Translations under genes and position numbers: made by a program
In this document: positions 1-64,000 of the stretch, piece by piece
Layout: each line of letters begins with the position of its first letter
How positions within the stretch are numbered: the stretch's first letter is position 1
Notes under the pieces: generated by a model
Databases searched by the model: none
What the model saw: the letters and a program-made list of their open reading frames with translations, nothing else
Told to the model about the DNA's origin: nothing
NCBI RefSeq assembly: GCF_008974325.1
Contig: NZ_BKCG01000001.1
Coordinates: forward strand, 1,054,001 to 1,118,000
Reading direction: 5' to 3'
Source of the DNA: Patiriisocius marinus
GTDB taxonomy: Bacteria; Bacteroidota; Bacteroidia; Flavobacteriales; Flavobacteriaceae
DNA length: 64,000 nt

Positions 1-1607
1 CTGGATTTTTAGATGGTGAGCGTTATACTGAAAGACGTAACTACTACCATAAGCCTGTTGCTAACCTTAACTGGGATTACGAAATCAATGATAAAACAGA
101 CCTTTCTACTGTAGTATATGCTTCTTGGGGCCGCGGTGGTGGAACAGGAAGTTTAGGAAGTAGTTCTAATAGAGTTCGTTTTGATGAAGTACCTGGAGTT
201 AATGAAGAAATTGACTTTGAAACAATTCGCGAAAACAACATCGCTAATGCAGATGCAAATGGAAATGGAAACTTTGGAGATTCTTACATCCGTCGTTCTT
301 CTGTAAACAACCACAACTGGTATGGTTTACTTTCTAACTTAAACTATGAAGCTAACGAAAACTGGAATTTAAGTGTTGGTTTAGATGGTAGATTATATAA
401 AGGAGATCACTTCCGTCAAGTAAATGATTTATTAGGTCTTAATGGTTTTGTAGATAACTTTAGAACTGATCGTCCAGATGACTATACTTTTACTGAAGAA
501 TATGAAGCAGACCCATGGTCAGCACTTTTCAATACTGCTGACGAAGCAAACCGTACTCAATATGACTACAGTGAAAACATCAACTACATTGGTGGTTTTG
601 GACAAGCTGAATATGTAAATGATGCGTTTTCTGCATTCTTTCAAGGAGCAGTTTCAACTCAGTCATTTCAAAGAACAGGTCGTTTCACAGGTAGTGAAAT
701 TGATGGTGTTAATGGATTAGGTGAATCTGAAAAAATTAGCAAAGTTGGTTACAACTTAAAAGGTGGACTTGGATATTCAATTAATGATGCAAGTACATTC
801 TTTGCAAATGCAGGATACTACTCAAGACAACCTTTCTTAGATAATATCTTCCAAGATATTAGAAACTCTAACGCTTTAGCTTCTGTAGATGTTGACAATG
901 AAGAAATTGTTGGTTTTGAAGCTGGTTACCGTTACAAAAAAGGAAATATCCGTATTAACTTAGATGCTTACCGTACTGAGTGGGGTAATCGTTTTGTTTC
1001 TACTGGAGGACAAACTACAATTGATGGAAATGAAGTGTTTTTCACAGATCGTTTTACTGATGTAACTCAAATCCATACAGGTTTCGAATTTGATTTTGAA
1101 TACCGTCCAGATCACGATATCTACAGATTAAAAGGATATGGTTCAATTGGAAACTGGGAATTTGATGGTGAAACTCCTTTCACACGTCAAGACAACGAAA
1201 CTCTTGAGTTTATCACACTAGATGATAATACATTAGATCTTTCAGGTGTGAAAGTTGGTCGTGCTCCACAAACATCTTTTGGTGCTGGATTAGTAATCAA
1301 CGTTTGTGAAGGTTTAAGTATTGATGGTGACTATAACGTTTATACTGATTTATATGCTCAAATCGATGCAGATGATGTTGTTGAAAATGCTCAAAATGGT
1401 TTAAGAACTCAAGCTGATCGTTTAGACGGATACGGTTTATTAGACTTAGGTTTAACTTACAAGTTTAACTTTGGTGGAAATAGATTGACATTTAGAGCTA
1501 ATGCTTACAATGCAACTAATGAAGCTTATGTTTCTAGACAAGATAACTTTGGTATCTCTGTAGGTAATGGTCGTACTTACAATGCAAGTATGCGTTACAG
1601 CTTCTAA
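1..1607 (+). CDS. TonB-dependent receptor, C-terminal part (5' end outside window)
   Basis: An open frame runs from base 3 without a stop to TAA at 1605-1607, so about 534 C-terminal residues of a larger protein are visible. The sequence is a series of alternating aromatic/polar beta-strands (for example GFEAGYRYKKGNIRINLDAY), asparagine-rich loops and a terminal strand ending in SMRYSF. A C-terminal aromatic residue is typical of outer-membrane beta-barrels recognised by BAM. It resembles the complete receptor at 3477-6335 in strand pattern and barrel organisation. The role would be TonB-energised import of an unknown ligand across the outer membrane. Plug and signal peptide are not visible, so the substrate cannot be inferred. 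A GTG at 1035 is internal to this frame and is not a real start. A strong terminator follows at 1630. Confidence 0.85.
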   Translation, partial: GFLDGERYTERRNYYHKPVANLNWDYEINDKTDLSTVVYASWGRGGGTGSLGSSSNRVRFDEVPGVNEEIDFETIRENNIANADANGNGNFGDSYIRRSSVNNHNWYGLLSNLNYEANENWNLSVGLDGRLYKGDHFRQVNDLLGLNGFVDNFRTDRPDDYTFTEEYEADPWSALFNTADEANRTQYDYSENINYIGGFGQAEYVNDAFSAFFQGAVSTQSFQRTGRFTGSEIDGVNGLGESEKISKVGYNLKGGLGYSINDASTFFANAGYYSRQPFLDNIFQDIRNSNALASVDVDNEEIVGFEAGYRYKKGNIRINLDAYRTEWGNRFVSTGGQTTIDGNEVFFTDRFTDVTQIHTGFEFDFEYRPDHDIYRLKGYGSIGNWEFDGETPFTRQDNETLEFITLDDNTLDLSGVKVGRAPQTSFGAGLVINVCEGLSIDGDYNVYTDLYAQIDADDVVENAQNGLRTQADRLDGYGLLDLGLTYKFNFGGNRLTFRANAYNATNEAYVSRQDNFGISVGNGRTYNASMRYSF

Positions 1608-1629
1608 TTCTTAGAAACTATAATATAGG

Positions 1630-1662
1630 AATGCCGCCTTCTTCTTGAAGGCGGCATTTTTT
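1630..1662 (+). terminator. Rho-independent terminator of the TonB receptor gene
   Basis: A GC-rich hairpin (arm ATGCCGCCTT at 1631-1640, partner AAGGCGGCAT at 1648-1657, short loop) is followed by a run of T. It lies 23 bases after the receptor stop codon. Confidence 0.9.
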
Positions 1663-1706
1663 ATACATAAATATGTACATTTACAGAACAAATTAAAATT
1701 TAGATT

Positions 1707-2150
1707 ATGGTTTATAATACGCTTCAATTTATACATTCTTATTGGGCTTACTTAGTGGTAGTTGTGGTTGTTTTAGCAACAATTAACGCGCTACACGGGC
1801 ACTTTACAAAAAAAGAATACAGTTATAAGGATTTTAGATTATCGTTGTTTGCATTGATTGTAACGCATATTCAATTGCTTATTGGTTTAATCTTGTATTT
1901 TGTTTCACCATTAGGATTTCAATCAATTAAGAATAACGGGATGGCTGTAGTAATGAAGGATTCATTATTGCGTTTATATGCCGTTGAGCACATTACAGTT
2001 ATGATTTTAGCTATTGTATTTATTACGGTAGGATATTCAAAACATAAGAAGAAACTGACATCGCAGCCTAAGTTTAAAACACTAGCTATATTCTATACAA
2101 TAGCATTGGTTTTATTATTAAGCCGAATCCCTTGGGCACAGTGGTTTTAA
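1707..2150 (+). CDS. Small four-helix inner-membrane protein, function unknown
   Basis: The 147-residue protein has four hydrophobic helices at about residues 11-29, 44-66, 91-110 and 124-141. Several histidines sit in or next to helices (H10, H30, H32, H54, H95). Short proteins of this layout in Bacteroidota are often labelled cytochrome b-like membrane proteins. The histidines would allow haem binding, but nothing in the sequence proves it. The ATG at 1707 follows an A/T-rich leader, and no other start fits better. It stands alone between two terminators and is convergent with the secreted nuclease gene. The fold call is secure; the function is not recognised. Confidence 0.75.
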   Translation: MVYNTLQFIHSYWAYLVVVVVVLATINALHGHFTKKEYSYKDFRLSLFALIVTHIQLLIGLILYFVSPLGFQSIKNNGMAVVMKDSLLRLYAVEHITVMILAIVFITVGYSKHKKKLTSQPKFKTLAIFYTIALVLLLSRIPWAQWF

Positions 2151-2234
2151 TCCGAAATTTTATTAATTGAATATTTGCTAATACTGTATTTACACTTTGG
2201 CCTTTTAATAATAACCTCGGAATATAGTATAAAA

Positions 2235-2277
2235 AAAGCTGAAATCTTCCCAACGGAAAATTTCAGCTTTGCTTTTT
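2235..2277. terminator. Bidirectional terminator between convergent genes
   Basis: An 11-bp hairpin (AAAGCTGAAAT at 2235-2245 with ATTTCAGCTTT at 2260-2270) is flanked by an A run on the left and a T run on the right. It can therefore end transcripts from both the small membrane protein gene and the nuclease gene. Confidence 0.85.
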
Positions 2278-2293
2278 TAAACTAATTTGAAAT

Positions 2294-3346
2294 TTAATTT
2301 TTCTCCTTAAGTAAGTAAACAAAAACAGGGAAATGATCACTATAACCACCAGTGAAAGAGCCATTACCAAAACTACGGTAAGGGTATCCTTTATACTGAC
2401 CTCTTGGGTTAGCTAGGTAAGATGGGTTATAAATTCCTGCTTTGTAAAAGCGGTAACTTGAATAGTCTTTTTTAGTTAACTCAGCTGATATAATCATTTG
2501 ATCAAATAAATTCCAACCATCTCTCCAAGCAAGAGTTCCAAGACCTTCCTTGAACATATTCTCCATTGGGTTGTAAAGTTGTTTCATTTGTAATCCGTCA
2601 CGTTCACTTTTAGGTTTTAATACATCACGAACGCTCGGGCTAGTAGGATCATCGTTTAAATCTCCCATAGTAATAATTTTAGCATATGGCTCATCTACAA
2701 AAATGGAGTCCATAATATGCTTATTTAATTTAGCTGCACTAATACGTTTTTGGCGACTGCGTGCTTCTCCACCACTACGAGATGGCCAGTGATTTACAAT
2801 AAAGTGCATTTTTTCACCATCTAGCATTCCGCTAACTACAAGTTGGTCACGTGTAAAAATGCGTTTAGTTGTTTCTACATTGTCATATATAATGAGTTCA
2901 TGTGCTTTATAGTTTGTAGGTGTGAAAAGGCGTTTTTGATATAATAATGCAACATCGATTCCACGTCTGTCTGGGGAATCAAATTGAATGATGCCGTAGT
3001 CCTTTTTAAGTAATGGTTCTTGATTTACAAGATCCTCTAGAACTTTTCTGTTTTCTGTTTCGCAAAGACCAATAATTGCAGGAGTAGTTCCTGTAACATC
3101 AGCACCAATCTCAGAAATTACTTTTGCCATGTTTTTAACTTTAGCAGCATAAATTTCTTCTGTCCAATGATCTTTTCCGTCTGGTGTGCGGTCATCATCG
3201 TACGTAATTGGGTCGTTTTCAGTGTCAAATAAGTTTTCAACGTTATAAAAGGCAATTGTGTTAACCTTATATTCTTTTTTTTGTTGTGCATTTACTAATG
3301 TAAAAGCGAAGAATAATAAGAAGAAAAGAGGTGATTTAAAATTCAT
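2294..3346 (-). CDS. Secreted endonuclease/exonuclease/phosphatase (EEP) family protein
   Basis: The 350-residue protein starts with a Sec signal peptide (about residues 1-20, cleavage after VNA before QQ). The EEP (DNase I-like) fold follows, with recognisable metal and catalytic motifs: FYNVENLFDTEND near the N-terminus, IIGLCETEN (metal Glu), IVNHWPSRSGG, MGDLNDDPTSPSV (Asp/Asn pair), WNLFDQMI and GYSDHFPVFV (terminal Asp-His). The family hydrolyses phosphodiester bonds in nucleic acids or small phosphate esters. Export to the periplasm or surface suggests use of extracellular nucleic acid, but the substrate is inferred. It is divergent from a TonB receptor plus DUF5689 lipoprotein and is a paralogue of the gene at 16154-17128, which has no signal peptide. 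Confidence 0.85.
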   Translation of the reverse strand: MNFKSPLFFLLFFAFTLVNAQQKKEYKVNTIAFYNVENLFDTENDPITYDDDRTPDGKDHWTEEIYAAKVKNMAKVISEIGADVTGTTPAIIGLCETENRKVLEDLVNQEPLLKKDYGIIQFDSPDRRGIDVALLYQKRLFTPTNYKAHELIIYDNVETTKRIFTRDQLVVSGMLDGEKMHFIVNHWPSRSGGEARSRQKRISAAKLNKHIMDSIFVDEPYAKIITMGDLNDDPTSPSVRDVLKPKSERDGLQMKQLYNPMENMFKEGLGTLAWRDGWNLFDQMIISAELTKKDYSSYRFYKAGIYNPSYLANPRGQYKGYPYRSFGNGSFTGGYSDHFPVFVYLLKEKN

Positions 3347-3393
3347 CTATTCAGTATATTAAGTTATTGTAAACTGTATTACAAAAGTTTTGC

Positions 3394-3401
3394 CAAAAGT
3401 A
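3394..3401 (-). promoter_or_regulatory. Candidate -7 element for the secreted nuclease gene
   Basis: TACTTTTG on the minus strand matches the Bacteroidota -7 consensus TAnnTTTG and ends 48 bases before the nuclease start. I could not find a well-spaced upstream TTG, so this is a partial promoter match. Confidence 0.4.
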
Positions 3402-3421
3402 AATAATTCGCAATTAAAAAG

Positions 3422-3429
3422 TACCTTTG
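3422..3429 (+). promoter_or_regulatory. Candidate -7 element for the TonB receptor/DUF5689 operon
   Basis: TACCTTTG matches TAnnTTTG and lies 47 bases before the receptor ATG. A TTTTG at 3388-3392 is the nearest -33-like sequence, but its 29-base spacing is longer than usual. Confidence 0.45.
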
Positions 3430-3476
3430 CTCGCGATTGATAACAATTAATTAATTTAAACACTTAAAATTTCAGA

Positions 3477-6335
3477 ATGAGAAAATTCACAGGTACTTTC
3501 TTTGCACTGTTTTTCGCTACAGGGTTTCTTGTAGCTCAAAATGCAGTTGTGAAGGGAAGAGTCGTGGACAGTAACTCTAGTGATGTCGTTCCAGATGTAA
3601 CGATAACAATTCAAGCTAGTATTTACGAGGCTATGACTGACGCAAAAGGACTTTTTAACATTGAGAGTATGGAACTTCCACAAGGAGAACAAGTACTTCT
3701 TGTTAGAAAAGAGGGGTACAACTCACAACGTATTCCAATTACTATTCAAAATGGTAAAACGTTAAATCTAGACCCTATTTTATTAGAAATTGATTTAACT
3801 GATATCGAAGCTCAGATAGGAGTAATAAGCTTAAGTGATAATGAACTTTCTGACGATGATGGAACTTCATTTAATGTGTCTGGACTTTTACAAGCTTCTA
3901 GAGATGCATTTTTAAATGCTGCTTCTTTTGATTTTAGCGCAACGTTTTTTAGACCTCGTGGTCTTGATAACGCTAACGGTAAAGTTTTAATTAATGGTCT
4001 TGAAATGAACAAGCAATTTACAGGTCGCCCACAATGGGGGAACTGGGGTGGCTTGAATGATGTACAGCGTAATAGGGAATTCTCCATGGGTTTAACTGCT
4101 AATGACTATACTTTTGGTGATGTTGCAGGGACAACGAACATTGTGATGAGAGCTTCTCAATACCGTCAAGGTGGACGTGTTTCATACGCATCTTCAAACA
4201 GAAGTTATAGAGGTAGAATTATAGGAACTTATAATAGCGGGTTAATGCAGAACGGATGGGCATACTCATTTTCTGTTGCTCGTCGTTATGGTGATGAAGG
4301 TTACCAAGAAGGAACAGTATATGACGCTAACTCGTTTTTTGCTTCAGTAGAGAAAAAAATTAATGACGAGCACAGTTTAAACTTTACAGCATTTTATACG
4401 CCTAACCGTCGTGGACGTTCTACAGCGATTACTGAAGAGCAACGTGATTTAAAAGGAATTCAATACAATCCTAACTGGGGTTACCAAGATGGAGAAATAC
4501 GCAACAGCCGTATTCGTGAAATTGAAGAGCCTGTTTTTATGTTAAACCACTATTGGACACTTAACGAGAAAACAACTTTAAATACAAACATAGGATACCA
4601 AACAGGAACTATCAAAAATAGTAGAATTGATAATAACGGAACACGTTTATTATCTACTCTAGATGGTCAAAATTTTTACTCAGGTGGTGCGCGTAATATT
4701 TCAGGTAACTATTACCAAAGACTACCTAGTTATTTTTTACGTTTTGATAACCCTACATCTTATAACTATCAGCAAGCATATCTTGCTAGAGAAGAGTTTG
4801 TAGCTGATGGACAGATTCCTTGGAATACTATTTATGATGCAAATATTGATAACGACGGAAACGCTCGTAATTCCACTTATATCTTACAAAATGATGTAAA
4901 TAAGGACAATCAATTCCAGTTTAACTCTATTTTATTCTCTCAAATTTCAGAAAACATAGCGCTTAATGCTAATGTAGCTTTTAGAAATTTAAAGAGTGAA
5001 AATTACGCTGAAGTTAGTGACCTTTTAGGAGGAAATGGATATTTAGATATCGATACTTTTTCTCAAGATGCGTCTGGTGATGGATCTGCAACCACAACTG
5101 ATGACAGTTTTGTACAGAGTGATGTGCGTAACCCAAACCGTATTGTAGGTGTTGGTGATCGTTACAAATACAACTTTGAATTAGATGCAACAACAATTTC
5201 TGGTTTTGCTCAAGCACAATTTAAATACTCTTTAGTAGATTTTTATGCAGCTGTAAACGGAGGAACTACTTCATACCAGCGTAACGGTTTGTACGAAAAT
5301 GGAAACTTTCAAGGGAATAATAGATCTTTTGGGGAAAGTGAAAAACTTGATTTTACAAACTACGGTATAAAAGGTGGTGCAACTTATAAAGTTACAGGTA
5401 GACACTTAATAGATATTAATGCAGGATACTTAACTAAAGCACCAAGTATTAGAAACTCATTTAGCAACTCTCGCCAAAATAATGATGTTGTTCGTAATCT
5501 TGAAACTGAGAAAATTCAGAATCTTGATTTAAGCTATATATTCCGTTCGCCAATTGTAAAAGCAAGGTTAACTGGTTTTTATAATAAAGTTAATGATCAA
5601 ACGGACATCAATTTTTACTTTACTGAATCAGTAAGAAATGCTGATGGTGATGGAACTTTTGTACAAGAAGTATTAACAGGAATTGAATCTAGACGTGCAG
5701 GGGCAGAGTTTGGTATTGAAGCACAAGTTACACCAACGATTAAATTAAAAGGTGCGGCTTCTATGGCACAGTATGTTTACACTAACAACCCAGACCAATA
5801 TTTTACTAGTGATGACTTTGATGCATTTAGAGAATTAGGTGATGGAACAACTAATTTGAAAAACATACACGTTGCTGGTGGTCCAGAAAACGCATACCAA
5901 TTAGGATTTGAATACAGAGATCCAGATTTTTGGTGGGTAGGTGTAACAGGAAACTACTTTAGTAATGCGTATGTAGATGTAAGTTCATTACGTCGTAATG
6001 ATAATTTTGCAACCGATGTTGATGGACAAATATTTAATGATTACGATCCAGAAGTTGCTCAGGATTTATTACAGCAAGAACAATTAGATAGTTATTCATT
6101 AGTAAATGTTGTAGGTGGAAAATCTTGGAAAATAGATGACTACTATGTAGGGTTTTTTGCAACTATTAATAATGTGTTTGATACACGTTATAGAACTGGA
6201 GGATTTGAAGATTCAAGAGTAGGAGACTACCGTGGATTAGTTGAAGAATCTAATAGAGAAACTGCAGTGTTCTCAAATAGATACTTCTATGGATACGGTA
6301 CCACGTACTACCTTAACTTGTACGTAAGATTTTAA
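3477..6335 (+). CDS. TonB-dependent receptor with carboxypeptidase-regulatory-like N-terminal domain
   Basis: The 952-residue protein has a signal peptide (residues 1-20, ending FLVAQ) and a CarboxypepD_reg-like beta-sandwich (about 22-110, beginning AVVKGRVVDSNSSDVVPDV). A plug-like region follows (about 120-240, with VLINGLEM and GTTNIVMR), then a long outer-membrane beta-barrel ending in YYLNLYVRF. This is the SusC-like architecture common in Flavobacteriaceae, used for TonB-driven import of large or complexed substrates. The next gene, 29 bases downstream, encodes a surface lipoprotein, so the two probably form one receptor-lid unit. A secreted nuclease is divergent. The ATG at 3477 gives a perfect signal peptide. 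Ligand is not known; nucleic-acid-derived material is a guess from context. Confidence 0.9.
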   Translation: MRKFTGTFFALFFATGFLVAQNAVVKGRVVDSNSSDVVPDVTITIQASIYEAMTDAKGLFNIESMELPQGEQVLLVRKEGYNSQRIPITIQNGKTLNLDPILLEIDLTDIEAQIGVISLSDNELSDDDGTSFNVSGLLQASRDAFLNAASFDFSATFFRPRGLDNANGKVLINGLEMNKQFTGRPQWGNWGGLNDVQRNREFSMGLTANDYTFGDVAGTTNIVMRASQYRQGGRVSYASSNRSYRGRIIGTYNSGLMQNGWAYSFSVARRYGDEGYQEGTVYDANSFFASVEKKINDEHSLNFTAFYTPNRRGRSTAITEEQRDLKGIQYNPNWGYQDGEIRNSRIREIEEPVFMLNHYWTLNEKTTLNTNIGYQTGTIKNSRIDNNGTRLLSTLDGQNFYSGGARNISGNYYQRLPSYFLRFDNPTSYNYQQAYLAREEFVADGQIPWNTIYDANIDNDGNARNSTYILQNDVNKDNQFQFNSILFSQISENIALNANVAFRNLKSENYAEVSDLLGGNGYLDIDTFSQDASGDGSATTTDDSFVQSDVRNPNRIVGVGDRYKYNFELDATTISGFAQAQFKYSLVDFYAAVNGGTTSYQRNGLYENGNFQGNNRSFGESEKLDFTNYGIKGGATYKVTGRHLIDINAGYLTKAPSIRNSFSNSRQNNDVVRNLETEKIQNLDLSYIFRSPIVKARLTGFYNKVNDQTDINFYFTESVRNADGDGTFVQEVLTGIESRRAGAEFGIEAQVTPTIKLKGAASMAQYVYTNNPDQYFTSDDFDAFRELGDGTTNLKNIHVAGGPENAYQLGFEYRDPDFWWVGVTGNYFSNAYVDVSSLRRNDNFATDVDGQIFNDYDPEVAQDLLQQEQLDSYSLVNVVGGKSWKIDDYYVGFFATINNVFDTRYRTGGFEDSRVGDYRGLVEESNRETAVFSNRYFYGYGTTYYLNLYVRF

Positions 6336-6364
6336 TCAAAAAATAAAATTTAAATATAATAACG

Positions 6365-7795
6365 ATGAAAACATTTAATTTTTACAAAATAATTGCACTG
6401 TTTGTTGCTGCTACATTTGTAGTTTCGTGTGTACAGGATGATGAATTTGACATTCCTAACACAGCAGTTGAGGCTCCAAATCTTGAAGGTGATGTTATTA
6501 CTATCGATGCATTATACAATGCATTACAACAAGAGATTGCCAACAATGGAAATGAAACATTAACATATGCTGAGTCTAATTTATTCATTGAAGGATATGT
6601 TGTTTCAAATGACGAAGCTGGAAATTTCTTCGAAGAAATTATCATGCAAGACAAAGCATCTAATCCTACAAGAGGAGTACGTGTTTTAATAGATGTTAGC
6701 CCATTATTTACATATGTAGAATTCGGAAGAAAAGCATATGTTAAGTTAGATGGACTTACAGTAGGTTTTTCTAATGGAGTACTTACTTTAGGAATTCAAG
6801 ATGGTACTTCAGCTGAAAAAATACCAGAAGCACTATTAGGGGAATATTTAATTAGAGACCCTGAAGTTGCAACTATTGAACCTAAAGTATTAACGTTTTC
6901 AGATTTTAATGATGATAACGTAAACCAATACATTCGTTTAAATAATGTACAGTTTGAAGCGAGCCAAGTTTTAGGAGATAATCCTCAAACGTATGCAGGT
7001 GGCGCAGAAGATCAATTTGACGGAGAACGTGTTTTAGAAAGCTGTGAATCTGGTCAAACAGTTGTTTTCAGCACAAGTACTTTTGCAGATTATAAGTCTT
7101 TATTATTACCTGCAGGTAGTGGAACATTAGATGGACTATTAACTAAGAACTTTTTTGGAGAAGAATTTAATGTAACTGTAAATGATCCAACAACAGTTGC
7201 ATTAGATAATGATGAGCGTTGTGATCCTGAGCAAGTAGATTGTGGTCTTGCAACAGCTACAGGTTCAAATGTATTATTTACTGATTTCTTTGAAACTCAA
7301 GCTCAAAACTCACCAATTACAGGAAATGGATGGACAAACTTTATTGAAGAAGGAACAGAAAGTTGGGAAGCTTATTCTGATACTGGTACAAATGCATCTT
7401 TAGGTATTTCAGCAAGAATGGGTTCCTTTAATTCTGGTGATGATAGTTCAATAGGTTGGTTAGTAACACCAGCAATTGATTTTGATGCGCAAGAAGGTGA
7501 AACATTCAGTTTTCAATCATCTAACAGTTTCTCAGATGGTAGTGAAATGCAAGTATTAATTTCATTAGATTGGGATGGTACTGCTGCAAATATCCCTAGT
7601 GCAAACTGGAGTGAATTACCAGCTGCTTTTATTGTAGGTGATGATGATTTCTTTGGAGATTGGTTTCCTTCAGGAAACGTAAGCTTAGACTGTATAGAAG
7701 GTACTGGTCACATCGCTTTTAAATATATTGGTGGTGGAAATGCAGATATTGATGGAACTTATGAAATTGATGAAATAGAGATTCGTTCAAACTAA
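6365..7795 (+). CDS. DUF5689-domain surface lipoprotein with C-terminal adhesin-like domain
   Basis: The 476-residue protein has a lipoprotein signal (cleavage before the Cys in VVSCVQDDEF). The acidic residues just after the Cys resemble the Bacteroidota surface-export signal. Residues about 35-285 match DUF5689, an OB-like domain (ITIDALYNAL, LFIEGYVVSNDEAGNF). Residues about 300-476 form a jelly-roll of the choice-of-anchor J/cleaved-adhesin type (ENFGWTN-like: ITGNGWTNFIEEGTESW, WLVTPAIDFD). It sits directly behind the TonB receptor and ends at a strong terminator, so the two form an operon. It likely acts at the cell surface as the partner of the receptor. Substrate is unknown. Confidence 0.85.
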   Translation: MKTFNFYKIIALFVAATFVVSCVQDDEFDIPNTAVEAPNLEGDVITIDALYNALQQEIANNGNETLTYAESNLFIEGYVVSNDEAGNFFEEIIMQDKASNPTRGVRVLIDVSPLFTYVEFGRKAYVKLDGLTVGFSNGVLTLGIQDGTSAEKIPEALLGEYLIRDPEVATIEPKVLTFSDFNDDNVNQYIRLNNVQFEASQVLGDNPQTYAGGAEDQFDGERVLESCESGQTVVFSTSTFADYKSLLLPAGSGTLDGLLTKNFFGEEFNVTVNDPTTVALDNDERCDPEQVDCGLATATGSNVLFTDFFETQAQNSPITGNGWTNFIEEGTESWEAYSDTGTNASLGISARMGSFNSGDDSSIGWLVTPAIDFDAQEGETFSFQSSNSFSDGSEMQVLISLDWDGTAANIPSANWSELPAAFIVGDDDFFGDWFPSGNVSLDCIEGTGHIAFKYIGGGNADIDGTYEIDEIEIRSN

Positions 7796-7810
7796 TTAAT
7801 ATATTACATA

Positions 7811-7842
7811 TAAAAGGCGCTCTGTAAAGGGCGCCTTTTTTT
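7811..7842 (+). terminator. Terminator of the TonB receptor/DUF5689 operon
   Basis: A stem AAAAGGCGC (7812-7820) pairs with GCGCCTTTT (7831-7839). The stem extends inward to a GTAA tetraloop and is followed by T residues. Confidence 0.9.
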
Positions 7843-7893
7843 ATGCTGAAATTTTAAGAACTTCGGAAATATTAAAACCAATACTAATTGTGA

Positions 7894-9165
7894 TTAATCA
7901 TCAATCTCCGTATCAGGTAATTCCAAAACCGAAGAAGTTTCAAGCTCATTACCAGCAATCCCTTTTATAGAGCCAAAGAGTGCTGAGATATTTTCCTGCA
8001 CCACCCAAATCTGTTTCTCGCGGGAAGCCCAAATTTTGTGCATTGCCTTCTTTTCAGAATTTAATTGATTGATCATTCCGTCATAGTTTTCTACAATACG
8101 TTTAATGTTCTGTACAAACTCATTACTTGTTAAATAAGTATAGAGTAATTCCATTTTATCACCTTTATTTTCCTCACTGGATTTTACAGATTGAGTTTTA
8201 AGTAACATTTCTCGTAATACAAATGATACACTTTTAACTTCGTGAAATCCGCAAATCCAAACACCGTCTTTCTCCCCAAAACGATCCATATCGCTTGGAA
8301 AAGTTTCGGTTACCAATACTGCAATATCTGCCTTACATTTAATTTGATCTTGTTTTAATTTGTCAATCCAGTCGTTTGCAAAGTTTTTAGTTCGTTTACT
8401 TTCGTAAACTATAGCACCACAATTTTGTTGACGAATATTTACAACGCGCTGTATGCAGTCTGCGCCCCTAATTCCTTTACCTACCTCTTCTATTCGATCA
8501 AATGGATACGTTGCAGATAAAAGTTCCTCTAAAGCGAGTTCTTGCACTTCTCCTTGCATTTGCATTGATCCTTGTTCCGCTTTTCGTTTCATCTCATCGA
8601 TAAGCTTTTTTTGATCGTCTAATTGTTTCTGGTATTCACGCTCTTTAAGCAGGTTAGCTTCTTTTTCTTTCGCTCTCGCTTTATCTTCAATCTCTTTCTG
8701 CTTTTCTAAAAGTTCTTTTTGAATATTTAGATGTAGTTCTTCGGCTTTTTCTTTTAATTCATTTTCACGTTTTAACAAGTCAATTTCAGCAGTTTTTAAT
8801 TGTCTGTTTTCTGCTTTTCGTTTGTCATTTTCTTCTTGTAATGCCTTAAGTTGTTGCTCAAAAGTTTCTTTTGTGGATTTTGAAATTTTTTCTTTTTCAG
8901 CTATAATTCGTTGTTCTAGTTTTTCTTTGAACAATTCGTTTTCACGTTCTTTTTTAGCTTCAAACTCGGTTTGAGCTTTTTCTAGTTTTTCACGTTCTTG
9001 ATTGATTGTCTCAGCTAGTTTTGCTTTTTCTTTTTTGAATACTTCGGCTTGTTCGGCAACTTTTCTTTCGTATTCGGCTTTGAATTGTGCTTGTAGTTTT
9101 CCAGATAGTGCTTCTTCTACATCAAATTGATGAGCACAATTAGGGCATTGTATTTTATCAGTCAT
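7894..9165 (-). CDS. DUF2130 domain protein with zinc ribbon and coiled coil
   Basis: The 423-residue protein begins with a short CPNCAHQF ribbon-like motif (a CxxC with no visible second pair). A long charged coiled coil follows (about residues 30-205, rich in Lys/Glu), then the DUF2130 domain (about 215-400). The domain contains GKGIRGADCIQ and IVYESKRTKNF; the E-S-K element fits the PD-(D/E)XK nuclease-like fold proposed for this family. No biochemical role is established for it that I know of. The layout suggests a DNA-associated protein, somewhat like RmuC. It is a single gene, flanked by the terminators of both neighbouring units. Confidence 0.85.
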   Translation of the reverse strand: MTDKIQCPNCAHQFDVEEALSGKLQAQFKAEYERKVAEQAEVFKKEKAKLAETINQEREKLEKAQTEFEAKKERENELFKEKLEQRIIAEKEKISKSTKETFEQQLKALQEENDKRKAENRQLKTAEIDLLKRENELKEKAEELHLNIQKELLEKQKEIEDKARAKEKEANLLKEREYQKQLDDQKKLIDEMKRKAEQGSMQMQGEVQELALEELLSATYPFDRIEEVGKGIRGADCIQRVVNIRQQNCGAIVYESKRTKNFANDWIDKLKQDQIKCKADIAVLVTETFPSDMDRFGEKDGVWICGFHEVKSVSFVLREMLLKTQSVKSSEENKGDKMELLYTYLTSNEFVQNIKRIVENYDGMINQLNSEKKAMHKIWASREKQIWVVQENISALFGSIKGIAGNELETSSVLELPDTEIDD

Positions 9166-9210
9166 TATTCTCGGCTTTTAATATTTCAGAAGTAAAGGTC
9201 ATAATAAAAT

Positions 9211-9254
9211 ACAAAAAACCCTCACAAAATAGCGGTGCTATTTTAATGAGGGTT
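9211..9254 (-). terminator. Terminator of the PorP/OmpA unit
   Basis: On the minus strand, a two-part hairpin (AACCCTCA 9217-9224 with TGAGGGTT 9247-9254, inner AAAATAGC/GCTATTTT) is followed by a T run. It lies 33 bases past the OmpA-family stop. Confidence 0.8.
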
Positions 9255-9286
9255 CTAGCTTTTGGTTGGTAAGCTATTTATTTAGA

Positions 9287-11182
9287 CTATCTTTTAGTTA
9301 TAGTAAACTCAGATCTTCTGTTCTTTTGGTGTTGTTCTTCAGTACATTTTCCATCACAAGTTACACGTGGTCTAGTTTCACCATATCCACGAGCAGTCAA
9401 TCTATTCTCTTTAATTCCTTTCGAAATAATGTATTGACGAGTTGATTGTGCACGACGCTCAGATAATGCTAAGTTATATGAATCTGTAGCTCTACTATCT
9501 GTGTGAGATCCAATAGCTATTTCCATATTTGGATACTTTTTCATTACTGAAACTACTTTGTCTAATTCAAATGCAGCCTGAGGCTTAATGTTAGACTTGT
9601 CAAGGTCGAACAAAATTGGGTTAAGTACGATTTTATCTTCTACGATTATCTCTTCGATTGGGCGAAGTGTAATAGTTGACTTCACTTTTTCGTCGTTTGC
9701 AGATGCTACTGTAGTAGCGTTACTTTCAAAATCAGCTAAAACTGCTTGTACTTCGTGTTCTTTATCACACTCAGCTTTGAAGGATACCATTCCGTTAGCA
9801 TCAGAGGTTTTAGTTCCTAGCTTGTTTTCGTTAGCATCGTATAAATCTACACGTGCTCCAGAAATAGGCTTCTTAGTATATTCGTTTACAACAAGTACAT
9901 CGATTGTAACTTCACAAGGAATATCGATTGCTTTTACCATGTAGATATCATCACTTCCTTTACCACCTTTTCTGTTTGAAGAAACATATCCTTCTTCAGT
10001 AGTTGGGTCATATTTGTAAGCGAAATCATCTGCTGCACTATTCACTCCAGAACCTAGGTTGTTTACTGCTCCAAATGCATTTCCAGATGCTTCAGCGTAG
10101 AATACATCAAGTCCACCAATTCCTTGGTGTCCGTCTGAAGAAAAATATAGTGTTCCGTCGCTAGCAACATATGGAAAAACTTCTTTTCCTTCGGTGTTGA
10201 TATTGTCTCCTAAACGTTTTGGTGAACCTAAAGTTCCGTCAGTTTGAATAGGAGCCATATAAATATCTGAACCACCTTTACCACCTGGCATATCACTTAC
10301 AAAGTAAAGTGTTTTACCGTCAGGGCTTAATGCTGGGTGACCTACTGAATATTCATCGCTATTAAATGGAGCAGATACTATTGCTGACCATCCTTTACCA
10401 GCAATCATTTCAGCATAGTATAAGTTAATTTGGTTTACACCATCTTCACTTTTGTCATAGTCTCCTTCAAAGTAGTCATTACGATCAAAATACATGCGTT
10501 TTCCATCTGCTGAAATAACTGCATTTGATTCGTGATATTTAGTGTTTACATCTCCTTTTACTAATTCAGGATTCTTGATTGTTCCACCTACATTAGTTGC
10601 CTTATAAAGGTCTAAGTAAGGTTCTTCGTTCCATTGGTATTTTTTGCGTTTTGTATTTCGTCCAGAAGCAAAGTAGAAATCTTTACCGCTAACTATTCCA
10701 CCAAAATCAGCATATTTACTGTTTATGTCTTCCATGTTAGTAGCTGTGTAACGAGCTACATCATCCATAATTTTAGGAACATAGTTAGGGTTTTTCATAA
10801 AATCCTTTGCTCTCGTATCGTTCGGCTTTAATCCAGCAAATGCTTTCATTTGAGTATTGTACTCAGCATATTTACCGTTTGCTTTTAATGACTGCGCATA
10901 ATTGAAAACAGCTTCTGGGTTAGGGTTTTTAGCTTTAACAACACGTTTGTAATAAGTTGCTGCTTTTTTAGTATCATTTATAAAAAAGTAACTATTTGCA
11001 AGACGTTCGTAAACGTACAAATCTCCGTCACCTTTTTTCAATAGTTTTTGATAAGCTTCAGCTGCATCAGTGTATGCCAATCTATCATACAATTTGTCAG
11101 CTTTCTTAGTTTTACTATTCTGGGCAGTGGCAATAGTTGTGCTCACCGCAATAAGTAGAAGTATGGTATATATTTTTTTCAT
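9287..11182 (-). CDS. PorE-like OmpA-family protein (TPR, PD40 propeller, CNA-like, OmpA)
   Basis: The 631-residue protein has a signal peptide (residues 1-20, ending ATAQ) and TPR-like helices (about 25-130). A PD40/WD40-like beta-propeller follows (about 160-415, with repeats such as HPALSPDGKTLYFVSD and SDIYMAPIQ), then a carboxypeptidase-regulatory/CNA-like domain (about 425-510). It ends in an OmpA peptidoglycan-binding domain (about 515-631, with IGSHTDSRATDSYNLALSERRA). This exact domain order is that of PorE-type proteins of the type IX secretion/gliding apparatus, which bind peptidoglycan in the periplasm. It lies 25 bases after the PorP/SprF-like gene, so the two are co-transcribed and likely form one anchoring complex for the adhesin encoded upstream. 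Confidence 0.88.
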   Translation of the reverse strand: MKKIYTILLLIAVSTTIATAQNSKTKKADKLYDRLAYTDAAEAYQKLLKKGDGDLYVYERLANSYFFINDTKKAATYYKRVVKAKNPNPEAVFNYAQSLKANGKYAEYNTQMKAFAGLKPNDTRAKDFMKNPNYVPKIMDDVARYTATNMEDINSKYADFGGIVSGKDFYFASGRNTKRKKYQWNEEPYLDLYKATNVGGTIKNPELVKGDVNTKYHESNAVISADGKRMYFDRNDYFEGDYDKSEDGVNQINLYYAEMIAGKGWSAIVSAPFNSDEYSVGHPALSPDGKTLYFVSDMPGGKGGSDIYMAPIQTDGTLGSPKRLGDNINTEGKEVFPYVASDGTLYFSSDGHQGIGGLDVFYAEASGNAFGAVNNLGSGVNSAADDFAYKYDPTTEEGYVSSNRKGGKGSDDIYMVKAIDIPCEVTIDVLVVNEYTKKPISGARVDLYDANENKLGTKTSDANGMVSFKAECDKEHEVQAVLADFESNATTVASANDEKVKSTITLRPIEEIIVEDKIVLNPILFDLDKSNIKPQAAFELDKVVSVMKKYPNMEIAIGSHTDSRATDSYNLALSERRAQSTRQYIISKGIKENRLTARGYGETRPRVTCDGKCTEEQHQKNRRSEFTITKR

Positions 11183-11207
11183 TTGTAATGAAATTAATTG
11201 TTGTTAA

Positions 11208-12128
11208 TTAGAAGTATCTAGGTGAACGTAAAGTACGTTTCTTAGTGAATAGGTCAAACGTTAGAATGATTTCGTGAGATGCATTAGCAACAACATTTAT
11301 GTCTGATGTAATGTGATCATAAGCATATCCAATTCTAACTTCTGGTAATACTTGAAATCCAACAAGTCCACTAAATGAATCGTCTAGTCTGTAAGAAACT
11401 CCTAATTCAAATTTCTCATAAAATAATGCATTAAGGTTTCCGTCAAACGATGTTGGAGCATCGAATGCAGACTTAACCATTACAGATGGCTTTAATTTAA
11501 AGTTTTCTGAAACTTGGAATACATAACCTGCGGTACCAAAGTAGTGATTAGTTTCGTTTCCATAACGAATACCGTTTTCATCTAAATGAACTGAGTTTAA
11601 CATATTTGGTACAGAAAATCCTAAGTAGAAGTTCTCTCCATATAGAAATGCACCAGCTCCAATGTTAGGATACGTACTATTGATATCCTGAGAGAAGAAT
11701 GGGTCATTTTCATCTTGAAGTTCTAAGTCTACTAATCCTACATCGTGAAACGTAGCACCCGCTTTTAAACCTAAGGCTAATTTAAGAGTTTCTCCTAAAG
11801 GTAATGTGTATGAGAAATCTGCGTAAACATTAGTTTCGCTAATAGGTCCTAATTCGTCTTTAATTGCAGAAAGTCCTAAACCTACACGATCAGTAGCAGG
11901 TCCATGTGCTGAGAACGTATATGTTACTGGAGCTCCATCAAACCCTGACCATTGGTTACGGTATAATGCTGTGAAAGAAATACTTTCTTTAGAACCAGCA
12001 TATGCCGGGTTTACAACATTCATGTTGTACATATATTGCGTGTACTGCGGGTCTTGCTGGGCATTTACTCCTTCGGTACACAGTACAATACATAATAGTA
12101 CTAATAATAGCGATAGTTGTTTTTTCAT
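11208..12128 (-). CDS. Type IX secretion system PorP/SprF-family outer-membrane protein
   Basis: The 306-residue protein has a signal peptide (about 1-23, ending VNAQ). The family opening QDPQYTQYMYNMNVVNPAYAGS follows, then a beta-barrel sequence with the typical W-SGFDGAP and GLGLSAIKD elements. In this family, particular PorP-like paralogues are needed to attach or secrete particular type B sorted proteins; SprF for SprB is the classic case. Such a gene pair is present here: the large type B adhesin lies just upstream and the PorE-like OmpA gene just downstream. I infer that it is the dedicated partner of that adhesin. It starts at the only suitable ATG. Confidence 0.9.
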   Translation of the reverse strand: MKKQLSLLLVLLCIVLCTEGVNAQQDPQYTQYMYNMNVVNPAYAGSKESISFTALYRNQWSGFDGAPVTYTFSAHGPATDRVGLGLSAIKDELGPISETNVYADFSYTLPLGETLKLALGLKAGATFHDVGLVDLELQDENDPFFSQDINSTYPNIGAGAFLYGENFYLGFSVPNMLNSVHLDENGIRYGNETNHYFGTAGYVFQVSENFKLKPSVMVKSAFDAPTSFDGNLNALFYEKFELGVSYRLDDSFSGLVGFQVLPEVRIGYAYDHITSDINVVANASHEIILTFDLFTKKRTLRSPRYF

Positions 12129-12260
12129 TAGATTGGTATTTATTTTTGTTGTTGTTTTTTAAACGTTGAGTGTATTATTAAACAATTAAATAATTCCCTT
12201 AAAATTGTTAGTTTACTCTCAACTATATTTTATCTGTATTCCACCACCTTGTTTTTCTGA

Positions 12261-12300
12261 AAAAGGTCTCATTGACGATCATTTTGTCAATGAGCTCTTT
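12261..12300 (-). terminator. Terminator between the adhesin gene and porP/ompA
   Basis: A 9-bp perfect hairpin (CTCATTGAC 12268-12276 with GTCAATGAG 12286-12294) is flanked by A and T runs. It lies about 105 bases past the adhesin stop on the minus strand. This implies that the PorP and OmpA genes have a promoter of their own in 12129-12260, although I see no clear TAnnTTTG there. Confidence 0.75.
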
Positions 12301-12399
12301 TTACTAGTGTGGTTTTAGGATCATTTTATTTATTCAAAAACTGTGAATTCTTATAACTTAATCCGTCAAGCCTAGTACAAGTACTAGTTCTTATTAATA

Positions 12400-15300
12400 T
12401 TAGTTAGCTTCTCTATTTAAGTAAACAAAACCAGTAGGTGTTTGTCCAAATACAGGATCATCGCCATTTAAGATAAGTACATAGAAATAAGTACCTGTTG
12501 GCAACTCATCTCCTTCATCTGTTTGACCACTCCATTGATTTGTGTAGTTAGATAATTCATAAACTACTTTACCTAATCTATTGAAAATTTGTAATTTTTC
12601 TATACCAGTACGGTTGTTTAAGAACGTAAGGTCTAAAGAATCATTAAATCCATCACCATTAGGAGATATACCTTCTGAAATTCTACAGAATTCATTGTTT
12701 GTGTATAAATTAACGACTGTTGAAGCTTCACCCATACAACCATCTGCATTAGTAACTACTACAGTATAAGTTTGAGTAGTTGAACCAGCTGGTAAATTAA
12801 AAGTATAAGTGCTATTAGTTTCTCCACTTAAGATCTCGTCATTTCTGAACCATTGGTAAGTAACACCATCTTCACTTGCTGTTGCTGTGATTGTCGTATC
12901 AAAATCAGGACAAACTTCAATATCATCTTGATCTAAATTTACTGTAACAGGGTCTGAAATATTAACTGTTACTTCGTCAGTAACAATACAACCATCAGCA
13001 GTTGTAACTGTTAATGTATAAGTACCGCTTACTTCAACAGTAATTGTTGTGTCAGTTGCACCAGTGCTCCATTCGAAAGTAGCGCCTGTAGTATCTCCTA
13101 CAATATTAGGAATAATATCATATGATTCATTATTACATAAAATAACATCAGGTCCTAAATCAACATCAGGTACTGGATTAACAATTACATCAACGGTAAA
13201 TACACCTACACTACAAGGAGGAACAGTTACTGTAACAGTATGTATTCCTGTAGTAGTCGGAACATAAATTGCATCTGTAGAAACTACAGCGCCAGTTGCA
13301 TCCATCCATTCGTAAGTAACAGTGCTTAAATCAACACCTGCATTTGTAGGTGTAGCATCAAGTCCAGTAAAGTCTGCATTTGCACAAAATTCAGCTTCAG
13401 TAGGTAGTCCAGAAGTAACAACTATAGGATCTAAAATAATTAAATTAAAACTTGTTGTGCTAAAGCAATTAGGTTGGTCTAACCTTTCTACTCTTACAAA
13501 AATCGTTTCAGGATTTGTTGTATTATTATAAGCTGTTGGAGTTGCTATTGGGTTATCTCCTGAATCAGCATCTTCTTGAGAATTATGGAAAGTTATAACG
13601 TGAGCCGCTGCGTCTAATCCATCTAATAATTCAGTAATTGTCTCTTCTAAGTTGAATGTTGCAGTTCCACCACCTTCATTACATTCTTCAAGATCAGCTG
13701 GAGCAATAATTACTGGAGCTTCACCTTCAGCAACTAAAAATATATCATCAATTGCAAGGTCATTTCCACAAGCAACAAAAATATCATTTACAAATACGAT
13801 TTGTACTTCGGTGTTAGCACCAGAGTTAAAACCAAGTGAAAAGCGTAACCATTGTGGGTCACTTTGGTTTACTACTTCTTCAGTAGTTCCTTGTTCTATA
13901 AGTGTACCATCTAATTGTTCAACACGGTAAATTATTCTAGATGGATCTCCACCACCTGGACAAATATTAGTGTCTGTGTCATATACTGTAGTCATCCAAA
14001 AACCAAAGAAATGTTCAGTATTAGCTTCAACTGATAAAGTTCTTCTATAAAGTTCAGCTTCTGCAGGAAGTTCAGATGGGTTGAAGAAAATCATTCTTCC
14101 GTTAGTATCATCTTCTGTATGGTCTTCTAGGTCTTGGAACCAACCATTGTTTAATCCAGCTGAAGTATTAGATACAATATATTCATTTGCGCCTATTTGG
14201 TCAACACCATCATAAAGATTTAATGTTGTATTTGGGTCACTTACTAAACCTGTTCCAGTTCCAAAGTCTTCATTGAAAGTAGTGTCGTTACAATCAAAGA
14301 AGCTACATCCAGTTTCTTTTGTTACTACTACATCATCAGTAAATTCTTCAAATGATCCATCAGGTAATTCAACTACTAAAGCAGCCGTATAGGTTGTTGT
14401 TGTAGTTGGACAAACGTTTAAGATTGCATCAGTACCAATTACAGTACCTGCAGCATCACGCCACTCAAAAGTACTTGAGTTAATAGGAGCTCCATTAGGA
14501 ACAAATCTCCAGTTTTCATTTGTTGCTGACCAAGCACCTACATTTCTATCTTCAGGTACACTAAATTGTGTTAAGTCATTTCCTTGTAATCCTAAAGCTG
14601 CAAGACCGTCATTCCATCCATCACAAGATGGTTTGTCAATTAAGTTAACATCAATAACATTTAATGATTCGTATAAAAGTATTTGTTGTGTTGTGGTAAT
14701 ACCAGCACAAGCACCACCAAAATGAGGTACCATATTAAAGTTCAATACAAAAATTCTATAAGGAGCTGTACCAGTAACAAAGTAGTTAATACGAGTTGGG
14801 TCTGGGTTTGTTGCAGGGTTTAAATCGTGAAATGCACCAAATATTGTGTTTAATGGGAAACTAGCATCGGCACTTGGAATCATATCTGCTGGATCTATAT
14901 TCCATCCATTAAATCCACCAGCTAATCCTACGTCAAATGTTATTTGACCATTTGCACCTATTACAATATCGTTATAATCAACACCATAATAATTAAATGT
15001 AAAGTCTAAAGGTATAGCATTTGTCCATCTATCATCAATTGTTAAGTTGGTTGGAGTACCACCAGTTAAAGGAGGTAAGTCACAAAGCGGTCCTTGAATA
15101 AGGTATTCTTCTGTTCCTCTATTTGGGATAGCAATGTAGTCTGCAGCTAAGTCAATACATTCAGTTTCACAATCCAAAGCTACATCTGGACCAGCGTCAA
15201 GTATTTCACAGCTTCCTGTTGCTTGACAACTAATAGTTTCAGAGGTAAAATCACAGTTTAAATCACCAGTTTCTACTGTAAAAGATACTACTGCAGTTGG

Positions 15301-15942
15301 ATCATATGTTCCAAAAGTAAGTGTTCCTGGAGCAGTAGCTGTTTGAGGCGCACTACCTTGGTCATCAGTAACCGTTATTGCAGTGCTACTTCCTAAGTCT
15401 GCAATTACAACATCAATACTATAGAGTTGACCTGTTTCACACATACCATCATTTACGAAAGAGATGTCTGGAGCTGTACAACTTAAACAGTTGATATCAA
15501 AGTTCCAAGGAATAAATAATCCATCAGCACAACTTGTAGAACCATCAGAGTCAATACCGATAGTAATTGTGTCGCCAGTAGATTCATAAGTAATACCTGT
15601 TAATTGTCCTGCAGTACCATAAGGAGTACCTGCATTTAAATTTGTTACACCATCAGTATCAAGGACAATTAATTCGTCAAAATTGTTTTCTACAGTTCCG
15701 GCATTGAATACAAGCCTTAATGGAAAACCGGTATCACTTATAAATGTAAAAGTAGTGTTGTCATTGTCGCTATAACAATAAGTAGTGTTTAAAGTTCCAT
15801 CAGCACAAACAACTGTTGTGGTGGTTTGTCCATAGCTCAATCCTACGCATAAAAAAACCATCATAGATACGATGGCATTACGCCCAGACTTAACTAGGTT
15901 GTAGAACTTGCTAACATTTTCGAAGGGTAATAGTAGGTTCAT
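12400..15942 (-). CDS. Large cell-surface adhesin with T9SS type B sorting domain
   Basis: The protein has 1180 residues from the ATG at 15942 (an in-frame TTG lies one codon earlier). A long positively charged leader ends in a hydrophobic core and LSYGQ. The mature protein has cysteine-containing Ig-like repeats (about 40-260) and a domain with FNYYGVDYNDIVIGANGQI of the type seen in many flavobacterial surface proteins (about 270-460). A MAM/jelly-roll-like region follows (about 555-740), then three or four PKD/Ig-like repeats (for example FEWSTGATDTTITV). The last 90 residues carry the gliding-motility/CHU_C motif ISPNGDGFND and GTYFYVLIL, which is the type B T9SS signal. It is exported by T9SS and likely held at the surface by the PorP-like protein downstream. 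Adhesion is an inference from the repeats. Confidence 0.88.
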   Translation of the reverse strand: MNLLLPFENVSKFYNLVKSGRNAIVSMMVFLCVGLSYGQTTTTVVCADGTLNTTYCYSDNDNTTFTFISDTGFPLRLVFNAGTVENNFDELIVLDTDGVTNLNAGTPYGTAGQLTGITYESTGDTITIGIDSDGSTSCADGLFIPWNFDINCLSCTAPDISFVNDGMCETGQLYSIDVVIADLGSSTAITVTDDQGSAPQTATAPGTLTFGTYDPTAVVSFTVETGDLNCDFTSETISCQATGSCEILDAGPDVALDCETECIDLAADYIAIPNRGTEEYLIQGPLCDLPPLTGGTPTNLTIDDRWTNAIPLDFTFNYYGVDYNDIVIGANGQITFDVGLAGGFNGWNIDPADMIPSADASFPLNTIFGAFHDLNPATNPDPTRINYFVTGTAPYRIFVLNFNMVPHFGGACAGITTTQQILLYESLNVIDVNLIDKPSCDGWNDGLAALGLQGNDLTQFSVPEDRNVGAWSATNENWRFVPNGAPINSSTFEWRDAAGTVIGTDAILNVCPTTTTTYTAALVVELPDGSFEEFTDDVVVTKETGCSFFDCNDTTFNEDFGTGTGLVSDPNTTLNLYDGVDQIGANEYIVSNTSAGLNNGWFQDLEDHTEDDTNGRMIFFNPSELPAEAELYRRTLSVEANTEHFFGFWMTTVYDTDTNICPGGGDPSRIIYRVEQLDGTLIEQGTTEEVVNQSDPQWLRFSLGFNSGANTEVQIVFVNDIFVACGNDLAIDDIFLVAEGEAPVIIAPADLEECNEGGGTATFNLEETITELLDGLDAAAHVITFHNSQEDADSGDNPIATPTAYNNTTNPETIFVRVERLDQPNCFSTTSFNLIILDPIVVTSGLPTEAEFCANADFTGLDATPTNAGVDLSTVTYEWMDATGAVVSTDAIYVPTTTGIHTVTVTVPPCSVGVFTVDVIVNPVPDVDLGPDVILCNNESYDIIPNIVGDTTGATFEWSTGATDTTITVEVSGTYTLTVTTADGCIVTDEVTVNISDPVTVNLDQDDIEVCPDFDTTITATASEDGVTYQWFRNDEILSGETNSTYTFNLPAGSTTQTYTVVVTNADGCMGEASTVVNLYTNNEFCRISEGISPNGDGFNDSLDLTFLNNRTGIEKLQIFNRLGKVVYELSNYTNQWSGQTDEGDELPTGTYFYVLILNGDDPVFGQTPTGFVYLNREAN

Positions 15943-16153
15943 CAAGATTTTTTTTCGGTGTTATTTAGTCAATAAATTTAATTAAATATATACAGTCGCA
16001 TACACAAAAGGTGTATTTTAGATGTAAGGTTGTTAATTTCGGTTTAAAGGTAGGGTTTTTTCTTAAAATTTTCACTGCTTTTAATAAAATGTTAATCCTA
16101 TTATTTTGATAGGGTAATTTTAGCCTTAACGTTAGTTCATTGCATATTTTTAG

Positions 16154-17128
16154 TCAATTATCTACATTTAAGGGTTTTATTGTAAATGTTAAAAAAACAG
16201 GAAAATGATCGCTAATTCCTCCTAAATATTTAGGTCCTGCATAGGTTCGAAATGGATGACCTTTATAGGGTCCTTCAAATACCTGAACAGATTTAAGATT
16301 GAATATTTCAGCAGTATCAAATCTAAAGGCATTTCCGTATTGTTGGATAAAGTTTTGAGATACTAATATTTGATCAAATAAATTCCAATTTCCTTTGTGA
16401 GTTAAGCTTCCATGATCTCTTGTGTGTAGTAGTTCCATTGGGTTATATAAGTTTTCAGAAACTAGTTCTTGAATACTTTTGCTAAATGGATCATCATTGA
16501 AGTCGCCCATAATAATAATTTTAGCATCGTTGTTTTTACTTCTTATTTCTGAAATAATCTGTTTGTTAATTTTGGAAACTTTTAAACGTGAAGGTTCAGT
16601 CAATTCAGCTCCAGCTCTTCTAGAAGGCCAATGATTTACTAATATGTTGACCCTTTGTCCAGCAATCTCACCACTTACTTGAAGTATATCTCTAGTAAAA
16701 TCTTTTTCTCCATCCTCTTCAATAAACTCAACGGGATGCGCCTTTTTAGATTCAATTTTTAAAAATTCTTTTCTGTAAAGTAAAGCAGTATCAATACCTC
16801 TTTCATCTTTAGAATCAAAATGTACAAAGCCGTAGTTGTATTGCTTTAGGGATTTAGAGGATATTAATGCCTCTAATACACTTGCGTTTTCAATTTCAGC
16901 TAGACCTATAATTATAGGTGGTTGGTTTGTTTGTTCACTTCCTATTTTTTTTATTATTGCCCCTAAATTTCGAATTTTTTTATCAAACTTGTTTTTATCC
17001 CAACGTAAACGGCCTTCTTTTGTAAAATCATCATCGTGCGTTTTAGGATCATTTATTGTGTCAAATAGATTTTCTACATTATAAAATGCAATAGTAAATT
17101 TAATCCAAGAAGCAGTAGTTTCAGGCAT
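16154..17128 (-). CDS. Endonuclease/exonuclease/phosphatase family protein without signal peptide
   Basis: The protein has 324 residues from the ATG at 17128 (a TTG two codons upstream is less likely). It is a clear paralogue of the secreted nuclease at 2294-3346, sharing FYNVENLFDTINDP, IIIGLAEIEN, ILVNHWPSRRAG, IIMGDFNDDPFSKS, WNLFDQILVS and GGISDHFPVF. All EEP catalytic residues appear to be present. Its N-terminus (MPETTASWIK) is not a signal peptide, so it should act in the cytoplasm, possibly on DNA, RNA or phosphorylated metabolites. It is divergent from hflX. No specific substrate can be given. Confidence 0.85.
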   Translation of the reverse strand: MPETTASWIKFTIAFYNVENLFDTINDPKTHDDDFTKEGRLRWDKNKFDKKIRNLGAIIKKIGSEQTNQPPIIIGLAEIENASVLEALISSKSLKQYNYGFVHFDSKDERGIDTALLYRKEFLKIESKKAHPVEFIEEDGEKDFTRDILQVSGEIAGQRVNILVNHWPSRRAGAELTEPSRLKVSKINKQIISEIRSKNNDAKIIIMGDFNDDPFSKSIQELVSENLYNPMELLHTRDHGSLTHKGNWNLFDQILVSQNFIQQYGNAFRFDTAEIFNLKSVQVFEGPYKGHPFRTYAGPKYLGGISDHFPVFLTFTIKPLNVDN

Positions 17129-17276
17129 AGCCAAAATTTTAAGGATAGATTATTGGCTAATATACAAAATCAATATTGGTGCAAGTTTATTTATATATTA
17201 GGTAATATGTTAATTTGCTCCAAATTTCAAAATAAGGTTTATAAGGGTTTCGTACCTTTATAATTCAAATCAGATT

Positions 17277-18485
17277 ATGATAGAAGAAGCTAACATTGAA
17301 TATGAAAGAACGATATTAATTGGTCTTGTTACTCAGCAACAAAATGAGGATAAGTCAAATGAATATCTTGACGAACTTGAGTTTTTAGCCTACACCGCTG
17401 GTGGAGAGGTGTACAAAAGGTTTGTGCAAAAAATGACTGCGCCTAATCCTAAAACATTTATTGGGAAAGGTAAAATGGAAGAAGTTCAGGCTTATATTGC
17501 CCAACACGGTATTACAACTGCAATTTTCGATGATGAACTTTCACCGGCTCAACAAAAGAATATTGAAAAAATACTAGAATGTAAAATTATAGATAGAACA
17601 AATCTTATTCTAGATATTTTTGCTCAAAGAGCTCAAACAAGCTACGCACGTACGCAAGTTGAATTGGCCCAATATGAATACTTACTTCCACGACTTGCAG
17701 GAATGTGGACTCACCTAGAACGTCAAAAAGGGGGAATAGGTATGCGTGGTCCTGGTGAAACGGAAATTGAGACAGATAGACGTATTGTTCGTGACCGAAT
17801 TACTTTATTAAAACAAAAAATTAAAAAAATTGATAAGCAAATGGAAGTGCAGCGCGGAAATCGTGGTGCACTTGTGAGAGTTGCTTTAGTAGGTTATACC
17901 AATGTTGGTAAATCAACATTGATGAATGTAATTAGTAAAAGTGATGTATTTGCTGAGAATAAGCTATTTGCTACTTTAGATACTACTGTGCGTAAAGTGG
18001 TAATAGGAAACCTTCCTTTTTTACTTACCGATACGGTTGGTTTTATTAGAAAGCTCCCTACTCAATTAGTAGACTCATTTAAAGGTACTCTTGACGAAGT
18101 TCGTGAAGCAGATTTATTACTCCACGTTGTAGATATCTCGCACGAAAGTTTTGAAGATCATATTGCATCGGTTGGGAAAACACTTGATGAAATAGGTGCT
18201 TCAGATAAACCAGTGATTATGGTTTTTAATAAAATTGATGCCTATGAGCCTGAAGTTATAGATGAAGATGATTTAATAACTGAAAAAACTGAAGTGCACT
18301 ACACTTTAGATGAATGGAAAAAAACTTGGATGGGACGTGTAGATGGTGATGCTATTTTTATTTCGGCTTTGCAAAAAGAAAATTTTGATGAATTCCGAAA
18401 GCTAGTTTATGATAAAGTACGTGATATTCACGTAACTCGTTTTCCATATAATAGTTTTCTATATCCGGAAGAATACGTTGAATAA
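17277..18485 (+). CDS. hflX: Ribosome-associated GTPase HflX
   Basis: The 402-residue protein has the HflX N-terminal domain (about 10-190, with AGGEVYKRFVQKM, FIGKGKMEEV and the glycine-rich GGIGMRGPGETEIETDRR). A TRAFAC GTPase domain follows, with the P-loop GYTNVGKST (about 206-214), DTVGF (G3) and NKID (G4). HflX binds the 50S subunit and splits or rescues stalled ribosomes, especially under heat stress. It is a lone gene with its own terminator at 18527. A weak promoter-like TACCTTTA lies at 17253-17260. Confidence 0.95.
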   Translation: MIEEANIEYERTILIGLVTQQQNEDKSNEYLDELEFLAYTAGGEVYKRFVQKMTAPNPKTFIGKGKMEEVQAYIAQHGITTAIFDDELSPAQQKNIEKILECKIIDRTNLILDIFAQRAQTSYARTQVELAQYEYLLPRLAGMWTHLERQKGGIGMRGPGETEIETDRRIVRDRITLLKQKIKKIDKQMEVQRGNRGALVRVALVGYTNVGKSTLMNVISKSDVFAENKLFATLDTTVRKVVIGNLPFLLTDTVGFIRKLPTQLVDSFKGTLDEVREADLLLHVVDISHESFEDHIASVGKTLDEIGASDKPVIMVFNKIDAYEPEVIDEDDLITEKTEVHYTLDEWKKTWMGRVDGDAIFISALQKENFDEFRKLVYDKVRDIHVTRFPYNSFLYPEEYVE

Positions 18486-18526
18486 TAGCGATTAAGAATT
18501 TTAAAGATTAAAGTATTTTGAAATAG

Positions 18527-18562
18527 AAAAAGCCTCAACACTATTGTGTTGAGGCTTTTTTA
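18527..18562. terminator. Bidirectional terminator between hflX and the DUF3078 gene
   Basis: An 11-bp perfect hairpin (AGCCTCAACAC 18531-18541 with GTGTTGAGGCT 18546-18556, loop TATT) has an A run on the left and a T run on the right. It serves both convergent genes. Confidence 0.92.
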
Positions 18563-18596
18563 TTATGAACTAAATAAATTTAGATTAATCTATCTC

Positions 18597-19535
18597 TTAG
18601 AAAGAGTAGTTTAAACCAAATAACCAGTAGCTCTGTAACTCGTTATCTACATTGTCAAAAGATGGTGTTTCACCAGTTCCTTCAACAAAGTTTGTTGTTG
18701 CGTAGTTAACAGCTTCTTGCTGGTTTCCACGAAGACCAAATTCAAGTCCAACTCCAATTCCTTTCCAGAATGTATATCCTAAAGAGTTTATCCAAGTAAA
18801 GTTTGATAAGTCAGAAGACTCATAACTTTGGAAAGCAGACAGGTTAGTTTTAAAGTTAACAGGTCCTAATTTACGTGTGTAATCAACTAAGATTTTTGCA
18901 TCTAAAGAAGATTGGAAAATTGCGTCGTTATCAGCAAATACAAAATTGTAGTTTAATGGGTGAACTACAACAACAAGATTTTCAATAGGAGTCCAAGTAA
19001 CACCAATACCTGCGTCTAAATAACCTGGGTCATTAAAATTGTTTAATATAGTAGTACGGTATTCTAATAATCCAGATGCTGCTAAGTTTTTAGCAATATT
19101 TCTTCCGTATAAAGAAGAAATGTTAAATACATCTGAAGCTTCTTTAAAGCTATCGTCATCAGTACTATCGTCTTTATCGTCAAATTTGATCCAGCTTAAA
19201 TTTACATTAAGTGCGTTTCTCCAGAAGAATTTTTCTTGCTTAAGATTAGCAAATCCATTTACTGTAGCTCCAATGTTTCCAGAGTTTAAGTTAGGAGTAC
19301 CTTGTCCAAACCAGTTGTTGAAACTAGAGATACTAGCCCCTACAGTACCAAATGCACCATATTTCCAACCTGGTAATGCGTCAATTTTAGCTTGAATTGC
19401 ATTAGCTTCACCTTGAAGAGCTTTAGCTGCAGCTTCTTTTTCAGCTTTTTGAGTTTTAAGCTCTTCTGTTGTTTGTGCATTCATTGAAGAAATACCTACA
19501 AACATTACAAATAATAAAAGTAATTTTTTAGTCAT
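18597..19535 (-). CDS. DUF3078 domain outer-membrane-type protein
   Basis: The 312-residue protein has a signal peptide (about 1-20, ending MNAQ) and a short helical, alanine- and lysine-rich segment (about 22-52). A beta-rich domain typical of DUF3078 follows (GWKYGAFGTVGASISSFNNW, FFWRNALNVNLSW, LVVVVHPLNYNFVF), ending in an aromatic strand (YWLFGLNYSF). The terminal phenylalanine and strand periodicity suggest a beta-barrel in the outer membrane. No function is established for the family to my knowledge. A -7 box TACCTTTG lies 46 bases upstream. Confidence 0.85.
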   Translation of the reverse strand: MTKKLLLLFVMFVGISSMNAQTTEELKTQKAEKEAAAKALQGEANAIQAKIDALPGWKYGAFGTVGASISSFNNWFGQGTPNLNSGNIGATVNGFANLKQEKFFWRNALNVNLSWIKFDDKDDSTDDDSFKEASDVFNISSLYGRNIAKNLAASGLLEYRTTILNNFNDPGYLDAGIGVTWTPIENLVVVVHPLNYNFVFADNDAIFQSSLDAKILVDYTRKLGPVNFKTNLSAFQSYESSDLSNFTWINSLGYTFWKGIGVGLEFGLRGNQQEAVNYATTNFVEGTGETPSFDNVDNELQSYWLFGLNYSF

Positions 19536-19580
19536 TTTATATAAGTTTAATTAATATTAAATATTGAATAATATTGCCTA

Positions 19581-19588
19581 CAAAGGTA
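19581..19588 (-). promoter_or_regulatory. Candidate -7 element of the DUF3078 gene
   Basis: TACCTTTG on the minus strand is a perfect TAnnTTTG match, 45 bases before the start codon. No convincing -33 TTG is visible at the usual distance. Confidence 0.45.
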
Positions 19589-19726
19589 GTATTTCTTTTA
19601 AATACTTGTATATAAAACGCGTGGTCTAGCGTGTTTTTAGTCTGTTATTTGTAGTCGTAAATCGAAAACTTGAGAGTGTTTTTTTTACGATATAGTTTCG
19701 TGTTGTACTATTTGTAGAAAAATAGT

Positions 19727-20236
19727 TTACTTCTTTGCTTTATATAAAGGAACTGAAGAACAGGCCTCGCCATACAAAATACTTTTAGCAACGGGTTGTA
19801 TTTTGGAAATAAGAAATCCGTATGCTGCTGCTGGGATAGGTTTGTCTGCACAACCTTTAATGATTACGGGCTTGTCTCTATATTCTTCAATATTAAATGT
19901 ATTGAGTATTTCGAAAAAGAGAATTGTTTCTAATTCCTGTGGTGTGCCAATAATTGCTTTTTTGGCATATGGAGAAAGTTTTGTAGTAATTAGCATAAAA
20001 GCCCAAGCGGGAATAATTGCATCAGTACTACAAGTAATGGATACATATTGGTTTTTGTAAGTTTCCCAATTGTGGTTTTCAACTTCATTTCTAAAGTCTT
20101 TCTCCCTTAAAACTATTCCTTCAAGTAACCAAGGCGCAATATCAACCACAGCTCTTTGCCCTGAAGGATACAGTGCTTCAAGATCTATCGTTTTTAAAAC
20201 GCTATTAGCGACTCTATTAATAATTTCTTCTGCCAT
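19727..20236 (-). CDS. DUF2480 family protein, last gene of the SUF operon
   Basis: The 169-residue soluble protein matches DUF2480, a Bacteroidota family. Recognisable parts are RAVVDIAPWLLEGIVLREKDFR, STDAIIPAWAFMLI and IKGCADKPIPAAAYGFLI. It has conserved cysteines in ITCSTDAI and KGCADK. It begins 6 bases after the DUF59 gene and is therefore part of the SUF transcript. Gene context suggests a role in iron-sulfur metabolism, but no activity is known to me. Confidence 0.85.
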   Translation of the reverse strand: MAEEIINRVANSVLKTIDLEALYPSGQRAVVDIAPWLLEGIVLREKDFRNEVENHNWETYKNQYVSITCSTDAIIPAWAFMLITTKLSPYAKKAIIGTPQELETILFFEILNTFNIEEYRDKPVIIKGCADKPIPAAAYGFLISKIQPVAKSILYGEACSSVPLYKAKK

Positions 20237-20242
20237 AATATA

Positions 20243-20566
20243 TTAAAGCATTCCTAGTTCAAGCTTTGCTTCTTCGCTCATTAGATCCTGTGTCCAAGGC
20301 GGGTCGAATGTGATTTCAACTTCTGCATCTTTAATCATTTTTAAAGATTTAACCTTGTCTTCAACTTCAACAGGCAACGTTTCTGCAACTGGACAATTAG
20401 GAGTTGTAAGTGTCATCAGTATTTTTACTTCATTGTCTTCGTTTACGAATACATCGTAAATTAATCCCAATTCATATATATCTACTGGAATTTCTGGATC
20501 ATAAATAGTTTTTAAAACTTTTACTATTTTTTCACCTAATGCTGCTGTGTCTATTTCTTCTTCCAT
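20243..20566 (-). CDS. DUF59/MIP18-family iron-sulfur assembly protein (SufT-like)
   Basis: The 107-residue protein has the DUF59 core: KVLKTIYDPEIPVDIYELGLI near residue 15 and MTLTTPNCPVAETLPVEV around 50-68, with the conserved Cys. The end has FDPPWTQDLMSEEAKLELG, typical of the family. Such proteins help maturation of Fe-S enzymes and belong to SUF operons in many bacteria. It is 7 bases after sufE and 6 before the DUF2480 gene. Confidence 0.92.
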   Translation of the reverse strand: MEEEIDTAALGEKIVKVLKTIYDPEIPVDIYELGLIYDVFVNEDNEVKILMTLTTPNCPVAETLPVEVEDKVKSLKMIKDAEVEITFDPPWTQDLMSEEAKLELGML

Positions 20567-20573
20567 GCTATTA

Positions 20574-20999
20574 TTAGCTGTTTAATTTTGCTTGGTATGC
20601 TGTTGCATACATTTTGAGTTGCTTAATCATGGAAACCAATCCATTTGCTCGAGTAGGGGATAAATGTTCTTTTAGCCCAATATCGTCTATAAATGACATT
20701 TCAGCATTAAGGATATCTTGTGGTTTCTGATTATTAAAAACACGTATTAATATAGCTATAATACCTTTGGTAATAATAGCGTCACTATCTGCTGTAAATG
20801 TTACCTTGTCTCCATCAAGTGAGGCATCTAACCAAACTTTACTTTGACAACCTTTAATTATTTTATCGTCTGTTTTTTGTGTGTCGTCAATGAGAGGTAG
20901 CGATTTCCCTAAATCTATCATATATTCATAACGTTGCATCCAATCATCAAACATTTCAAATTCTTCAACAAGATCTTGTTGTATGGATTCAATACTCAT
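20574..20999 (-). CDS. sufE: SufE-family sulfur acceptor
   Basis: The 141-residue protein has the SufE fold, with IIKGCQSKVWL carrying the sulfur-accepting Cys51 and IRVFNNQKPQDIL and LSPTRANGLVSMI later. It takes persulfide sulfur from SufS and delivers it to the SufBCD scaffold. The gene begins 2 bases after the META lipoprotein stop and is followed closely by the DUF59 gene. Confidence 0.93.
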   Translation of the reverse strand: MSIESIQQDLVEEFEMFDDWMQRYEYMIDLGKSLPLIDDTQKTDDKIIKGCQSKVWLDASLDGDKVTFTADSDAIITKGIIAILIRVFNNQKPQDILNAEMSFIDDIGLKEHLSPTRANGLVSMIKQLKMYATAYQAKLNS

Positions 21000-21001
21000 A
21001 A

Positions 21002-21433
21002 TTATTTAGCTTTTTTAGCAGTTAAAAGTGGGCTTCTGTCTGTTTTTGAATATAGAGTTAGTACTCCATCCTTTATACCGTAAGAGCCAGTATTTTTAAG
21101 TGCATTCATGTATGCGCGTTCAGTTTTCATTACTGAATCTTCACAATATGCTTCAGTAGCTTTTAATAAACCTACGTTTAGTGCTAATGCATCTACCGAA
21201 TAATCTCCCGAAAATTGATTACAGCCAGCGTTTCCACTTATAATTTTTTCCAAAGCGTTAAATTCTAGTGTTATGCTCTCAGAAGTATTTATAACATTAT
21301 TTATTGATGCAACATTGTAACTTCCACCTAGTGTTATATTGCTAGCTGTGTTTATTACCTCTTTTGTTTCTTTGCAGTTAATAGTTAATAACATTAAACA
21401 GGTAGCTGTAATAATTGTGATTAGTTTTTTCAT
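21002..21433 (-). CDS. META-domain lipoprotein inside the SUF operon
   Basis: The 143-residue protein has a lipoprotein signal ending LTINC, so the mature protein starts at Cys20. Residues about 35-140 form a META (HslJ-like) domain: LGGSYNVASINNV, SGNAGCNQFSGDYSVDA and LTLYSKTD. A Cys pair (GCNQF and AYCEDS) may form a disulfide. The domain is known from HslJ, an E. coli protein linked to novobiocin resistance and stress; its biochemical role is unclear. It lies between sufS and sufE with gaps of 10 and 2 bases, an odd place for an envelope protein. Confidence 0.85.
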   Translation of the reverse strand: MKKLITIITATCLMLLTINCKETKEVINTASNITLGGSYNVASINNVINTSESITLEFNALEKIISGNAGCNQFSGDYSVDALALNVGLLKATEAYCEDSVMKTERAYMNALKNTGSYGIKDGVLTLYSKTDRSPLLTAKKAK

Positions 21434-21443
21434 AAGTTTGTGA

Positions 21444-22658
21444 TTAAGATAACATCATTTTTGCCTTTTTAACAGCACTTACTAGGGCATCCACTTCTTC
21501 AATTGTATTGTAAAAAGCAAATGAAGCACGAACTGTTCCTGGTATATTAAAAAAGTCCATAACTGGTTGCGCACAATGGTGCCCTGTTCTTACGGCTATT
21601 CCTAATTTGTCAATAATAGTGCCAATATCATATGGATGTAAACCTTCAATGTTGAAAGAAATAACCGAAGTTTTTTCGCTTCCTGTACCGTAAATTTTAA
21701 GGCCCTCTATTTCTAATAATTTTTTATTTGCATATTCAAGAAGCATTTCTTCTTGTTTTGCTATTTCAGAAAAACCAATAGTATTTAAATAATCTATGGC
21801 GGCTCCAAATGCAATTCCACCACATATATTAGGTGTTCCTGCCTCAAATTTATGAGGTAAACCGGCATAAGTTGTTTTTTCAAAACTTACTTCAGCAATC
21901 ATTTCACCTCCACCTTGGTAAGGAGGTAATTTTTCTAGCCAAGCCTCTTTTCCGTATAAAATTCCTACACCAGTTGGCCCACACATTTTATGAGCTGATG
22001 TTACATAAAAGTCGCAATCTAAAGCTTGGAAGTCTACTTTAACATGCGAACAAGCTTGTGCGCCATCTATTAAAACAACGGCACCAACTCTGTGTGCTTG
22101 ATCAATAATAAACTTTATTGGATTGATAATACCAAGTGCGTTCGAAATATGATTTACAAAAACAAGTTGTGTTTTATCATTTAATAGATCCACATAGGCG
22201 TCCATATCTAAAACACCTTCTTGATTCATTGGGATCACTTTTAAAACAGCTCCTGTGCGTTCGCAGAGCATCTGCCAAGGCACAATATTCGAGTGGTGTT
22301 CTAATGCCGAAACAATAATTTCATCACCTTTTTTTAATAAACTTGTAAAACCACTAGCAACAAGATTTATACTGTGCGTAGTTCCTGAAGTATAGATTAT
22401 TTCAGAAGTTTTTGAAGCATTAAAATGTTCTTTAATGGTATTTCTTGCTGCCTCATATTTATCTGTTGCCTCCTGAGAAAGTGTGTGAACACCCCTGTGT
22501 ATATTAGCATTGTAATTACTGTAATAATCAACAATACAGTCAATTACTTGCTGAGGCTTTTGCGATGTAGCAGCATTGTCTAAATAAACAAGTGGGTATC
22601 CATTTACTTTTCTAGAAAGTATAGGGAAGTCTTTTCTAATTTCGTTTACATCAAACAT
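21444..22658 (-). CDS. sufS: Cysteine desulfurase SufS
   Basis: The 404-residue PLP enzyme is of aminotransferase class V. The PLP lysine is K224 in TSAHKMCGPTG, and the catalytic cysteine is C362 in RTGHHCAQP. SALEHHSNIVPW and IDGAQACSH are the cofactor-binding motifs. It removes sulfur from L-cysteine, forms a persulfide on C362 and passes it to SufE, whose gene is two positions downstream. The length is normal for the family. Confidence 0.96.
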   Translation of the reverse strand: MFDVNEIRKDFPILSRKVNGYPLVYLDNAATSQKPQQVIDCIVDYYSNYNANIHRGVHTLSQEATDKYEAARNTIKEHFNASKTSEIIYTSGTTHSINLVASGFTSLLKKGDEIIVSALEHHSNIVPWQMLCERTGAVLKVIPMNQEGVLDMDAYVDLLNDKTQLVFVNHISNALGIINPIKFIIDQAHRVGAVVLIDGAQACSHVKVDFQALDCDFYVTSAHKMCGPTGVGILYGKEAWLEKLPPYQGGGEMIAEVSFEKTTYAGLPHKFEAGTPNICGGIAFGAAIDYLNTIGFSEIAKQEEMLLEYANKKLLEIEGLKIYGTGSEKTSVISFNIEGLHPYDIGTIIDKLGIAVRTGHHCAQPVMDFFNIPGTVRASFAFYNTIEEVDALVSAVKKAKMMLS

Positions 22659-22730
22659 AAATCAATTCTCTTTTCTGAAATTTTAAAATACGACTATAAG
22701 CTCTATTTGATGTAATTGATGTTACATCTA

Positions 22731-24044
22731 CTAGACTTCAAAACCTAAATTGACACCAATTTTATCAGCAATCAATTTATTAATTCTAGCTTTTAATTCT
22801 GGTATTTTCACACTCTCAAGTACTGTGTTTGCAAAGGCATACATTAAAAGAGCTCTCGCTTCTTTCTTAGCAATACCACGAGATTGTAAGTAGAACATTG
22901 CATCTTCATCTAACTGCCCAATAGTACAACCGTGAGAACATTTAACATCATCAGCAAAAATTTCTAATTGAGGTTTAGCGTTAATTGTTGCTTTGTCGCT
23001 TATTAAAATGTTATTGTTTTGTTGAAAAGCATCAAGCTTCTGAGCTTCCTTTTCAACATAAACTTTACCATTAAATACGCCTGTTGAACTACCGTCAAAA
23101 ATACCTTTGTAGTCTTGGTGACTTTCACAATTTTCAGCTATATGATGTACTAAAGTATTGTGGTCAACGTGTTGTTTACCTTCAATAATTGTTACTCCAT
23201 TTAATATAGAATCGCAACCTTCTCCCTGCTGGACAAAGTTTAAGTTGTTACGAGTAATTTTTCCTCCAAATGAAAATGTATGTACACTACAAATACTATC
23301 GCGCTCTTGAGAAACAAAAGTGTGGTCAATTAATGAAGCGTTTTCATTGTCATTTTGAATTTTATAGTAATCTACGTATGCTCTTTTTTCGGCGAATATT
23401 TCGGTTACCGAATTTGTAAGCACCGCATTATCACTTAAGCTTTGATGTCGTTCAATAATTTGTACGTGAGCATTTTCTTCTACAATAATTAAATTACGAG
23501 GTTGTAATAAAACTGCAGCTTCATTGCCAGTAGCAAAATTAATTATCTCAATAGGCTTTTGTGCTTCAATATGCTTAGGAATTCTAATATAAGCACCCTC
23601 TTTTGTGAAAGCTGTATTAAGCGAAGTCAGGCTATCTTTTTTAGCCGCTTTATTAAAATATGTTTCAATAACAGGCTTATACTTATCTTTGTTTAAAGCA
23701 GATGACATTAAACAAACATCAATTTTATCGTGCGTTGAAGCAGATAAAAATGAGCTGTATACACCATCAACAAAAACTAATTTGTATGTGTCAATATCGT
23801 GTAGGAAATATTTTTTGACATCCTTAAATTCAATTGCAGTATCACTTTTAGGAAAAATACTGTAGTCCTTTTTAAGCAACGAATTTAAAGAGGTGTATTT
23901 CCAAGCCTCTTCTTTTTTTGTTGGGAATCCTTCTTCTTCAAAAGTTTTCATCGCTGCAGTACGTAATTCGTGTAATGGCGAATCTACCTCAAGATGATCT
24001 TCGAAGGCAATATATGTTGATTGTAATTTTTCTTTTAAACTCAT
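22731..24044 (-). CDS. sufD: Fe-S cluster assembly protein SufD
   Basis: The 437-residue SufBD-family beta-helix protein contains KKEEAWKYTSLN near the N-terminus and the conserved HVDHNTLVHH, SHQDYKGIFDG and KCSHGCTIGQLDEDAMFYLQSRGI. It forms the scaffold with SufB and SufC. It lies between sufC and sufS, with gaps of 66 and 72 bases. Confidence 0.96.
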   Translation of the reverse strand: MSLKEKLQSTYIAFEDHLEVDSPLHELRTAAMKTFEEEGFPTKKEEAWKYTSLNSLLKKDYSIFPKSDTAIEFKDVKKYFLHDIDTYKLVFVDGVYSSFLSASTHDKIDVCLMSSALNKDKYKPVIETYFNKAAKKDSLTSLNTAFTKEGAYIRIPKHIEAQKPIEIINFATGNEAAVLLQPRNLIIVEENAHVQIIERHQSLSDNAVLTNSVTEIFAEKRAYVDYYKIQNDNENASLIDHTFVSQERDSICSVHTFSFGGKITRNNLNFVQQGEGCDSILNGVTIIEGKQHVDHNTLVHHIAENCESHQDYKGIFDGSSTGVFNGKVYVEKEAQKLDAFQQNNNILISDKATINAKPQLEIFADDVKCSHGCTIGQLDEDAMFYLQSRGIAKKEARALLMYAFANTVLESVKIPELKARINKLIADKIGVNLGFEV

Positions 24045-24110
24045 CTTTAAAATTCAGAATTCGGAGTTTAGTTTTTGCTTAATAATAGCAGCTACTAAAC
24101 GTTGAATTGT

Positions 24111-24860
24111 TTAAACCAATTCTTCTTTAATCCAGTCATAACCTTTAGCTTCTAGCTCATAAGCTAGTTCTTTAGTACCTGACTTTACAATTTTTCCATC
24201 CATTAAAACATGAACAAAATCTGGAACTATATAATCTAATAATCGCTGGTAGTGAGTAATCACTATTACAGCATTGTCTTTACTTTTAAGTTTGTTAACA
24301 CCATTTGCAACAACTTTAAGAGCATCGATGTCTAATCCAGAATCTGTTTCATCAAGGATTGCTAGTTTTGGTTCTAGCATTGCCATTTGAAAAATTTCGT
24401 TTCGTTTTTTCTCTCCACCTGAAAACCCTTCGTTTAATGAACGAGATAAAAACTTACGATCTATTTCTAATAAATCAGCTTTCTCTTTAATCATTTTTAA
24501 CATTTCAGAAGCTGGCATATCTTCCAGTCCTTTTGCTTTACGGTTTCCATTGATGGCAGTTTTGATAAAGTTAGTTACCGAAACACCTGGAATTTCAACT
24601 GGATATTGAAATGATAAGAACACACCTTTGTGAGCACGTTCTTCTGGGTCCATTTCAGTTATATCTTCGTTGTTAAGTGTTATCGAGCCTTGCGTCATTT
24701 CAAACTCTTCTTTTCCTGCTATAATTGATGCAAGTGTACTTTTTCCAGCACCGTTAGGTCCCATTATTGCGTGAACTTCACCAGCATTAACCTGTAATGA
24801 AACACCATTTAAAATATCCTTGTCATCTACACTTGCGTGTACGTTTTTAATGTCTAACAT
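24111..24860 (-). CDS. sufC: Fe-S cluster assembly ATPase SufC
   Basis: The 249-residue ABC-type ATPase has Walker A GPNGAGKST (about residues 34-42), signature FSGGEKKRNE, Walker B LAILDETDSGLD and H-loop VITHYQR. SufC drives conformational change in the SufBCD scaffold; it is not a membrane transporter. The gene starts 2 bases after the small lipoprotein gene. Confidence 0.97.
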   Translation of the reverse strand: MLDIKNVHASVDDKDILNGVSLQVNAGEVHAIMGPNGAGKSTLASIIAGKEEFEMTQGSITLNNEDITEMDPEERAHKGVFLSFQYPVEIPGVSVTNFIKTAINGNRKAKGLEDMPASEMLKMIKEKADLLEIDRKFLSRSLNEGFSGGEKKRNEIFQMAMLEPKLAILDETDSGLDIDALKVVANGVNKLKSKDNAVIVITHYQRLLDYIVPDFVHVLMDGKIVKSGTKELAYELEAKGYDWIKEELV

Positions 24861-24862
24861 AC

Positions 24863-25273
24863 CTATTTTTTAGCTTTCGCTGTTTTATTTTCAATTTTTA
24901 CATCTGCCTTAGAAGGCTTTGGACTCACTTGTATTATTTCAACGATGGTAAGTATCTTATCCCATCCTTCTACACCTTCTTCTTTGTCGTTTAATAAGCC
25001 AGTTACAACAACTGGTACCATATCAAAATCATCATTTTTTACAGGTGCTACTTTTTCTGCTAATTCGTGCATTTTCTCGTTTACCTCAACACCGTAAATA
25101 AAGTCTTTTCCTTTTAGAACGGCTGCGTCAGCAACATAAATAAATTCTCCTTTGTATACTGCAAGATTAGAATTTTTAGTAGTTAGAAGTTCTTCTGAAA
25201 CTTCTTTCTTATCCGGATTCTTACAAGCTGAAACTGCAATTATAAATGCAATTAATACAAGTATTTTTTTCAT
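24863..25273 (-). CDS. Small lipoprotein of unknown function inside the SUF operon
   Basis: The 136-residue protein has a lipoprotein signal ending VSACKNPDKKE (Cys17). The mature part is mixed alpha/beta and ends in a lysine-rich tail (KADVKIENKTAKAKK). I do not recognise a named domain; the segment VPVVVTGLLNDKEEGVEGWDKILTI looks like a beta-rich OB-type element. It lies between sufB and sufC with gaps of 26 and 2 bases, so its expression is tied to Fe-S assembly. No function should be assigned. Confidence 0.75.
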   Translation of the reverse strand: MKKILVLIAFIIAVSACKNPDKKEVSEELLTTKNSNLAVYKGEFIYVADAAVLKGKDFIYGVEVNEKMHELAEKVAPVKNDDFDMVPVVVTGLLNDKEEGVEGWDKILTIVEIIQVSPKPSKADVKIENKTAKAKK

Positions 25274-25299
25274 ATTTATTTTTTGTTAGTTAATGCAAT

Positions 25300-26748
25300 T
25301 TATCCAACAGATCCTTCAAGGCTAATCTCTAAAAGTTTTTGAGCTTCTACAGCAAACTCCATTGGAAGTTTGTTTAATACCTCTTTACTAAATCCATTTA
25401 CAATTAAAGCAATAGCTTTTTCAGTATCAATACCTCTTTGGTTACAGTAAAATATTTGATCTTCACCAATTTTACTTGTAGTTGCTTCGTGTTCTATTTG
25501 AGCACTTTTGTTTTTTACTTCAATATATGGGAATGTATGTGCTCCACAAGCATTACCCATTAAAAGTGAATCACATTGAGAGAAATTACGTGCGTTATCT
25601 GCGTTAGGGCTAATTTTCACAAGCCCGCGGTAACTGTTTTGTGATTTCCCTGCTGAAATACCTTTAGAGATAATAGTACTTTTAGTGTTTTTCCCAAGGT
25701 GAATCATTTTAGTACCTGTATCTGCTTGCTGATAATTATTTGTCACTGCAATAGAGTAAAATTCTCCAATTGAATTATCTCCCTTAAGAATACAACTAGG
25801 ATATTTCCAAGTTACAGCACTACCGGTTTCAACTTGTGTCCAAGAGATTTTAGCGTTTTTCTCACATAAACCTCTCTTTGTTACAAAATTGTAAACACCA
25901 CCTAGTCCTTCACTATTACCAGGGTACCAGTTTTGAACAGTAGAGTATTTTATTTCAGCATCGTCTAAAGCAATTAGCTCGACAACTGCTGCGTGTAATT
26001 GATTTTCATCTCTACTTGGTGCAGTACAACCTTCAAGGTAACTTACGTAGCTACCTTCATCTGCAATAACTAAAGTGCGTTCAAATTGTCCTGTACCTGC
26101 TTGGTTTATTCTAAAGTAAGTAGATAATTCCATTGGGCATCTAACTCCTTTTGGAATGTAGCAAAAAGATCCATCACTAAATACAGCACTGTTTAATGCC
26201 GCATAAAAATTATCAGTTGTAGGAACAACTGTTCCTAGATATTTTTTTACAAGTTCAGGGTGTTCTTTGATAGCTTCTGAAATAGGCATAAATATTATTC
26301 CTTTTTCACCTAACGTCTTTTTAAACGTAGTTGCTACCGAAACAGAATCAACAACAATATCCATTGCTATGTTGTTCATTTTCTTTTGCTCGTCTAGCGA
26401 AATACCAAGTTTCTTGTACATCGCCAAAAGCTCAGGATCAACATCATCTAGCGTTTTATTAGGATCTACATCTGTAGGTGCAGAATAATAAGCTATTGAT
26501 TGAAAATCTGGTTTTTTGTAATTTACATTAGCCCAGTCTGGTTCCTCCATAGATTGCCATACCTTGAAAGCTTCAAGTCTCCAGTCAGTCATCCATTGTG
26601 GTTCATCCTTTTTCTTAGAAATCGCTTTAACGATATCTTCGTTTAGGCCAATAGGAAACGTCTCAGATTCAATATCTGTATAGAAACCATACTCGTATTC
26701 TTTCGTTTCGAGTTCCTTTTTTAAATCGTCTTCAGTATATTTACTCAT
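25300..26748 (-). CDS. sufB: Fe-S cluster assembly protein SufB
   Basis: The 482-residue SufB has the classic motifs [65 protein letters not shown] and [23 protein letters not shown]. It is the scaffold on which the new cluster forms, with SufC and SufD. It is the second gene of the operon, 45 bases after the sufA-like gene. Confidence 0.97.
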
Positions 26749-26793
26749 ATATCAATTATAAATTCTGAAATATCAGAATTATGAATTATTTAA

Positions 26794-27123
26794 TTATAGG
26801 GAAAAAGATTCTCCACAACCGCACGTACGGTTTGCATTTGGATTATTAAATACAAAACCTTTTCCATTTAGTCCACCGCTATACTCTAGCGTGGTACCTA
26901 CCAAGTATAAAAAGCTTTTTTTGTCTACTGCTAAACGAACGTCATTCACTTCAAATAGCTTATCATCATCCGTCATTTCTTTATCAAACTTAAGCTCGTA
27001 AGACAAACCAGAGCAACCTCCACTTTTAACACCCACGCGTACATAGTCTTGTTCAACTTGAAAACCGTCTTCGGCCATCAATTGTCCAATTTTAATTTTA
27101 GCACCTTCGCTTACTGTGATCAT
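26794..27123 (-). CDS. A-type Fe-S carrier (SufA/IscA/ErpA-like)
   Basis: The 109-residue protein has the three conserved cysteines of the family: C37 in GVKSGGCSGLSY and C101/C103 in RTCGCGESF. It receives clusters from SufBCD and carries them to apo-proteins. It is the first gene of the SUF operon. I use no symbol because SufA, IscA and ErpA cannot be told apart by eye. Confidence 0.94.
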   Translation of the reverse strand: MITVSEGAKIKIGQLMAEDGFQVEQDYVRVGVKSGGCSGLSYELKFDKEMTDDDKLFEVNDVRLAVDKKSFLYLVGTTLEYSGGLNGKGFVFNNPNANRTCGCGESFSL

Positions 27124-27152
27124 ATAATATAGATTTATTCTAAATTAGGCTG

Positions 27153-27160
27153 CAAATATA
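27153..27160 (-). promoter_or_regulatory. Candidate -7 element of the SUF operon
   Basis: TATATTTG on the minus strand matches TAnnTTTG, 30 bases before the sufA-like start codon. No clear -33 TTG or regulator site is visible. Confidence 0.45.
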
Positions 27161-27332
27161 CGATATATCGCTCTTTTTTCACAGCCTAAAATATATTAAT
27201 ACTGTATCGCTCCATAGGGTTAATTTATGGGCGTTTCAGAATAGTGAATTGGTCGATTTATAAAATCTAACTTACAGCGCTTATTTTCTGTAATAAAAGC
27301 TTAACGAAATAACTTATTTTGAAAAGTGAAGA

Positions 27333-28406
27333 TTAATTAGGGCCTTGATATGCTGGATTATTAGCCAAGTTAGGATCTGAAAGGCTTAGTAGAAAAGCTT
27401 TTAGTGCTGCTTTATCCTCTGGGCTAAGTTGAACACCACCTTGTGCAACTGATTTCATTAAAGGGTCAATGGTTTCGGAAAAAACAAGTCCTTCGCTATA
27501 ATGGTTTATAACTTCGTCCAATGTTTCAAATCTACCATCATGCATGTATGGAGCAGTATATGCTAAGTTTCGCAATGAGCCACTTTTAAACAATCCAAAT
27601 TGATTAGGGTCTCCAGTAAATTGACCTAAACCTAAATCTGTGAAAGTTTCATCTAAGCCATTATTGTGGAAATCATTGTCTGTCCATAATGGATTGCTTG
27701 GACTTCCGTGACAATGAAAGCAATCACCTCTATCTTCGTCTAAAAAAACAGCTAAGCCTTCAGCTTCAAGAGGGCTTAGGGTTGCTTCATTGCGTAAGTG
27801 TCTGTCAAATTTAGAATCACCAGAAACAATAGTTCTAATAAATTGAGCAATGGCTTTTGTAACTAATTCTTTGGTAATTAAAGTAGTGCTAAATGCCTGT
27901 TCAAATTCTAAAGTATAATCTGCATCAACTGATAGTGTTGCAACAACATTTTCCCAAGTATTGTTCATCTCTACAGGATTTGTAACAGGACCTAGAATTT
28001 GTTGTTCAATAGTTTGTGCACTACCATCCCAATTAAAGGAATTTGTAGTGTTCCAAGCAAGGTTGACTAATGGCATAGAGTTTCTAACCCCTTGTTCTCC
28101 AGTAATTCCAATACTAAATTGTTGTTGATCACTAAAGCCTTGAGTAGGTCTATGGCATCCTGCACAAGATAATGTGTTGTCTGCAGAAAGCGCTGTGTCA
28201 AAAAATAATTTTCTTCCTAACGCTATTCCTTCTTCGGTTAATGGGTTGTCTACTGGAATTGAAGGAGCAGGAAGAAGTGTGTTGAAAATTACTGGAATAT
28301 CAATTGAAGCCGGCACTGGTATATAACCTCCTTGGTTGTCATCGGTATCATCTTTACACGAAGCAAATAATAGGATTAAACAACCAAGAAGAATATTCAA
28401 TTTCAT
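27333..28406 (-). CDS. Di-heme cytochrome c peroxidase/MauG-family lipoprotein (MbnH-like)
   Basis: The 357-residue lipoprotein (signal ending LLFASC at Cys17, then KDDTDD, an acidic surface-export-like tail) has two haem c sites: CAGCH at 81-85 and CFHCH at 229-233. The rest matches the CCP/MauG fold (EEGIALGRKLFFDTALS, GQTIEQQILGPVTNPVEM-like region, SGSLRNLAYTAPYMHDGRF). Members either reduce hydrogen peroxide or oxidise a partner protein. The adjacent MbnP-like gene (6-base gap) suggests that this one belongs to the MbnH side, which oxidises a tryptophan of MbnP. It is the last gene of the cluster. Confidence 0.9.
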   Translation of the reverse strand: MKLNILLGCLILLFASCKDDTDDNQGGYIPVPASIDIPVIFNTLLPAPSIPVDNPLTEEGIALGRKLFFDTALSADNTLSCAGCHRPTQGFSDQQQFSIGITGEQGVRNSMPLVNLAWNTTNSFNWDGSAQTIEQQILGPVTNPVEMNNTWENVVATLSVDADYTLEFEQAFSTTLITKELVTKAIAQFIRTIVSGDSKFDRHLRNEATLSPLEAEGLAVFLDEDRGDCFHCHGSPSNPLWTDNDFHNNGLDETFTDLGLGQFTGDPNQFGLFKSGSLRNLAYTAPYMHDGRFETLDEVINHYSEGLVFSETIDPLMKSVAQGGVQLSPEDKAALKAFLLSLSDPNLANNPAYQGPN

Positions 28407-28412
28407 AATTAA

Positions 28413-29186
28413 TTAGTTTACTGTACCAAGTGTAAATACATCTTGTCCGTTAGCTTCCATCAATAATTGAGCAGCATTGTTACCCATTAACATAGTGTTG
28501 AATTCATTTAAATCCCATGTGTTTGGATTTTTAAACCATTCAGCTATGTTCGCTTTTACTTCAATTGTAGTTGTATCACCTTCAACAGTAACAGTTCCTA
28601 AATTAATAGCTATTGAAGTATCTTCACGAGTTACATTTTCAGTCATTGCATCTGTAGGAGCACTTATTGTATGAAAGTTAAATGGACTTTCAATTCCTGC
28701 GTCGTTAATAAATTTTCCGTCTAATTGTTGGTAATGGTATCCACCACCCATCGGGTCTGGAACATTCCAAGATGCAGCATTTAAATCAGCATAAGCATTC
28801 GAAGTGTTTTCTGCTTCTGTAAAACCAAAACGCATTGTTAAACTATAAGTTCCTTCTGGTATCGTTGTACTGTCAAAAGATAAACCTGTTCCCTCTGAAG
28901 AGTTAACTAATAAATAGTCTTGAGATGGACTTACAACGGTTCCGCTTTGCGAAGTAAAAGCTACATCGGTGATTAAATAGCGCAATCTCGTAAACGTCAT
29001 TACATCTCCATTTGCATTTATATATTCTGTGTTGTCAAAATTAGATGTTGTAATTTCTTCCCCATCAAAGTTTTGCGTGAATGATATTGTTACATCTGTA
29101 TTTTGAGTAATTATACCACTGTCGTCATCATTGTTACAAGAAATAATAGCTGTTGCTAAAACGAACAATAAGCTTATTTTTTTCAT
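28413..29186 (-). CDS. MbnP-like lipoprotein
   Basis: The 257-residue lipoprotein has signal ISCNNDDDS (Cys17). The core matches the MbnP family: VTISFTQNFDGEEI, TFTRLRYLITDVAF, DYLLVNSSEG, IPEGTYSLTMRFGFTEA and GGGYHYQQLDGKF. Characterised MbnP from methanotrophs binds copper after its MbnH partner converts a tryptophan to kynurenine. That partner is encoded immediately downstream here. In this protein the region before the YHYQQLDG motif is MGGG, without the Trp that I would expect near that position; SWNVP a few residues earlier has a tryptophan. Copper binding is a family inference. Confidence 0.82.
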   Translation of the reverse strand: MKKISLLFVLATAIISCNNDDDSGIITQNTDVTISFTQNFDGEEITTSNFDNTEYINANGDVMTFTRLRYLITDVAFTSQSGTVVSPSQDYLLVNSSEGTGLSFDSTTIPEGTYSLTMRFGFTEAENTSNAYADLNAASWNVPDPMGGGYHYQQLDGKFINDAGIESPFNFHTISAPTDAMTENVTREDTSIAINLGTVTVEGDTTTIEVKANIAEWFKNPNTWDLNEFNTMLMGNNAAQLLMEANGQDVFTLGTVN

Positions 29187-29207
29187 CTGAAATATTAATT
29201 TTTATTA

Positions 29208-30584
29208 TTATTTAATTTTTATTACCACAACGTCTTTAATTCCTCTATTGGTAGTGATGTCATTATCGTTACTTTCAGTATTCCCAACTAGAACAATTGA
29301 GTTGTCTTGCGTTTGAATTAAAGCGTCTCCAAAGTCTAAGCCTGAACCTCCAGCTGTGTATGAGTATTTTAAGTTTCCGTTGGCACCAATTGTCATTAAC
29401 ATTATATCGTTTTGACCATAGTTGTTTGTATAATCTCCTGAACCACTTCTAGAATTTCCTACGATTGCAAAATCTCCGTTGTTAAGTTTTTTTATGTCTC
29501 TAGCAGAATCGAATGATGCACCACCATAATTTTGTTCCCAAACAATAGCACCATCATCATTAAACTTTACGGCCCAAACATCTGCATTTCCATATAGGTT
29601 GCTTACATCCTTATCTGAACTTCGTGTGTCTCCCACTAGAATGTAGCCATTATCAGTTGTTTTTGCTACAGCATATGATATGTCAATTTCGCTACCGCCA
29701 AATGATTTTGTCCATAATTTATTTCCATTAACGTCTAAGCGTACTGCCCAAAAATCATAACTTCCTTTATCATCTGTAATGTCAAAATCAACACTTTCAG
29801 AAGCTCCGGTCATTAAGAAACCACCGTCATTTGTTTCAATTGCATCATAGCTACGGTCGTTATTAGAACCGCCAAAATAGCGTCTCCATAGTTTATTTCC
29901 GTTAGAGTCCATTAAAATTCCCCAAAATTCGCCTACACCGTGAAGTACACCACGAGTGTCGTCATTTCCGCTAGTTGTAGCATCATTTCCTTCGCCACCA
30001 CTAGCTGTTACATCTAAGAATCCTGTAGCAAAAAAATTTCCTGTACTTGTTTCAAAAACGTTAAACGCTTGGTCTGTTCCTAGAAAACCAAAACTTTGTT
30101 CCCATTGAATAGTTCCGGTACTGTTAGTTTTTACTAACCAAAAATCTTGAAATCCAGCATTTTCACTTACATCACCATCTGTGCTTCGGCTATAACCACT
30201 CATTATGTATCCACCATCTGAAGTTTTAGAAACAGAACTAACAACATCATCTTGTGACCCACCATATGTTTGATTTGAAACCATAGATCCTTCGGGAGTT
30301 ATTTCTAACATCCAGTAATCTTGGTCTGAAGTGGTTTTTCCAGATATATCACCATCTGTACTGGTTGTAGTTCCTACTATAACATAATTACCATTATTTG
30401 CCTCTACAATATCAACAGCAATATCAACGCCGCTACCACCAAAAGTTTTAACATAGGAAACGGTTCCTTCAAAATCTGTAGGATTAGAAGTTTGCGCCTC
30501 ATTATCATCAGAACCGCAAGAAGTGATAATTGTTGTTAATGATAAAAAAGCAATTGACAAAAATTTTGGTAGGGGGATATTCAT
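29208..30584 (-). CDS. Surface lipoprotein with beta-propeller-type repeats
   Basis: The 458-residue lipoprotein (signal ending ITSCGSDDNE) consists of seven or eight repeats of about 50-60 residues. Each carries a variant of GGSxxD-x-A...T-DGGYI-GxxxSxDGD--..G..D-W-(V/L)K. This is the pattern of a beta-propeller or related lipoprotein often found in Flavobacteriaceae. The acidic tail after Cys suggests surface exposure. It is tightly packed in the MbnP/peroxidase cluster (gaps of 21 and 3 bases). No ligand or enzyme activity is apparent. Confidence 0.8.
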   Translation of the reverse strand: MNIPLPKFLSIAFLSLTTIITSCGSDDNEAQTSNPTDFEGTVSYVKTFGGSGVDIAVDIVEANNGNYVIVGTTTSTDGDISGKTTSDQDYWMLEITPEGSMVSNQTYGGSQDDVVSSVSKTSDGGYIMSGYSRSTDGDVSENAGFQDFWLVKTNSTGTIQWEQSFGFLGTDQAFNVFETSTGNFFATGFLDVTASGGEGNDATTSGNDDTRGVLHGVGEFWGILMDSNGNKLWRRYFGGSNNDRSYDAIETNDGGFLMTGASESVDFDITDDKGSYDFWAVRLDVNGNKLWTKSFGGSEIDISYAVAKTTDNGYILVGDTRSSDKDVSNLYGNADVWAVKFNDDGAIVWEQNYGGASFDSARDIKKLNNGDFAIVGNSRSGSGDYTNNYGQNDIMLMTIGANGNLKYSYTAGGSGLDFGDALIQTQDNSIVLVGNTESNDNDITTNRGIKDVVVIKIK

Positions 30585-30587
30585 AGG

Positions 30588-31997
30588 TTATTTTATAATT
30601 AATCTTTTTGTAGTAGTGTCGTTTATTTTAACAAGGTACATTCCAGCATTAAGTTGAGATACATCTATGTTTTTTGAAGATGCAGCATCAAAGTTATTTT
30701 GCATTACCGTTTGTCCTAATATATTGTAAACAATTATTGAAGTTAACGATTGGTTAGTGCCGCTTATTGTAATATTATTTTCTGCAGGATTTGGGGAAAT
30801 TGAGAATGCTTCTGCATTCGAATCAGCAGTTCCTAATAAAGGATCTCTTACTAATAAAAAACCTCTGTTAATGTCACTTATTACAATATTTCCACTTGCG
30901 AAATAAGGATATACACTCCAAGCACCATTAAAATTAGCTGAGTTGTTTTCAGGGTGGGAATCAAAAGATTGAACTTCTTCAATACTTCCGTTAGCTATGT
31001 CTTGTAGGTCAATTACACGTAATCCTGCTGTGTAATTAGCCATGTAATATTTTCCATTATGAACATAACCATTGTGATCAATTGCTGCTGTAGGGCCTTC
31101 GTAAATAAAATCTAATTCAGGATCGTCTAGGTCTTCAAAATCAAAAATCATTGTTCTAGTTTCACCACCTATGTTTAATTCATCTACTTCATCACCTAAT
31201 ATAAAGTAACGTTGATCTTCAGTAAACCATCCTTGGTGTGTGTAACCAATATTTGGGTATGTAATAGTTTCAATTAAAGTTGGATTACTTTTATCAGTAA
31301 CATCACGAATTACAACCTCAGTTTCATTACTACTAATAAGTATTTCCCTTCCAGCGTAATCTGCATCAGGACCATTGTAAATGACTACTTGTGAGTCGTG
31401 GCTATATCCATCGCTTGAATATCCACCAGCAGCTATAGGATTTTGAGGGTCTTGAATATTTATGAAGTGCGGTCCTCCACCAAAAGTGGCTGTACCTACT
31501 GCATATGCAAATCCTGTATCTTCGTTGATTACTATATTGTGTGCACTTCCAAATTGTGTGTAAACCTCATCTGGGTTAAAATTTTCTGGTGGGTTTGCTA
31601 CATCTCTTAAACGAGTAAGATCAAAAATTTGCATTCCGTGCCCATTTGCTTCACTTACGACGAAAGCATGATTTTGGTACACTTTAATATCTCTCCAAGA
31701 ACTTGGATTAGTTTCTGTGTCCATTTTACCTAAATACGTAGGGTTAATTGGATCAGTGATATCAATAAAAGCTGTTCCGTTATCTAAGCCAATTAGCGCA
31801 TATTCATTTCCAGTATCTGGGTCTGTCCATCCCCAAGAATCATTACCAGAAGATGCACCCATAGTTGATAGTGAAATGCTAGATTGTAGGTCTAAACCAT
31901 TACAATCATAAGGTCCTGCAGAAAAGTTATCGCAGGGTGTCTGTGCCGTTGCGATGGTTGTCGCAATTGCGAAGATAAAGAGGAATGTTTTTTTCAT
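30588..31997 (-). CDS. Choice-of-anchor B protein with T9SS type A sorting domain (copy 2)
   Basis: The 469-residue protein has a signal peptide (ATAQ around residue 19) and a choice-of-anchor B domain made of LVIVD-like propeller repeats (SWGWTDPDTGNEYALIGL, FVVSEANGHGMQIFDL, AIDHNGYVHNGKYYMANY). A C-terminal T9SS type A signal follows (SISPNPAENNITISG...GMYLVKI...KRLIIK, last about 75 residues). It is exported by T9SS. It is a close paralogue of the next upstream gene at 32100, pointing to tandem duplication. It is 3 bases before the propeller lipoprotein. Confidence 0.85.
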   Translation of the reverse strand: MKKTFLFIFAIATTIATAQTPCDNFSAGPYDCNGLDLQSSISLSTMGASSGNDSWGWTDPDTGNEYALIGLDNGTAFIDITDPINPTYLGKMDTETNPSSWRDIKVYQNHAFVVSEANGHGMQIFDLTRLRDVANPPENFNPDEVYTQFGSAHNIVINEDTGFAYAVGTATFGGGPHFINIQDPQNPIAAGGYSSDGYSHDSQVVIYNGPDADYAGREILISSNETEVVIRDVTDKSNPTLIETITYPNIGYTHQGWFTEDQRYFILGDEVDELNIGGETRTMIFDFEDLDDPELDFIYEGPTAAIDHNGYVHNGKYYMANYTAGLRVIDLQDIANGSIEEVQSFDSHPENNSANFNGAWSVYPYFASGNIVISDINRGFLLVRDPLLGTADSNAEAFSISPNPAENNITISGTNQSLTSIIVYNILGQTVMQNNFDAASSKNIDVSQLNAGMYLVKINDTTTKRLIIK

Positions 31998-32099
31998 GTT
32001 ATGCTTTTTTTTTATAAAAATACAAGAATCTATTCCACTATCTAGTTAAAGTGAGTTTATTATTAGACACGAATATTCAATGATAAATACACTATAACC

Positions 32100-33521
32100 T
32101 TATATTTTTACTATTCGTCGTGTAATTACGTTGTTAATCGTTAAAAAGTACAATCCGCTATCTAGATTTTCAATATCTAATGATACTTGATTTAGCGTTT
32201 CAAATGTATCTGTAGATATAAGTTTACCACTCATATCATGAATTGAAATTTCAGATATTGGATTAATTCGGGTTTGTATTGTTAGAATTCCGTTTGATGG
32301 GTTTGGATAGATTGAAACATCCGAAATATTATTAGTACTCGTTCCTAATGTATTTGATTTCACTAAAAAGAAACCGCCAGATCTATCGGTTATCATCACA
32401 TTTTCGCTAGGGAAATAAGGATACACATTCCATACACCATTATAACTTGCATTGTTATCTGAAGTATAGGTGTCAAAATAAGCTATTTCTTCCATTTCTT
32501 CATTAGCGATGTTTGAAACATCCATGACTCTTAACCCTGCCGCATAATTTGCTAAGTAGTATTTGTCGTCTTTAATATAGCCATTATGATCTATAGCTGT
32601 TGTTGTTCCAAAAAACTCGAAATGCTCAACTGGATTATCTAAGTCTTCAAGGTCAAAAATAATAGTACGTGTATTGAAACCTACCTCGTTTTCATCAAAC
32701 TCATCACCAACTAAAAAATAGCGTTGATTTTCTGTAAACCAACCTTGGTGTGTATACCCTACATTAGAATATCCTATTGTTGAAATACTTTGGGGATTAG
32801 CTTTGTCAGTAACATCTACAATTGAAATGTATTGCTCACTTCCGCTACTGCTTACTAATATTTCTCTTCCAGCATAATCTGCATCTGGGCCATTGTAAAG
32901 TAATACTTGTGCATCATGTGTATAGAAATCTTCTGCAAAACCTCCAGCTGCAACAGGATTTTGAGGATCTTGAATATTAATAAAGTGAGATCCACCGTTG
33001 TAAGTATTAGTTCCTAAGCCGTAAGCATAACCTGTATCTTCATTAATGATAATGTTATGAGCATTTCCGAAGCCATTATAATGTGCATCTTCATCAAATG
33101 TCACTGGTGGGTTTGTAACGTTAGTCAATCGATTAAGATCGAAAACTTGCATTCCATGACCAGCTGCTTCGCTCACTATAAAAGCATGATTGTTGTAAAC
33201 TTTTATATCGCGCCAAGTGCTTTCTGAGGTATGGGTTGGGAGTTTTCCTAAGTAAATAGGATTAACTGGGTCTGAAATATCAATAAATACAGTTCCGTCA
33301 TTTAGTCCAACAATACCATACTCTCTTTCTGTAACAGGATCAACCCATCCCCAAGAATCATTTGCAGCTGTTGCGTTAAATATTGTAAGCGGTATGTGCG
33401 ATTGTAAATCAAATCCATCACAGGGATAATTGCCTGCAAAACCGTTATTACATGGTGTCTGTGCAGCGATGCTAAAACCTGTAAAAAAGGTAAGAGCGGC
33501 TGCTAAAATAGTATTTTTCAT
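32100..33521 (-). CDS. Choice-of-anchor B protein with T9SS type A sorting domain (copy 1)
   Basis: The protein has 473 residues from the ATG at 33521; an in-frame TTG three codons upstream is less likely. It has a signal peptide (ending FSIAAQ), the same repeat architecture as its neighbour (SWGWVDPVTEREYGIVGL, FIVSEAAGHGMQVFDL, AIDHNGYIKDDKYYLANY) and a T9SS type A tail (VSIYPNPSNGILTIQ...GLYFLTI...RRIVKI). It is probably the first gene of the cluster, with a -7 box upstream. The role of this family is not established; the cluster suggests a surface redox or metal-related function. Confidence 0.85.
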   Translation of the reverse strand: MKNTILAAALTFFTGFSIAAQTPCNNGFAGNYPCDGFDLQSHIPLTIFNATAANDSWGWVDPVTEREYGIVGLNDGTVFIDISDPVNPIYLGKLPTHTSESTWRDIKVYNNHAFIVSEAAGHGMQVFDLNRLTNVTNPPVTFDEDAHYNGFGNAHNIIINEDTGYAYGLGTNTYNGGSHFINIQDPQNPVAAGGFAEDFYTHDAQVLLYNGPDADYAGREILVSSSGSEQYISIVDVTDKANPQSISTIGYSNVGYTHQGWFTENQRYFLVGDEFDENEVGFNTRTIIFDLEDLDNPVEHFEFFGTTTAIDHNGYIKDDKYYLANYAAGLRVMDVSNIANEEMEEIAYFDTYTSDNNASYNGVWNVYPYFPSENVMITDRSGGFFLVKSNTLGTSTNNISDVSIYPNPSNGILTIQTRINPISEISIHDMSGKLISTDTFETLNQVSLDIENLDSGLYFLTINNVITRRIVKI

Positions 33522-33578
33522 AGAGCGCAATATTTTAGAAACTAAAGGATTAAAGGTATAGGCTTCTTTTTATTTACC

Positions 33579-33586
33579 CAAAGGTA
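33579..33586 (-). promoter_or_regulatory. Candidate -7 element of the choice-of-anchor B/MbnP cluster
   Basis: TACCTTTG on the minus strand is a perfect TAnnTTTG match, 57 bases before the ATG at 33521. No well-spaced -33 TTG is visible. Confidence 0.4.
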
Positions 33587-33608
33587 AGATATTTTAGCGG
33601 CTAAGAGG

Positions 33609-33616
33609 TATTTTTG
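33609..33616 (+). promoter_or_regulatory. Candidate -7 element of thiL
   Basis: TATTTTTG matches TAnnTTTG and lies 23 bases before the thiL ATG. No clear -33 element is seen upstream. Confidence 0.4.
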
Positions 33617-33639
33617 CCAAGACTGTAAAAAACAACAAC

Positions 33640-34695
33640 ATGTTAGAAAATAAAGGGCAACAACGAACTGATATTTCTTCTTTAGGAGAATTTGGATTAA
33701 TTGAACACTTAACTAAAAGTTTTGAAATTAAGCAACCATCCACAATTAAAGGAATAGGGGATGATGCTGCGGTAATTGCTGTAGAAAATGAACTTGTTGT
33801 TTCTACTGATATGCTTGTTGAAGGGGTACATTTTGATATGAGTTATATGCCTTTAAAGCACCTTGGTTATAAATCAGTTGTTGTGAATCTATCAGATATT
33901 TACGCAATGAATGCCTTGCCAACGCAGATTACAGTTTCGATTGCAGTTTCTAATAGGTTTCCTGTGGAAGCGCTTGAAGAATTATATGCAGGTATACAAG
34001 CAGCAGCACACCATTATAATGTTGATGTTGTAGGAGGTGATACTACATCTTCCCTTAGCGGTCTTGTTATTAGTATTACTGCTTTGGGTCAAGTAACACA
34101 GGAAAAAGCTGTTTATAGATCTGGCGCAAAGGAGAATGATTTAATTGTAGTTTCGGGAGATTTAGGAGCTGCTTACTTAGGACTCCAAATTTTAGAACGT
34201 GAGAAGCAAGTTTTTAAGGTAAATCCAAATTCGCAACCAGATTTAGAACCTTATTCTTATTTAATTGAAAGACAGTTAAAGCCAGAAGCACGTAAGGATA
34301 TTCCAGCTCTTTTAAAGGAGCTTGGTGTTCAGCCTACTTCTATGATTGATATAAGTGATGGACTTTCTTCGGAAACGATCCATATTTGTAAGCAATCTAA
34401 AAAAGGATGTAATATTTATGAAGATAAAATTCCATTAGATCCACAAGTAATTACTACTTGTGAGGAATTTAATATGGATAGTACTACAATAGCTTTAAAT
34501 GGAGGTGAGGATTATGAATTATTGTTCACTATTTCTAGCGATGATTATCCAAAAATTAAGGCTAATCCTAGCTTAACAGTTATTGGGCATATTACTCAAG
34601 AAAGTGAAGGTACTCACTTAATTACGAGAGCAAATACTAAAATACCGCTAATTGCTCGAGGATGGAACCCATTACAAGAACAAGAAACGGAATAA
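33640..34695 (+). CDS. thiL: Thiamine-monophosphate kinase ThiL
   Basis: The 351-residue protein has the ThiL/AIR-synthase fold: GIGDDAAVI near residue 40, STDMLVEGVHFD around 60, VVGGDTTSS around 140, SMIDISDGLSSE around 240 and ALNGGEDYELLFT near 290. It phosphorylates thiamine monophosphate to thiamine diphosphate, using ATP. It is a lone gene. Its TAA directly abuts the TAA of the convergent small zinc-ribbon gene, with no bases between. Confidence 0.94.
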   Translation: MLENKGQQRTDISSLGEFGLIEHLTKSFEIKQPSTIKGIGDDAAVIAVENELVVSTDMLVEGVHFDMSYMPLKHLGYKSVVVNLSDIYAMNALPTQITVSIAVSNRFPVEALEELYAGIQAAAHHYNVDVVGGDTTSSLSGLVISITALGQVTQEKAVYRSGAKENDLIVVSGDLGAAYLGLQILEREKQVFKVNPNSQPDLEPYSYLIERQLKPEARKDIPALLKELGVQPTSMIDISDGLSSETIHICKQSKKGCNIYEDKIPLDPQVITTCEEFNMDSTTIALNGGEDYELLFTISSDDYPKIKANPSLTVIGHITQESEGTHLITRANTKIPLIARGWNPLQEQETE

Positions 34696-34899
34696 TTACA
34701 CAGCAGCGTTACGTTCGAAATAATTAATGAAAAGCTGGTGATTTTTTTCCCACACAGAATCCATTTTTACAATTTTACCGTAACCGTTTACCGTGTACTG
34801 TTGCTTACAGTGTGAACACTCGTATTTTTTAATTAAAACGTTTGCGGTACTAACCGTAGTAAGGTTGTGTCCTTTAATTTTACATCTAAGTTTTCCCAT
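34696..34899 (-). CDS. Small C-H-C-C zinc-ribbon-like protein (copy 2)
   Basis: The 67-residue basic protein carries C6-x4-H11 and C28-x2-C31, a layout that could bind one zinc ion. The same spacing occurs in the adjacent upstream gene (34902-35156), so the two are tandem paralogues. The motif resembles the small DUF1660-type phage-related zinc proteins, but I cannot confirm membership. Function is unknown. It ends exactly at the stop codon of thiL. Confidence 0.7.
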   Translation of the reverse strand: MGKLRCKIKGHNLTTVSTANVLIKKYECSHCKQQYTVNGYGKIVKMDSVWEKNHQLFINYFERNAAV

Positions 34900-34901
34900 A
34901 A

Positions 34902-35156
34902 TTATGCAGATAATTTATTGGTAATTCTATTACTACGTCTTTGAACATAGGAATACAATATTTTATTTATCTCTCTTTGTTTAGAAGTCAGTTCTGTTAA
35001 AAAACCTTTGTCAGTATCAGTAACTTCTTTGCCGCAGCACGTACATTTATATTCGTGAATGTGCTGTGTAATTGTAGCAGTAACAACATAATGATGTCCT
35101 AAAACGGAGCACACTAAGGCCATTACTGGAGTGTTGTTTTGGAGAGTTTTTTTCAT
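34902..35156 (-). CDS. Small C-H-C-C zinc-ribbon-like protein (copy 1)
   Basis: The protein has 84 residues from the ATG at 35156 (MKKTLQNNTP); an upstream in-frame ATG at 35198 would add 14 unlikely residues. It has C16-x4-H21 and C38-x2-C41, exactly the spacing seen in the next gene. It carries a basic C-terminal tail (KQREINKILYSYVQRRSNR). The 2-base gap to the next gene indicates co-transcription. Function is unknown; nucleic-acid binding is only a possibility. Confidence 0.7.
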   Translation of the reverse strand: MKKTLQNNTPVMALVCSVLGHHYVVTATITQHIHEYKCTCCGKEVTDTDKGFLTELTSKQREINKILYSYVQRRSNRITNKLSA

Positions 35157-35219
35157 CTTAGTTAGTTTGTTAAGATAAAAGTAACAAATAAATCGCAATA
35201 AAACGGTTAAAGTGTAGAT

Positions 35220-35990
35220 TTATTCGATGAAATGCAATAATTTAATAATCTCATCACAATTTGTTAACCAAGACATGTGTCCGCTATCAACTTTATAAAG
35301 TGTTGAATTTGTTTCTTCTGAAATTTTAATTATTTCGTTAATTGGTACCATAGGGTCTAGAATTCCGCTGATAATTATTTTATTTCCTTCAAATTTTTTC
35401 AAAACTGAAACGCGATTTTGTCTATCACGCATTCCTGTTATGGTTGCTTTTATTGCCTCCGGTTGTAATTGTAGTGCTTCTTCTTTGAGCTGTGAAATTT
35501 CCGAAGTAAATAGTGTTCGCTCGTTTTCTGTAAACAGGTTACTAATGGCCATACTTACAAAGGCATCTTTGTTTTTGTCAATAATAGCAAGTGCTCTGTT
35601 TCGGTTAACCTTGCGTTGAAGTGAGTCCTCTAAGGGGTTTGAGTTTAATAAAACGATGGTGTTTATTAATTGAGGCATCGTTTGAGCAAGTGCAAGTATG
35701 ACGTAACCACCCATTGAATGACCAATAAATGTTGCGCTCTCAATAGCTTCCACCGTTAAAATTTCAGCAGTTAATTGCGCTAATAATTCCATTGTATGTG
35801 TTTCACCTAAAGAATCACTTTTTCCAAATCCTGGTAAATCAATTGTAATAACTGTATGGGTATTAGTAAAATGCGGAGTGATATTTTTCCACATCATGCT
35901 ACTTTCTAAGAAACCGTGTAGAAAAACAATTGCAGATCCTTCGCCTTCGCGTGTATAATATATAGGTGTATTGTTGTATTGATGGATCAT
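35220..35990 (-). CDS. Alpha/beta hydrolase
   Basis: The 256-residue protein has the alpha/beta hydrolase signature: oxyanion FLHGFLESS (about 23-31), nucleophile elbow GHSMGG (Ser about 97), acid Asp in ISGILDPMVP (about 212) and His in DSGHMSWL (about 238). There is no signal peptide, so it is cytosolic. The substrate cannot be deduced (esterase, lipase-like or haloperoxidase-like). It is divergent from brnQ, with 57 bases between start codons. Confidence 0.9.
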   Translation of the reverse strand: MIHQYNNTPIYYTREGEGSAIVFLHGFLESSMMWKNITPHFTNTHTVITIDLPGFGKSDSLGETHTMELLAQLTAEILTVEAIESATFIGHSMGGYVILALAQTMPQLINTIVLLNSNPLEDSLQRKVNRNRALAIIDKNKDAFVSMAISNLFTENERTLFTSEISQLKEEALQLQPEAIKATITGMRDRQNRVSVLKKFEGNKIIISGILDPMVPINEIIKISEETNSTLYKVDSGHMSWLTNCDEIIKLLHFIE

Positions 35991-36047
35991 TTAATTATAT
36001 TCGGTGTTTGTACCGGATAAAATTACTACAAATAGCACGACCACCCT

Positions 36048-37322
36048 ATGAATCCAACTAAACAAACTTTTATTGTTGCCTTTGCTTTGTTCTCGTTATT
36101 TTTTGGCGCGGGTAATTTGATATTACCTCCTTTATTAGGGTATAATGCTGGAAGTTCTTGGCCTTTGGTTTTATTGGGTTTTGCAATTAGTGCAGTGATA
36201 ATACCAATTCTTGCTATTTATGGACACGCACGATTACAAGGTACCTTGTTAGATTTTGCTAATAAAGTATCGCCAGTTTTTGCGGTAGTTTACGGAGTGA
36301 TAGTATATGCTATTTCTATTAGTTTGCCATCGCCAAGGACGGCATCTGTAACGTACGAAATGTCTATTGCACCTTATTTTGAAATGTCCAGCCTTACTTT
36401 AAGTGCTATTTATTTTTCATTGGTTTTAGTTTTCGCTTTAAATCGCACTAAGATATTAAGCCTTATTGGGAAATTTCTAACGCCTTTAATTATCCTCATT
36501 TTATTAGTTATTATAAGCATTGGTTTGTTCGCAGATGTTACGCCAATGAAGGACACTATTTTTTCAAGCACTTTTACAGATGGTATTTTAGAAGGATATC
36601 AAACTTTTGATGCTATTGGTGGTGTAGTAGTGGGAGGTGTAATTGTAGTATCGTTAGCATTGCAAGGAAAGTTTAATTACGAAGAAAAGAAACAAATGAT
36701 TGCAAAGGCTGGCTTGTTAGCTGGTTTTGGGCTAATCATTATTTACGGAGGTCTTATTGCTTTAGGTGCTTCATACAATACAACTATTATTACGGAAGAT
36801 CGTGTGGAGCTTTTACAAGTGTTGAGCACAACTACCTTAGGAAATATAGGGACTTCCTTTTTAGGCGTTTTAGTAGCGCTTGCTTGTTTTACAACAGCGG
36901 TTGGTATTGTAACAGGAACATCAGATTTTGTTAAAAAACTTACAGGAAACTCACAACTTGCGTACACTATTACTGCCGTTATAGGGTGTATAATAGGTGT
37001 TGCAGTGGGGCAGTTTGATGTACATTACATTATTGCGGTGGCTGTGCCAGCCCTTATGTTTATTTATCCTATTACCATTGTGCTTATTTTACTCAACGTT
37101 TTACCACAGCAGTTTGCAACGCCTTTAGTATTTAAAGTTGTTACCATTTTAACAATACTGTTTAGTATTCCAGATTTTGTTGGCTTCTTTTTAGAGGAAG
37201 GTGCCTTACACGCATTAACGCAATACATTCCATTAGCAACAAAAGGAATGGGCTGGGTATTACCAGCGTTTCTTGGTTTTGTAGGGGTTAATTTGTGGTT
37301 GAAGGGGAGGAGGGTTGGTTAG
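36048..37322 (+). CDS. brnQ: Branched-chain amino acid transport protein BrnQ
   Basis: The 424-residue protein has about 12 membrane helices and the LIVCS-family signature LFFGAGNLILPPLLG near the N-terminus. It imports leucine, isoleucine and valine with Na+ or H+. The gene is the last core gene before the defence-like island. Confidence 0.93.
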   Translation: MNPTKQTFIVAFALFSLFFGAGNLILPPLLGYNAGSSWPLVLLGFAISAVIIPILAIYGHARLQGTLLDFANKVSPVFAVVYGVIVYAISISLPSPRTASVTYEMSIAPYFEMSSLTLSAIYFSLVLVFALNRTKILSLIGKFLTPLIILILLVIISIGLFADVTPMKDTIFSSTFTDGILEGYQTFDAIGGVVVGGVIVVSLALQGKFNYEEKKQMIAKAGLLAGFGLIIIYGGLIALGASYNTTIITEDRVELLQVLSTTTLGNIGTSFLGVLVALACFTTAVGIVTGTSDFVKKLTGNSQLAYTITAVIGCIIGVAVGQFDVHYIIAVAVPALMFIYPITIVLILLNVLPQQFATPLVFKVVTILTILFSIPDFVGFFLEEGALHALTQYIPLATKGMGWVLPAFLGFVGVNLWLKGRRVG

Positions 37323-37534
37323 AAAGCGTTCGTTAAGGTGTAAAATAATTTAGACTTAATAAAGTGTTTATTCTTTTTAGAATTGGAGTACTTTATTATT
37401 TAACCTTAAAGCAAATTATTGTTAAATTTTTACTTATAGACTCATATTTGAGGATTACCGTAATGGGAGTGTTTGTTTAATTAATATTTTTATAGATTAT
37501 TATTGATAATTTATATTTTTTTTTATTGTTATAA
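37323..37534. other. AT-rich gap at the left edge of the defence island
   Basis: This 212-base gap has no gene. A weak all-AT hairpin (AATAAA 37358-37363 with TTTATT 37367-37372, then T residues) may end brnQ transcription. I saw no integrase, tRNA or clear direct repeat here. Confidence 0.5.
37419..37450 (+). promoter_or_regulatory. Candidate promoter of the defence island
   Basis: TTG at 37419-37421 and CATATTTG at 37443-37450 (one mismatch to TAnnTTTG) are 21 bases apart, the usual Bacteroidota -33/-7 spacing. They lie 84 bases before the first island gene. The -7 mismatch keeps confidence low. Confidence 0.3.
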
Positions 37535-39046
37535 ATGAGTAAATACAAAATAGAACCAAAACCCGGAAGTATTTTAGGGTCACTTAGAAGTATAGGCTAT
37601 AATTTGAAAACTGCACTTTCTGATATAGTTGATAATTCAATTGCTGCTAGAGCAAAAAAAATAGAAATTGTAAACAATGATTTTAATGAGAATATTGATC
37701 ATTTAGAATGGATGGCAATTATTGATGATGGCAATGGAATGACTATGGAGGATATGATTAAGGCATTGACATTAGGAGGAGAGGGAATTGAACGAGAGAG
37801 AAGTATTGAGGATTTAGGGAGATTTGGATTAGGTTTAAAAACAGCAAGTTTTTCTCAATGTAGAAAATTAACTTTAATTTCAAAAAAGGAAACAATTAAC
37901 TCTATAGTCTTTGATCTAGATTATATTGACAAAAATGGATGGGAGGTATATTCATTAGACAATCATAAATTGTTGATAGAAAAAATAAAGGCAAGAATTG
38001 AAAATAAAGAGATTTTTGACAGTGATAGTTGGACAGTAGTTCTTTGGGAAAATTTAGATAAAATTAAAATTACTTCTACCTCTAGTTTTTATTCGGAACT
38101 TTCGAAAGTTAGAAATCATTTTGAATTGATATACCACAAATTCAAAAACAGTGTAAATATTCGATTAAATGGAACATTAGTGAAATATTGGGATCCATAT
38201 AAAACTGCACTTTCTACTCAAGAGAAATTATTTAAATATAATTCCGGAGATGGGACTTATTCCTTGAAGGGACATGTTTTAAAACATTCTAGTGAATTTC
38301 AAAATAAAAATGAATACGAGAGTCAATCAGAGATTGGTACTTTTAATCAAAATCAAGGATTTTTCGTTTACAGAAATAAGAGATTAATCTATCGTGGAAG
38401 TTGGTTAGGTCTATTTAATAAAGAGCATCATTATATTTTAGGAAGAGTTGAGATTAATTTATCTAATAGTTTAGAGTCTGATTTGGCTTGGGGAGTAAAT
38501 ATTAGTAAATCTTCAGTTTCTATACCGAGATTTGCTGAATCAGATATAAGAGCTGAGTGTAATAAAGTGAGATCTGAAGCTAACAATACGTTTAGATTTC
38601 ATGGAGGAGTTAAGAAGCATAAAATAAGAAAAAAGAACACCGAAACGGAGATACAACCAATATGGAATTTTGAATCTAAAGGAGTAAAGACAGGAGAGAA
38701 AAATCAATATAAAATCAATATAAAACATCCATTATTCGATCAATTTTTAAAGAAATGCTCTGCAGATAAAACAATTCAAAAAGAGTTTAAGCAAATTTTG
38801 AGATACATAGAAAATTACCTACCTGTAGATAATATTTTTGCAAGAAAAGCTAATAATGAGGTAGAGCAATCATTGGAAGATGATCACGAAATTTATGAAA
38901 AATTTAAAGGGATAATGGAGATTTATAAAATAAGTATGAAAGTAGAAACTGCGTTTAACACATTAATTAATATAGAACCTTTTAATAGTTTGTCTTTTGA
39001 TAAAGAACGATTAATAGAACTAGGTGTCGACCCAAGCAATATATAA
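37535..39046 (+). CDS. GHKL ATPase, MutL/MORC/HSP90-like, of a defence locus
   Basis: The 503-residue protein has a GHKL (Bergerat) ATP-binding domain in its first 250 residues. The N-box region is LSDIVDNSIAA (28-38), the G1 motif DDGNGM (64-69) and the G2 lid GRFGLGLKTAS (95-105). The C-terminal half has no domain I recognise; it contains a lysine-rich stretch (about 356-367). The acidic residue at the catalytic general-base position looks like Asp30 rather than the usual Glu. Homologues of this kind occur with Z1, DUF4420 and AIPR genes in restriction-like loci and are thought to act as ATP-gated clamps. The Z1 gene starts 3 bases downstream. Confidence 0.85.
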   Translation: MSKYKIEPKPGSILGSLRSIGYNLKTALSDIVDNSIAARAKKIEIVNNDFNENIDHLEWMAIIDDGNGMTMEDMIKALTLGGEGIERERSIEDLGRFGLGLKTASFSQCRKLTLISKKETINSIVFDLDYIDKNGWEVYSLDNHKLLIEKIKARIENKEIFDSDSWTVVLWENLDKIKITSTSSFYSELSKVRNHFELIYHKFKNSVNIRLNGTLVKYWDPYKTALSTQEKLFKYNSGDGTYSLKGHVLKHSSEFQNKNEYESQSEIGTFNQNQGFFVYRNKRLIYRGSWLGLFNKEHHYILGRVEINLSNSLESDLAWGVNISKSSVSIPRFAESDIRAECNKVRSEANNTFRFHGGVKKHKIRKKNTETEIQPIWNFESKGVKTGEKNQYKINIKHPLFDQFLKKCSADKTIQKEFKQILRYIENYLPVDNIFARKANNEVEQSLEDDHEIYEKFKGIMEIYKISMKVETAFNTLINIEPFNSLSFDKERLIELGVDPSNI

Positions 39047-39049
39047 ATT

Positions 39050-41875
39050 ATGAATAATAAAATGATTAAAGATGTTGCACATGCAACTTTAAATGGTTTA
39101 AAAAACACGGGTAAAGATATAACAACTGCAATTATAAGAGAAACTGTTTTTAGCTTTCAAAATATTTATTCACCCGATATATATCCGAACATTAATTGGG
39201 AAGGAGTAATTAATGAGTTAGAATCACATTACACAATTACAATTGGTATAAGTGAAACGCTATATAATCATAGAATACCTTGGGTTCGTAATTATAAACA
39301 AAACAACCCTAATTTATCTGATTTTCCATTTTGGAATAATTATAAAAGATACTTATCTGAAATACAACAACTACCACAAACTGTGATAGATGAAATTGAT
39401 CAGAGTACTGATGCTATATTGGATGGAATGTCCAATCCAAGAGAAACAGATCATTTTGAAAAAAAAGGTTTAGTTATAGGCTATGTACAATCAGGTAAAA
39501 CAGGTAATTATGTTGGTTTAATAAACAAGGCTATTGATGTAGGGTATCAGTTTATAGTTGTTTTAGCCGGTATGCATAATAATTTACGTCAACAAACTCA
39601 ATTTAGAATAGATCAAGGCGTTAACGGTAAACAAAAAATTAATGGAGTTGAAACCAAAGTAGGTGTTGGAACACTAATGAATAGGTTTGATAATCAAACA
39701 CAGTCTTTAACTACAGCTGATGTTAAAGGTGATTTTAATTCTGCTGCAGCAAACATGAATGGTATAAATTTCAATTTAGAAGCTCCTTTAATTGCTGTAA
39801 TAAAGAAAAACGTACACCCGTTAAAAAACATGAACAAATGGTTAGAGAATGTTATTGGTATTAACATGGAGTCTCAATCTAATAAGGCTGTTTTAATTAT
39901 AGATGATGAAGCTGATCAAGCTAGTATTAATAATAATTTTAAGCTTGAAGACCTTGATGCTCCTATAGTTGATGAAGATGGAAATATAGATGAAGAAAAT
40001 AGACCAACAGCTATAAATGCTGGGATTGTTGATTTAATTAATAAGTTTAGCCGAAGATGTTATACTGGTTACACAGCAACTCCATATGCGAACGTGTTAA
40101 TTCCTTTAGATAATGAACATCATCAAAGTATTTTTCCTGAAGACTTTATTGTAAGATTGAAACAGCCTTCTAATTATCTAGGGCCTGAAAAATATTTTGA
40201 AGAAGGATTGCCTGGTATAATGGAAATAAATAGTATTGAAGGTTTCCCGGGACAACTTAAGTCTTATTACAAAGAAGAATTAGAAGAGTTAAATATGCCG
40301 GACTCTTTAAAGGTTGCAGCTAAGCAATTTATTGTTTCAGGAGCATTACGTTTTTTTAGAGGTCAAGAAAGGTCCCACATGTCTATGCTAATACACGTAT
40401 CCCACTTAACGATGATACAGAATGGTTTAGGAGATGTATTTAAGAATTATTGGAATGAACTTAAAGATAGCATTGAAAACAATAACGAGACAATGTGGAC
40501 AGAATTAAGTGATTTATTTCACGGAGGTAATATCGATGGGTTACAAGTGCAAGTTAATAACCAACAATTTTATACTCAAGCATATTCTGAAAATGAATCA
40601 TTTGCAAATAATAATTTTGACTTACCAACAAATTTCAGTGAATTAAGAGACCATATTAGAAGCTTTATTGCTGCTGTTGAAATTTTAGTAGTAAATGGAC
40701 ACAAAGATAATAAAGGGCAAAGCTTAGACTATCATTTATACCCGCATGGAAGAAAAGTAATAGCTATTGGAGGAAACACAATGTCTAGAGGATTAACATT
40801 GGAAGGCTTACATACAAGTTACTTTATCAGACATGCTAGGACATTTGATACACTAATGCAAATGGGGCGTTGGTTTGGTTATCGTTCTAATTATGCAGAT
40901 CTGTGTAGAATTATAACAACTACAGAAATAGCTATAGATTTTGGTGAAATTTGCTACGCTGACACCATTATGAATGAAAATATTTCAGCCATGATTAGAA
41001 GTAATGCATCACCAAGAGATTTTTTAATTAAAATTAGGCAATCTACAACAAGTTTGTCAGTTACTTCAAAAATGGGAGTAGCTGGTCCTATGCGGTTAAG
41101 TTGGGCTGGTGGTGAAGTTATTACAAATTCAATATCACGTAAACCAGATACAATTATTAACAATCATAATATTTTGTGTAAAATAATTGATAGAATAAAA
41201 GATAGATGTAATATTAACGAATTTGACAATAAACTAATTTTTAAAAACGTCAACATAGATGGAGAATTAGATGAATTAAAAAATGATAATTTTTTAATAA
41301 TTAACAATAATGGAAGTTTAGATTTTGATAAAATTTTTGAGTTTTACAAGAAGTCTGGATACGAAACAATCGATGTTGTTATAGTTGGTAGAAAACCTGG
41401 AAAACAAGATAATTATACTTTTATTGATAAAGAAATTGGTCTAGCTCAAAGAAATACTGCTAGGAGAAATGAAACAGAACCTAATCCAAATCACTTTAAG
41501 GTACCTAATGGTAAACTAACAGATGCTAATTATTTATCTGATTTTATTGGAGATAAGAAAGATGAATTGAATATTAAAGAAAAAAGAACCCCTTCTGTAA
41601 CTTGTTTATATCTCGAGAGACCGATAATCACTTTTGTAGCACTAGATCCAATGTTTTTTTATAGTAGTATTAATGTTTCTCGCGGAGATACGCCTTCTAT
41701 CGAAAATATGCATAGTGGTTTAGAAGATTTAAAAGATAATGATTTTGGACAATATATCGCTTTACCATATGGGATATCTATTGCGACACCTTCTTGTCTC
41801 CCTAATAGTAGATCTATAAACAATAACTCTGTTGATGTACTAGTCAATCAAATGGTAAACGATAACATTAATTAG
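39050..41875 (+). CDS. Z1-domain superfamily II helicase-like protein
   Basis: The 941-residue protein has helicase motifs in order: Walker A GYVQSGKTGN (144-153), Walker B VLIIDDEADQAS (281-292), YTGYTATPYAN (338-348), GGNTMSRGLTLEG (574-586) and QMGRWFGYR (604-612) with the motif VI arginines. The region around the last two motifs is the Z1 domain. The remaining 300 residues are not recognised. Z1 proteins are predicted nucleic-acid-dependent ATPases of restriction-like and plasmid loci. Here the protein probably couples ATP hydrolysis to DNA remodelling or translocation for the nuclease encoded 3 bases downstream. No direct activity is known to me. Confidence 0.88.
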   Translation: MNNKMIKDVAHATLNGLKNTGKDITTAIIRETVFSFQNIYSPDIYPNINWEGVINELESHYTITIGISETLYNHRIPWVRNYKQNNPNLSDFPFWNNYKRYLSEIQQLPQTVIDEIDQSTDAILDGMSNPRETDHFEKKGLVIGYVQSGKTGNYVGLINKAIDVGYQFIVVLAGMHNNLRQQTQFRIDQGVNGKQKINGVETKVGVGTLMNRFDNQTQSLTTADVKGDFNSAAANMNGINFNLEAPLIAVIKKNVHPLKNMNKWLENVIGINMESQSNKAVLIIDDEADQASINNNFKLEDLDAPIVDEDGNIDEENRPTAINAGIVDLINKFSRRCYTGYTATPYANVLIPLDNEHHQSIFPEDFIVRLKQPSNYLGPEKYFEEGLPGIMEINSIEGFPGQLKSYYKEELEELNMPDSLKVAAKQFIVSGALRFFRGQERSHMSMLIHVSHLTMIQNGLGDVFKNYWNELKDSIENNNETMWTELSDLFHGGNIDGLQVQVNNQQFYTQAYSENESFANNNFDLPTNFSELRDHIRSFIAAVEILVVNGHKDNKGQSLDYHLYPHGRKVIAIGGNTMSRGLTLEGLHTSYFIRHARTFDTLMQMGRWFGYRSNYADLCRIITTTEIAIDFGEICYADTIMNENISAMIRSNASPRDFLIKIRQSTTSLSVTSKMGVAGPMRLSWAGGEVITNSISRKPDTIINNHNILCKIIDRIKDRCNINEFDNKLIFKNVNIDGELDELKNDNFLIINNNGSLDFDKIFEFYKKSGYETIDVVIVGRKPGKQDNYTFIDKEIGLAQRNTARRNETEPNPNHFKVPNGKLTDANYLSDFIGDKKDELNIKEKRTPSVTCLYLERPIITFVALDPMFFYSSINVSRGDTPSIENMHSGLEDLKDNDFGQYIALPYGISIATPSCLPNSRSINNNSVDVLVNQMVNDNIN

Positions 41876-41878
41876 GCT

Positions 41879-42910
41879 ATGAGTATAAAAGAAATATTCA
41901 CAGAATTGATACGGGATGTAAAGTCTGGTGGGCAATATGATACTCGACTTGTAGATTTTGATGATGCTAATAGATATAAAACTATTTTAGCTATTGATAA
42001 ACTTTCTGACAACCAACAATGTGTTCTGTTACAATTAAAAAATGGTGGTCAACAATCTGATGTTATTATAAATAATATCAATACACTAGATAGTATTCAG
42101 GTGGATACTTTTCCTGTTGCCGATCCTGGGACAACCGGCTTAGATACATATTATAGTATTAAACTTGATAGAAATACTGAAGAAGACATTTTTTATGCTT
42201 TCATTACTGATATAATAGAGACAGCAAAAAACTCAAATTCTGATTTAGTTATTTTAGATATTTTAAAGAGGGTCAAGTCTTGGATGAACTTTTTTAAATC
42301 TAAAAAAACAGGAGTTTTGTCAGAAAATGGACAGATTGGTTTATTTGCAGAATTGACAATGCTTAAAACATTATTAGAGTGCAACAAAGAAAACTTATTA
42401 GATATTATTACAAGTTGGGTAGGACCCAAAAAACAAAATCAAGATTTTATTTTCCCCAATACTCAAGCAATTGAAGTTAAATGTACTACCTCGAATAATC
42501 TATATGAAGTTAAAATAAATAACGAGTATCAATTAGATTGTAGTGGTTTAGAACGATTATTTCTAGCTGTTTATCAACTTAAAAGGCATAAAATAAGTGA
42601 AAATTCATTGTTTCAGTCTTTACCTAATTTGATTGAAGATATTAAAGCCATATTGCAAAATGATTTTGATGCTAAATTTGATTTTGAAGGTTTATTATTA
42701 GATGTGGGATATTTGGCAGAAGCAGAGGTTGAATATTTAGACTTTGGATTTCAAATCATTAATGGACCAAATATCTATGATGTAGATTCAGAGTTTCCAA
42801 AATTAGCAAGAACTTCTATTTCTAATTCTATTAAAAAAGTAGAGTACAATTTAAATTTACAAGAACAAAAAATATTTAGTAATAATGTTGTTGAATTAAT
42901 AAGTTTATAA
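41879..42910 (+). CDS. PD-(D/E)XK motif protein (DUF4420), putative endonuclease
   Basis: The 343-residue protein has the DUF4420 pattern: GLFAELTMLKTLLE (E158), WVGPKKQNQDFIF (D189) and AIEVKCTTS (E199, K201), forming a complete PD-(D/E)XK catalytic set. It is the best candidate for the DNA-cutting subunit of the locus. Its TAA overlaps the ATG of the AIPR gene (TAATG at 42908-42912), which suggests translational coupling. The gap to the Z1 gene is 3 bases. DNA cleavage is inferred from the fold and context. Confidence 0.85.
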   Translation: MSIKEIFTELIRDVKSGGQYDTRLVDFDDANRYKTILAIDKLSDNQQCVLLQLKNGGQQSDVIINNINTLDSIQVDTFPVADPGTTGLDTYYSIKLDRNTEEDIFYAFITDIIETAKNSNSDLVILDILKRVKSWMNFFKSKKTGVLSENGQIGLFAELTMLKTLLECNKENLLDIITSWVGPKKQNQDFIFPNTQAIEVKCTTSNNLYEVKINNEYQLDCSGLERLFLAVYQLKRHKISENSLFQSLPNLIEDIKAILQNDFDAKFDFEGLLLDVGYLAEAEVEYLDFGFQIINGPNIYDVDSEFPKLARTSISNSIKKVEYNLNLQEQKIFSNNVVELISL

Positions 42911-45078
42911 TGAGTTTTTTTACCACCCTAAAATCCTTAACAGAAGAAAAGCTTTCACAGGATTCTCAATTAAATGCTGAGTCAGCTTTTTGTGAAATTG
43001 CATCTGACTATTTAATAGATTCGTCTTTAATCTCGAACTTTGAACAATCTCAATATTTTAAAGAAAATGATAGTAATAGGAACTTGAAAATTGACGGATT
43101 TTCAATTAATGAGAATGAAACTGTTTTATCACTGTTGATAGCAAATTATAATAACTCTGATGAAGCAGGGAAGTTGAACTTGAAAGATGTTGAACAACAA
43201 TTTAAACAATTGTATAGGGTGTTGAATTATGTTGTTAGGACCAATGAATATAATGTACCAAAAGCTAATATTTTATCAGCTTTAAATACGGAATATCATG
43301 CAGGTATTAAAAAGAACATTGTTAAGGTCGACTTTTACCTACTTACTAATAATACTGCGGTAAATAAAAAAGATGTAGACCTAAAAAGGATTCTTTCAAA
43401 AGTTGATATTGATTCGGTTATAGATTATAACTTTAGAATATACGATATTCAGGAATTAGAGAGATTACACAAGAATAATCAGAAACTAGATATTGACGTT
43501 GAAGATTATTATGATAAACCCATTAATGTCCTTAAGCCGAAGCTAGGAAACTCTAGTTATGGTACTGCAATTGCCATACTTCCAGGTCGCTTTTTATATA
43601 ACATCTATAGTGATTTTGGTGGTCGATTATTAGAAAGCAATGTAAGGTCGTTTTTGTCGTCAAGAATTAAGGTTAATAAAGGGATAAAAGACACATTATT
43701 AAACAGACCAGAAATGTTCTTAGCTTATAATAATGGTTTATGCTTAACAGTGTCGGAAATAATATTTAATGATGATAATTCAGTAAAGACTTTTAAGAAT
43801 TTTCAAATTGTAAATGGAGGCCAAACAACTTCTTCAATATTTTTTGCAACGCAAGAAGCTAAAAAAACAAAAATGAATATTGAGCTAGATAAAGTGAATG
43901 TTATGGCAAAAATTACTGAAATCAGAAGGAATATTGATTCTGTTAAAATTCAATCTAATATTGCTAAAAATAGTAATCTTCAAAATGCAGTTAAACAATC
44001 AGACTTATCAAGTAATGAAGAGTACTTAATTACCTTGCATGCATGTTCTAAAAAATTCAGAAATCCAACTTCAAATAACTATTATTATTTCGAACGAACA
44101 AGAGGTCAATATCAACTTGAGAAAAACCTTAGTAAAAATGAAAATTATTTTTTAAATCTATTCCCTAGAAATCAAAAATTTGAAAAATCAGATTTGTCAA
44201 TTTTATTTTTTTGTGCGATTGGCAATAAGATTGAACCTTTTATTTCCGTTCAAAGTGCTGAAAAAAGATATAAAATAATAAGAGATCAATTTGACTCTGA
44301 AAATAAAAAAATAAGTAAAGAATATTATATCAATATAATAGGTTCATTTATTTTTTATAAACTTTTAAAAACAAAGTATGGCATCGGTAATAATGCTATT
44401 GGGAGAATAAGGAAAAATGTTATAGCATATTCTATTTCATTAATACAAGAATATTTATTGAAGTCGAATAAGAGTATTGACTTTCAGAATATTTGGAGTA
44501 ATGATGGTGTGAATATTCACGAGGAAAAAATTAAATACTTTTTGACTTATATTAATCAATTGTTACTTTACAATTTAGATGATGGGCGCCTTGATGAAGC
44601 TTGTAAAAAGAAAGAGTCTTGGGATATAATAAAAACTAATATTGATTGGAGTGAGTTAGATTCAATTATTGAAGTATTGCCAGTTTGCGAAATTAAAAAA
44701 TTCAAAAAAAATCCATCCGCAAAATTAAATTTAGATAACAAATATAAGCTCATGGTAGACGAGATTAACCTGATGGTTTCTTCTCCATCTAAATATTTTA
44801 TACTTCAAACACGACTTCAAGAAGAAATCAACAATTATATGAAAGATGGTATGTCCTTATATAGCCGAAGACATCTTAGGTTAATGAAAGATCATTTCAG
44901 GCCAAATTCTAAATTAACCGCGTTTAGTCCGTATACGTACGAGTTGTACTTAGTTAATTGTTGTAATAAAAATGGGGAAATAATTAACAGGAAATTTTCA
45001 GAATTGAAAATTTACTTAGATGATCTTTATCGAGTATTTAATGCTATCTTAAAAGATGAACTTCTTGATTTGGACTAG
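42910..45078 (+). CDS. AIPR-family protein (abortive-infection phage-resistance family)
   Basis: The 722-residue protein carries the AIPR hallmark at about 237-310: FGGRLLESNVRSFLSSRIKV, then MFLAYNNGLCLTVSEI and FQIVNGGQTTSSI. The N-terminal part also matches the family (IDGFSINENETVLSLLI at 61-77). AIPR proteins were linked to abortive infection in Lactococcus and often lie next to Z1 and DUF4420 genes. Their biochemical role is unclear. The start overlaps the stop of the putative nuclease, so the two products are probably made in fixed ratio. Confidence 0.87.
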   Translation: MSFFTTLKSLTEEKLSQDSQLNAESAFCEIASDYLIDSSLISNFEQSQYFKENDSNRNLKIDGFSINENETVLSLLIANYNNSDEAGKLNLKDVEQQFKQLYRVLNYVVRTNEYNVPKANILSALNTEYHAGIKKNIVKVDFYLLTNNTAVNKKDVDLKRILSKVDIDSVIDYNFRIYDIQELERLHKNNQKLDIDVEDYYDKPINVLKPKLGNSSYGTAIAILPGRFLYNIYSDFGGRLLESNVRSFLSSRIKVNKGIKDTLLNRPEMFLAYNNGLCLTVSEIIFNDDNSVKTFKNFQIVNGGQTTSSIFFATQEAKKTKMNIELDKVNVMAKITEIRRNIDSVKIQSNIAKNSNLQNAVKQSDLSSNEEYLITLHACSKKFRNPTSNNYYYFERTRGQYQLEKNLSKNENYFLNLFPRNQKFEKSDLSILFFCAIGNKIEPFISVQSAEKRYKIIRDQFDSENKKISKEYYINIIGSFIFYKLLKTKYGIGNNAIGRIRKNVIAYSISLIQEYLLKSNKSIDFQNIWSNDGVNIHEEKIKYFLTYINQLLLYNLDDGRLDEACKKKESWDIIKTNIDWSELDSIIEVLPVCEIKKFKKNPSAKLNLDNKYKLMVDEINLMVSSPSKYFILQTRLQEEINNYMKDGMSLYSRRHLRLMKDHFRPNSKLTAFSPYTYELYLVNCCNKNGEIINRKFSELKIYLDDLYRVFNAILKDELLDLD

Positions 45079-45201
45079 AAAAAAGCTTTTTAAGTTTAAG
45101 ATTAATAATATGTTTACAATTAGTGAAAGCTAAACAATGTAGTAGAAAGGAATTAAAATAGTTTGAGTAATTTCGCAAATACTGGCATTTTAAGACACTT
45201 T

Positions 45202-46632
45202 ATGAACAACAAAAACAAATACACTTATGTAGATTTATTCTCAGGTGCTGGTGGCTTAACTCTAGGTTTTGGAAACAAAGGATTTCATCTTGAAATGGCC
45301 AACGATATTGCTGAGCCAGCTTTGAATACTTTTAAGGAGAATTTATATAAAACGCATCCAGATACTAATGTGAATAGAGTAATTCTTGGAGATATTAAAG
45401 AGCTCTATGAACATCTTGAGAATGGAAACGTAAGCTATGATGTATTGGGGCATATGGTTGTTGAAACTAATAAAGAAATTGAATTACGTAAAAAAGTACC
45501 CTCTGTTAAAGACGATAGTGAAATAAAAAATATCCTTAAGGGTATAAGGCATATAGATGTGCTTGTGGGAGGTCCCCCTTGTCAAGGGTTCTCTATGATA
45601 GGTCGCTCAAAAAAATCAACGATAGAAGAGCGGACTAAAGGTTTTATTGATGATCCAAGAAATCAACTTTTCAAGTATTATTTAAAATTTGCTGAAAAGT
45701 TATCTCCGAAACTAGTTTTGATTGAAAATGTGAAAGGGTTAGTCTCTGCTTCAGGGTACAGAGATTTAATTGAAAAATCTCTAACAGATACAGGTAAATA
45801 CGGTTATGATACTTCATCTCACATATTGAATGCGAAAGATTTTGGCCTAGCTCAAAATAGAGAACGTATTTTTTTTATAGGGGTGAGAAAAGACTTGTCA
45901 GAAAAATATAGCATCAAAGCTTCAGATATTTTTGATGATATTATAAAAAGTAAAGAAACCGAGGTAAAGTTAAAGGATGTTATTTTTGATTTACCACAGA
46001 TTAAGGCAAATCCAAAACCGAATAACTACAAAGAAGAAGCAGAAGTTTCATTTCGAAATTTGAAATTTTGTTTTGGTAAAAACATTTCAGATATTTCTTA
46101 TAAAGATTTAATTAGTAAGAACGGAGACAATAATTATCCAAATAGAATTAACACATATAACGGTAAGTTGAAAGTTTCTAGGTTTCTCTTCAATCATAAA
46201 TCAAGATATCATAATGAAAGAGATTTATTTATATATGAAAATCTTGTAGCAGGTAAATACTTAAACGACCCTCTTAATGAAAAGGCTTTATCAAAAGTTA
46301 CTTATGGTGTTGTAATCGATGAAAAAGGAAATAAAAAAGTAAAAGGATTTGGGGATAAGTATTTTAAGTTAGACCCAGAGAGTGTATCTAAAACAATTAT
46401 TGCGCATTTAGAAACAGATGGTAATTCATATGTTCACCCAGGGCTTCACCCTAGAAGTATTACTCCTAGGGAGGCAGCTAGAATTCAATCTTTCCCGGAT
46501 TGGTATTTTTTTACTGGTAGCACACGGAATCAATTTAAACAAATAGGTAATGCAGTTCCTCCTATTTTAGGTGGAATATTTGCAGAGAATTTTAAAAACA
46601 TATTAGACCGTATTGGGCAAGATGAGAAATAA
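45202..46632 (+). CDS. DNA cytosine-C5 methyltransferase (first of two)
   Basis: The protein has 476 residues from the ATG at 45202 (MNNKNKYTYVDLFSGAGG); a TTG at 45163 would add 13 residues. C5-methyltransferase motifs appear in order: I DLFSGAGGLTLGF, IV GGPPCQGFS with catalytic Cys127, VI LIENVKGL, VIII QNRERIFFIGV and X GNAVPP. The region between VIII and IX (about 215-365) is the target recognition domain. There is an insertion of about 40-50 residues between motifs III and IV. It methylates a cytosine in a sequence that cannot be read from the gene. It overlaps the second methyltransferase by 11 bases. Confidence 0.93.
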   Translation: MNNKNKYTYVDLFSGAGGLTLGFGNKGFHLEMANDIAEPALNTFKENLYKTHPDTNVNRVILGDIKELYEHLENGNVSYDVLGHMVVETNKEIELRKKVPSVKDDSEIKNILKGIRHIDVLVGGPPCQGFSMIGRSKKSTIEERTKGFIDDPRNQLFKYYLKFAEKLSPKLVLIENVKGLVSASGYRDLIEKSLTDTGKYGYDTSSHILNAKDFGLAQNRERIFFIGVRKDLSEKYSIKASDIFDDIIKSKETEVKLKDVIFDLPQIKANPKPNNYKEEAEVSFRNLKFCFGKNISDISYKDLISKNGDNNYPNRINTYNGKLKVSRFLFNHKSRYHNERDLFIYENLVAGKYLNDPLNEKALSKVTYGVVIDEKGNKKVKGFGDKYFKLDPESVSKTIIAHLETDGNSYVHPGLHPRSITPREAARIQSFPDWYFFTGSTRNQFKQIGNAVPPILGGIFAENFKNILDRIGQDEK

Positions 46633-47878
46633 AAAATTAACTTTTATTGATTTATTTGCTGGGTGCGGTGGATTATCTGAAGGATTTATTATGTCAGGTA
46701 AATATGATGCTCTTGCTCATGTTGAGTGGGAAATCCCTATGGTAAGGACTCTTAGGTCTAGACTTAAGAAAAAATGGCAACATACAAATGAGGATGCATT
46801 TAAAAGAGTTGTACATTTTGATATTCAGAAAACAGATGAGCTTATTAATGGTAATTGGGTAGAGGATACTGTTAAGGATTTTGGAGCTACAAACCATGTT
46901 AATGTTATTGAAAGAGGTTTAAAAGGACTTGTAGGTAAAAAGACTGTTGATTTAATTATAGGAGGCCCTCCTTGTCAGGCATATTCAATTGCTGGCAGAG
47001 CGCAAGATGCTAATTCCATGAAAGAAGACTACAGAAACTTTTTATTCGAAAGCTTTATTAAAGTGGTAGATGCCTTTCAGCCTAATATGTTTGTTTTTGA
47101 AAATGTTCCTGGCATACTTAGTGCTAATCCAGGAGGAAAACTTGTAACGGAAAGAATTTATGAATCGTTTAAAGATTTTGGGTATCAAATATTGGAGCCA
47201 AAGGAACTGAAATCTACAGTATTAACCTCAAGTAACTTTGGGGTAGCACAAAATAGAAAAAGAGTTATCATTATCGGTTTAAAGAATAATCTCATATCTG
47301 AATCTTTTAATTTGAAATCGATTTATTCAGAAATAAATATACAAAAGAGTGAAAAGGTGAAAACTTTATTTGACGCTATTGGTCATCTTCCTAAGTTTAA
47401 GCCTGCTTTTGATGTTAAGTTGAAAAATGGAAAAAAAGTATCTCATATCCCACTATTAGAGAATTGTATTATTCCTGAAAATCATGAGCCAAGATTTCAT
47501 AATAAGCGTGATGTGAACATCTTTAAAAAATGGGTTTTAAATAAAATGAATAATCGTTCTATGGAAGAGCGAATACAGTTTTATAATAATTTGGTAGGAA
47601 AAAATTCTAAACATTCTAAATATAGAAGCTTAGAATGGGATAAACCTTCTCAAACAATTGTAGCTCATTTAAATAAAGATGGTTTGTTATTTATCCACCC
47701 TGATGCTAATCAAGGTAGATCGATCACAGTAAAAGAAGCGGCTTTAATTCAATCATTTCCTGATGATTATGAATTTAAAGAAACTATGGGTAATAATTAT
47801 AAAATGATAGGAAATGCAGTTCCTCCTGAAATGGCTAGGAAAATTGCTATTGCAATAAGTAAGTTTTTTAATAAATAA
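46622..47878 (+). CDS. DNA cytosine-C5 methyltransferase (second of two)
   Basis: The protein has 418 residues from the ATG at 46622; a TTG at 46613 is an alternative. Motifs are I FIDLFAGCGGLSEGF, IV GGPPCQAYS with catalytic Cys118, VI FENVPGIL, VIII QNRKRVIIIGL and X GNAVPPEMA. It is clearly different from the first enzyme, especially in the recognition region, so the pair probably protects two strands of an asymmetric site or two sites. The last codons and TAA lie inside the 50-bp palindrome that forms the right edge of the island. Confidence 0.93.
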   Translation: MRNKKLTFIDLFAGCGGLSEGFIMSGKYDALAHVEWEIPMVRTLRSRLKKKWQHTNEDAFKRVVHFDIQKTDELINGNWVEDTVKDFGATNHVNVIERGLKGLVGKKTVDLIIGGPPCQAYSIAGRAQDANSMKEDYRNFLFESFIKVVDAFQPNMFVFENVPGILSANPGGKLVTERIYESFKDFGYQILEPKELKSTVLTSSNFGVAQNRKRVIIIGLKNNLISESFNLKSIYSEINIQKSEKVKTLFDAIGHLPKFKPAFDVKLKNGKKVSHIPLLENCIIPENHEPRFHNKRDVNIFKKWVLNKMNNRSMEERIQFYNNLVGKNSKHSKYRSLEWDKPSQTIVAHLNKDGLLFIHPDANQGRSITVKEAALIQSFPDDYEFKETMGNNYKMIGNAVPPEMARKIAIAISKFFNK

Positions 47879-47903
47879 TTATTTATTAAAAAACTTACTT
47901 ATT
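47854..47903. terminator. Perfect 50-bp palindrome: shared terminator and island edge
   Basis: Arms at 47854-47876 and 47881-47903 are perfect reverse complements, and the centre AATT is itself palindromic. The left arm encodes the end of the second methyltransferase, whose TAA (47876-47878) runs into the centre, while the right arm holds the stop and last codons of aminopeptidase P on the other strand. A and T runs are inside the arms, so the structure could serve as a bidirectional terminator. Its perfect symmetry and AT-rich content are unusual for a simple terminator. Confidence 0.75.
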
Positions 47904-49187
47904 CATTAGCTCCTCAATCTCCTCCGCTTCAATAGGGATATTGCGCATTAAGTTAAAAGGTTCGCCTTTTTCTTGGATAACTACATCGTCTTCTAGTCTA
48001 ATGCCAAAACCTTCGTCAGGGATATAAATTCCTGGTTCAACCGTAAATACGTTTCCGGCTTGCATTGGTTCGTAAAGTAATCCGTAATCGTGGGTGTCTA
48101 ATCCCATATGGTGAGACGTACCGTGCATAAAGTACTTTTTGTATGCTGGCCAGTCTGGGTTTTCGTTTTGTACGTCTGCTTTGTCTAGTAATCCTAAACC
48201 TAGTAATTCGCTGGTCATTAATTTACCTACTTCCACATGGTATTCTTTCCACATTGTACCAGGAACGAGCATTTTAGTAGCGTCATTCTTCACACGGTTT
48301 ACGGCATCATACACTTGGCGTTGGCGTTTTGTAAAACGACCACTTACAGGAATAGTACGAGACATATCACTACTGTAGTTTGCGTATTCAGCACCCACAT
48401 CAAGCAAAATTAAATCGCCAGCTTTACACTCTTGGTTGTTTTCAATGTAGTGTAACACGTTAGCGTTGTTTCCACTAGCGACAATAGGCGTGTATGCAAA
48501 CTTTTTAGAGCGATTGCGTAAAAACTCGTGCATAAATTCAGCTTCAATATCAAATTCCCAAACACCTGGTTTTACAAAACCTAATATGCGACGGAATCCT
48601 TTTTCAGTGATATCACAAGCAGTCTGAATTAAATCTATTTCAATTTGGTCTTTTACTGAGCGTAAACGTTGTAAAATAGGATTGCTTTTCGCCCAGCTAT
48701 GCGCAGGAAATTTATCTTTTGTTGCTTTAATAAAACGAGCTTCGCGCGTTTCAGTTTCTACATTTGCGCGGTAGTGTTCGTTTGTGTTAAAGTACACCGT
48801 GTCACACTGCGTCATTATTTCGTAAAACACTTTATCAAACTCTTTAAGCCAATAAACTGTCTTGATTCCGCTTACTTCAAGTGCTTTTTCTTTGGTTAGT
48901 TTTTCACCTTCCCAAACAGCAATGTGCTCGTTTGTTTCTTTCAAAAACAAGATTTCTCTATGATCAGGATTTGGAGCATCTGGAAACATCACTAAAATAC
49001 TTTCTTCCTGATCCACACCACTTAAATAGAAAATATCCCTTGCTTGTTCAAAAGGCATAGTGCTATCTGCACTAATAGGGTAAATATCGTTGCTGTTAAA
49101 TACAGCAAGACTTGACGGCTTCATTTTAGCCATAAAGTTTTTGCGATTTTTAATAAAAAGGTTGCGATCTATTTGGTGATATTTCAT
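47895..49187 (-). CDS. pepP: Aminopeptidase P family protein (Xaa-Pro aminopeptidase)
   Basis: The 430-residue protein has an N-terminal creatinase-like domain (about 1-165) and a pita-bread metallopeptidase domain. Metal ligands are visible: LLDVGAEYANYSSDMSRTIP (two Asp), HGTSHHMGLDTHD (His), FTVEPGIYIP (Glu) and GIRLEDDVVI (Glu). It removes the N-terminal residue from peptides with proline in position two. There is no signal peptide. The C-terminus (EELMNK) and stop lie in the palindrome. It is a core gene and probably not part of the defence system. Confidence 0.92.
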   Translation of the reverse strand: MKYHQIDRNLFIKNRKNFMAKMKPSSLAVFNSNDIYPISADSTMPFEQARDIFYLSGVDQEESILVMFPDAPNPDHREILFLKETNEHIAVWEGEKLTKEKALEVSGIKTVYWLKEFDKVFYEIMTQCDTVYFNTNEHYRANVETETREARFIKATKDKFPAHSWAKSNPILQRLRSVKDQIEIDLIQTACDITEKGFRRILGFVKPGVWEFDIEAEFMHEFLRNRSKKFAYTPIVASGNNANVLHYIENNQECKAGDLILLDVGAEYANYSSDMSRTIPVSGRFTKRQRQVYDAVNRVKNDATKMLVPGTMWKEYHVEVGKLMTSELLGLGLLDKADVQNENPDWPAYKKYFMHGTSHHMGLDTHDYGLLYEPMQAGNVFTVEPGIYIPDEGFGIRLEDDVVIQEKGEPFNLMRNIPIEAEEIEELMNK

Positions 49188-49261
49188 AATGCGTAAGTTA
49201 AAACTTTAATGTTCTAGAATTTTTCTTCGGAAACTTGACAACGTTGATTCCTCTTCAAGTT

Positions 49262-49269
49262 CAAAAATA
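49262..49269 (-). promoter_or_regulatory. Candidate -7 element upstream of pepP
   Basis: TATTTTTG on the minus strand matches TAnnTTTG, 74 bases before the pepP start. The -33 candidates (14- and 26-base spacers) do not fit well. Confidence 0.3.
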
Positions 49270-49304
49270 ATTAAAGAAAAAACCAAATCATCAGCCAAAT
49301 GGCG

Positions 49305-49883
49305 TTAATTGGAAGTTTTCCTAATTCGGCTCATATGCCTTAAGGAAATTCCGAGAAAAGAAGATAAGTATTGAAGCGGAACTTGCTTGATTAACGTAGG
49401 TTCATTTTCAAGTAGTTTTAAATATCGTTCTTCAGGACTTAGGGTGAGTAAATCAATACGATAATCATCAATGAGTAATATTTGATTTTCAATAAGATTG
49501 TAATAAAACAATTTGAAGGTGTCATTTTTTTCTAATAGCTTTTTGAAATCATTAATTGATAGTACCCAAAGATTACAATCGCTTAAAGCCTTTATGTTTT
49601 TTCTTGAAGGTAGTTTGTTTTTAAAGCTGTTTAAAGCAGTTGTGGCGCTATTTTTTAAACCTAGGTATGTAGTCTTTTCAACTCCTTCAACCATAATGGC
49701 ATGTTGAAGAATTCCGGTTTCAATGAAACAAAAATGTTTGCAAATACGTCCTTCTTTAACCAGAAACTCATTTTTTTTAAGTTTTAGAAATGAAAAATGG
49801 TCTGTTATTTCAGATAACTCATTGGCTGAGATATTTGAAGAAATATAACCTTTTATATAATTTTCTAAATGGGTTTTTAACAT
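49305..49883 (-). CDS. Crp/Fnr-family transcriptional regulator
   Basis: The 192-residue protein has a cyclic-nucleotide-binding-like beta-roll (about 25-115, with FLVKEGRICKHFCFIETGIL) and a dimerisation helix. A short C-terminal helix-turn-helix follows (LQYLSSFLGISLRHMSRIRK). The phosphate-binding cassette of true CRP is not evident, as in many Bacteroidota members. It is divergent from the Asp-box protein gene (121 bases between starts) and could regulate it, but no operator is visible. Confidence 0.85.
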   Translation of the reverse strand: MLKTHLENYIKGYISSNISANELSEITDHFSFLKLKKNEFLVKEGRICKHFCFIETGILQHAIMVEGVEKTTYLGLKNSATTALNSFKNKLPSRKNIKALSDCNLWVLSINDFKKLLEKNDTFKLFYYNLIENQILLIDDYRIDLLTLSPEERYLKLLENEPTLIKQVPLQYLSSFLGISLRHMSRIRKTSN

Positions 49884-50004
49884 TAGTAAAATGTAAGTTT
49901 TAATGGTACCGAAGTTAAAAAAGGAATCACAAAAGGTGTTAAATTTCTTCGATTTATTTTGAGGTATTTTAGTATTATGTACTTTTCAACTCAAAACCAA
50001 CCAA

Positions 50005-52851
50005 ATGAAAAATTATTTACTTGTCGCGTGGAGCATTATTTCAACATTTGCTTTTGCGCAACAACCTGCTACAAATGCTACTCAGGTTGAAAAGGCACTA
50101 CAGCAAAAAGCAACACAAACTGAAAACTCACTAGTAAAAAAATTACCATTCAATAATATTGGTCCAACCATAATGAGTGGCCGTGTTGTGGATCTCGCTG
50201 TAAATCCAAAAAATCCAACCGAATTTTATGTAGGATATGCAAGTGGTGGTGTTTGGCACACAACAAATAACGGAACAACATTTACGCCTATTTTAGATAC
50301 TAGTCCTACGCAAAACGTGGGGAGTTTAGCGGTAGATTGGAAATCAGGTACCATATGGGTTGGGACAGGAGAGGTTAATTCATCTCGTTCTAGTTATGCT
50401 GGTATAGGTGTATTGCAATCAAAAGATAATGGTGAGACTTGGAAGAATATGGGGCTTACTGATAGTCATCATATTTCAAAAATTATTATTAACCCAAACA
50501 ATGCAAACGAAGTTGTTGTTGCAGCTGTTGGTCATTTATATTCTACAAATAGTGAACGTGGTGTTTTTAAAACTACGGATGGAGGGAAAACTTGGAAGAA
50601 AACACTTTTTGTAAATGACCAAAGTGGTATTATAGAAATGGATGCAGATCCCAATAATTTCAACCTACTATTTGCTTCGTCTTGGGATAAGGATAGGAAA
50701 GCTTGGGATTTTCGTGGTAGCGGAGAAGGTAGTGCTGTTTTTAAAAGTACAGACGGAGGTAGTTCTTGGAATAAAGTATCAGTTGCGGGAAGTGGTTTAC
50801 CAACAGGGACTGGTGTAGGTAGAATAGGTCTAGCGGTTTTTGATGCAAATACCATTTATGCAGTTCACGATAATCAAGCAAGAAGAGCAGGTGGCGCAAA
50901 AGCATCAAACAAAAATGGCGAGCTTTCTAAGGAACAATTTAAAACAATGAGTGCGGCGCAGTTTTTGGCGCTTGATGATAAAAAGCTTAATGGTTATTTA
51001 AAAACCAATGGTTTTCAAGAAAAATATAGAGCAGACAATGTAAAGTCGATGGTTCGTGGAGGTACGGTTAAGCCTGCAGATTTAGCAACCTATTTAGAGG
51101 ATGCAAATGCAATGCTGTTTGATACTCCTGTAATAGGAACTGAAGTTTATAAAAGTACAGATGGTGGTAAAACTTGGGCGAAAACGCACGAAGGATTTTT
51201 AGATGGTATTTACTATAGTTATGGATATTACTTCGGGAAAATTCATGTGGATCCTAGTGATGTAAATGGGATTTACATTTATGGAGTGCCTATTTTAAAA
51301 TCTAAAGATGGTGGTAAAACGTTTAAGAGCATTTCAGCAGATAACGTGCACGCAGATCATCACGCTTTATGGATTAACCCAAATATGCCAGGGCATTTAA
51401 TTAATGGTAATGATGGAGGGGTTAATATTAGTTATGACGACGGTGAAAACTGGATTAAAAATAACCAACCAGCAGTAGGGCAGTTTTATGCCGTTAATGT
51501 AGATAACGAAAAGCCATACAATGTTTATGGTGGTTTACAGGATAATGGTGTTTGGGTTGGCCCACATACAAATGTTGAAAACTCAGGATGGAGGCAAAAC
51601 GGTGAATACCCTTATAAGTTTATTATGGGAGGTGACGGAATGCAAATACAAATTGACAACCGCGATAGTAATATAGTGTATACAGGGTTTCAGTTTGGGA
51701 ATTACTTTAGATTAAACAGAGCGACAGACGAGCAAACGTATATTCAACCAAAACATGAGTTAGGCGAAAGTCCGTATAGATTCAATTGGCAGACACCTAT
51801 TCTGTTAAGCAGTCATAATCAAGATATTCTTTATTTAGGAGGAAATAAATTAATGCGTTCTATGAATCAAGGAACGGATTGGACAGCAATCTCGGGCGAT
51901 TTAACAAACGGAGGAAAGCAAGGAAACGTAGCTTACGGAACCTTATCAAGTATTAGTGAATCTCCATTTCAGTTTGGACTATTATATACAGGTAGTGATG
52001 ACGGAGTTGTTCAAGTAACTAAAAATGGAGGAGGCGATTGGCAAAATATTACAAACTCATTACCTAAAGATTTGTGGGTAAGCCGTGTAATTGCTTCACA
52101 ACATAAAAAGGAACGTGTGTATGTTGCATTAAACGGTTATCGTTGGGACGATTTTACTTCTTATGTGTATATGAGTGATAATTATGGTGCTACATGGACT
52201 TCCATTGCAAATAACTTACCTCATTCGCCAGTAAATGTAATTATCGAAGATCCTGCAAACGAGAATGTTTTGTATTTAGGAACAGATAACGGGGCATATG
52301 TGTCTTTTAATAACGGGAAATCTTGGGAAGCATTTAGCGAAGGGTTACCTAATGTTGCGGTGCACGATTTAGTAATTCAGAAACGTGAAAAAGATTTAAT
52401 TGTTGGTACACACGGAAGATCAATTTATGTGGCAGATATTTCATTATTACAGAATATTTCGGCAGCGACAATGGGTAATTTGATGCTTGCAGATATGCCG
52501 TCAATGCGTGCATCAAGAAGATGGGGGTCAACAGGATTTAATCAATACGGCGATATTTTTGAACCCTCAATGGCCATCAATGTGTATGCGCCCGCTTCAG
52601 GAAATGCGACAATTACAATTACTTCGGAAACTGGAAGAGAATTAAAAAGCTGGTCACAACAAGTTGCTAAAGGCTTTAATAAAATTGAATACAACGGAAG
52701 CGTTTCAGATAAAGGAGCGAAGCAATTAGAGAAAGATGATAACAAAGCGTGGAATGGAACAAACGGTACCGCTTATTTACCTTCGGGAAGGTATACTGTT
52801 TCAGTTTCTAGTAATGGAAAAATATCTAAAACTACGCTTGAATTAAAGTAG
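50005..52851 (+). CDS. Secreted Asp-box (BNR/VPS10-like) beta-propeller protein
   Basis: The 948-residue protein has a signal peptide (about 1-19, ending FAFAQ). About eleven Asp-box repeats spread along residues 85-780 include SKDNGETW, TTDGGKTW, STDGGSSW, SKDGGKTF, SYDDGENW, SDNYGATW and SFNNGKSW. The C-terminal part (about 840-948) is a small beta-sandwich (ATITITSETGRELKSWSQ). This is the layout of YCF48/VPS10-like propellers that are often labelled glycosyl hydrolase, but no catalytic residues for sialidase are apparent. No T9SS tail is seen. Cargo or enzyme role is unknown. Confidence 0.85.
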   Translation: MKNYLLVAWSIISTFAFAQQPATNATQVEKALQQKATQTENSLVKKLPFNNIGPTIMSGRVVDLAVNPKNPTEFYVGYASGGVWHTTNNGTTFTPILDTSPTQNVGSLAVDWKSGTIWVGTGEVNSSRSSYAGIGVLQSKDNGETWKNMGLTDSHHISKIIINPNNANEVVVAAVGHLYSTNSERGVFKTTDGGKTWKKTLFVNDQSGIIEMDADPNNFNLLFASSWDKDRKAWDFRGSGEGSAVFKSTDGGSSWNKVSVAGSGLPTGTGVGRIGLAVFDANTIYAVHDNQARRAGGAKASNKNGELSKEQFKTMSAAQFLALDDKKLNGYLKTNGFQEKYRADNVKSMVRGGTVKPADLATYLEDANAMLFDTPVIGTEVYKSTDGGKTWAKTHEGFLDGIYYSYGYYFGKIHVDPSDVNGIYIYGVPILKSKDGGKTFKSISADNVHADHHALWINPNMPGHLINGNDGGVNISYDDGENWIKNNQPAVGQFYAVNVDNEKPYNVYGGLQDNGVWVGPHTNVENSGWRQNGEYPYKFIMGGDGMQIQIDNRDSNIVYTGFQFGNYFRLNRATDEQTYIQPKHELGESPYRFNWQTPILLSSHNQDILYLGGNKLMRSMNQGTDWTAISGDLTNGGKQGNVAYGTLSSISESPFQFGLLYTGSDDGVVQVTKNGGGDWQNITNSLPKDLWVSRVIASQHKKERVYVALNGYRWDDFTSYVYMSDNYGATWTSIANNLPHSPVNVIIEDPANENVLYLGTDNGAYVSFNNGKSWEAFSEGLPNVAVHDLVIQKREKDLIVGTHGRSIYVADISLLQNISAATMGNLMLADMPSMRASRRWGSTGFNQYGDIFEPSMAINVYAPASGNATITITSETGRELKSWSQQVAKGFNKIEYNGSVSDKGAKQLEKDDNKAWNGTNGTAYLPSGRYTVSVSSNGKISKTTLELK

Positions 52852-52972
52852 TGCTAAATAATTTTCTTCGGAAATTTTAATGAAGTTTAATATTTCCGAA
52901 GAAAAAAAAGCATTAATTTTTATTTGTCTTAGTTAAATCAATTCTAAATTGCTAACAAACAAATGCGATTCC

Positions 52973-53003
52973 TTGCTTGAACGAACATCGTACTGTATTT
53001 TTG
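52973..53003 (+). promoter_or_regulatory. Promoter of the sdhCAB operon
   Basis: TTG at 52973-52975 and TATTTTTG at 52996-53003 are 20 bases apart and match the Bacteroidota consensus TTG-N(17-23)-TAnnTTTG. The ATG lies 28 bases downstream. This is the best promoter match in the window. Confidence 0.65.
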
Positions 53004-53031
53004 TAGAACAAAATTTTGAAACACAACCATA

Positions 53032-53697
53032 ATGGGAATTTTATCCTCTTCAATTGCTAGAAAGTTTGCTATGGCACTTTCGGGCATGTTTTTAGTGTTC
53101 TTTTTAGGACAACACTTCGTAATAAATCTAACTTCGGTTATTGATCCAGACACGTTTAATAGTTGGTCCCATTTTATGGGGAACAATGGCTTGGTGCAAT
53201 TTGCGCTCCAGCCGGTATTGATTTTTGGAGTAGTATTTCACTTTGTAATGGGCTTTGTATTAGAGCTACGTAATCGCAACGCAAGAGTTGTGAGTTATGC
53301 AAAATACAATGGAGGTGCAAACGCATCGTGGGCATCTCGAAATATGATTATTTCAGGATTAGTGATCCTTGCATTTTTAGGGTTGCACTTTTACGATTTT
53401 TGGTTTCCAGAAATGATTCACAAATATGTGGAGTCTAATCCATTAGATCCAACAAGATATTACGCTGAGACTGTTCATAAATTTGAAAGTCCAGTGAGGG
53501 TTGGGTTATACGTTATTGCTTTTGTTTTATTAGCAGTACACTTATGGCACGGCTTTGCAAGTTCTTTCCAGAGTGTTGGGTTTAATAACAAATACTCTGT
53601 TGCTTTATCAAAGTTTGCTAAAGCTTATGCGATTGTAATTCCAGTTGGATTTATTTTCATCGCATTATACTTACACTTAAATCAACTTCCACACTAA
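53032..53697 (+). CDS. sdhC: Succinate dehydrogenase cytochrome b subunit
   Basis: The 221-residue protein has five membrane helices of the b558 type found in Bacteroidota succinate dehydrogenase/fumarate reductase. Axial haem histidines are likely in [26 protein letters not shown] and [11 protein letters not shown]. It anchors the complex and transfers electrons to menaquinone. The flavoprotein gene starts 11 bases downstream. Confidence 0.93.
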
Positions 53698-53708
53698 ATA
53701 ATCAAGCT

Positions 53709-55724
53709 ATGTCGATATTAGACGCAAAAATACCTGAAGGACCCTTAGCAGATAAGTGGACAAATCATAAAAACAAGATTAACCTTGTAAACCCTGCCAA
53801 CAAGCGTAACATTGATGTTATTGTTGTAGGTACTGGACTTGCTGGAGGTAGCGCAGCTGCTTCACTTGCAGAACTTGGTTATAATGTAAAAACATTCTGT
53901 TATCAAGATTCACCTCGTCGTGCGCACTCAATTGCAGCTCAGGGTGGAATTAATGCAGCAAAAAATTATCAAGGAGATGGGGATAGTAATTACCGCCTTT
54001 TTTACGATACTGTAAAAGGAGGAGATTACCGTTCACGTGAAGCAAACGTTTATCGTCTTGCTGAGGTTTCTGGGAATATTATCGATCAATGTGTTGCTCA
54101 AGGAGTTCCTTTTGCACGTGAATATGGTGGATTATTAGACAACCGTTCTTTTGGAGGAGTTTTAGTTTCTAGAACTTTTTATGCTAAAGGGCAAACAGGG
54201 CAACAATTATTATTAGGTGCATATTCAGCAATGAATCGCCAAATAAACCGTGGAAAAATACAACCGTTTAACCGTCACGAAATGTTAGACGTTGTAAAGA
54301 TTGACGGAAAAGCAAGAGGTATTATTGCTCGTGATTTAGTTACAGGAAAAATAGAAAGACATAGTGCTCACGCTGTTGTATTAGCAACTGGTGGTTACGG
54401 TAATGTTTTCTTCTTGTCAACAAATGCAATGGGAAGTAATGTAACGGCAAGCTGGAAAGCTCACAGAAGAGGTGCTTTCTTTGCAAACCCTTGTTATACA
54501 CAAATACACCCAACGTGTATTCCAGTTTCTGGAGATCACCAAAGTAAACTAACATTAATGTCTGAGAGTTTACGTAATGATGGGCGTATTTGGGTTCCTA
54601 AAAAATTAGAAGATGCAGTAGCTATTAGAGAAGGTAAAAAGAAGCCAACAGATTTAGCTGAAGCAGATAGAGATTATTACTTAGAGCGTCGTTACCCAGC
54701 CTTCGGAAACTTAGTGCCACGTGATGTTGCATCTAGAGCAGCAAAGGAACGTTGTGATGCAGGTTTTGGAGTAAATAAAACTGGAGAGGCTGTATACTTA
54801 GATTTTGCTAGTGCAATTAATCGCTACGGAAAAGAAGAGGCTTTGATTCATGGAAATCAGAATCCAACGGATAAAGAGATTTACGATTTAGGTCGTGATG
54901 TGATTGAAAATAAATATGGAAACTTATTCCAGATGTACGAGAAAATCGTTGATGAAAATCCGTACAAAACACCTATGATGATTTACCCAGCGGTACATTA
55001 TACAATGGGAGGAATCTGGGTTGATTATAACTTACAAACTACAGTTGAAGGTTTATACGCAGCTGGAGAAGCAAACTTCTCAGATCACGGAGCAAATAGA
55101 CTAGGAGCTTCTGCATTGATGCAGGGATTAGCTGATGGTTATTTTGTATTACCATATACAATAGGTGATTATCTTTCAAAAGATATTAGAACTGGAAAAA
55201 TACCAACAGATACTCCAGAATTTGATTCTGCTGAAAAGGATGTTAAAGATCGTATTCATAAATTAATGAATGCAAGTGGTCAACACTCTGTAGATTATTA
55301 CCATAAAAAACTTGGTAAAATCATGTGGAACAAATGTGGTATGTCAAGAAACGCTAAGGATCTTGAGAGTGCTATTGTTGAAATCGCAGAACTTAGAAAA
55401 GATTTCTGGGCGAATGTGAAAGTGCCAGGGACTGCAGATGGATTAAACCAAGAACTAGAAAAAGCAGGACGTGTAGCAGATTTCCTAGAATTAGGAGAAT
55501 TGTTTGCGAAAGATGCTCTTAACCGTAACGAAAGCGCAGGTGGACATTACCGTGAAGAGAGTGTAGAATTAAGTGGAGAACAAAAAGGAGAAGCGTTAAG
55601 AGATGACGTTAACTTTAAGTATGTAGCTGCTTGGGAATATAAAGGAGAACCTAAAGATGCAGTGTTACACAAAGAAGACCTTGTGTTTGAAAATATTGAG
55701 TTGAAGACACGTTCATATAAATAA
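53709..55724 (+). CDS. sdhA: Succinate dehydrogenase flavoprotein subunit
   Basis: The 671-residue protein has an N-terminal FAD motif ([22 protein letters not shown]), the FAD-attachment region [24 protein letters not shown], and active-site elements such as [11 protein letters not shown] and [20 protein letters not shown]. It oxidises succinate to fumarate in the TCA cycle, or the reverse. Gaps are 11 bases upstream and 6 downstream. Confidence 0.96.
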
Positions 55725-55730
55725 AAAACT

Positions 55731-56477
55731 ATGAAATTAAACCTAAAAATATGGCGTCAGGCCAATGCAGACGCGAAGGGAAGTATGCAAACCTATCCTA
55801 TCGATGGAATTGATGGAGATATGTCTTTTCTTGAAATGCTTGATGTGTTAAATGAGGACTTAATCAATAAAGGTGATGAGCCGGTAGTTTTTGATCACGA
55901 TTGTCGTGAAGGTATATGTGGTTCTTGTTCTTTACAAATTAACGGTGAGCCTCACGGGCCAGATAGATTAGTAACTACTTGCCAGTTGCACATGAGAATG
56001 TTTAACGATGGTGATGAGATTGTAATTGAGCCTTTTAGAGCTAAAGCATTCCCAGTAATTAAAGATTTAATGGTCGACAGAAGTTCTTTTGATAGAATTC
56101 AACAAGCTGGAGGATATGTTTCTGTAAATACATCTGGAAATACAATCGATGCAAACGCAACACCTATTGAAAAAGAACATGCTGATGAAGCATTTGAAGC
56201 TGCAACTTGTATAGGTTGTGGAGCTTGTGTTGCTGCTTGTAAAAATGCTAGTGCAATGCTGTTCACTTCAGCTAAAGTATCTCAATATGCATTATTACCA
56301 CAAGGACAAGTGGAGGCTTCTACACGTGTTTTAAATATGGTAGCGCAAATGGATAAAGAAGGTTTTGGTAACTGTACAAATACAGGAGCTTGTGAAGTTG
56401 AATGTCCAAAAGGAATATCATTAGAAAATATTGCTAGAATGAACCGTGAATATTTAGCGGCAAGTGCGAAAGGTTAA
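55731..56477 (+). CDS. sdhB: Succinate dehydrogenase iron-sulfur subunit
   Basis: The 248-residue protein has the plant-type 2Fe-2S motif (CREGICGSC...TTC, about 59-85) and two C-terminal cluster motifs ([15 protein letters not shown] and [15 protein letters not shown]). It carries electrons from the FAD subunit to the cytochrome. A strong terminator at 56505 ends the sdhCAB operon. Confidence 0.96.
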
Positions 56478-56504
56478 TTAGTAAAACTAAATTGTTTTAT
56501 AGAG

Positions 56505-56543
56505 AAAAATCCCAAATCATATTTATTGATTTGGGATTTTTTG
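56505..56543 (+). terminator. Terminator of the sdhCAB operon
   Basis: An 11-bp hairpin (ATCCCAAATCA 56509-56519 with TGATTTGGGAT 56527-56537), extended by A/T pairs, is followed by T residues. The A run on its left may also let it serve the convergent kinase gene. Confidence 0.9.
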
Positions 56544-56610
56544 TGCTCAATAATATCTTACATTATTAATTTGAAATTAATTAGTATTGCTCAAAGGATT
56601 CAGTCTATTT

Positions 56611-58830
56611 TTATTTATCGTAGTTCTTGGAGATTAAATTCTCTAGTATAATACGTGTAAATTGACTGTCGTCATATGGTTTTACTATAATGTCATCCAT
56701 ACCTGCGGCGTATATTTCATTTCTAACTTCTTCGACTTCGACAGCGGTTAAGGCAATAATTGGTATTGTAGAATTAAATTTTCTGGTTTCGATTGTTGCT
56801 TCAAAGCCATTCATAATAGGCATATTTAGATCCATTAAAATTAAATCGAAATGATTGTTTTTAATTAGATTTACGGCTTCGTCTCCGTTTTCTGCAATAG
56901 AGCATATCACACCTTTTTTCTCTAATATTTTCTTAGTTACAATTTGATTAATACGGTTATCCTCAGCAACTAGTATTTTCTTATCTTGAAGTAACGACTC
57001 GTTTAATAAAGGTTTAGAAACGGTGTTTATATGCTTTGTAACTTCTTTAAAATTCAAATCAAAAGAGACTTTAGTCCCTTTTCCTAGTTCACTTTCAAGT
57101 AATAAATTAGAATTAGAAGCTTGTAAAAGTTTTTTAACTATTGGTAAGCCTAATCCAGTTCCTTGATACACATAATTTAGAGATTCTACTTGTGTAAATT
57201 CATCAAATATAGTGGCTTGTTTGTCCTTTGGAATACCTATACCTGTATCAGTAATAGAAAACAAAATATTGTAATCGTTATTATCCTTTAATTCTTCTAA
57301 AATTAATGATATTGTAATGGTTCCATTTTCAGTAAATTTCAATGCATTACCTACTAAATTCATTAGGATTTGAGAAAGGCGAACCACATTTCCTTGTAGG
57401 TATTCTGGAATTTTAGAATCTATTTTTACTACTATTTTGTTCTTGTTTTGCAAACGCATATACTCAAAGGTAGCAGTGATACTTTGTATAAATTCGCGAA
57501 TATTAAATTGACTTAGTTCATTTTCTAGATTATTTGAATCTATTTTATTAATCTGAAGTACATCATTAATAAGCGCTAGTAAATAATCTGCTGAAAATTT
57601 AAGAGATTTTAGATCTTTCTCATGAGATTTAAGTTTTGGATCCTCAAGTAGAATACTACTAAGCCCAATAACGCCATAAAGAGGTGTTCTTAATTCGTGA
57701 CTTACAGTAGAGAAGAATTTACTTTTTGCTTTTGCTAGAAGTTCAGATTTTTCTTTTGCTTGCAAATACTCTTCATTTTTTTTGCGTAGAGCAAGATTTA
57801 AATCTCGTCTTTTTGTATACGCTACAAACAATGCGATAAACAGTAATAAACCCCCAAGACACACAATAATTAATATGTTGTTTAAGTTGTTTTTACTCTC
57901 TGCAATTTCAGCTTGTAGTGCAGTTTTTTCTTTCTGATCCGCAATCTGGTTTTTGTACTGTTCAACCTTTAATTTAGCCAATGCTGCTTGGCTTTGTTCA
58001 TCTTGAATTAAGCCTTGGCTTTCGTCAAAATAATATTCGCTGGAAAGTCTATAATCGTAGGCTTCCTTGTATCGTTTTTGTCCATAAAAACTTACTGCAA
58101 GTTGTTCGTAAGCATCATATTTTTCAGCAGGAGTTCCATTATCCTTAGTTAATATAAGAGCTTCTCGAGCAACTTTTTCTGCTTGTAAGTATTGTCCATT
58201 TTCATTGTAATACGTTGCCCAATATGTTTTTTCCGAAGATGAAAAATAATCTGGTTTATATTTGTCAAAACCTGGACTACCTAAAATTTTCAAATATTTT
58301 AATCCAATATCATATTGTTCAGAATAGAAGGCTGTGATGATTGTATTGTAATAGGCCTTAGCTAGCTCAATTGAATCTTTTGATTTTTTAATTTTAGTAA
58401 TTGAAATTTCGTGGTATTTTAAAGCTTTTTTATAATCAAGGTCAGACCTTGAGTGATAATTTGCTAAGTCCATGTATGACAAGCCTACTGTTAAATCATC
58501 ATTAAAAATTTCAGCGTATTTACGAGAGTTTTCTAGATTTTCTCTAGCAAGTAATGTATCACCAACTATTAAAAAATCGTAAGCCAAAAAGCGGTGTGCT
58601 TTGCTTAAATATCTTGGATTCTTTGATTGCTTTGCTAAATCTAGAAGTTTAATGTTTGACATTAAAGATTTAGTAAAAATTCCACTGTTATAATATATGG
58701 TTGAGCTATCTATTGTTTGTTCAATCAATTCTATAAGGATAGAATCTTTCGTGTTCTTTATGGTATCTTGTTGAGAATAACCTGTGTTGGATACAAATAA
58801 CAATAAAAAAATTGCTTTAAATACGTTCAT
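56611..58830 (-). CDS. Hybrid sensor histidine kinase/response regulator with TPR sensor region
   Basis: The 739-residue protein has a signal peptide (about 1-20), a periplasmic TPR-like helical region (about 25-300) and one membrane helix (about 318-338). A HisKA domain follows with phosphoacceptor His378 in FFSTVSHELRTPL, then a HATPase domain (NLVGNALKFT, DTGIGIP, GTGLGLPIV). A C-terminal REC domain has Asp667 in LILMDLNMP and Lys in VKPYD. No output domain is present, so the phosphate must pass to another protein. The signal sensed is unknown. No partner regulator gene is adjacent. Confidence 0.93.
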   Translation of the reverse strand: MNVFKAIFLLLFVSNTGYSQQDTIKNTKDSILIELIEQTIDSSTIYYNSGIFTKSLMSNIKLLDLAKQSKNPRYLSKAHRFLAYDFLIVGDTLLARENLENSRKYAEIFNDDLTVGLSYMDLANYHSRSDLDYKKALKYHEISITKIKKSKDSIELAKAYYNTIITAFYSEQYDIGLKYLKILGSPGFDKYKPDYFSSSEKTYWATYYNENGQYLQAEKVAREALILTKDNGTPAEKYDAYEQLAVSFYGQKRYKEAYDYRLSSEYYFDESQGLIQDEQSQAALAKLKVEQYKNQIADQKEKTALQAEIAESKNNLNNILIIVCLGGLLLFIALFVAYTKRRDLNLALRKKNEEYLQAKEKSELLAKAKSKFFSTVSHELRTPLYGVIGLSSILLEDPKLKSHEKDLKSLKFSADYLLALINDVLQINKIDSNNLENELSQFNIREFIQSITATFEYMRLQNKNKIVVKIDSKIPEYLQGNVVRLSQILMNLVGNALKFTENGTITISLILEELKDNNDYNILFSITDTGIGIPKDKQATIFDEFTQVESLNYVYQGTGLGLPIVKKLLQASNSNLLLESELGKGTKVSFDLNFKEVTKHINTVSKPLLNESLLQDKKILVAEDNRINQIVTKKILEKKGVICSIAENGDEAVNLIKNNHFDLILMDLNMPIMNGFEATIETRKFNSTIPIIALTAVEVEEVRNEIYAAGMDDIIVKPYDDSQFTRIILENLISKNYDK

Positions 58831-59017
58831 TTTTTTAGACTGGAGCCGTTTTTAATAAAAGTAATTAATAAATATTAAAGCAGCGAATTTTTGGTTGTTC
58901 ATCTAATAAATATACATAATATCGGTTGAAATTAAATGTTTGTAAATACTTAATTCTATAATACTTACAAAAATAGATTTTAATGATTATGTATCTTTAA
59001 CTTAAAATTTCAGAAAA

Positions 59018-60154
59018 TTGAAAACAAAACTTCCAAATACGCCAACCTCTATTTTTTCAGTTATGAGTGCTATGGCAATGGAGTACAATGCAATTAATTT
59101 ATCACAAGGGTTTCCAAACTTTAAAAGTGATCCGGTTTTAATTGATTTAGTTTCTAAAGCAATGAAGGATGGGCATAATCAATATGCTCCTATGGCTGGG
59201 GATGTTTATTTACGAGAAACTATTTGTAATAAAATGCACCAATTGTATAATACAACGTACAGTCCAGATACAGATATAGTTATTACGGCAGGTGCAACTC
59301 AAGCAATATTTACTGCAATTGCTGCTACAATCTCTATAGGTGATGAAGTGATTATTTTTACGCCAGCTTATGATTGTTATGGGCCTACAATTCAGCTTTT
59401 TGGTGGTAAGGTTATTGAGATGCAATTAGCTTCGCCATATTTTACTCCAGATTGGGAGGCAGTGCGTAATGTGATTTCTAACAATACTAAAATGATCATT
59501 ATTAATACGCCACATAACCCAAGCGGAATGCTTTTTTCTGAAACTGATATGCTTCAACTTCAGCAAATTTCAGAAGAGCATAATCTTTTGGTTATTAGTG
59601 ATGAAGTGTACGAACACATCATATTTGATGGTGAAAAACACCAAAGCGCCGCTACATTTGAACAATTAGCGAAGCGTTCATTTATTACCGCTTCTTTTGG
59701 AAAAACATTTCACAATACTGGTTGGAAAATGGGTTATTGTTTAGGTCCCAAAACGTTAATGGATGAATTTAAAAAGGTGCATCAATATAATGTGTTTAGT
59801 GTGAACCATCCATTTCAAAAAGCCCTAGCAGAATATTTACAGAATGAAAATACTTATTTAGGATTGGGTCAATTTTATCAACAGAAAAGAGATTTCTTTT
59901 TAAATTTGATAAAAGACTCTAAATTTAAAATACTGCCGTCTAAAGGAACTTATTTTCAGCTATTAGATTTTTCAGAAATTTCACAAAAATCGGATAAGGC
60001 TTTCGCCGAAATATTAACTAAACAACACAAGTTAGCAACCATTCCAATTTCGGTATTTAATAAGGATGCTTTAGATGAAAAAATAATAAGAGTCTGTTTT
60101 GCCAAAACAGAAGAAACACTAATTGATGCTGCGAAAATTCTAAAGTCATTGTAG
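59018..60154 (+). CDS. Methionine-type aminotransferase (class I/II, YbdL-like)
   Basis: The protein has 378 residues from a TTG start at 59018; no in-frame ATG lies between the upstream stop and the conserved N-terminus (KLPNTPTSIFSVMSAMA). PLP motifs are NTPHNPSGM, ISDEVYEH and SFGKTFHNTGWKMGY, where the lysine binds PLP. The family transaminates methionine and glutamine with 2-oxo acids such as KMTB. The omega-amidase gene at 63059 would finish this pathway by hydrolysing 2-oxoglutaramate. katG and an ankyrin gene lie between them. Confidence 0.9.
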   Translation: MKTKLPNTPTSIFSVMSAMAMEYNAINLSQGFPNFKSDPVLIDLVSKAMKDGHNQYAPMAGDVYLRETICNKMHQLYNTTYSPDTDIVITAGATQAIFTAIAATISIGDEVIIFTPAYDCYGPTIQLFGGKVIEMQLASPYFTPDWEAVRNVISNNTKMIIINTPHNPSGMLFSETDMLQLQQISEEHNLLVISDEVYEHIIFDGEKHQSAATFEQLAKRSFITASFGKTFHNTGWKMGYCLGPKTLMDEFKKVHQYNVFSVNHPFQKALAEYLQNENTYLGLGQFYQQKRDFFLNLIKDSKFKILPSKGTYFQLLDFSEISQKSDKAFAEILTKQHKLATIPISVFNKDALDEKIIRVCFAKTEETLIDAAKILKSL

Positions 60155-60278
60155 TTTCTTATAGTAAATTTAACTTAGTATAAGTTTTTCTAATCATTAA
60201 ATTAACACATACAATCAACTTAGACAATTGCACTCAATATATTTAGGTAATTTAGTGCTTTAGAAAATATTAAATTAA

Positions 60279-62522
<2,244 letters not shown>

Positions 62523-62545
62523 TCATTTAATTCAATAATAACTAT

Positions 62546-62578
62546 AACAGCGTTACAATTTGTGGCGCTGTTTTTTTA
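62546..62578 (+). terminator. Terminator just after katG
   Basis: AACAGCG (62546-62552) pairs with CGCTGTT (62566-62572), with further inner pairs including two G-T wobbles, followed by seven T. It lies only 12 bases before the ankyrin ATG, so downstream genes need read-through or a promoter inside katG. Confidence 0.8.
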
Positions 62579-62589
62579 CTTTTATATAT

Positions 62590-63054
62590 ATGAAGAACGA
62601 ACTATTTACCGCAATAAGGGAGCAAAATGCTTCGATGGTTTCTGAAATTTTAACCACTAATCCAGCTTTGGCTAGTGAAAAAGATCAAAGAGGTTCAACA
62701 CCATTATTACTAGCAACCTATTATGGTTTTGCTGACATAGCTGAAATTATTTTAAAATTTCCGCAGGATATAAATACACAGGATGCTTCGGGAAATACAG
62801 CTTTAATGGGAGTGTGTTTTAAAGGCTATCCTAAAATTGTTTCTATGTTAATTAGTGCTGGTGCTGATGTTAATAAAACAAACTTTAATGGCGCTACGGC
62901 ACTAATTTTTGCGACCACTTTTGCAAAAGCAGATATAGTGAAAACATTACTTGAAAATGGTGCTGATACATCGATTAAAGACGATCGTGGTAATACTGCT
63001 AAAGATCACGCTGTAATGCAGGGTGTTAATTCTGTAATCGAGTTACTATCTTAA
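62590..63054 (+). CDS. Ankyrin-repeat protein downstream of katG
   Basis: The protein has 154 residues from the ATG at 62590; a GTG at 62560 would put the start inside the terminator hairpin. It has four ankyrin repeats (RGSTPLLLATYYGFADIAEIIL, SGNTALMGVCFKGYPKIVSML and so on). Ankyrin proteins next to catalase genes are known in Pseudomonas aeruginosa (AnkB with KatB), where AnkB supports catalase function. A similar role is possible here. There is no signal peptide. The nitrilase-family gene starts 4 bases downstream. Confidence 0.9.
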   Translation: MKNELFTAIREQNASMVSEILTTNPALASEKDQRGSTPLLLATYYGFADIAEIILKFPQDINTQDASGNTALMGVCFKGYPKIVSMLISAGADVNKTNFNGATALIFATTFAKADIVKTLLENGADTSIKDDRGNTAKDHAVMQGVNSVIELLS

Positions 63055-63058
63055 AATT

Positions 63059-63838
63059 ATGAAAGATCAGCTTAAAGTTACTTTAGTTCAATCGCATTTA
63101 TTTTGGGAAAACCCAGAGGCTAATCGTGTGCATTTTTCAAAATTATTTGAAGAAATTAAAGAACAGACTGATCTTATTATTTTACCAGAAATGTTTACTT
63201 CTGGCTTTACAATGAATGCTACCGTAATTGCTGAGGCTTCAAATGGTCCATCCGTTTTATGGATGATATCTGAAGCAAAAAAGAACAATGCAGCTATTAC
63301 AGGGAGTCTAATAATAGAAGAAGAGGGAGTTTATTATAATAGATTGTTTTTTGTGCAACCAGATGGCTCAATTGAAACGTATGATAAAAAGCACACATTT
63401 ACACTTGCTGGTGAGCATAAAATATTTAAGGCAGGAAATAGTTTGAAGCAAATCGAATATAAAGGTTGGAAAATTAGACCTTTAGTATGTTACGATTTGC
63501 GTTTTCCAGTTTGGGCAAGAAATACAGATCACTATGATATAGTTCTGTATGTGGCAAACTGGCCAGAAAGAAGAGTTGCTGCTTGGGATGCTTTATTAAA
63601 AGCACGAGCTATTGAAAATATGGCTTATTGCATTGGCGTAAATAGAACAGGACTTGACGGTAACGGACATCAATATACTGGACATTCTGCAGTTTACGAT
63701 GTTTTAGGAAAACACATATCAACGGCATCGTTTGAAAATGAGTTTATAGATACAATTACTTTAGAAAAAACACATATTGAGAAAAACAGAAAGCATTTAC
63801 AGTTTCTAAATGATGCAGATAGTTTTAATCTAGTTTAA
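63059..63838 (+). CDS. Carbon-nitrogen hydrolase, omega-amidase (YafV-like)
   Basis: The 259-residue nitrilase-superfamily protein has the catalytic triad Glu44 (ILPEMFTSGF), Lys110 (TYDKKHTF) and Cys144 (RPLVCYDLRFP), and the family GEH motif near 118-120. It likely hydrolyses 2-oxoglutaramate or 2-oxosuccinamate, products of glutamine or asparagine transamination. The methionine-type aminotransferase 4 kb upstream is the natural partner. Its last 14 bases overlap the end of the convergent Ig-like protein gene. Confidence 0.9.
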   Translation: MKDQLKVTLVQSHLFWENPEANRVHFSKLFEEIKEQTDLIILPEMFTSGFTMNATVIAEASNGPSVLWMISEAKKNNAAITGSLIIEEEGVYYNRLFFVQPDGSIETYDKKHTFTLAGEHKIFKAGNSLKQIEYKGWKIRPLVCYDLRFPVWARNTDHYDIVLYVANWPERRVAAWDALLKARAIENMAYCIGVNRTGLDGNGHQYTGHSAVYDVLGKHISTASFENEFIDTITLEKTHIEKNRKHLQFLNDADSFNLV

Positions 63839-64000
63839 AACTTTCATTCCAACTCCAATTACCTCTTAATTCAATTTTAGTAGGGTAATATACTACGCGT
63901 TCAGGTAAAGTACGGCTCAAAAAGTTACCTGTATCCCATTTTTTATTATTGTTATCATCGTAGATTATTCTAACAAAATATTTTCCAGGCTTTATATATT
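63825..64000 (-). CDS. C-terminal end of an Ig-like domain protein (cut by window)
   Basis: On the minus strand an open frame enters at the window edge and ends at TAA (63825-63827), giving 57 residues. The visible sequence (GKYFVRIIYDDNNNKKWDTGNFL, PERVVYYPTKIELRGNWSWNESF) matches the end of Bacteroidota proteins annotated as Ig-like/SbsA-like domain proteins, usually surface lipoproteins. The N-terminus is not visible. It overlaps the amidase gene by 14 bases. Confidence 0.75.
   Translation of the reverse strand, partial: YIKPGKYFVRIIYDDNNNKKWDTGNFLSRTLPERVVYYPTKIELRGNWSWNESFKLD

Follow-up and report, generated by a model that had tools for sequence, protein, structure and literature searches.

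The window, i.e. the whole 64,000-nucleotide stretch of Patiriisocius marinus DNA that was analysed, contains an island of six intact ORFs at positions 37535-47878 of the forward strand. The features of the island are as follows:

37323..37534, + strand: intergenic leader of 212 bases separating brnQ from the first gene; in DNA, the two close kin become similar only from 37523-37527 onwards
37535..39046, + strand: MzaB-like GHKL (MORC-family) ATPase, 503 aa (Pfam HATPase_c_3, 1.5e-27; PADLOC MzaB; NCBIfam)
39050..41875, + strand: MzaC-like protein of 941 aa, a superfamily II helicase-type ATPase that carries a Z1 domain (Pfam Z1, 2.4e-63; PADLOC; NCBIfam)
39488..39502, + strand: Walker A of the MzaC-like protein, residues 147-151 (alignment)
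39902..39916, + strand: Walker B (DDEAD) of the MzaC-like protein, residues 285-289 (alignment)
40304..41053, + strand: Z1 domain of the MzaC-like protein, residues 419-668 (Pfam PF10593)
40847..40879, + strand: DTLMQMGRWFG motif (MORC-linked helicase class) of the MzaC-like protein, residues 600-610 (DThhQXuRhFG pattern)
41879..42910, + strand: MzaD-like DUF4420 PD-(D/E)XK protein, 343 aa (Pfam DUF4420, 1.6e-56; PADLOC; NCBIfam)
42350..42481, + strand: predicted nuclease active site E158-D189-E199-K201 of the MzaD-like protein (invariant in 20/20 sequences in each of two alignments)
42910..45078, + strand: MzaE-like AIPR protein, 722 aa (Pfam AIPR, 1.5e-55, and AIPR_N, 1.7e-17; PADLOC; NCBIfam)
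42910..43485, + strand: AIPR residues 1-192, nuclease-like fold, ExK not seen (structure model; fold search)
43540..44001, + strand: AIPR residues 211-364, weakly matched by NTPase domains of the ParB/Srx type (fold search, Z 4.3-5.7)
43813..43830, + strand: AIPR motif NGGQTT, residues 302-307 (alignment)
45202..46632, + strand: C5 methyltransferase M1, ORF 45163-46632 from TTG 45163, probable start ATG 45202 (Pfam DNA_methylase)
46622..47878, + strand: C5 methyltransferase M2, ORF 46613-47878 from TTG 46613, possible start ATG 46622 (Pfam DNA_methylase)
47854..47903, strand (.): perfect palindrome covering the 3' ends of the converging genes M2 and pepP, a possible bidirectional terminator

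Pfam bore out the domain content proposed in the sequence-only reading, namely GHKL, Z1, DUF4420, AIPR and two C5 methyltransferases (DNA_methylase E-values of 2.7e-58 and 2.7e-57), and the core genes are spaced as it had claimed, with gaps of 3 and 3 bases followed by a 1-base overlap. The two methyltransferase genes do overlap, by 20 bases from the TTG starts or by 11 if the ATG starts are used; upstream of the in-frame ATG 45202, M1 shows poor similarity to two close kin. No tRNA gene was found in the window, and Pfam detected no integrase gene in the module.

The core genes were identified as MzaB, C, D and E by PADLOC and NCBIfam, an identity that had been missed when the island was first described. 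The MZA anti-phage system, MzaABCDE, was reportedly described by Gao et al. in 2020 and appears by name in NCBIfam and PMC9523054. The island resembles MZA in that homologues of MzaB, C, D and E lie in one operon in the order B-C-D-E (PADLOC E-values of 2.5e-59, 1e-114, 6.5e-23 and 3.3e-43, respectively). It differs in carrying two C5 methyltransferases and in that the island proteins, at 239, 457, 130 and 211 bits, score 20-31% of the NCBIfam equivalog cut-offs (850, 1500, 420 and 1050), none of which is reached. Ten MzaC relatives from viral contigs, at 458-824 bits, are also under the cut-off of 1500, and at least one further relative among the 19 scanned matched with E = 0. There is no candidate for the MzaA sigma factor at the locus, where no ORF of ≥80 aa lies between brnQ (which ends at 37322) and 37535 and the island holds no extra gene. 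BREX, DISARM, Dnd/Ssp and type I and III restriction-modification systems are recognized by PglZ, DrmABC, DndCDE, HsdRMS and Mod/Res, respectively. Consistent with the earlier statement that such gene sets are not matched, the only PADLOC models that the core proteins matched at E 0.01 were those for Mza and one for a type II helicase; the methyltransferases matched generic MTase_II, DrmMII and DruM models among the best 25 of 63 and of 61 matches.

The combination of this core with a C5 methyltransferase is already published as a putative defence system. In the available text of PMC9523054, the type II system likewise comprises a Z1 protein of ~925 aa, a PD-(D/E)XK protein, a C5 methyltransferase and AIPR, with MORC association (the text prints DUF4220, which is taken as DUF4420), but one core cytosine methyltransferase is named there, whereas two are in tandem here. 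According to the same text, MzaA is present in only a few related systems. The island fits this type II system, an assignment made at the level of type II and not of subtype II-A or II-B, and also the third MORC operon class of Iyer 2008, and is therefore of a kind already known. As far as the available text goes, that class is a genomic prediction combining a MORC GHKL protein, an SFII helicase with DThhQXuRhFG, an E-D-ExK protein and methylases, all three motifs of which occur in the window; AIPR appears there without fold or role and is described as common in restriction-modification operons. The original assignment to the loci of Iyer, Abhiman and Aravind (2008) was thus right, both MORC-class motifs being present (GFFVYRNKRLI in the GHKL protein and DTLMQMGRWFG in the Z1 protein).

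The earlier claim that all visible catalytic motifs are intact held for the GHKL, Z1 and DUF4420 proteins, by invariance in alignments, and for the methyltransferases, by eye only; it did not hold for AIPR, in whose nuclease-like N-terminus no (D/E)xK was seen by eye. In the GHKL protein, residues D33, N34, D64, G68, G98, G100, K102, T167 and K325 are invariant among 18/18 aligned sequences at the tested positions, and the MORC-defining motif GhXhhpXXRhl was found by strict pattern in 38 of the 39 family ORFs found. The ATPase fold is common to this protein and MutL. In the Z1 protein, QSGKT, DDExD and TATP are invariant in 22/22 aligned sequences, a second alignment (n=19) contains one row with F in place of S148, and the strict DThhQXuRhFG pattern was found in 34 of 41 family ORFs. 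The E-D-ExK pattern of the DUF4420 protein was likewise found in 37 of 39 family ORFs. The DUF4420 model gave no nuclease match in the fold search and nothing at E 0.001 in Foldseek; its weak matches to kinase N-lobes (Z up to 6.3) cover residues ~12-128 only, with the nuclease part barely probed, and this likeness was taken as a common beta arrangement. The Z1, DUF4420 and AIPR profiles had no sequence match among solved structures.

The model of AIPR is of moderate confidence (mean pLDDT 75.6, pTM 0.43). Its N-terminus is predicted to be mixed alpha-beta, with the best matches to nuclease-like folds (AF1548, Z 9.7; AspBHI, 8.6; FokI, 8.5; MspJI, 8.4), and no (D/E)xK was seen by eye in the strand region (residues 42-84) in 28 and 14 aligned rows. 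Five of the 50 matches listed start past residue 205, namely PadC, SspE (three) and BrxU, at Z 4.3-5.7, where a Z below 8 may reflect merely a common arrangement. This possible fold similarity links residues 211-364 to SspE and BrxU/GmrSD, which combine a ParB/Srx NTPase with an HNH nuclease, and NGGQTT aligns with a GmrS motif; in contrast, no HNH domain was matched by Pfam in the six island proteins. Foldseek gave nothing at E 0.001 or better with the AIPR model, and hhalign of AIPR was not significant against 24 GmrS-type sequences (probability 0.15%), pointed to a different place against 25 ParB sequences (0.27%) and at full length scored no better than controls. The HEPN fold is all-helical. 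The N-terminus as modelled, at moderate confidence, would not fit HEPN, which bears on a possible abortive-infection role in which the remaining genes sense phage DNA and AIPR acts as a toxin, killing the infected cell or halting its growth. The name of the family derives from abortive infection, and AIPR proteins are said in the accessible part of PMC3506569 to bear an N-terminal HEPN toxin domain. However, ExK was not seen, and the methyltransferases at 28/29 loci (see below) point to self-marking; we regard such a toxin as unlikely.

The feature that makes the island a variant is its two tandem C5 methyltransferases. Among 29 other contiguous B-C-D-E loci, one methyltransferase is present in 26, none in 1 and two only in the two closest kin. 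M2 shares 45% identity with the second methyltransferase in the PLD-B3 system of lactococcal plasmid p275D, and M1 just 27% with each of the two enzymes of that plasmid. Elsewhere, a tandem pair containing an M2 relative adjoins a PLD-B3 nuclease gene, and M2-like and M1-like genes adjoin an AAA_5 gene; one pattern scan of viral contigs yielded no M1 relatives. LlaJI, whose two C5 methyltransferases act on the asymmetric site GACGC, shares the tandem arrangement with p275D and the island, but the restriction halves of these systems (McrBC-like or PLD-B3) are unrelated to that of the island. CglI and NgoAVII share with it the Z1-domain ATPase as a separate motor protein, which in CglI drives cleavage by a separate nuclease. 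Their nuclease is a PLD-B3 protein with its own target recognition (the CglI R-protein binds GCCGC), and their three genes include neither GHKL nor AIPR; conversely, Pfam matched no PLD-superfamily nuclease with a B3 domain in the six island proteins.

A neighbourhood search, named in the sequence-only reading as a possible refutation, revealed that the four core genes do co-occur. They are contiguous in the order B-C-D-E in 29 of 50 loci (12 of the 22 picked by Z1 and 17 of the 28 picked by the AIPR gene), and in 28 of these 29 a C5 methyltransferase lies within the stretch read. Outside the 50 loci, the 14 weakest of 42 viral-contig AIPR matches consist of AIPR alone. The module is common to three genera (DNA identity of 86-88% in the core and 75% in the methyltransferases), and the genes that flank it in the window were not found beside it in the other genera. 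All six genes are under purifying selection, with dN/dS of 0.05-0.27 in three pairs each, although some dS values are saturated. That the locus is a DNA repair or replication cluster with MutL-like and helicase genes and no defence role appears very improbable. The GHKL fold common with MutL and the Vsr repair genes that adjoin the methyltransferase in 3/3 relatives tested for Vsr would suit such a cluster. Against it, the distribution is patchy (6 of 197 related genomes contain a relative of the Z1 protein and 18 of 392 genomes of a phylum sample a Z1 domain, own included in both), several genera share the module, the copy at locus L079 adjoins prophage genes, and in a sister genome a restriction-type helicase gene occupies the same spot.

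In relatives, the core genes are inherited together and the methyltransferase is exchanged separately. Over 26 loci, distance correlations are 0.49-0.71 between core proteins and -0.02 to 0.03 between core and methyltransferase (the test omits L002 and L003, with two methyltransferases, and L057, with none; the methyltransferase tree omits frames of < 300 aa; the frames used for L074 and some other loci are the longest ones and over-extended at the start). The idea that AIPR is a specificity subunit co-evolving with the methyltransferase, which arose because E, M1 and M2 diverge together between the window and L002, was not upheld over these loci. Between L079 and L083, both on viral contigs, the methyltransferase is 93% identical, whereas B, C, D and E are 37, 38, 28 and 36% identical; the DNA is 91% identical on either side, but this likeness is lost over a block that runs from roughly where B begins to just beyond E. 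The B-C-D-E block has been replaced, as judged from the sequences, next to a 93% identical methyltransferase, and the comparison of relatives suggests that cutting unit and marking gene can be exchanged independently of each other. Separate exchange also fits two cores that share a target by chance. It would also suit a type IV-like system, in which the core attacks foreign-modified DNA and the linked methyltransferases serve a function of their own, as would the weak resemblance of the AIPR core to the modification-dependent SspE and BrxU; however, the constant C5 methyltransferase linkage (28/29) better fits protection or guidance, and we consider this alternative quite improbable.

There is an appreciable, though clearly less than even, chance that the system is a conventional one in which one core protein reads the sequence methylated by M1/M2 and methylation blocks the core, as in CglI. 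In both CglI and LlaJI, the recognition subunit sits in the restriction half. Although no whole core protein correlates with the methyltransferase over the 26 loci, the top co-variation lies in a stretch of MzaB, residues 101-165 (r 0.37, familywise p 0.038 among 115 stretches), and less so in C. MzaB 105-133 is also the most unusually alike stretch in pairs sharing a methyltransferase (0.72 in L074/L083, z 4.3, and 0.69 in L079/L083, z 3.7, versus 0.46). Beyond it and some milder stretches (e.g. D 1-26, z 2.9-3.3), nothing stands out in the cores of these two pairs, and no stretch comes near the 90% likeness of the methyltransferases. Between the window and L002, identity reaches 97-99% over the 3' half of C and most of D, whereas E, M1 and M2 are jointly divergent past a breakpoint near the D/E junction, as conventional recognition would have it; this mosaic, however, has a further divergent stretch at the B/C junction.

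We consider it probable, though well short of certain, that the six genes make up a complete restriction-modification island of the Mza-like kind (type II of PMC9523054), functional under selection, whose core acts on unmarked DNA. M1 and M2 would mark the host's own DNA with 5-methylcytosine, each probably on one strand of an asymmetric site, and the four core proteins would form a single ATP-driven machine against DNA lacking this mark. The Z1 protein would be the motor, like its CglI relative, the MORC-type GHKL protein a clamp that closes with ATP and serves to hold or loop DNA, and the DUF4420 protein the nuclease cutting through its E-D-ExK site, with AIPR as a non-cutting sensor or licensing subunit, perhaps NTP-binding. 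We lean towards a core that lacks a matched sequence-recognition domain of its own, with the methyltransferase or its mark as the source of specificity. A more far-reaching version of this restriction-modification reading is doubtful, and it was given slightly lower weight because MzaB 105-133 stands out in two analyses. In that version, Mza-type systems would be modular, with a largely sequence-blind, ATP-driven B-C-D-E core, DUF4420 as the sole catalytic nuclease and AIPR as a ParB/SspE-type NTPase reading the state of DNA or of the bound methyltransferase. Specificity would come from an exchangeable C5 methyltransferase or tandem pair, possibly with the GHKL protein as its point of contact, and the host would survive swaps of cores and methyltransferases.

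Defence finders list Mza and its relatives, and no mechanism for them was found among the literature matches listed. The island represents a compact, two-methyltransferase version of Mza, the mark of which could be read by methylome sequencing. Its relatives provide a natural experiment, in which one methyltransferase lies beside cores that are only 28-38% identical, and which makes the recognition target of the MORC-Z1-DUF4420-AIPR core directly testable. Should AIPR prove to be an NTPase of the ParB/SspE type, there would be a mechanism for a family that owes its name to abortive infection alone.

Re-reading of the window recovered the six open reading frames of a sequence-only reading with the same coordinates and spacing, and Pfam confirmed each of the domains named in it. 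The four core genes encode a GHKL/MORC protein (B, 37535–39046), a Z1 protein (C, 39050–41875), a DUF4420 protein (D, 41879–42910) and an AIPR protein (E, 42910–45078), and two C5 methyltransferase genes, M1 (45163–46632) and M2 (46613–47878), follow. M1 probably starts at the ATG at 45202, because close relatives are poorly similar upstream of this codon, and M2 may start at the ATG at 46622. Purifying selection acts on each of the six (dN/dS 0.05–0.27; three pairs were compared for every gene, and dS is saturated in some of them). The best PADLOC matches of genes 1–4 are MzaB, MzaC, MzaD and MzaE, respectively. NCBIfam gives the same four names, with scores of 239, 457, 130 and 211 bits versus equivalog cut-offs of 850, 1500, 420 and 1050. 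The MzaC cut-off is also missed by ten MzaC relatives on viral contigs (458–824 bits), and at least one other sequence in that MzaC alignment matches at E = 0. In addition, a 98-aa ORF at 34902–35198 on the minus strand of the window had no Pfam match at E 0.01.

This gene set fits the type II form of a putative defence system in the available part of PMC9523054, which combines a Z1 protein, a PD-(D/E)XK protein, a cytosine methyltransferase and AIPR, is associated with MORC and is ∼20% identical to mzaBCDE; the sigma factor MzaA is described there as present in only a few. The kinship with the MORC-like loci of Iyer and colleagues, also proposed from the sequence, was borne out: the operon class outlined in the accessible portion of PMC2292703 comprises a MORC ATPase with the motif GhXhhpXXRhl, a helicase with DThhQXuRhFG and an E-D-ExK protein, all of which were found in the window. 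The island is therefore of a kind already known. Its context lends good support to a restriction reading, and the system is an already catalogued one whose variant feature is the tandem methyltransferase pair.

The DUF4420 site E158-D189-E199-K201 is invariant in all 20 aligned sequences, and the best sequence matches of the GHKL protein among solved structures are MORC2 entries. The N-terminal strands of the DUF4420 model (residues 1–129; window 41879–42265) match protein-kinase N-lobes with Z up to 6.3, a likeness that probably reflects a common beta arrangement.

The AlphaFold2 model of AIPR, based on 28 sequences (the window, its close kin L002 and L003, and viral contigs), has a mean pLDDT of 75.6 and a pTM of 0.43, and a Foldseek search with it yielded nothing at E 0.001 or better. 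In a further fold search, residues 1–192 matched AF1548 (Z 9.7; listed without a known function), AspBHI (8.6), FokI (8.5) and MspJI (8.4). No (D/E)xK motif was seen by eye in the strand region, residues 42–84 of the rows printed, and we predict that residues 1–192 do not cut. Five of the 50 fold matches listed start past residue 205, namely PadC (Z 5.7), SspE (5.1, 5.0 and 4.8) and BrxU (4.3), and form one group. The AIPR motif QIVNGGQTT, present in 42 of the 56 AIPR-family frames found, was set by hhalign on the GmrS motif with an alignment probability of 0.15%, and the full-length hhalign profile comparison of AIPR was no better than controls. A GmrSD-type (DUF262) gene is present in the window's own genome (G000:C9:38003-38656). 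The available text of PMC3506569 assigns the DndB N-terminus to the AIPR family; this kinship fits a ParB-type AIPR core, because the consulted part of PMC12839542 places DndB in the ParB superfamily. The same portion of PMC3506569 assigns AIPR an N-terminal HEPN toxin, which is at odds with our model. AIPR and ParB occur together in two papers retrieved by a literature search, PMC12839542 and PMC5379612, the latter with passages on Z1, DUF4420 and AIPR. The model-based fold assignment of AIPR is new and testable, and still weak.

For CglI, the available parts of PMC4267653 and PMC5737866 describe a Z1-domain ATPase that drives a separate nuclease. Translocation has been proposed for this system, as has a role of the Z1 domains in dimerization. 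By analogy with CglI, the MzaC-like protein would act as the motor and the MzaD-like one would make the cut, through its predicted E158-D189-E199-K201 site. The GHKL protein would form an ATP-closed clamp, as in the looping proposal of Iyer and colleagues (PMC2292703, in part), and AIPR may license cutting by analogy with SspE, which couples recognition, GTP hydrolysis and cleavage (PMC13251355, available portion). We infer every one of these steps (motor, cutter, clamp and licensing) from family and fold.

Of 197 related genomes, six contain a relative of the Z1 protein; in a phylum sample of 392 genomes, Z1 domains are present in 18. The window's own genome is counted both times. We compared 50 loci, comprising the two close kin, 20 loci selected through Z1 and 28 viral-contig loci selected through AIPR; the 14 weakest of 42 viral AIPR hits, which showed AIPR alone, were left out. 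The co-occurrence of the four core genes held in this neighbourhood comparison: they are contiguous in the same order, B-C-D-E, at 29 of the 50 loci (12/22 of the close kin and Z1-picked loci and 17/28 of the AIPR-picked ones). In the stretches read, 26 of these 29 loci contain one C5 methyltransferase, two contain two (L002 and L003, the close kin of the window) and one, L057, contains none. Among the remaining 21 loci, three carry M-B-C-D without AIPR and with a shorter Z1 protein, one carries B-C-D with an opposite-strand methyltransferase and one E-B-C-D-M; the rest contain a smaller subset of these genes, and several lie at contig ends. The methyltransferase gene may precede the core, follow it or lie on the opposite strand. 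Three viral contigs (L073, L080 and L082) combine AIPR, a GHKL gene and an opposite-strand methyltransferase, but neither a Z1 nor a DUF4420 gene turned up in the stretch read; they possibly represent another AIPR system.

The same six genes are present in Aureibaculum flavum (L002) and Winogradskyella ludwigii (L003), with DNA identity of 86–88% in the core versus 75% in the methyltransferases. The match spans 37523 or 37527 to 47853 or 47856 of the window, and the flanking brnQ, pepP and Crp-like genes were not found in the compared stretches of L002 or L003. All 11 genomes searched in the genus of the window, its own included, contain pepP; brnQ adjoins it at five of seven loci examined, three poorer assemblies aside. 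At locus L060 (genome G006), a PLD-ResIII-DUF3427 helicase gene (8965–12105) lies between pepP and brnQ, where the window has the island; at the seventh locus, which starts at a contig end, brnQ was not found in the 11 kb read. The brnQ/pepP junction resembles a hot spot for insertions. In L003, a DUF3427 protein fragment (7623–7913) precedes the module by ∼0.55 kb. The module is a recombination mosaic: the window and L002 are 97–99% identical at 40.7–42.3 kb, then ∼74% from the D/E junction on, with a second divergent stretch (75%) at the B/C junction. The 3' end of the module carries the following feature, which is perhaps a two-way terminator:

47854–47903, perfect palindrome with two overlapping 29-base arms, over the last codons of M2 and the convergent pepP

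The two METHYLTRANSFERASES, M1 and M2, each fall with their kin into a separate 100/100 clade; the tree, which has 48 rows and some long branches, does not place them as sisters. Over 96% of its length, M2 shares 45% identity with the second methyltransferase of the Lactococcus plasmid p275D, in which two overlapping C5 methyltransferase genes adjoin a PLD-B3 nuclease gene of the NgoFVII type; M1 shows only 27% identity to either p275D methyltransferase. In genome G532 (locus L168), M2-like (39%) and M1-like (35%) genes overlap head to tail, and an AAA_5 gene lies two genes beyond the pair. Since AAA_5 includes McrB, this set resembles LlaJI and constitutes an LlaJI-like set with a GHKL neighbour. 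LlaJI, in the available part of PMC1459862, has two 5mC methyltransferases, a McrB-like subunit and the asymmetric site GACGC/GCGTC. Two further proteins are encoded in the same region (L168:3436-13643), one of 558 aa that has no Pfam match and one of 709 aa that has two matches of GHKL type. On the simplest reading of the window's pair, tandem methyltransferases serving an asymmetric site may have been recruited to the Mza-type core.

As judged from their sequences, the core and METHYLTRANSFERASE are separable in relatives. Where B-C-D-E are contiguous and accompanied by a single methyltransferase (26 loci), the four core proteins have mutually correlated distances (0.49–0.71), and methyltransferase distances show no correlation with them (−0.02 to 0.03; partial tests, p 0.31–0.68). 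The clearest case of exchange is the natural experiment provided by the viral contigs L079 and L083, whose methyltransferases are 93% identical and whose B, C, D and E proteins are 37, 38, 28 and 36% identical. Their upstream DNA is 91% identical up to 34 bases inside the longest B frame of L079 and ∼150 bases short of that of L083, and 91% identity resumes 16 and 131 bases beyond the E frames; between these limits, alignable pieces are limited to 153–249 bases at 67–76%. This flanking identity with a divergent interior indicates that B-C-D-E was replaced en bloc beside a standing methyltransferase. On the viral contigs L074, L079, L083 and L090, the Mza-type cassettes have phage genes nearby: a major head protein and a head-tail adaptor gene adjoin the L079 cassette, and ParB-methyltransferase genes lie downstream in L074, L079 and L083. 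In each of the three loci tested for it (L074, L079 and L090), the C5 methyltransferase has a Vsr gene as its neighbour; because Vsr repairs damage caused by 5mC, this suggests that the methyltransferase is active there.

One segment of the GHKL protein speaks against full independence of the core and the methyltransferase:

37847–37933, residues 105–133 of the GHKL protein, co-varying with the methyltransferase in relatives

In the L079/L083 pair, this segment alone stands out against 207 background pairs (0.69 versus 0.46, z 3.7), with z 4.3 in L074/L083 and 2.6 in L079/L090; D 1–26 comes next (z 2.9–3.3). It lies within B 101–165, the one stretch that passes the familywise 5% level in a 115-stretch scan (r 0.37, p 0.038), the two analyses resting on overlapping data, and is therefore a candidate for a contact or for a recognition element. 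The most useful new points of this analysis are that relatives exchange their core and methyltransferase separately, with this candidate contact in MzaB, and the still weak fold assignment of AIPR.
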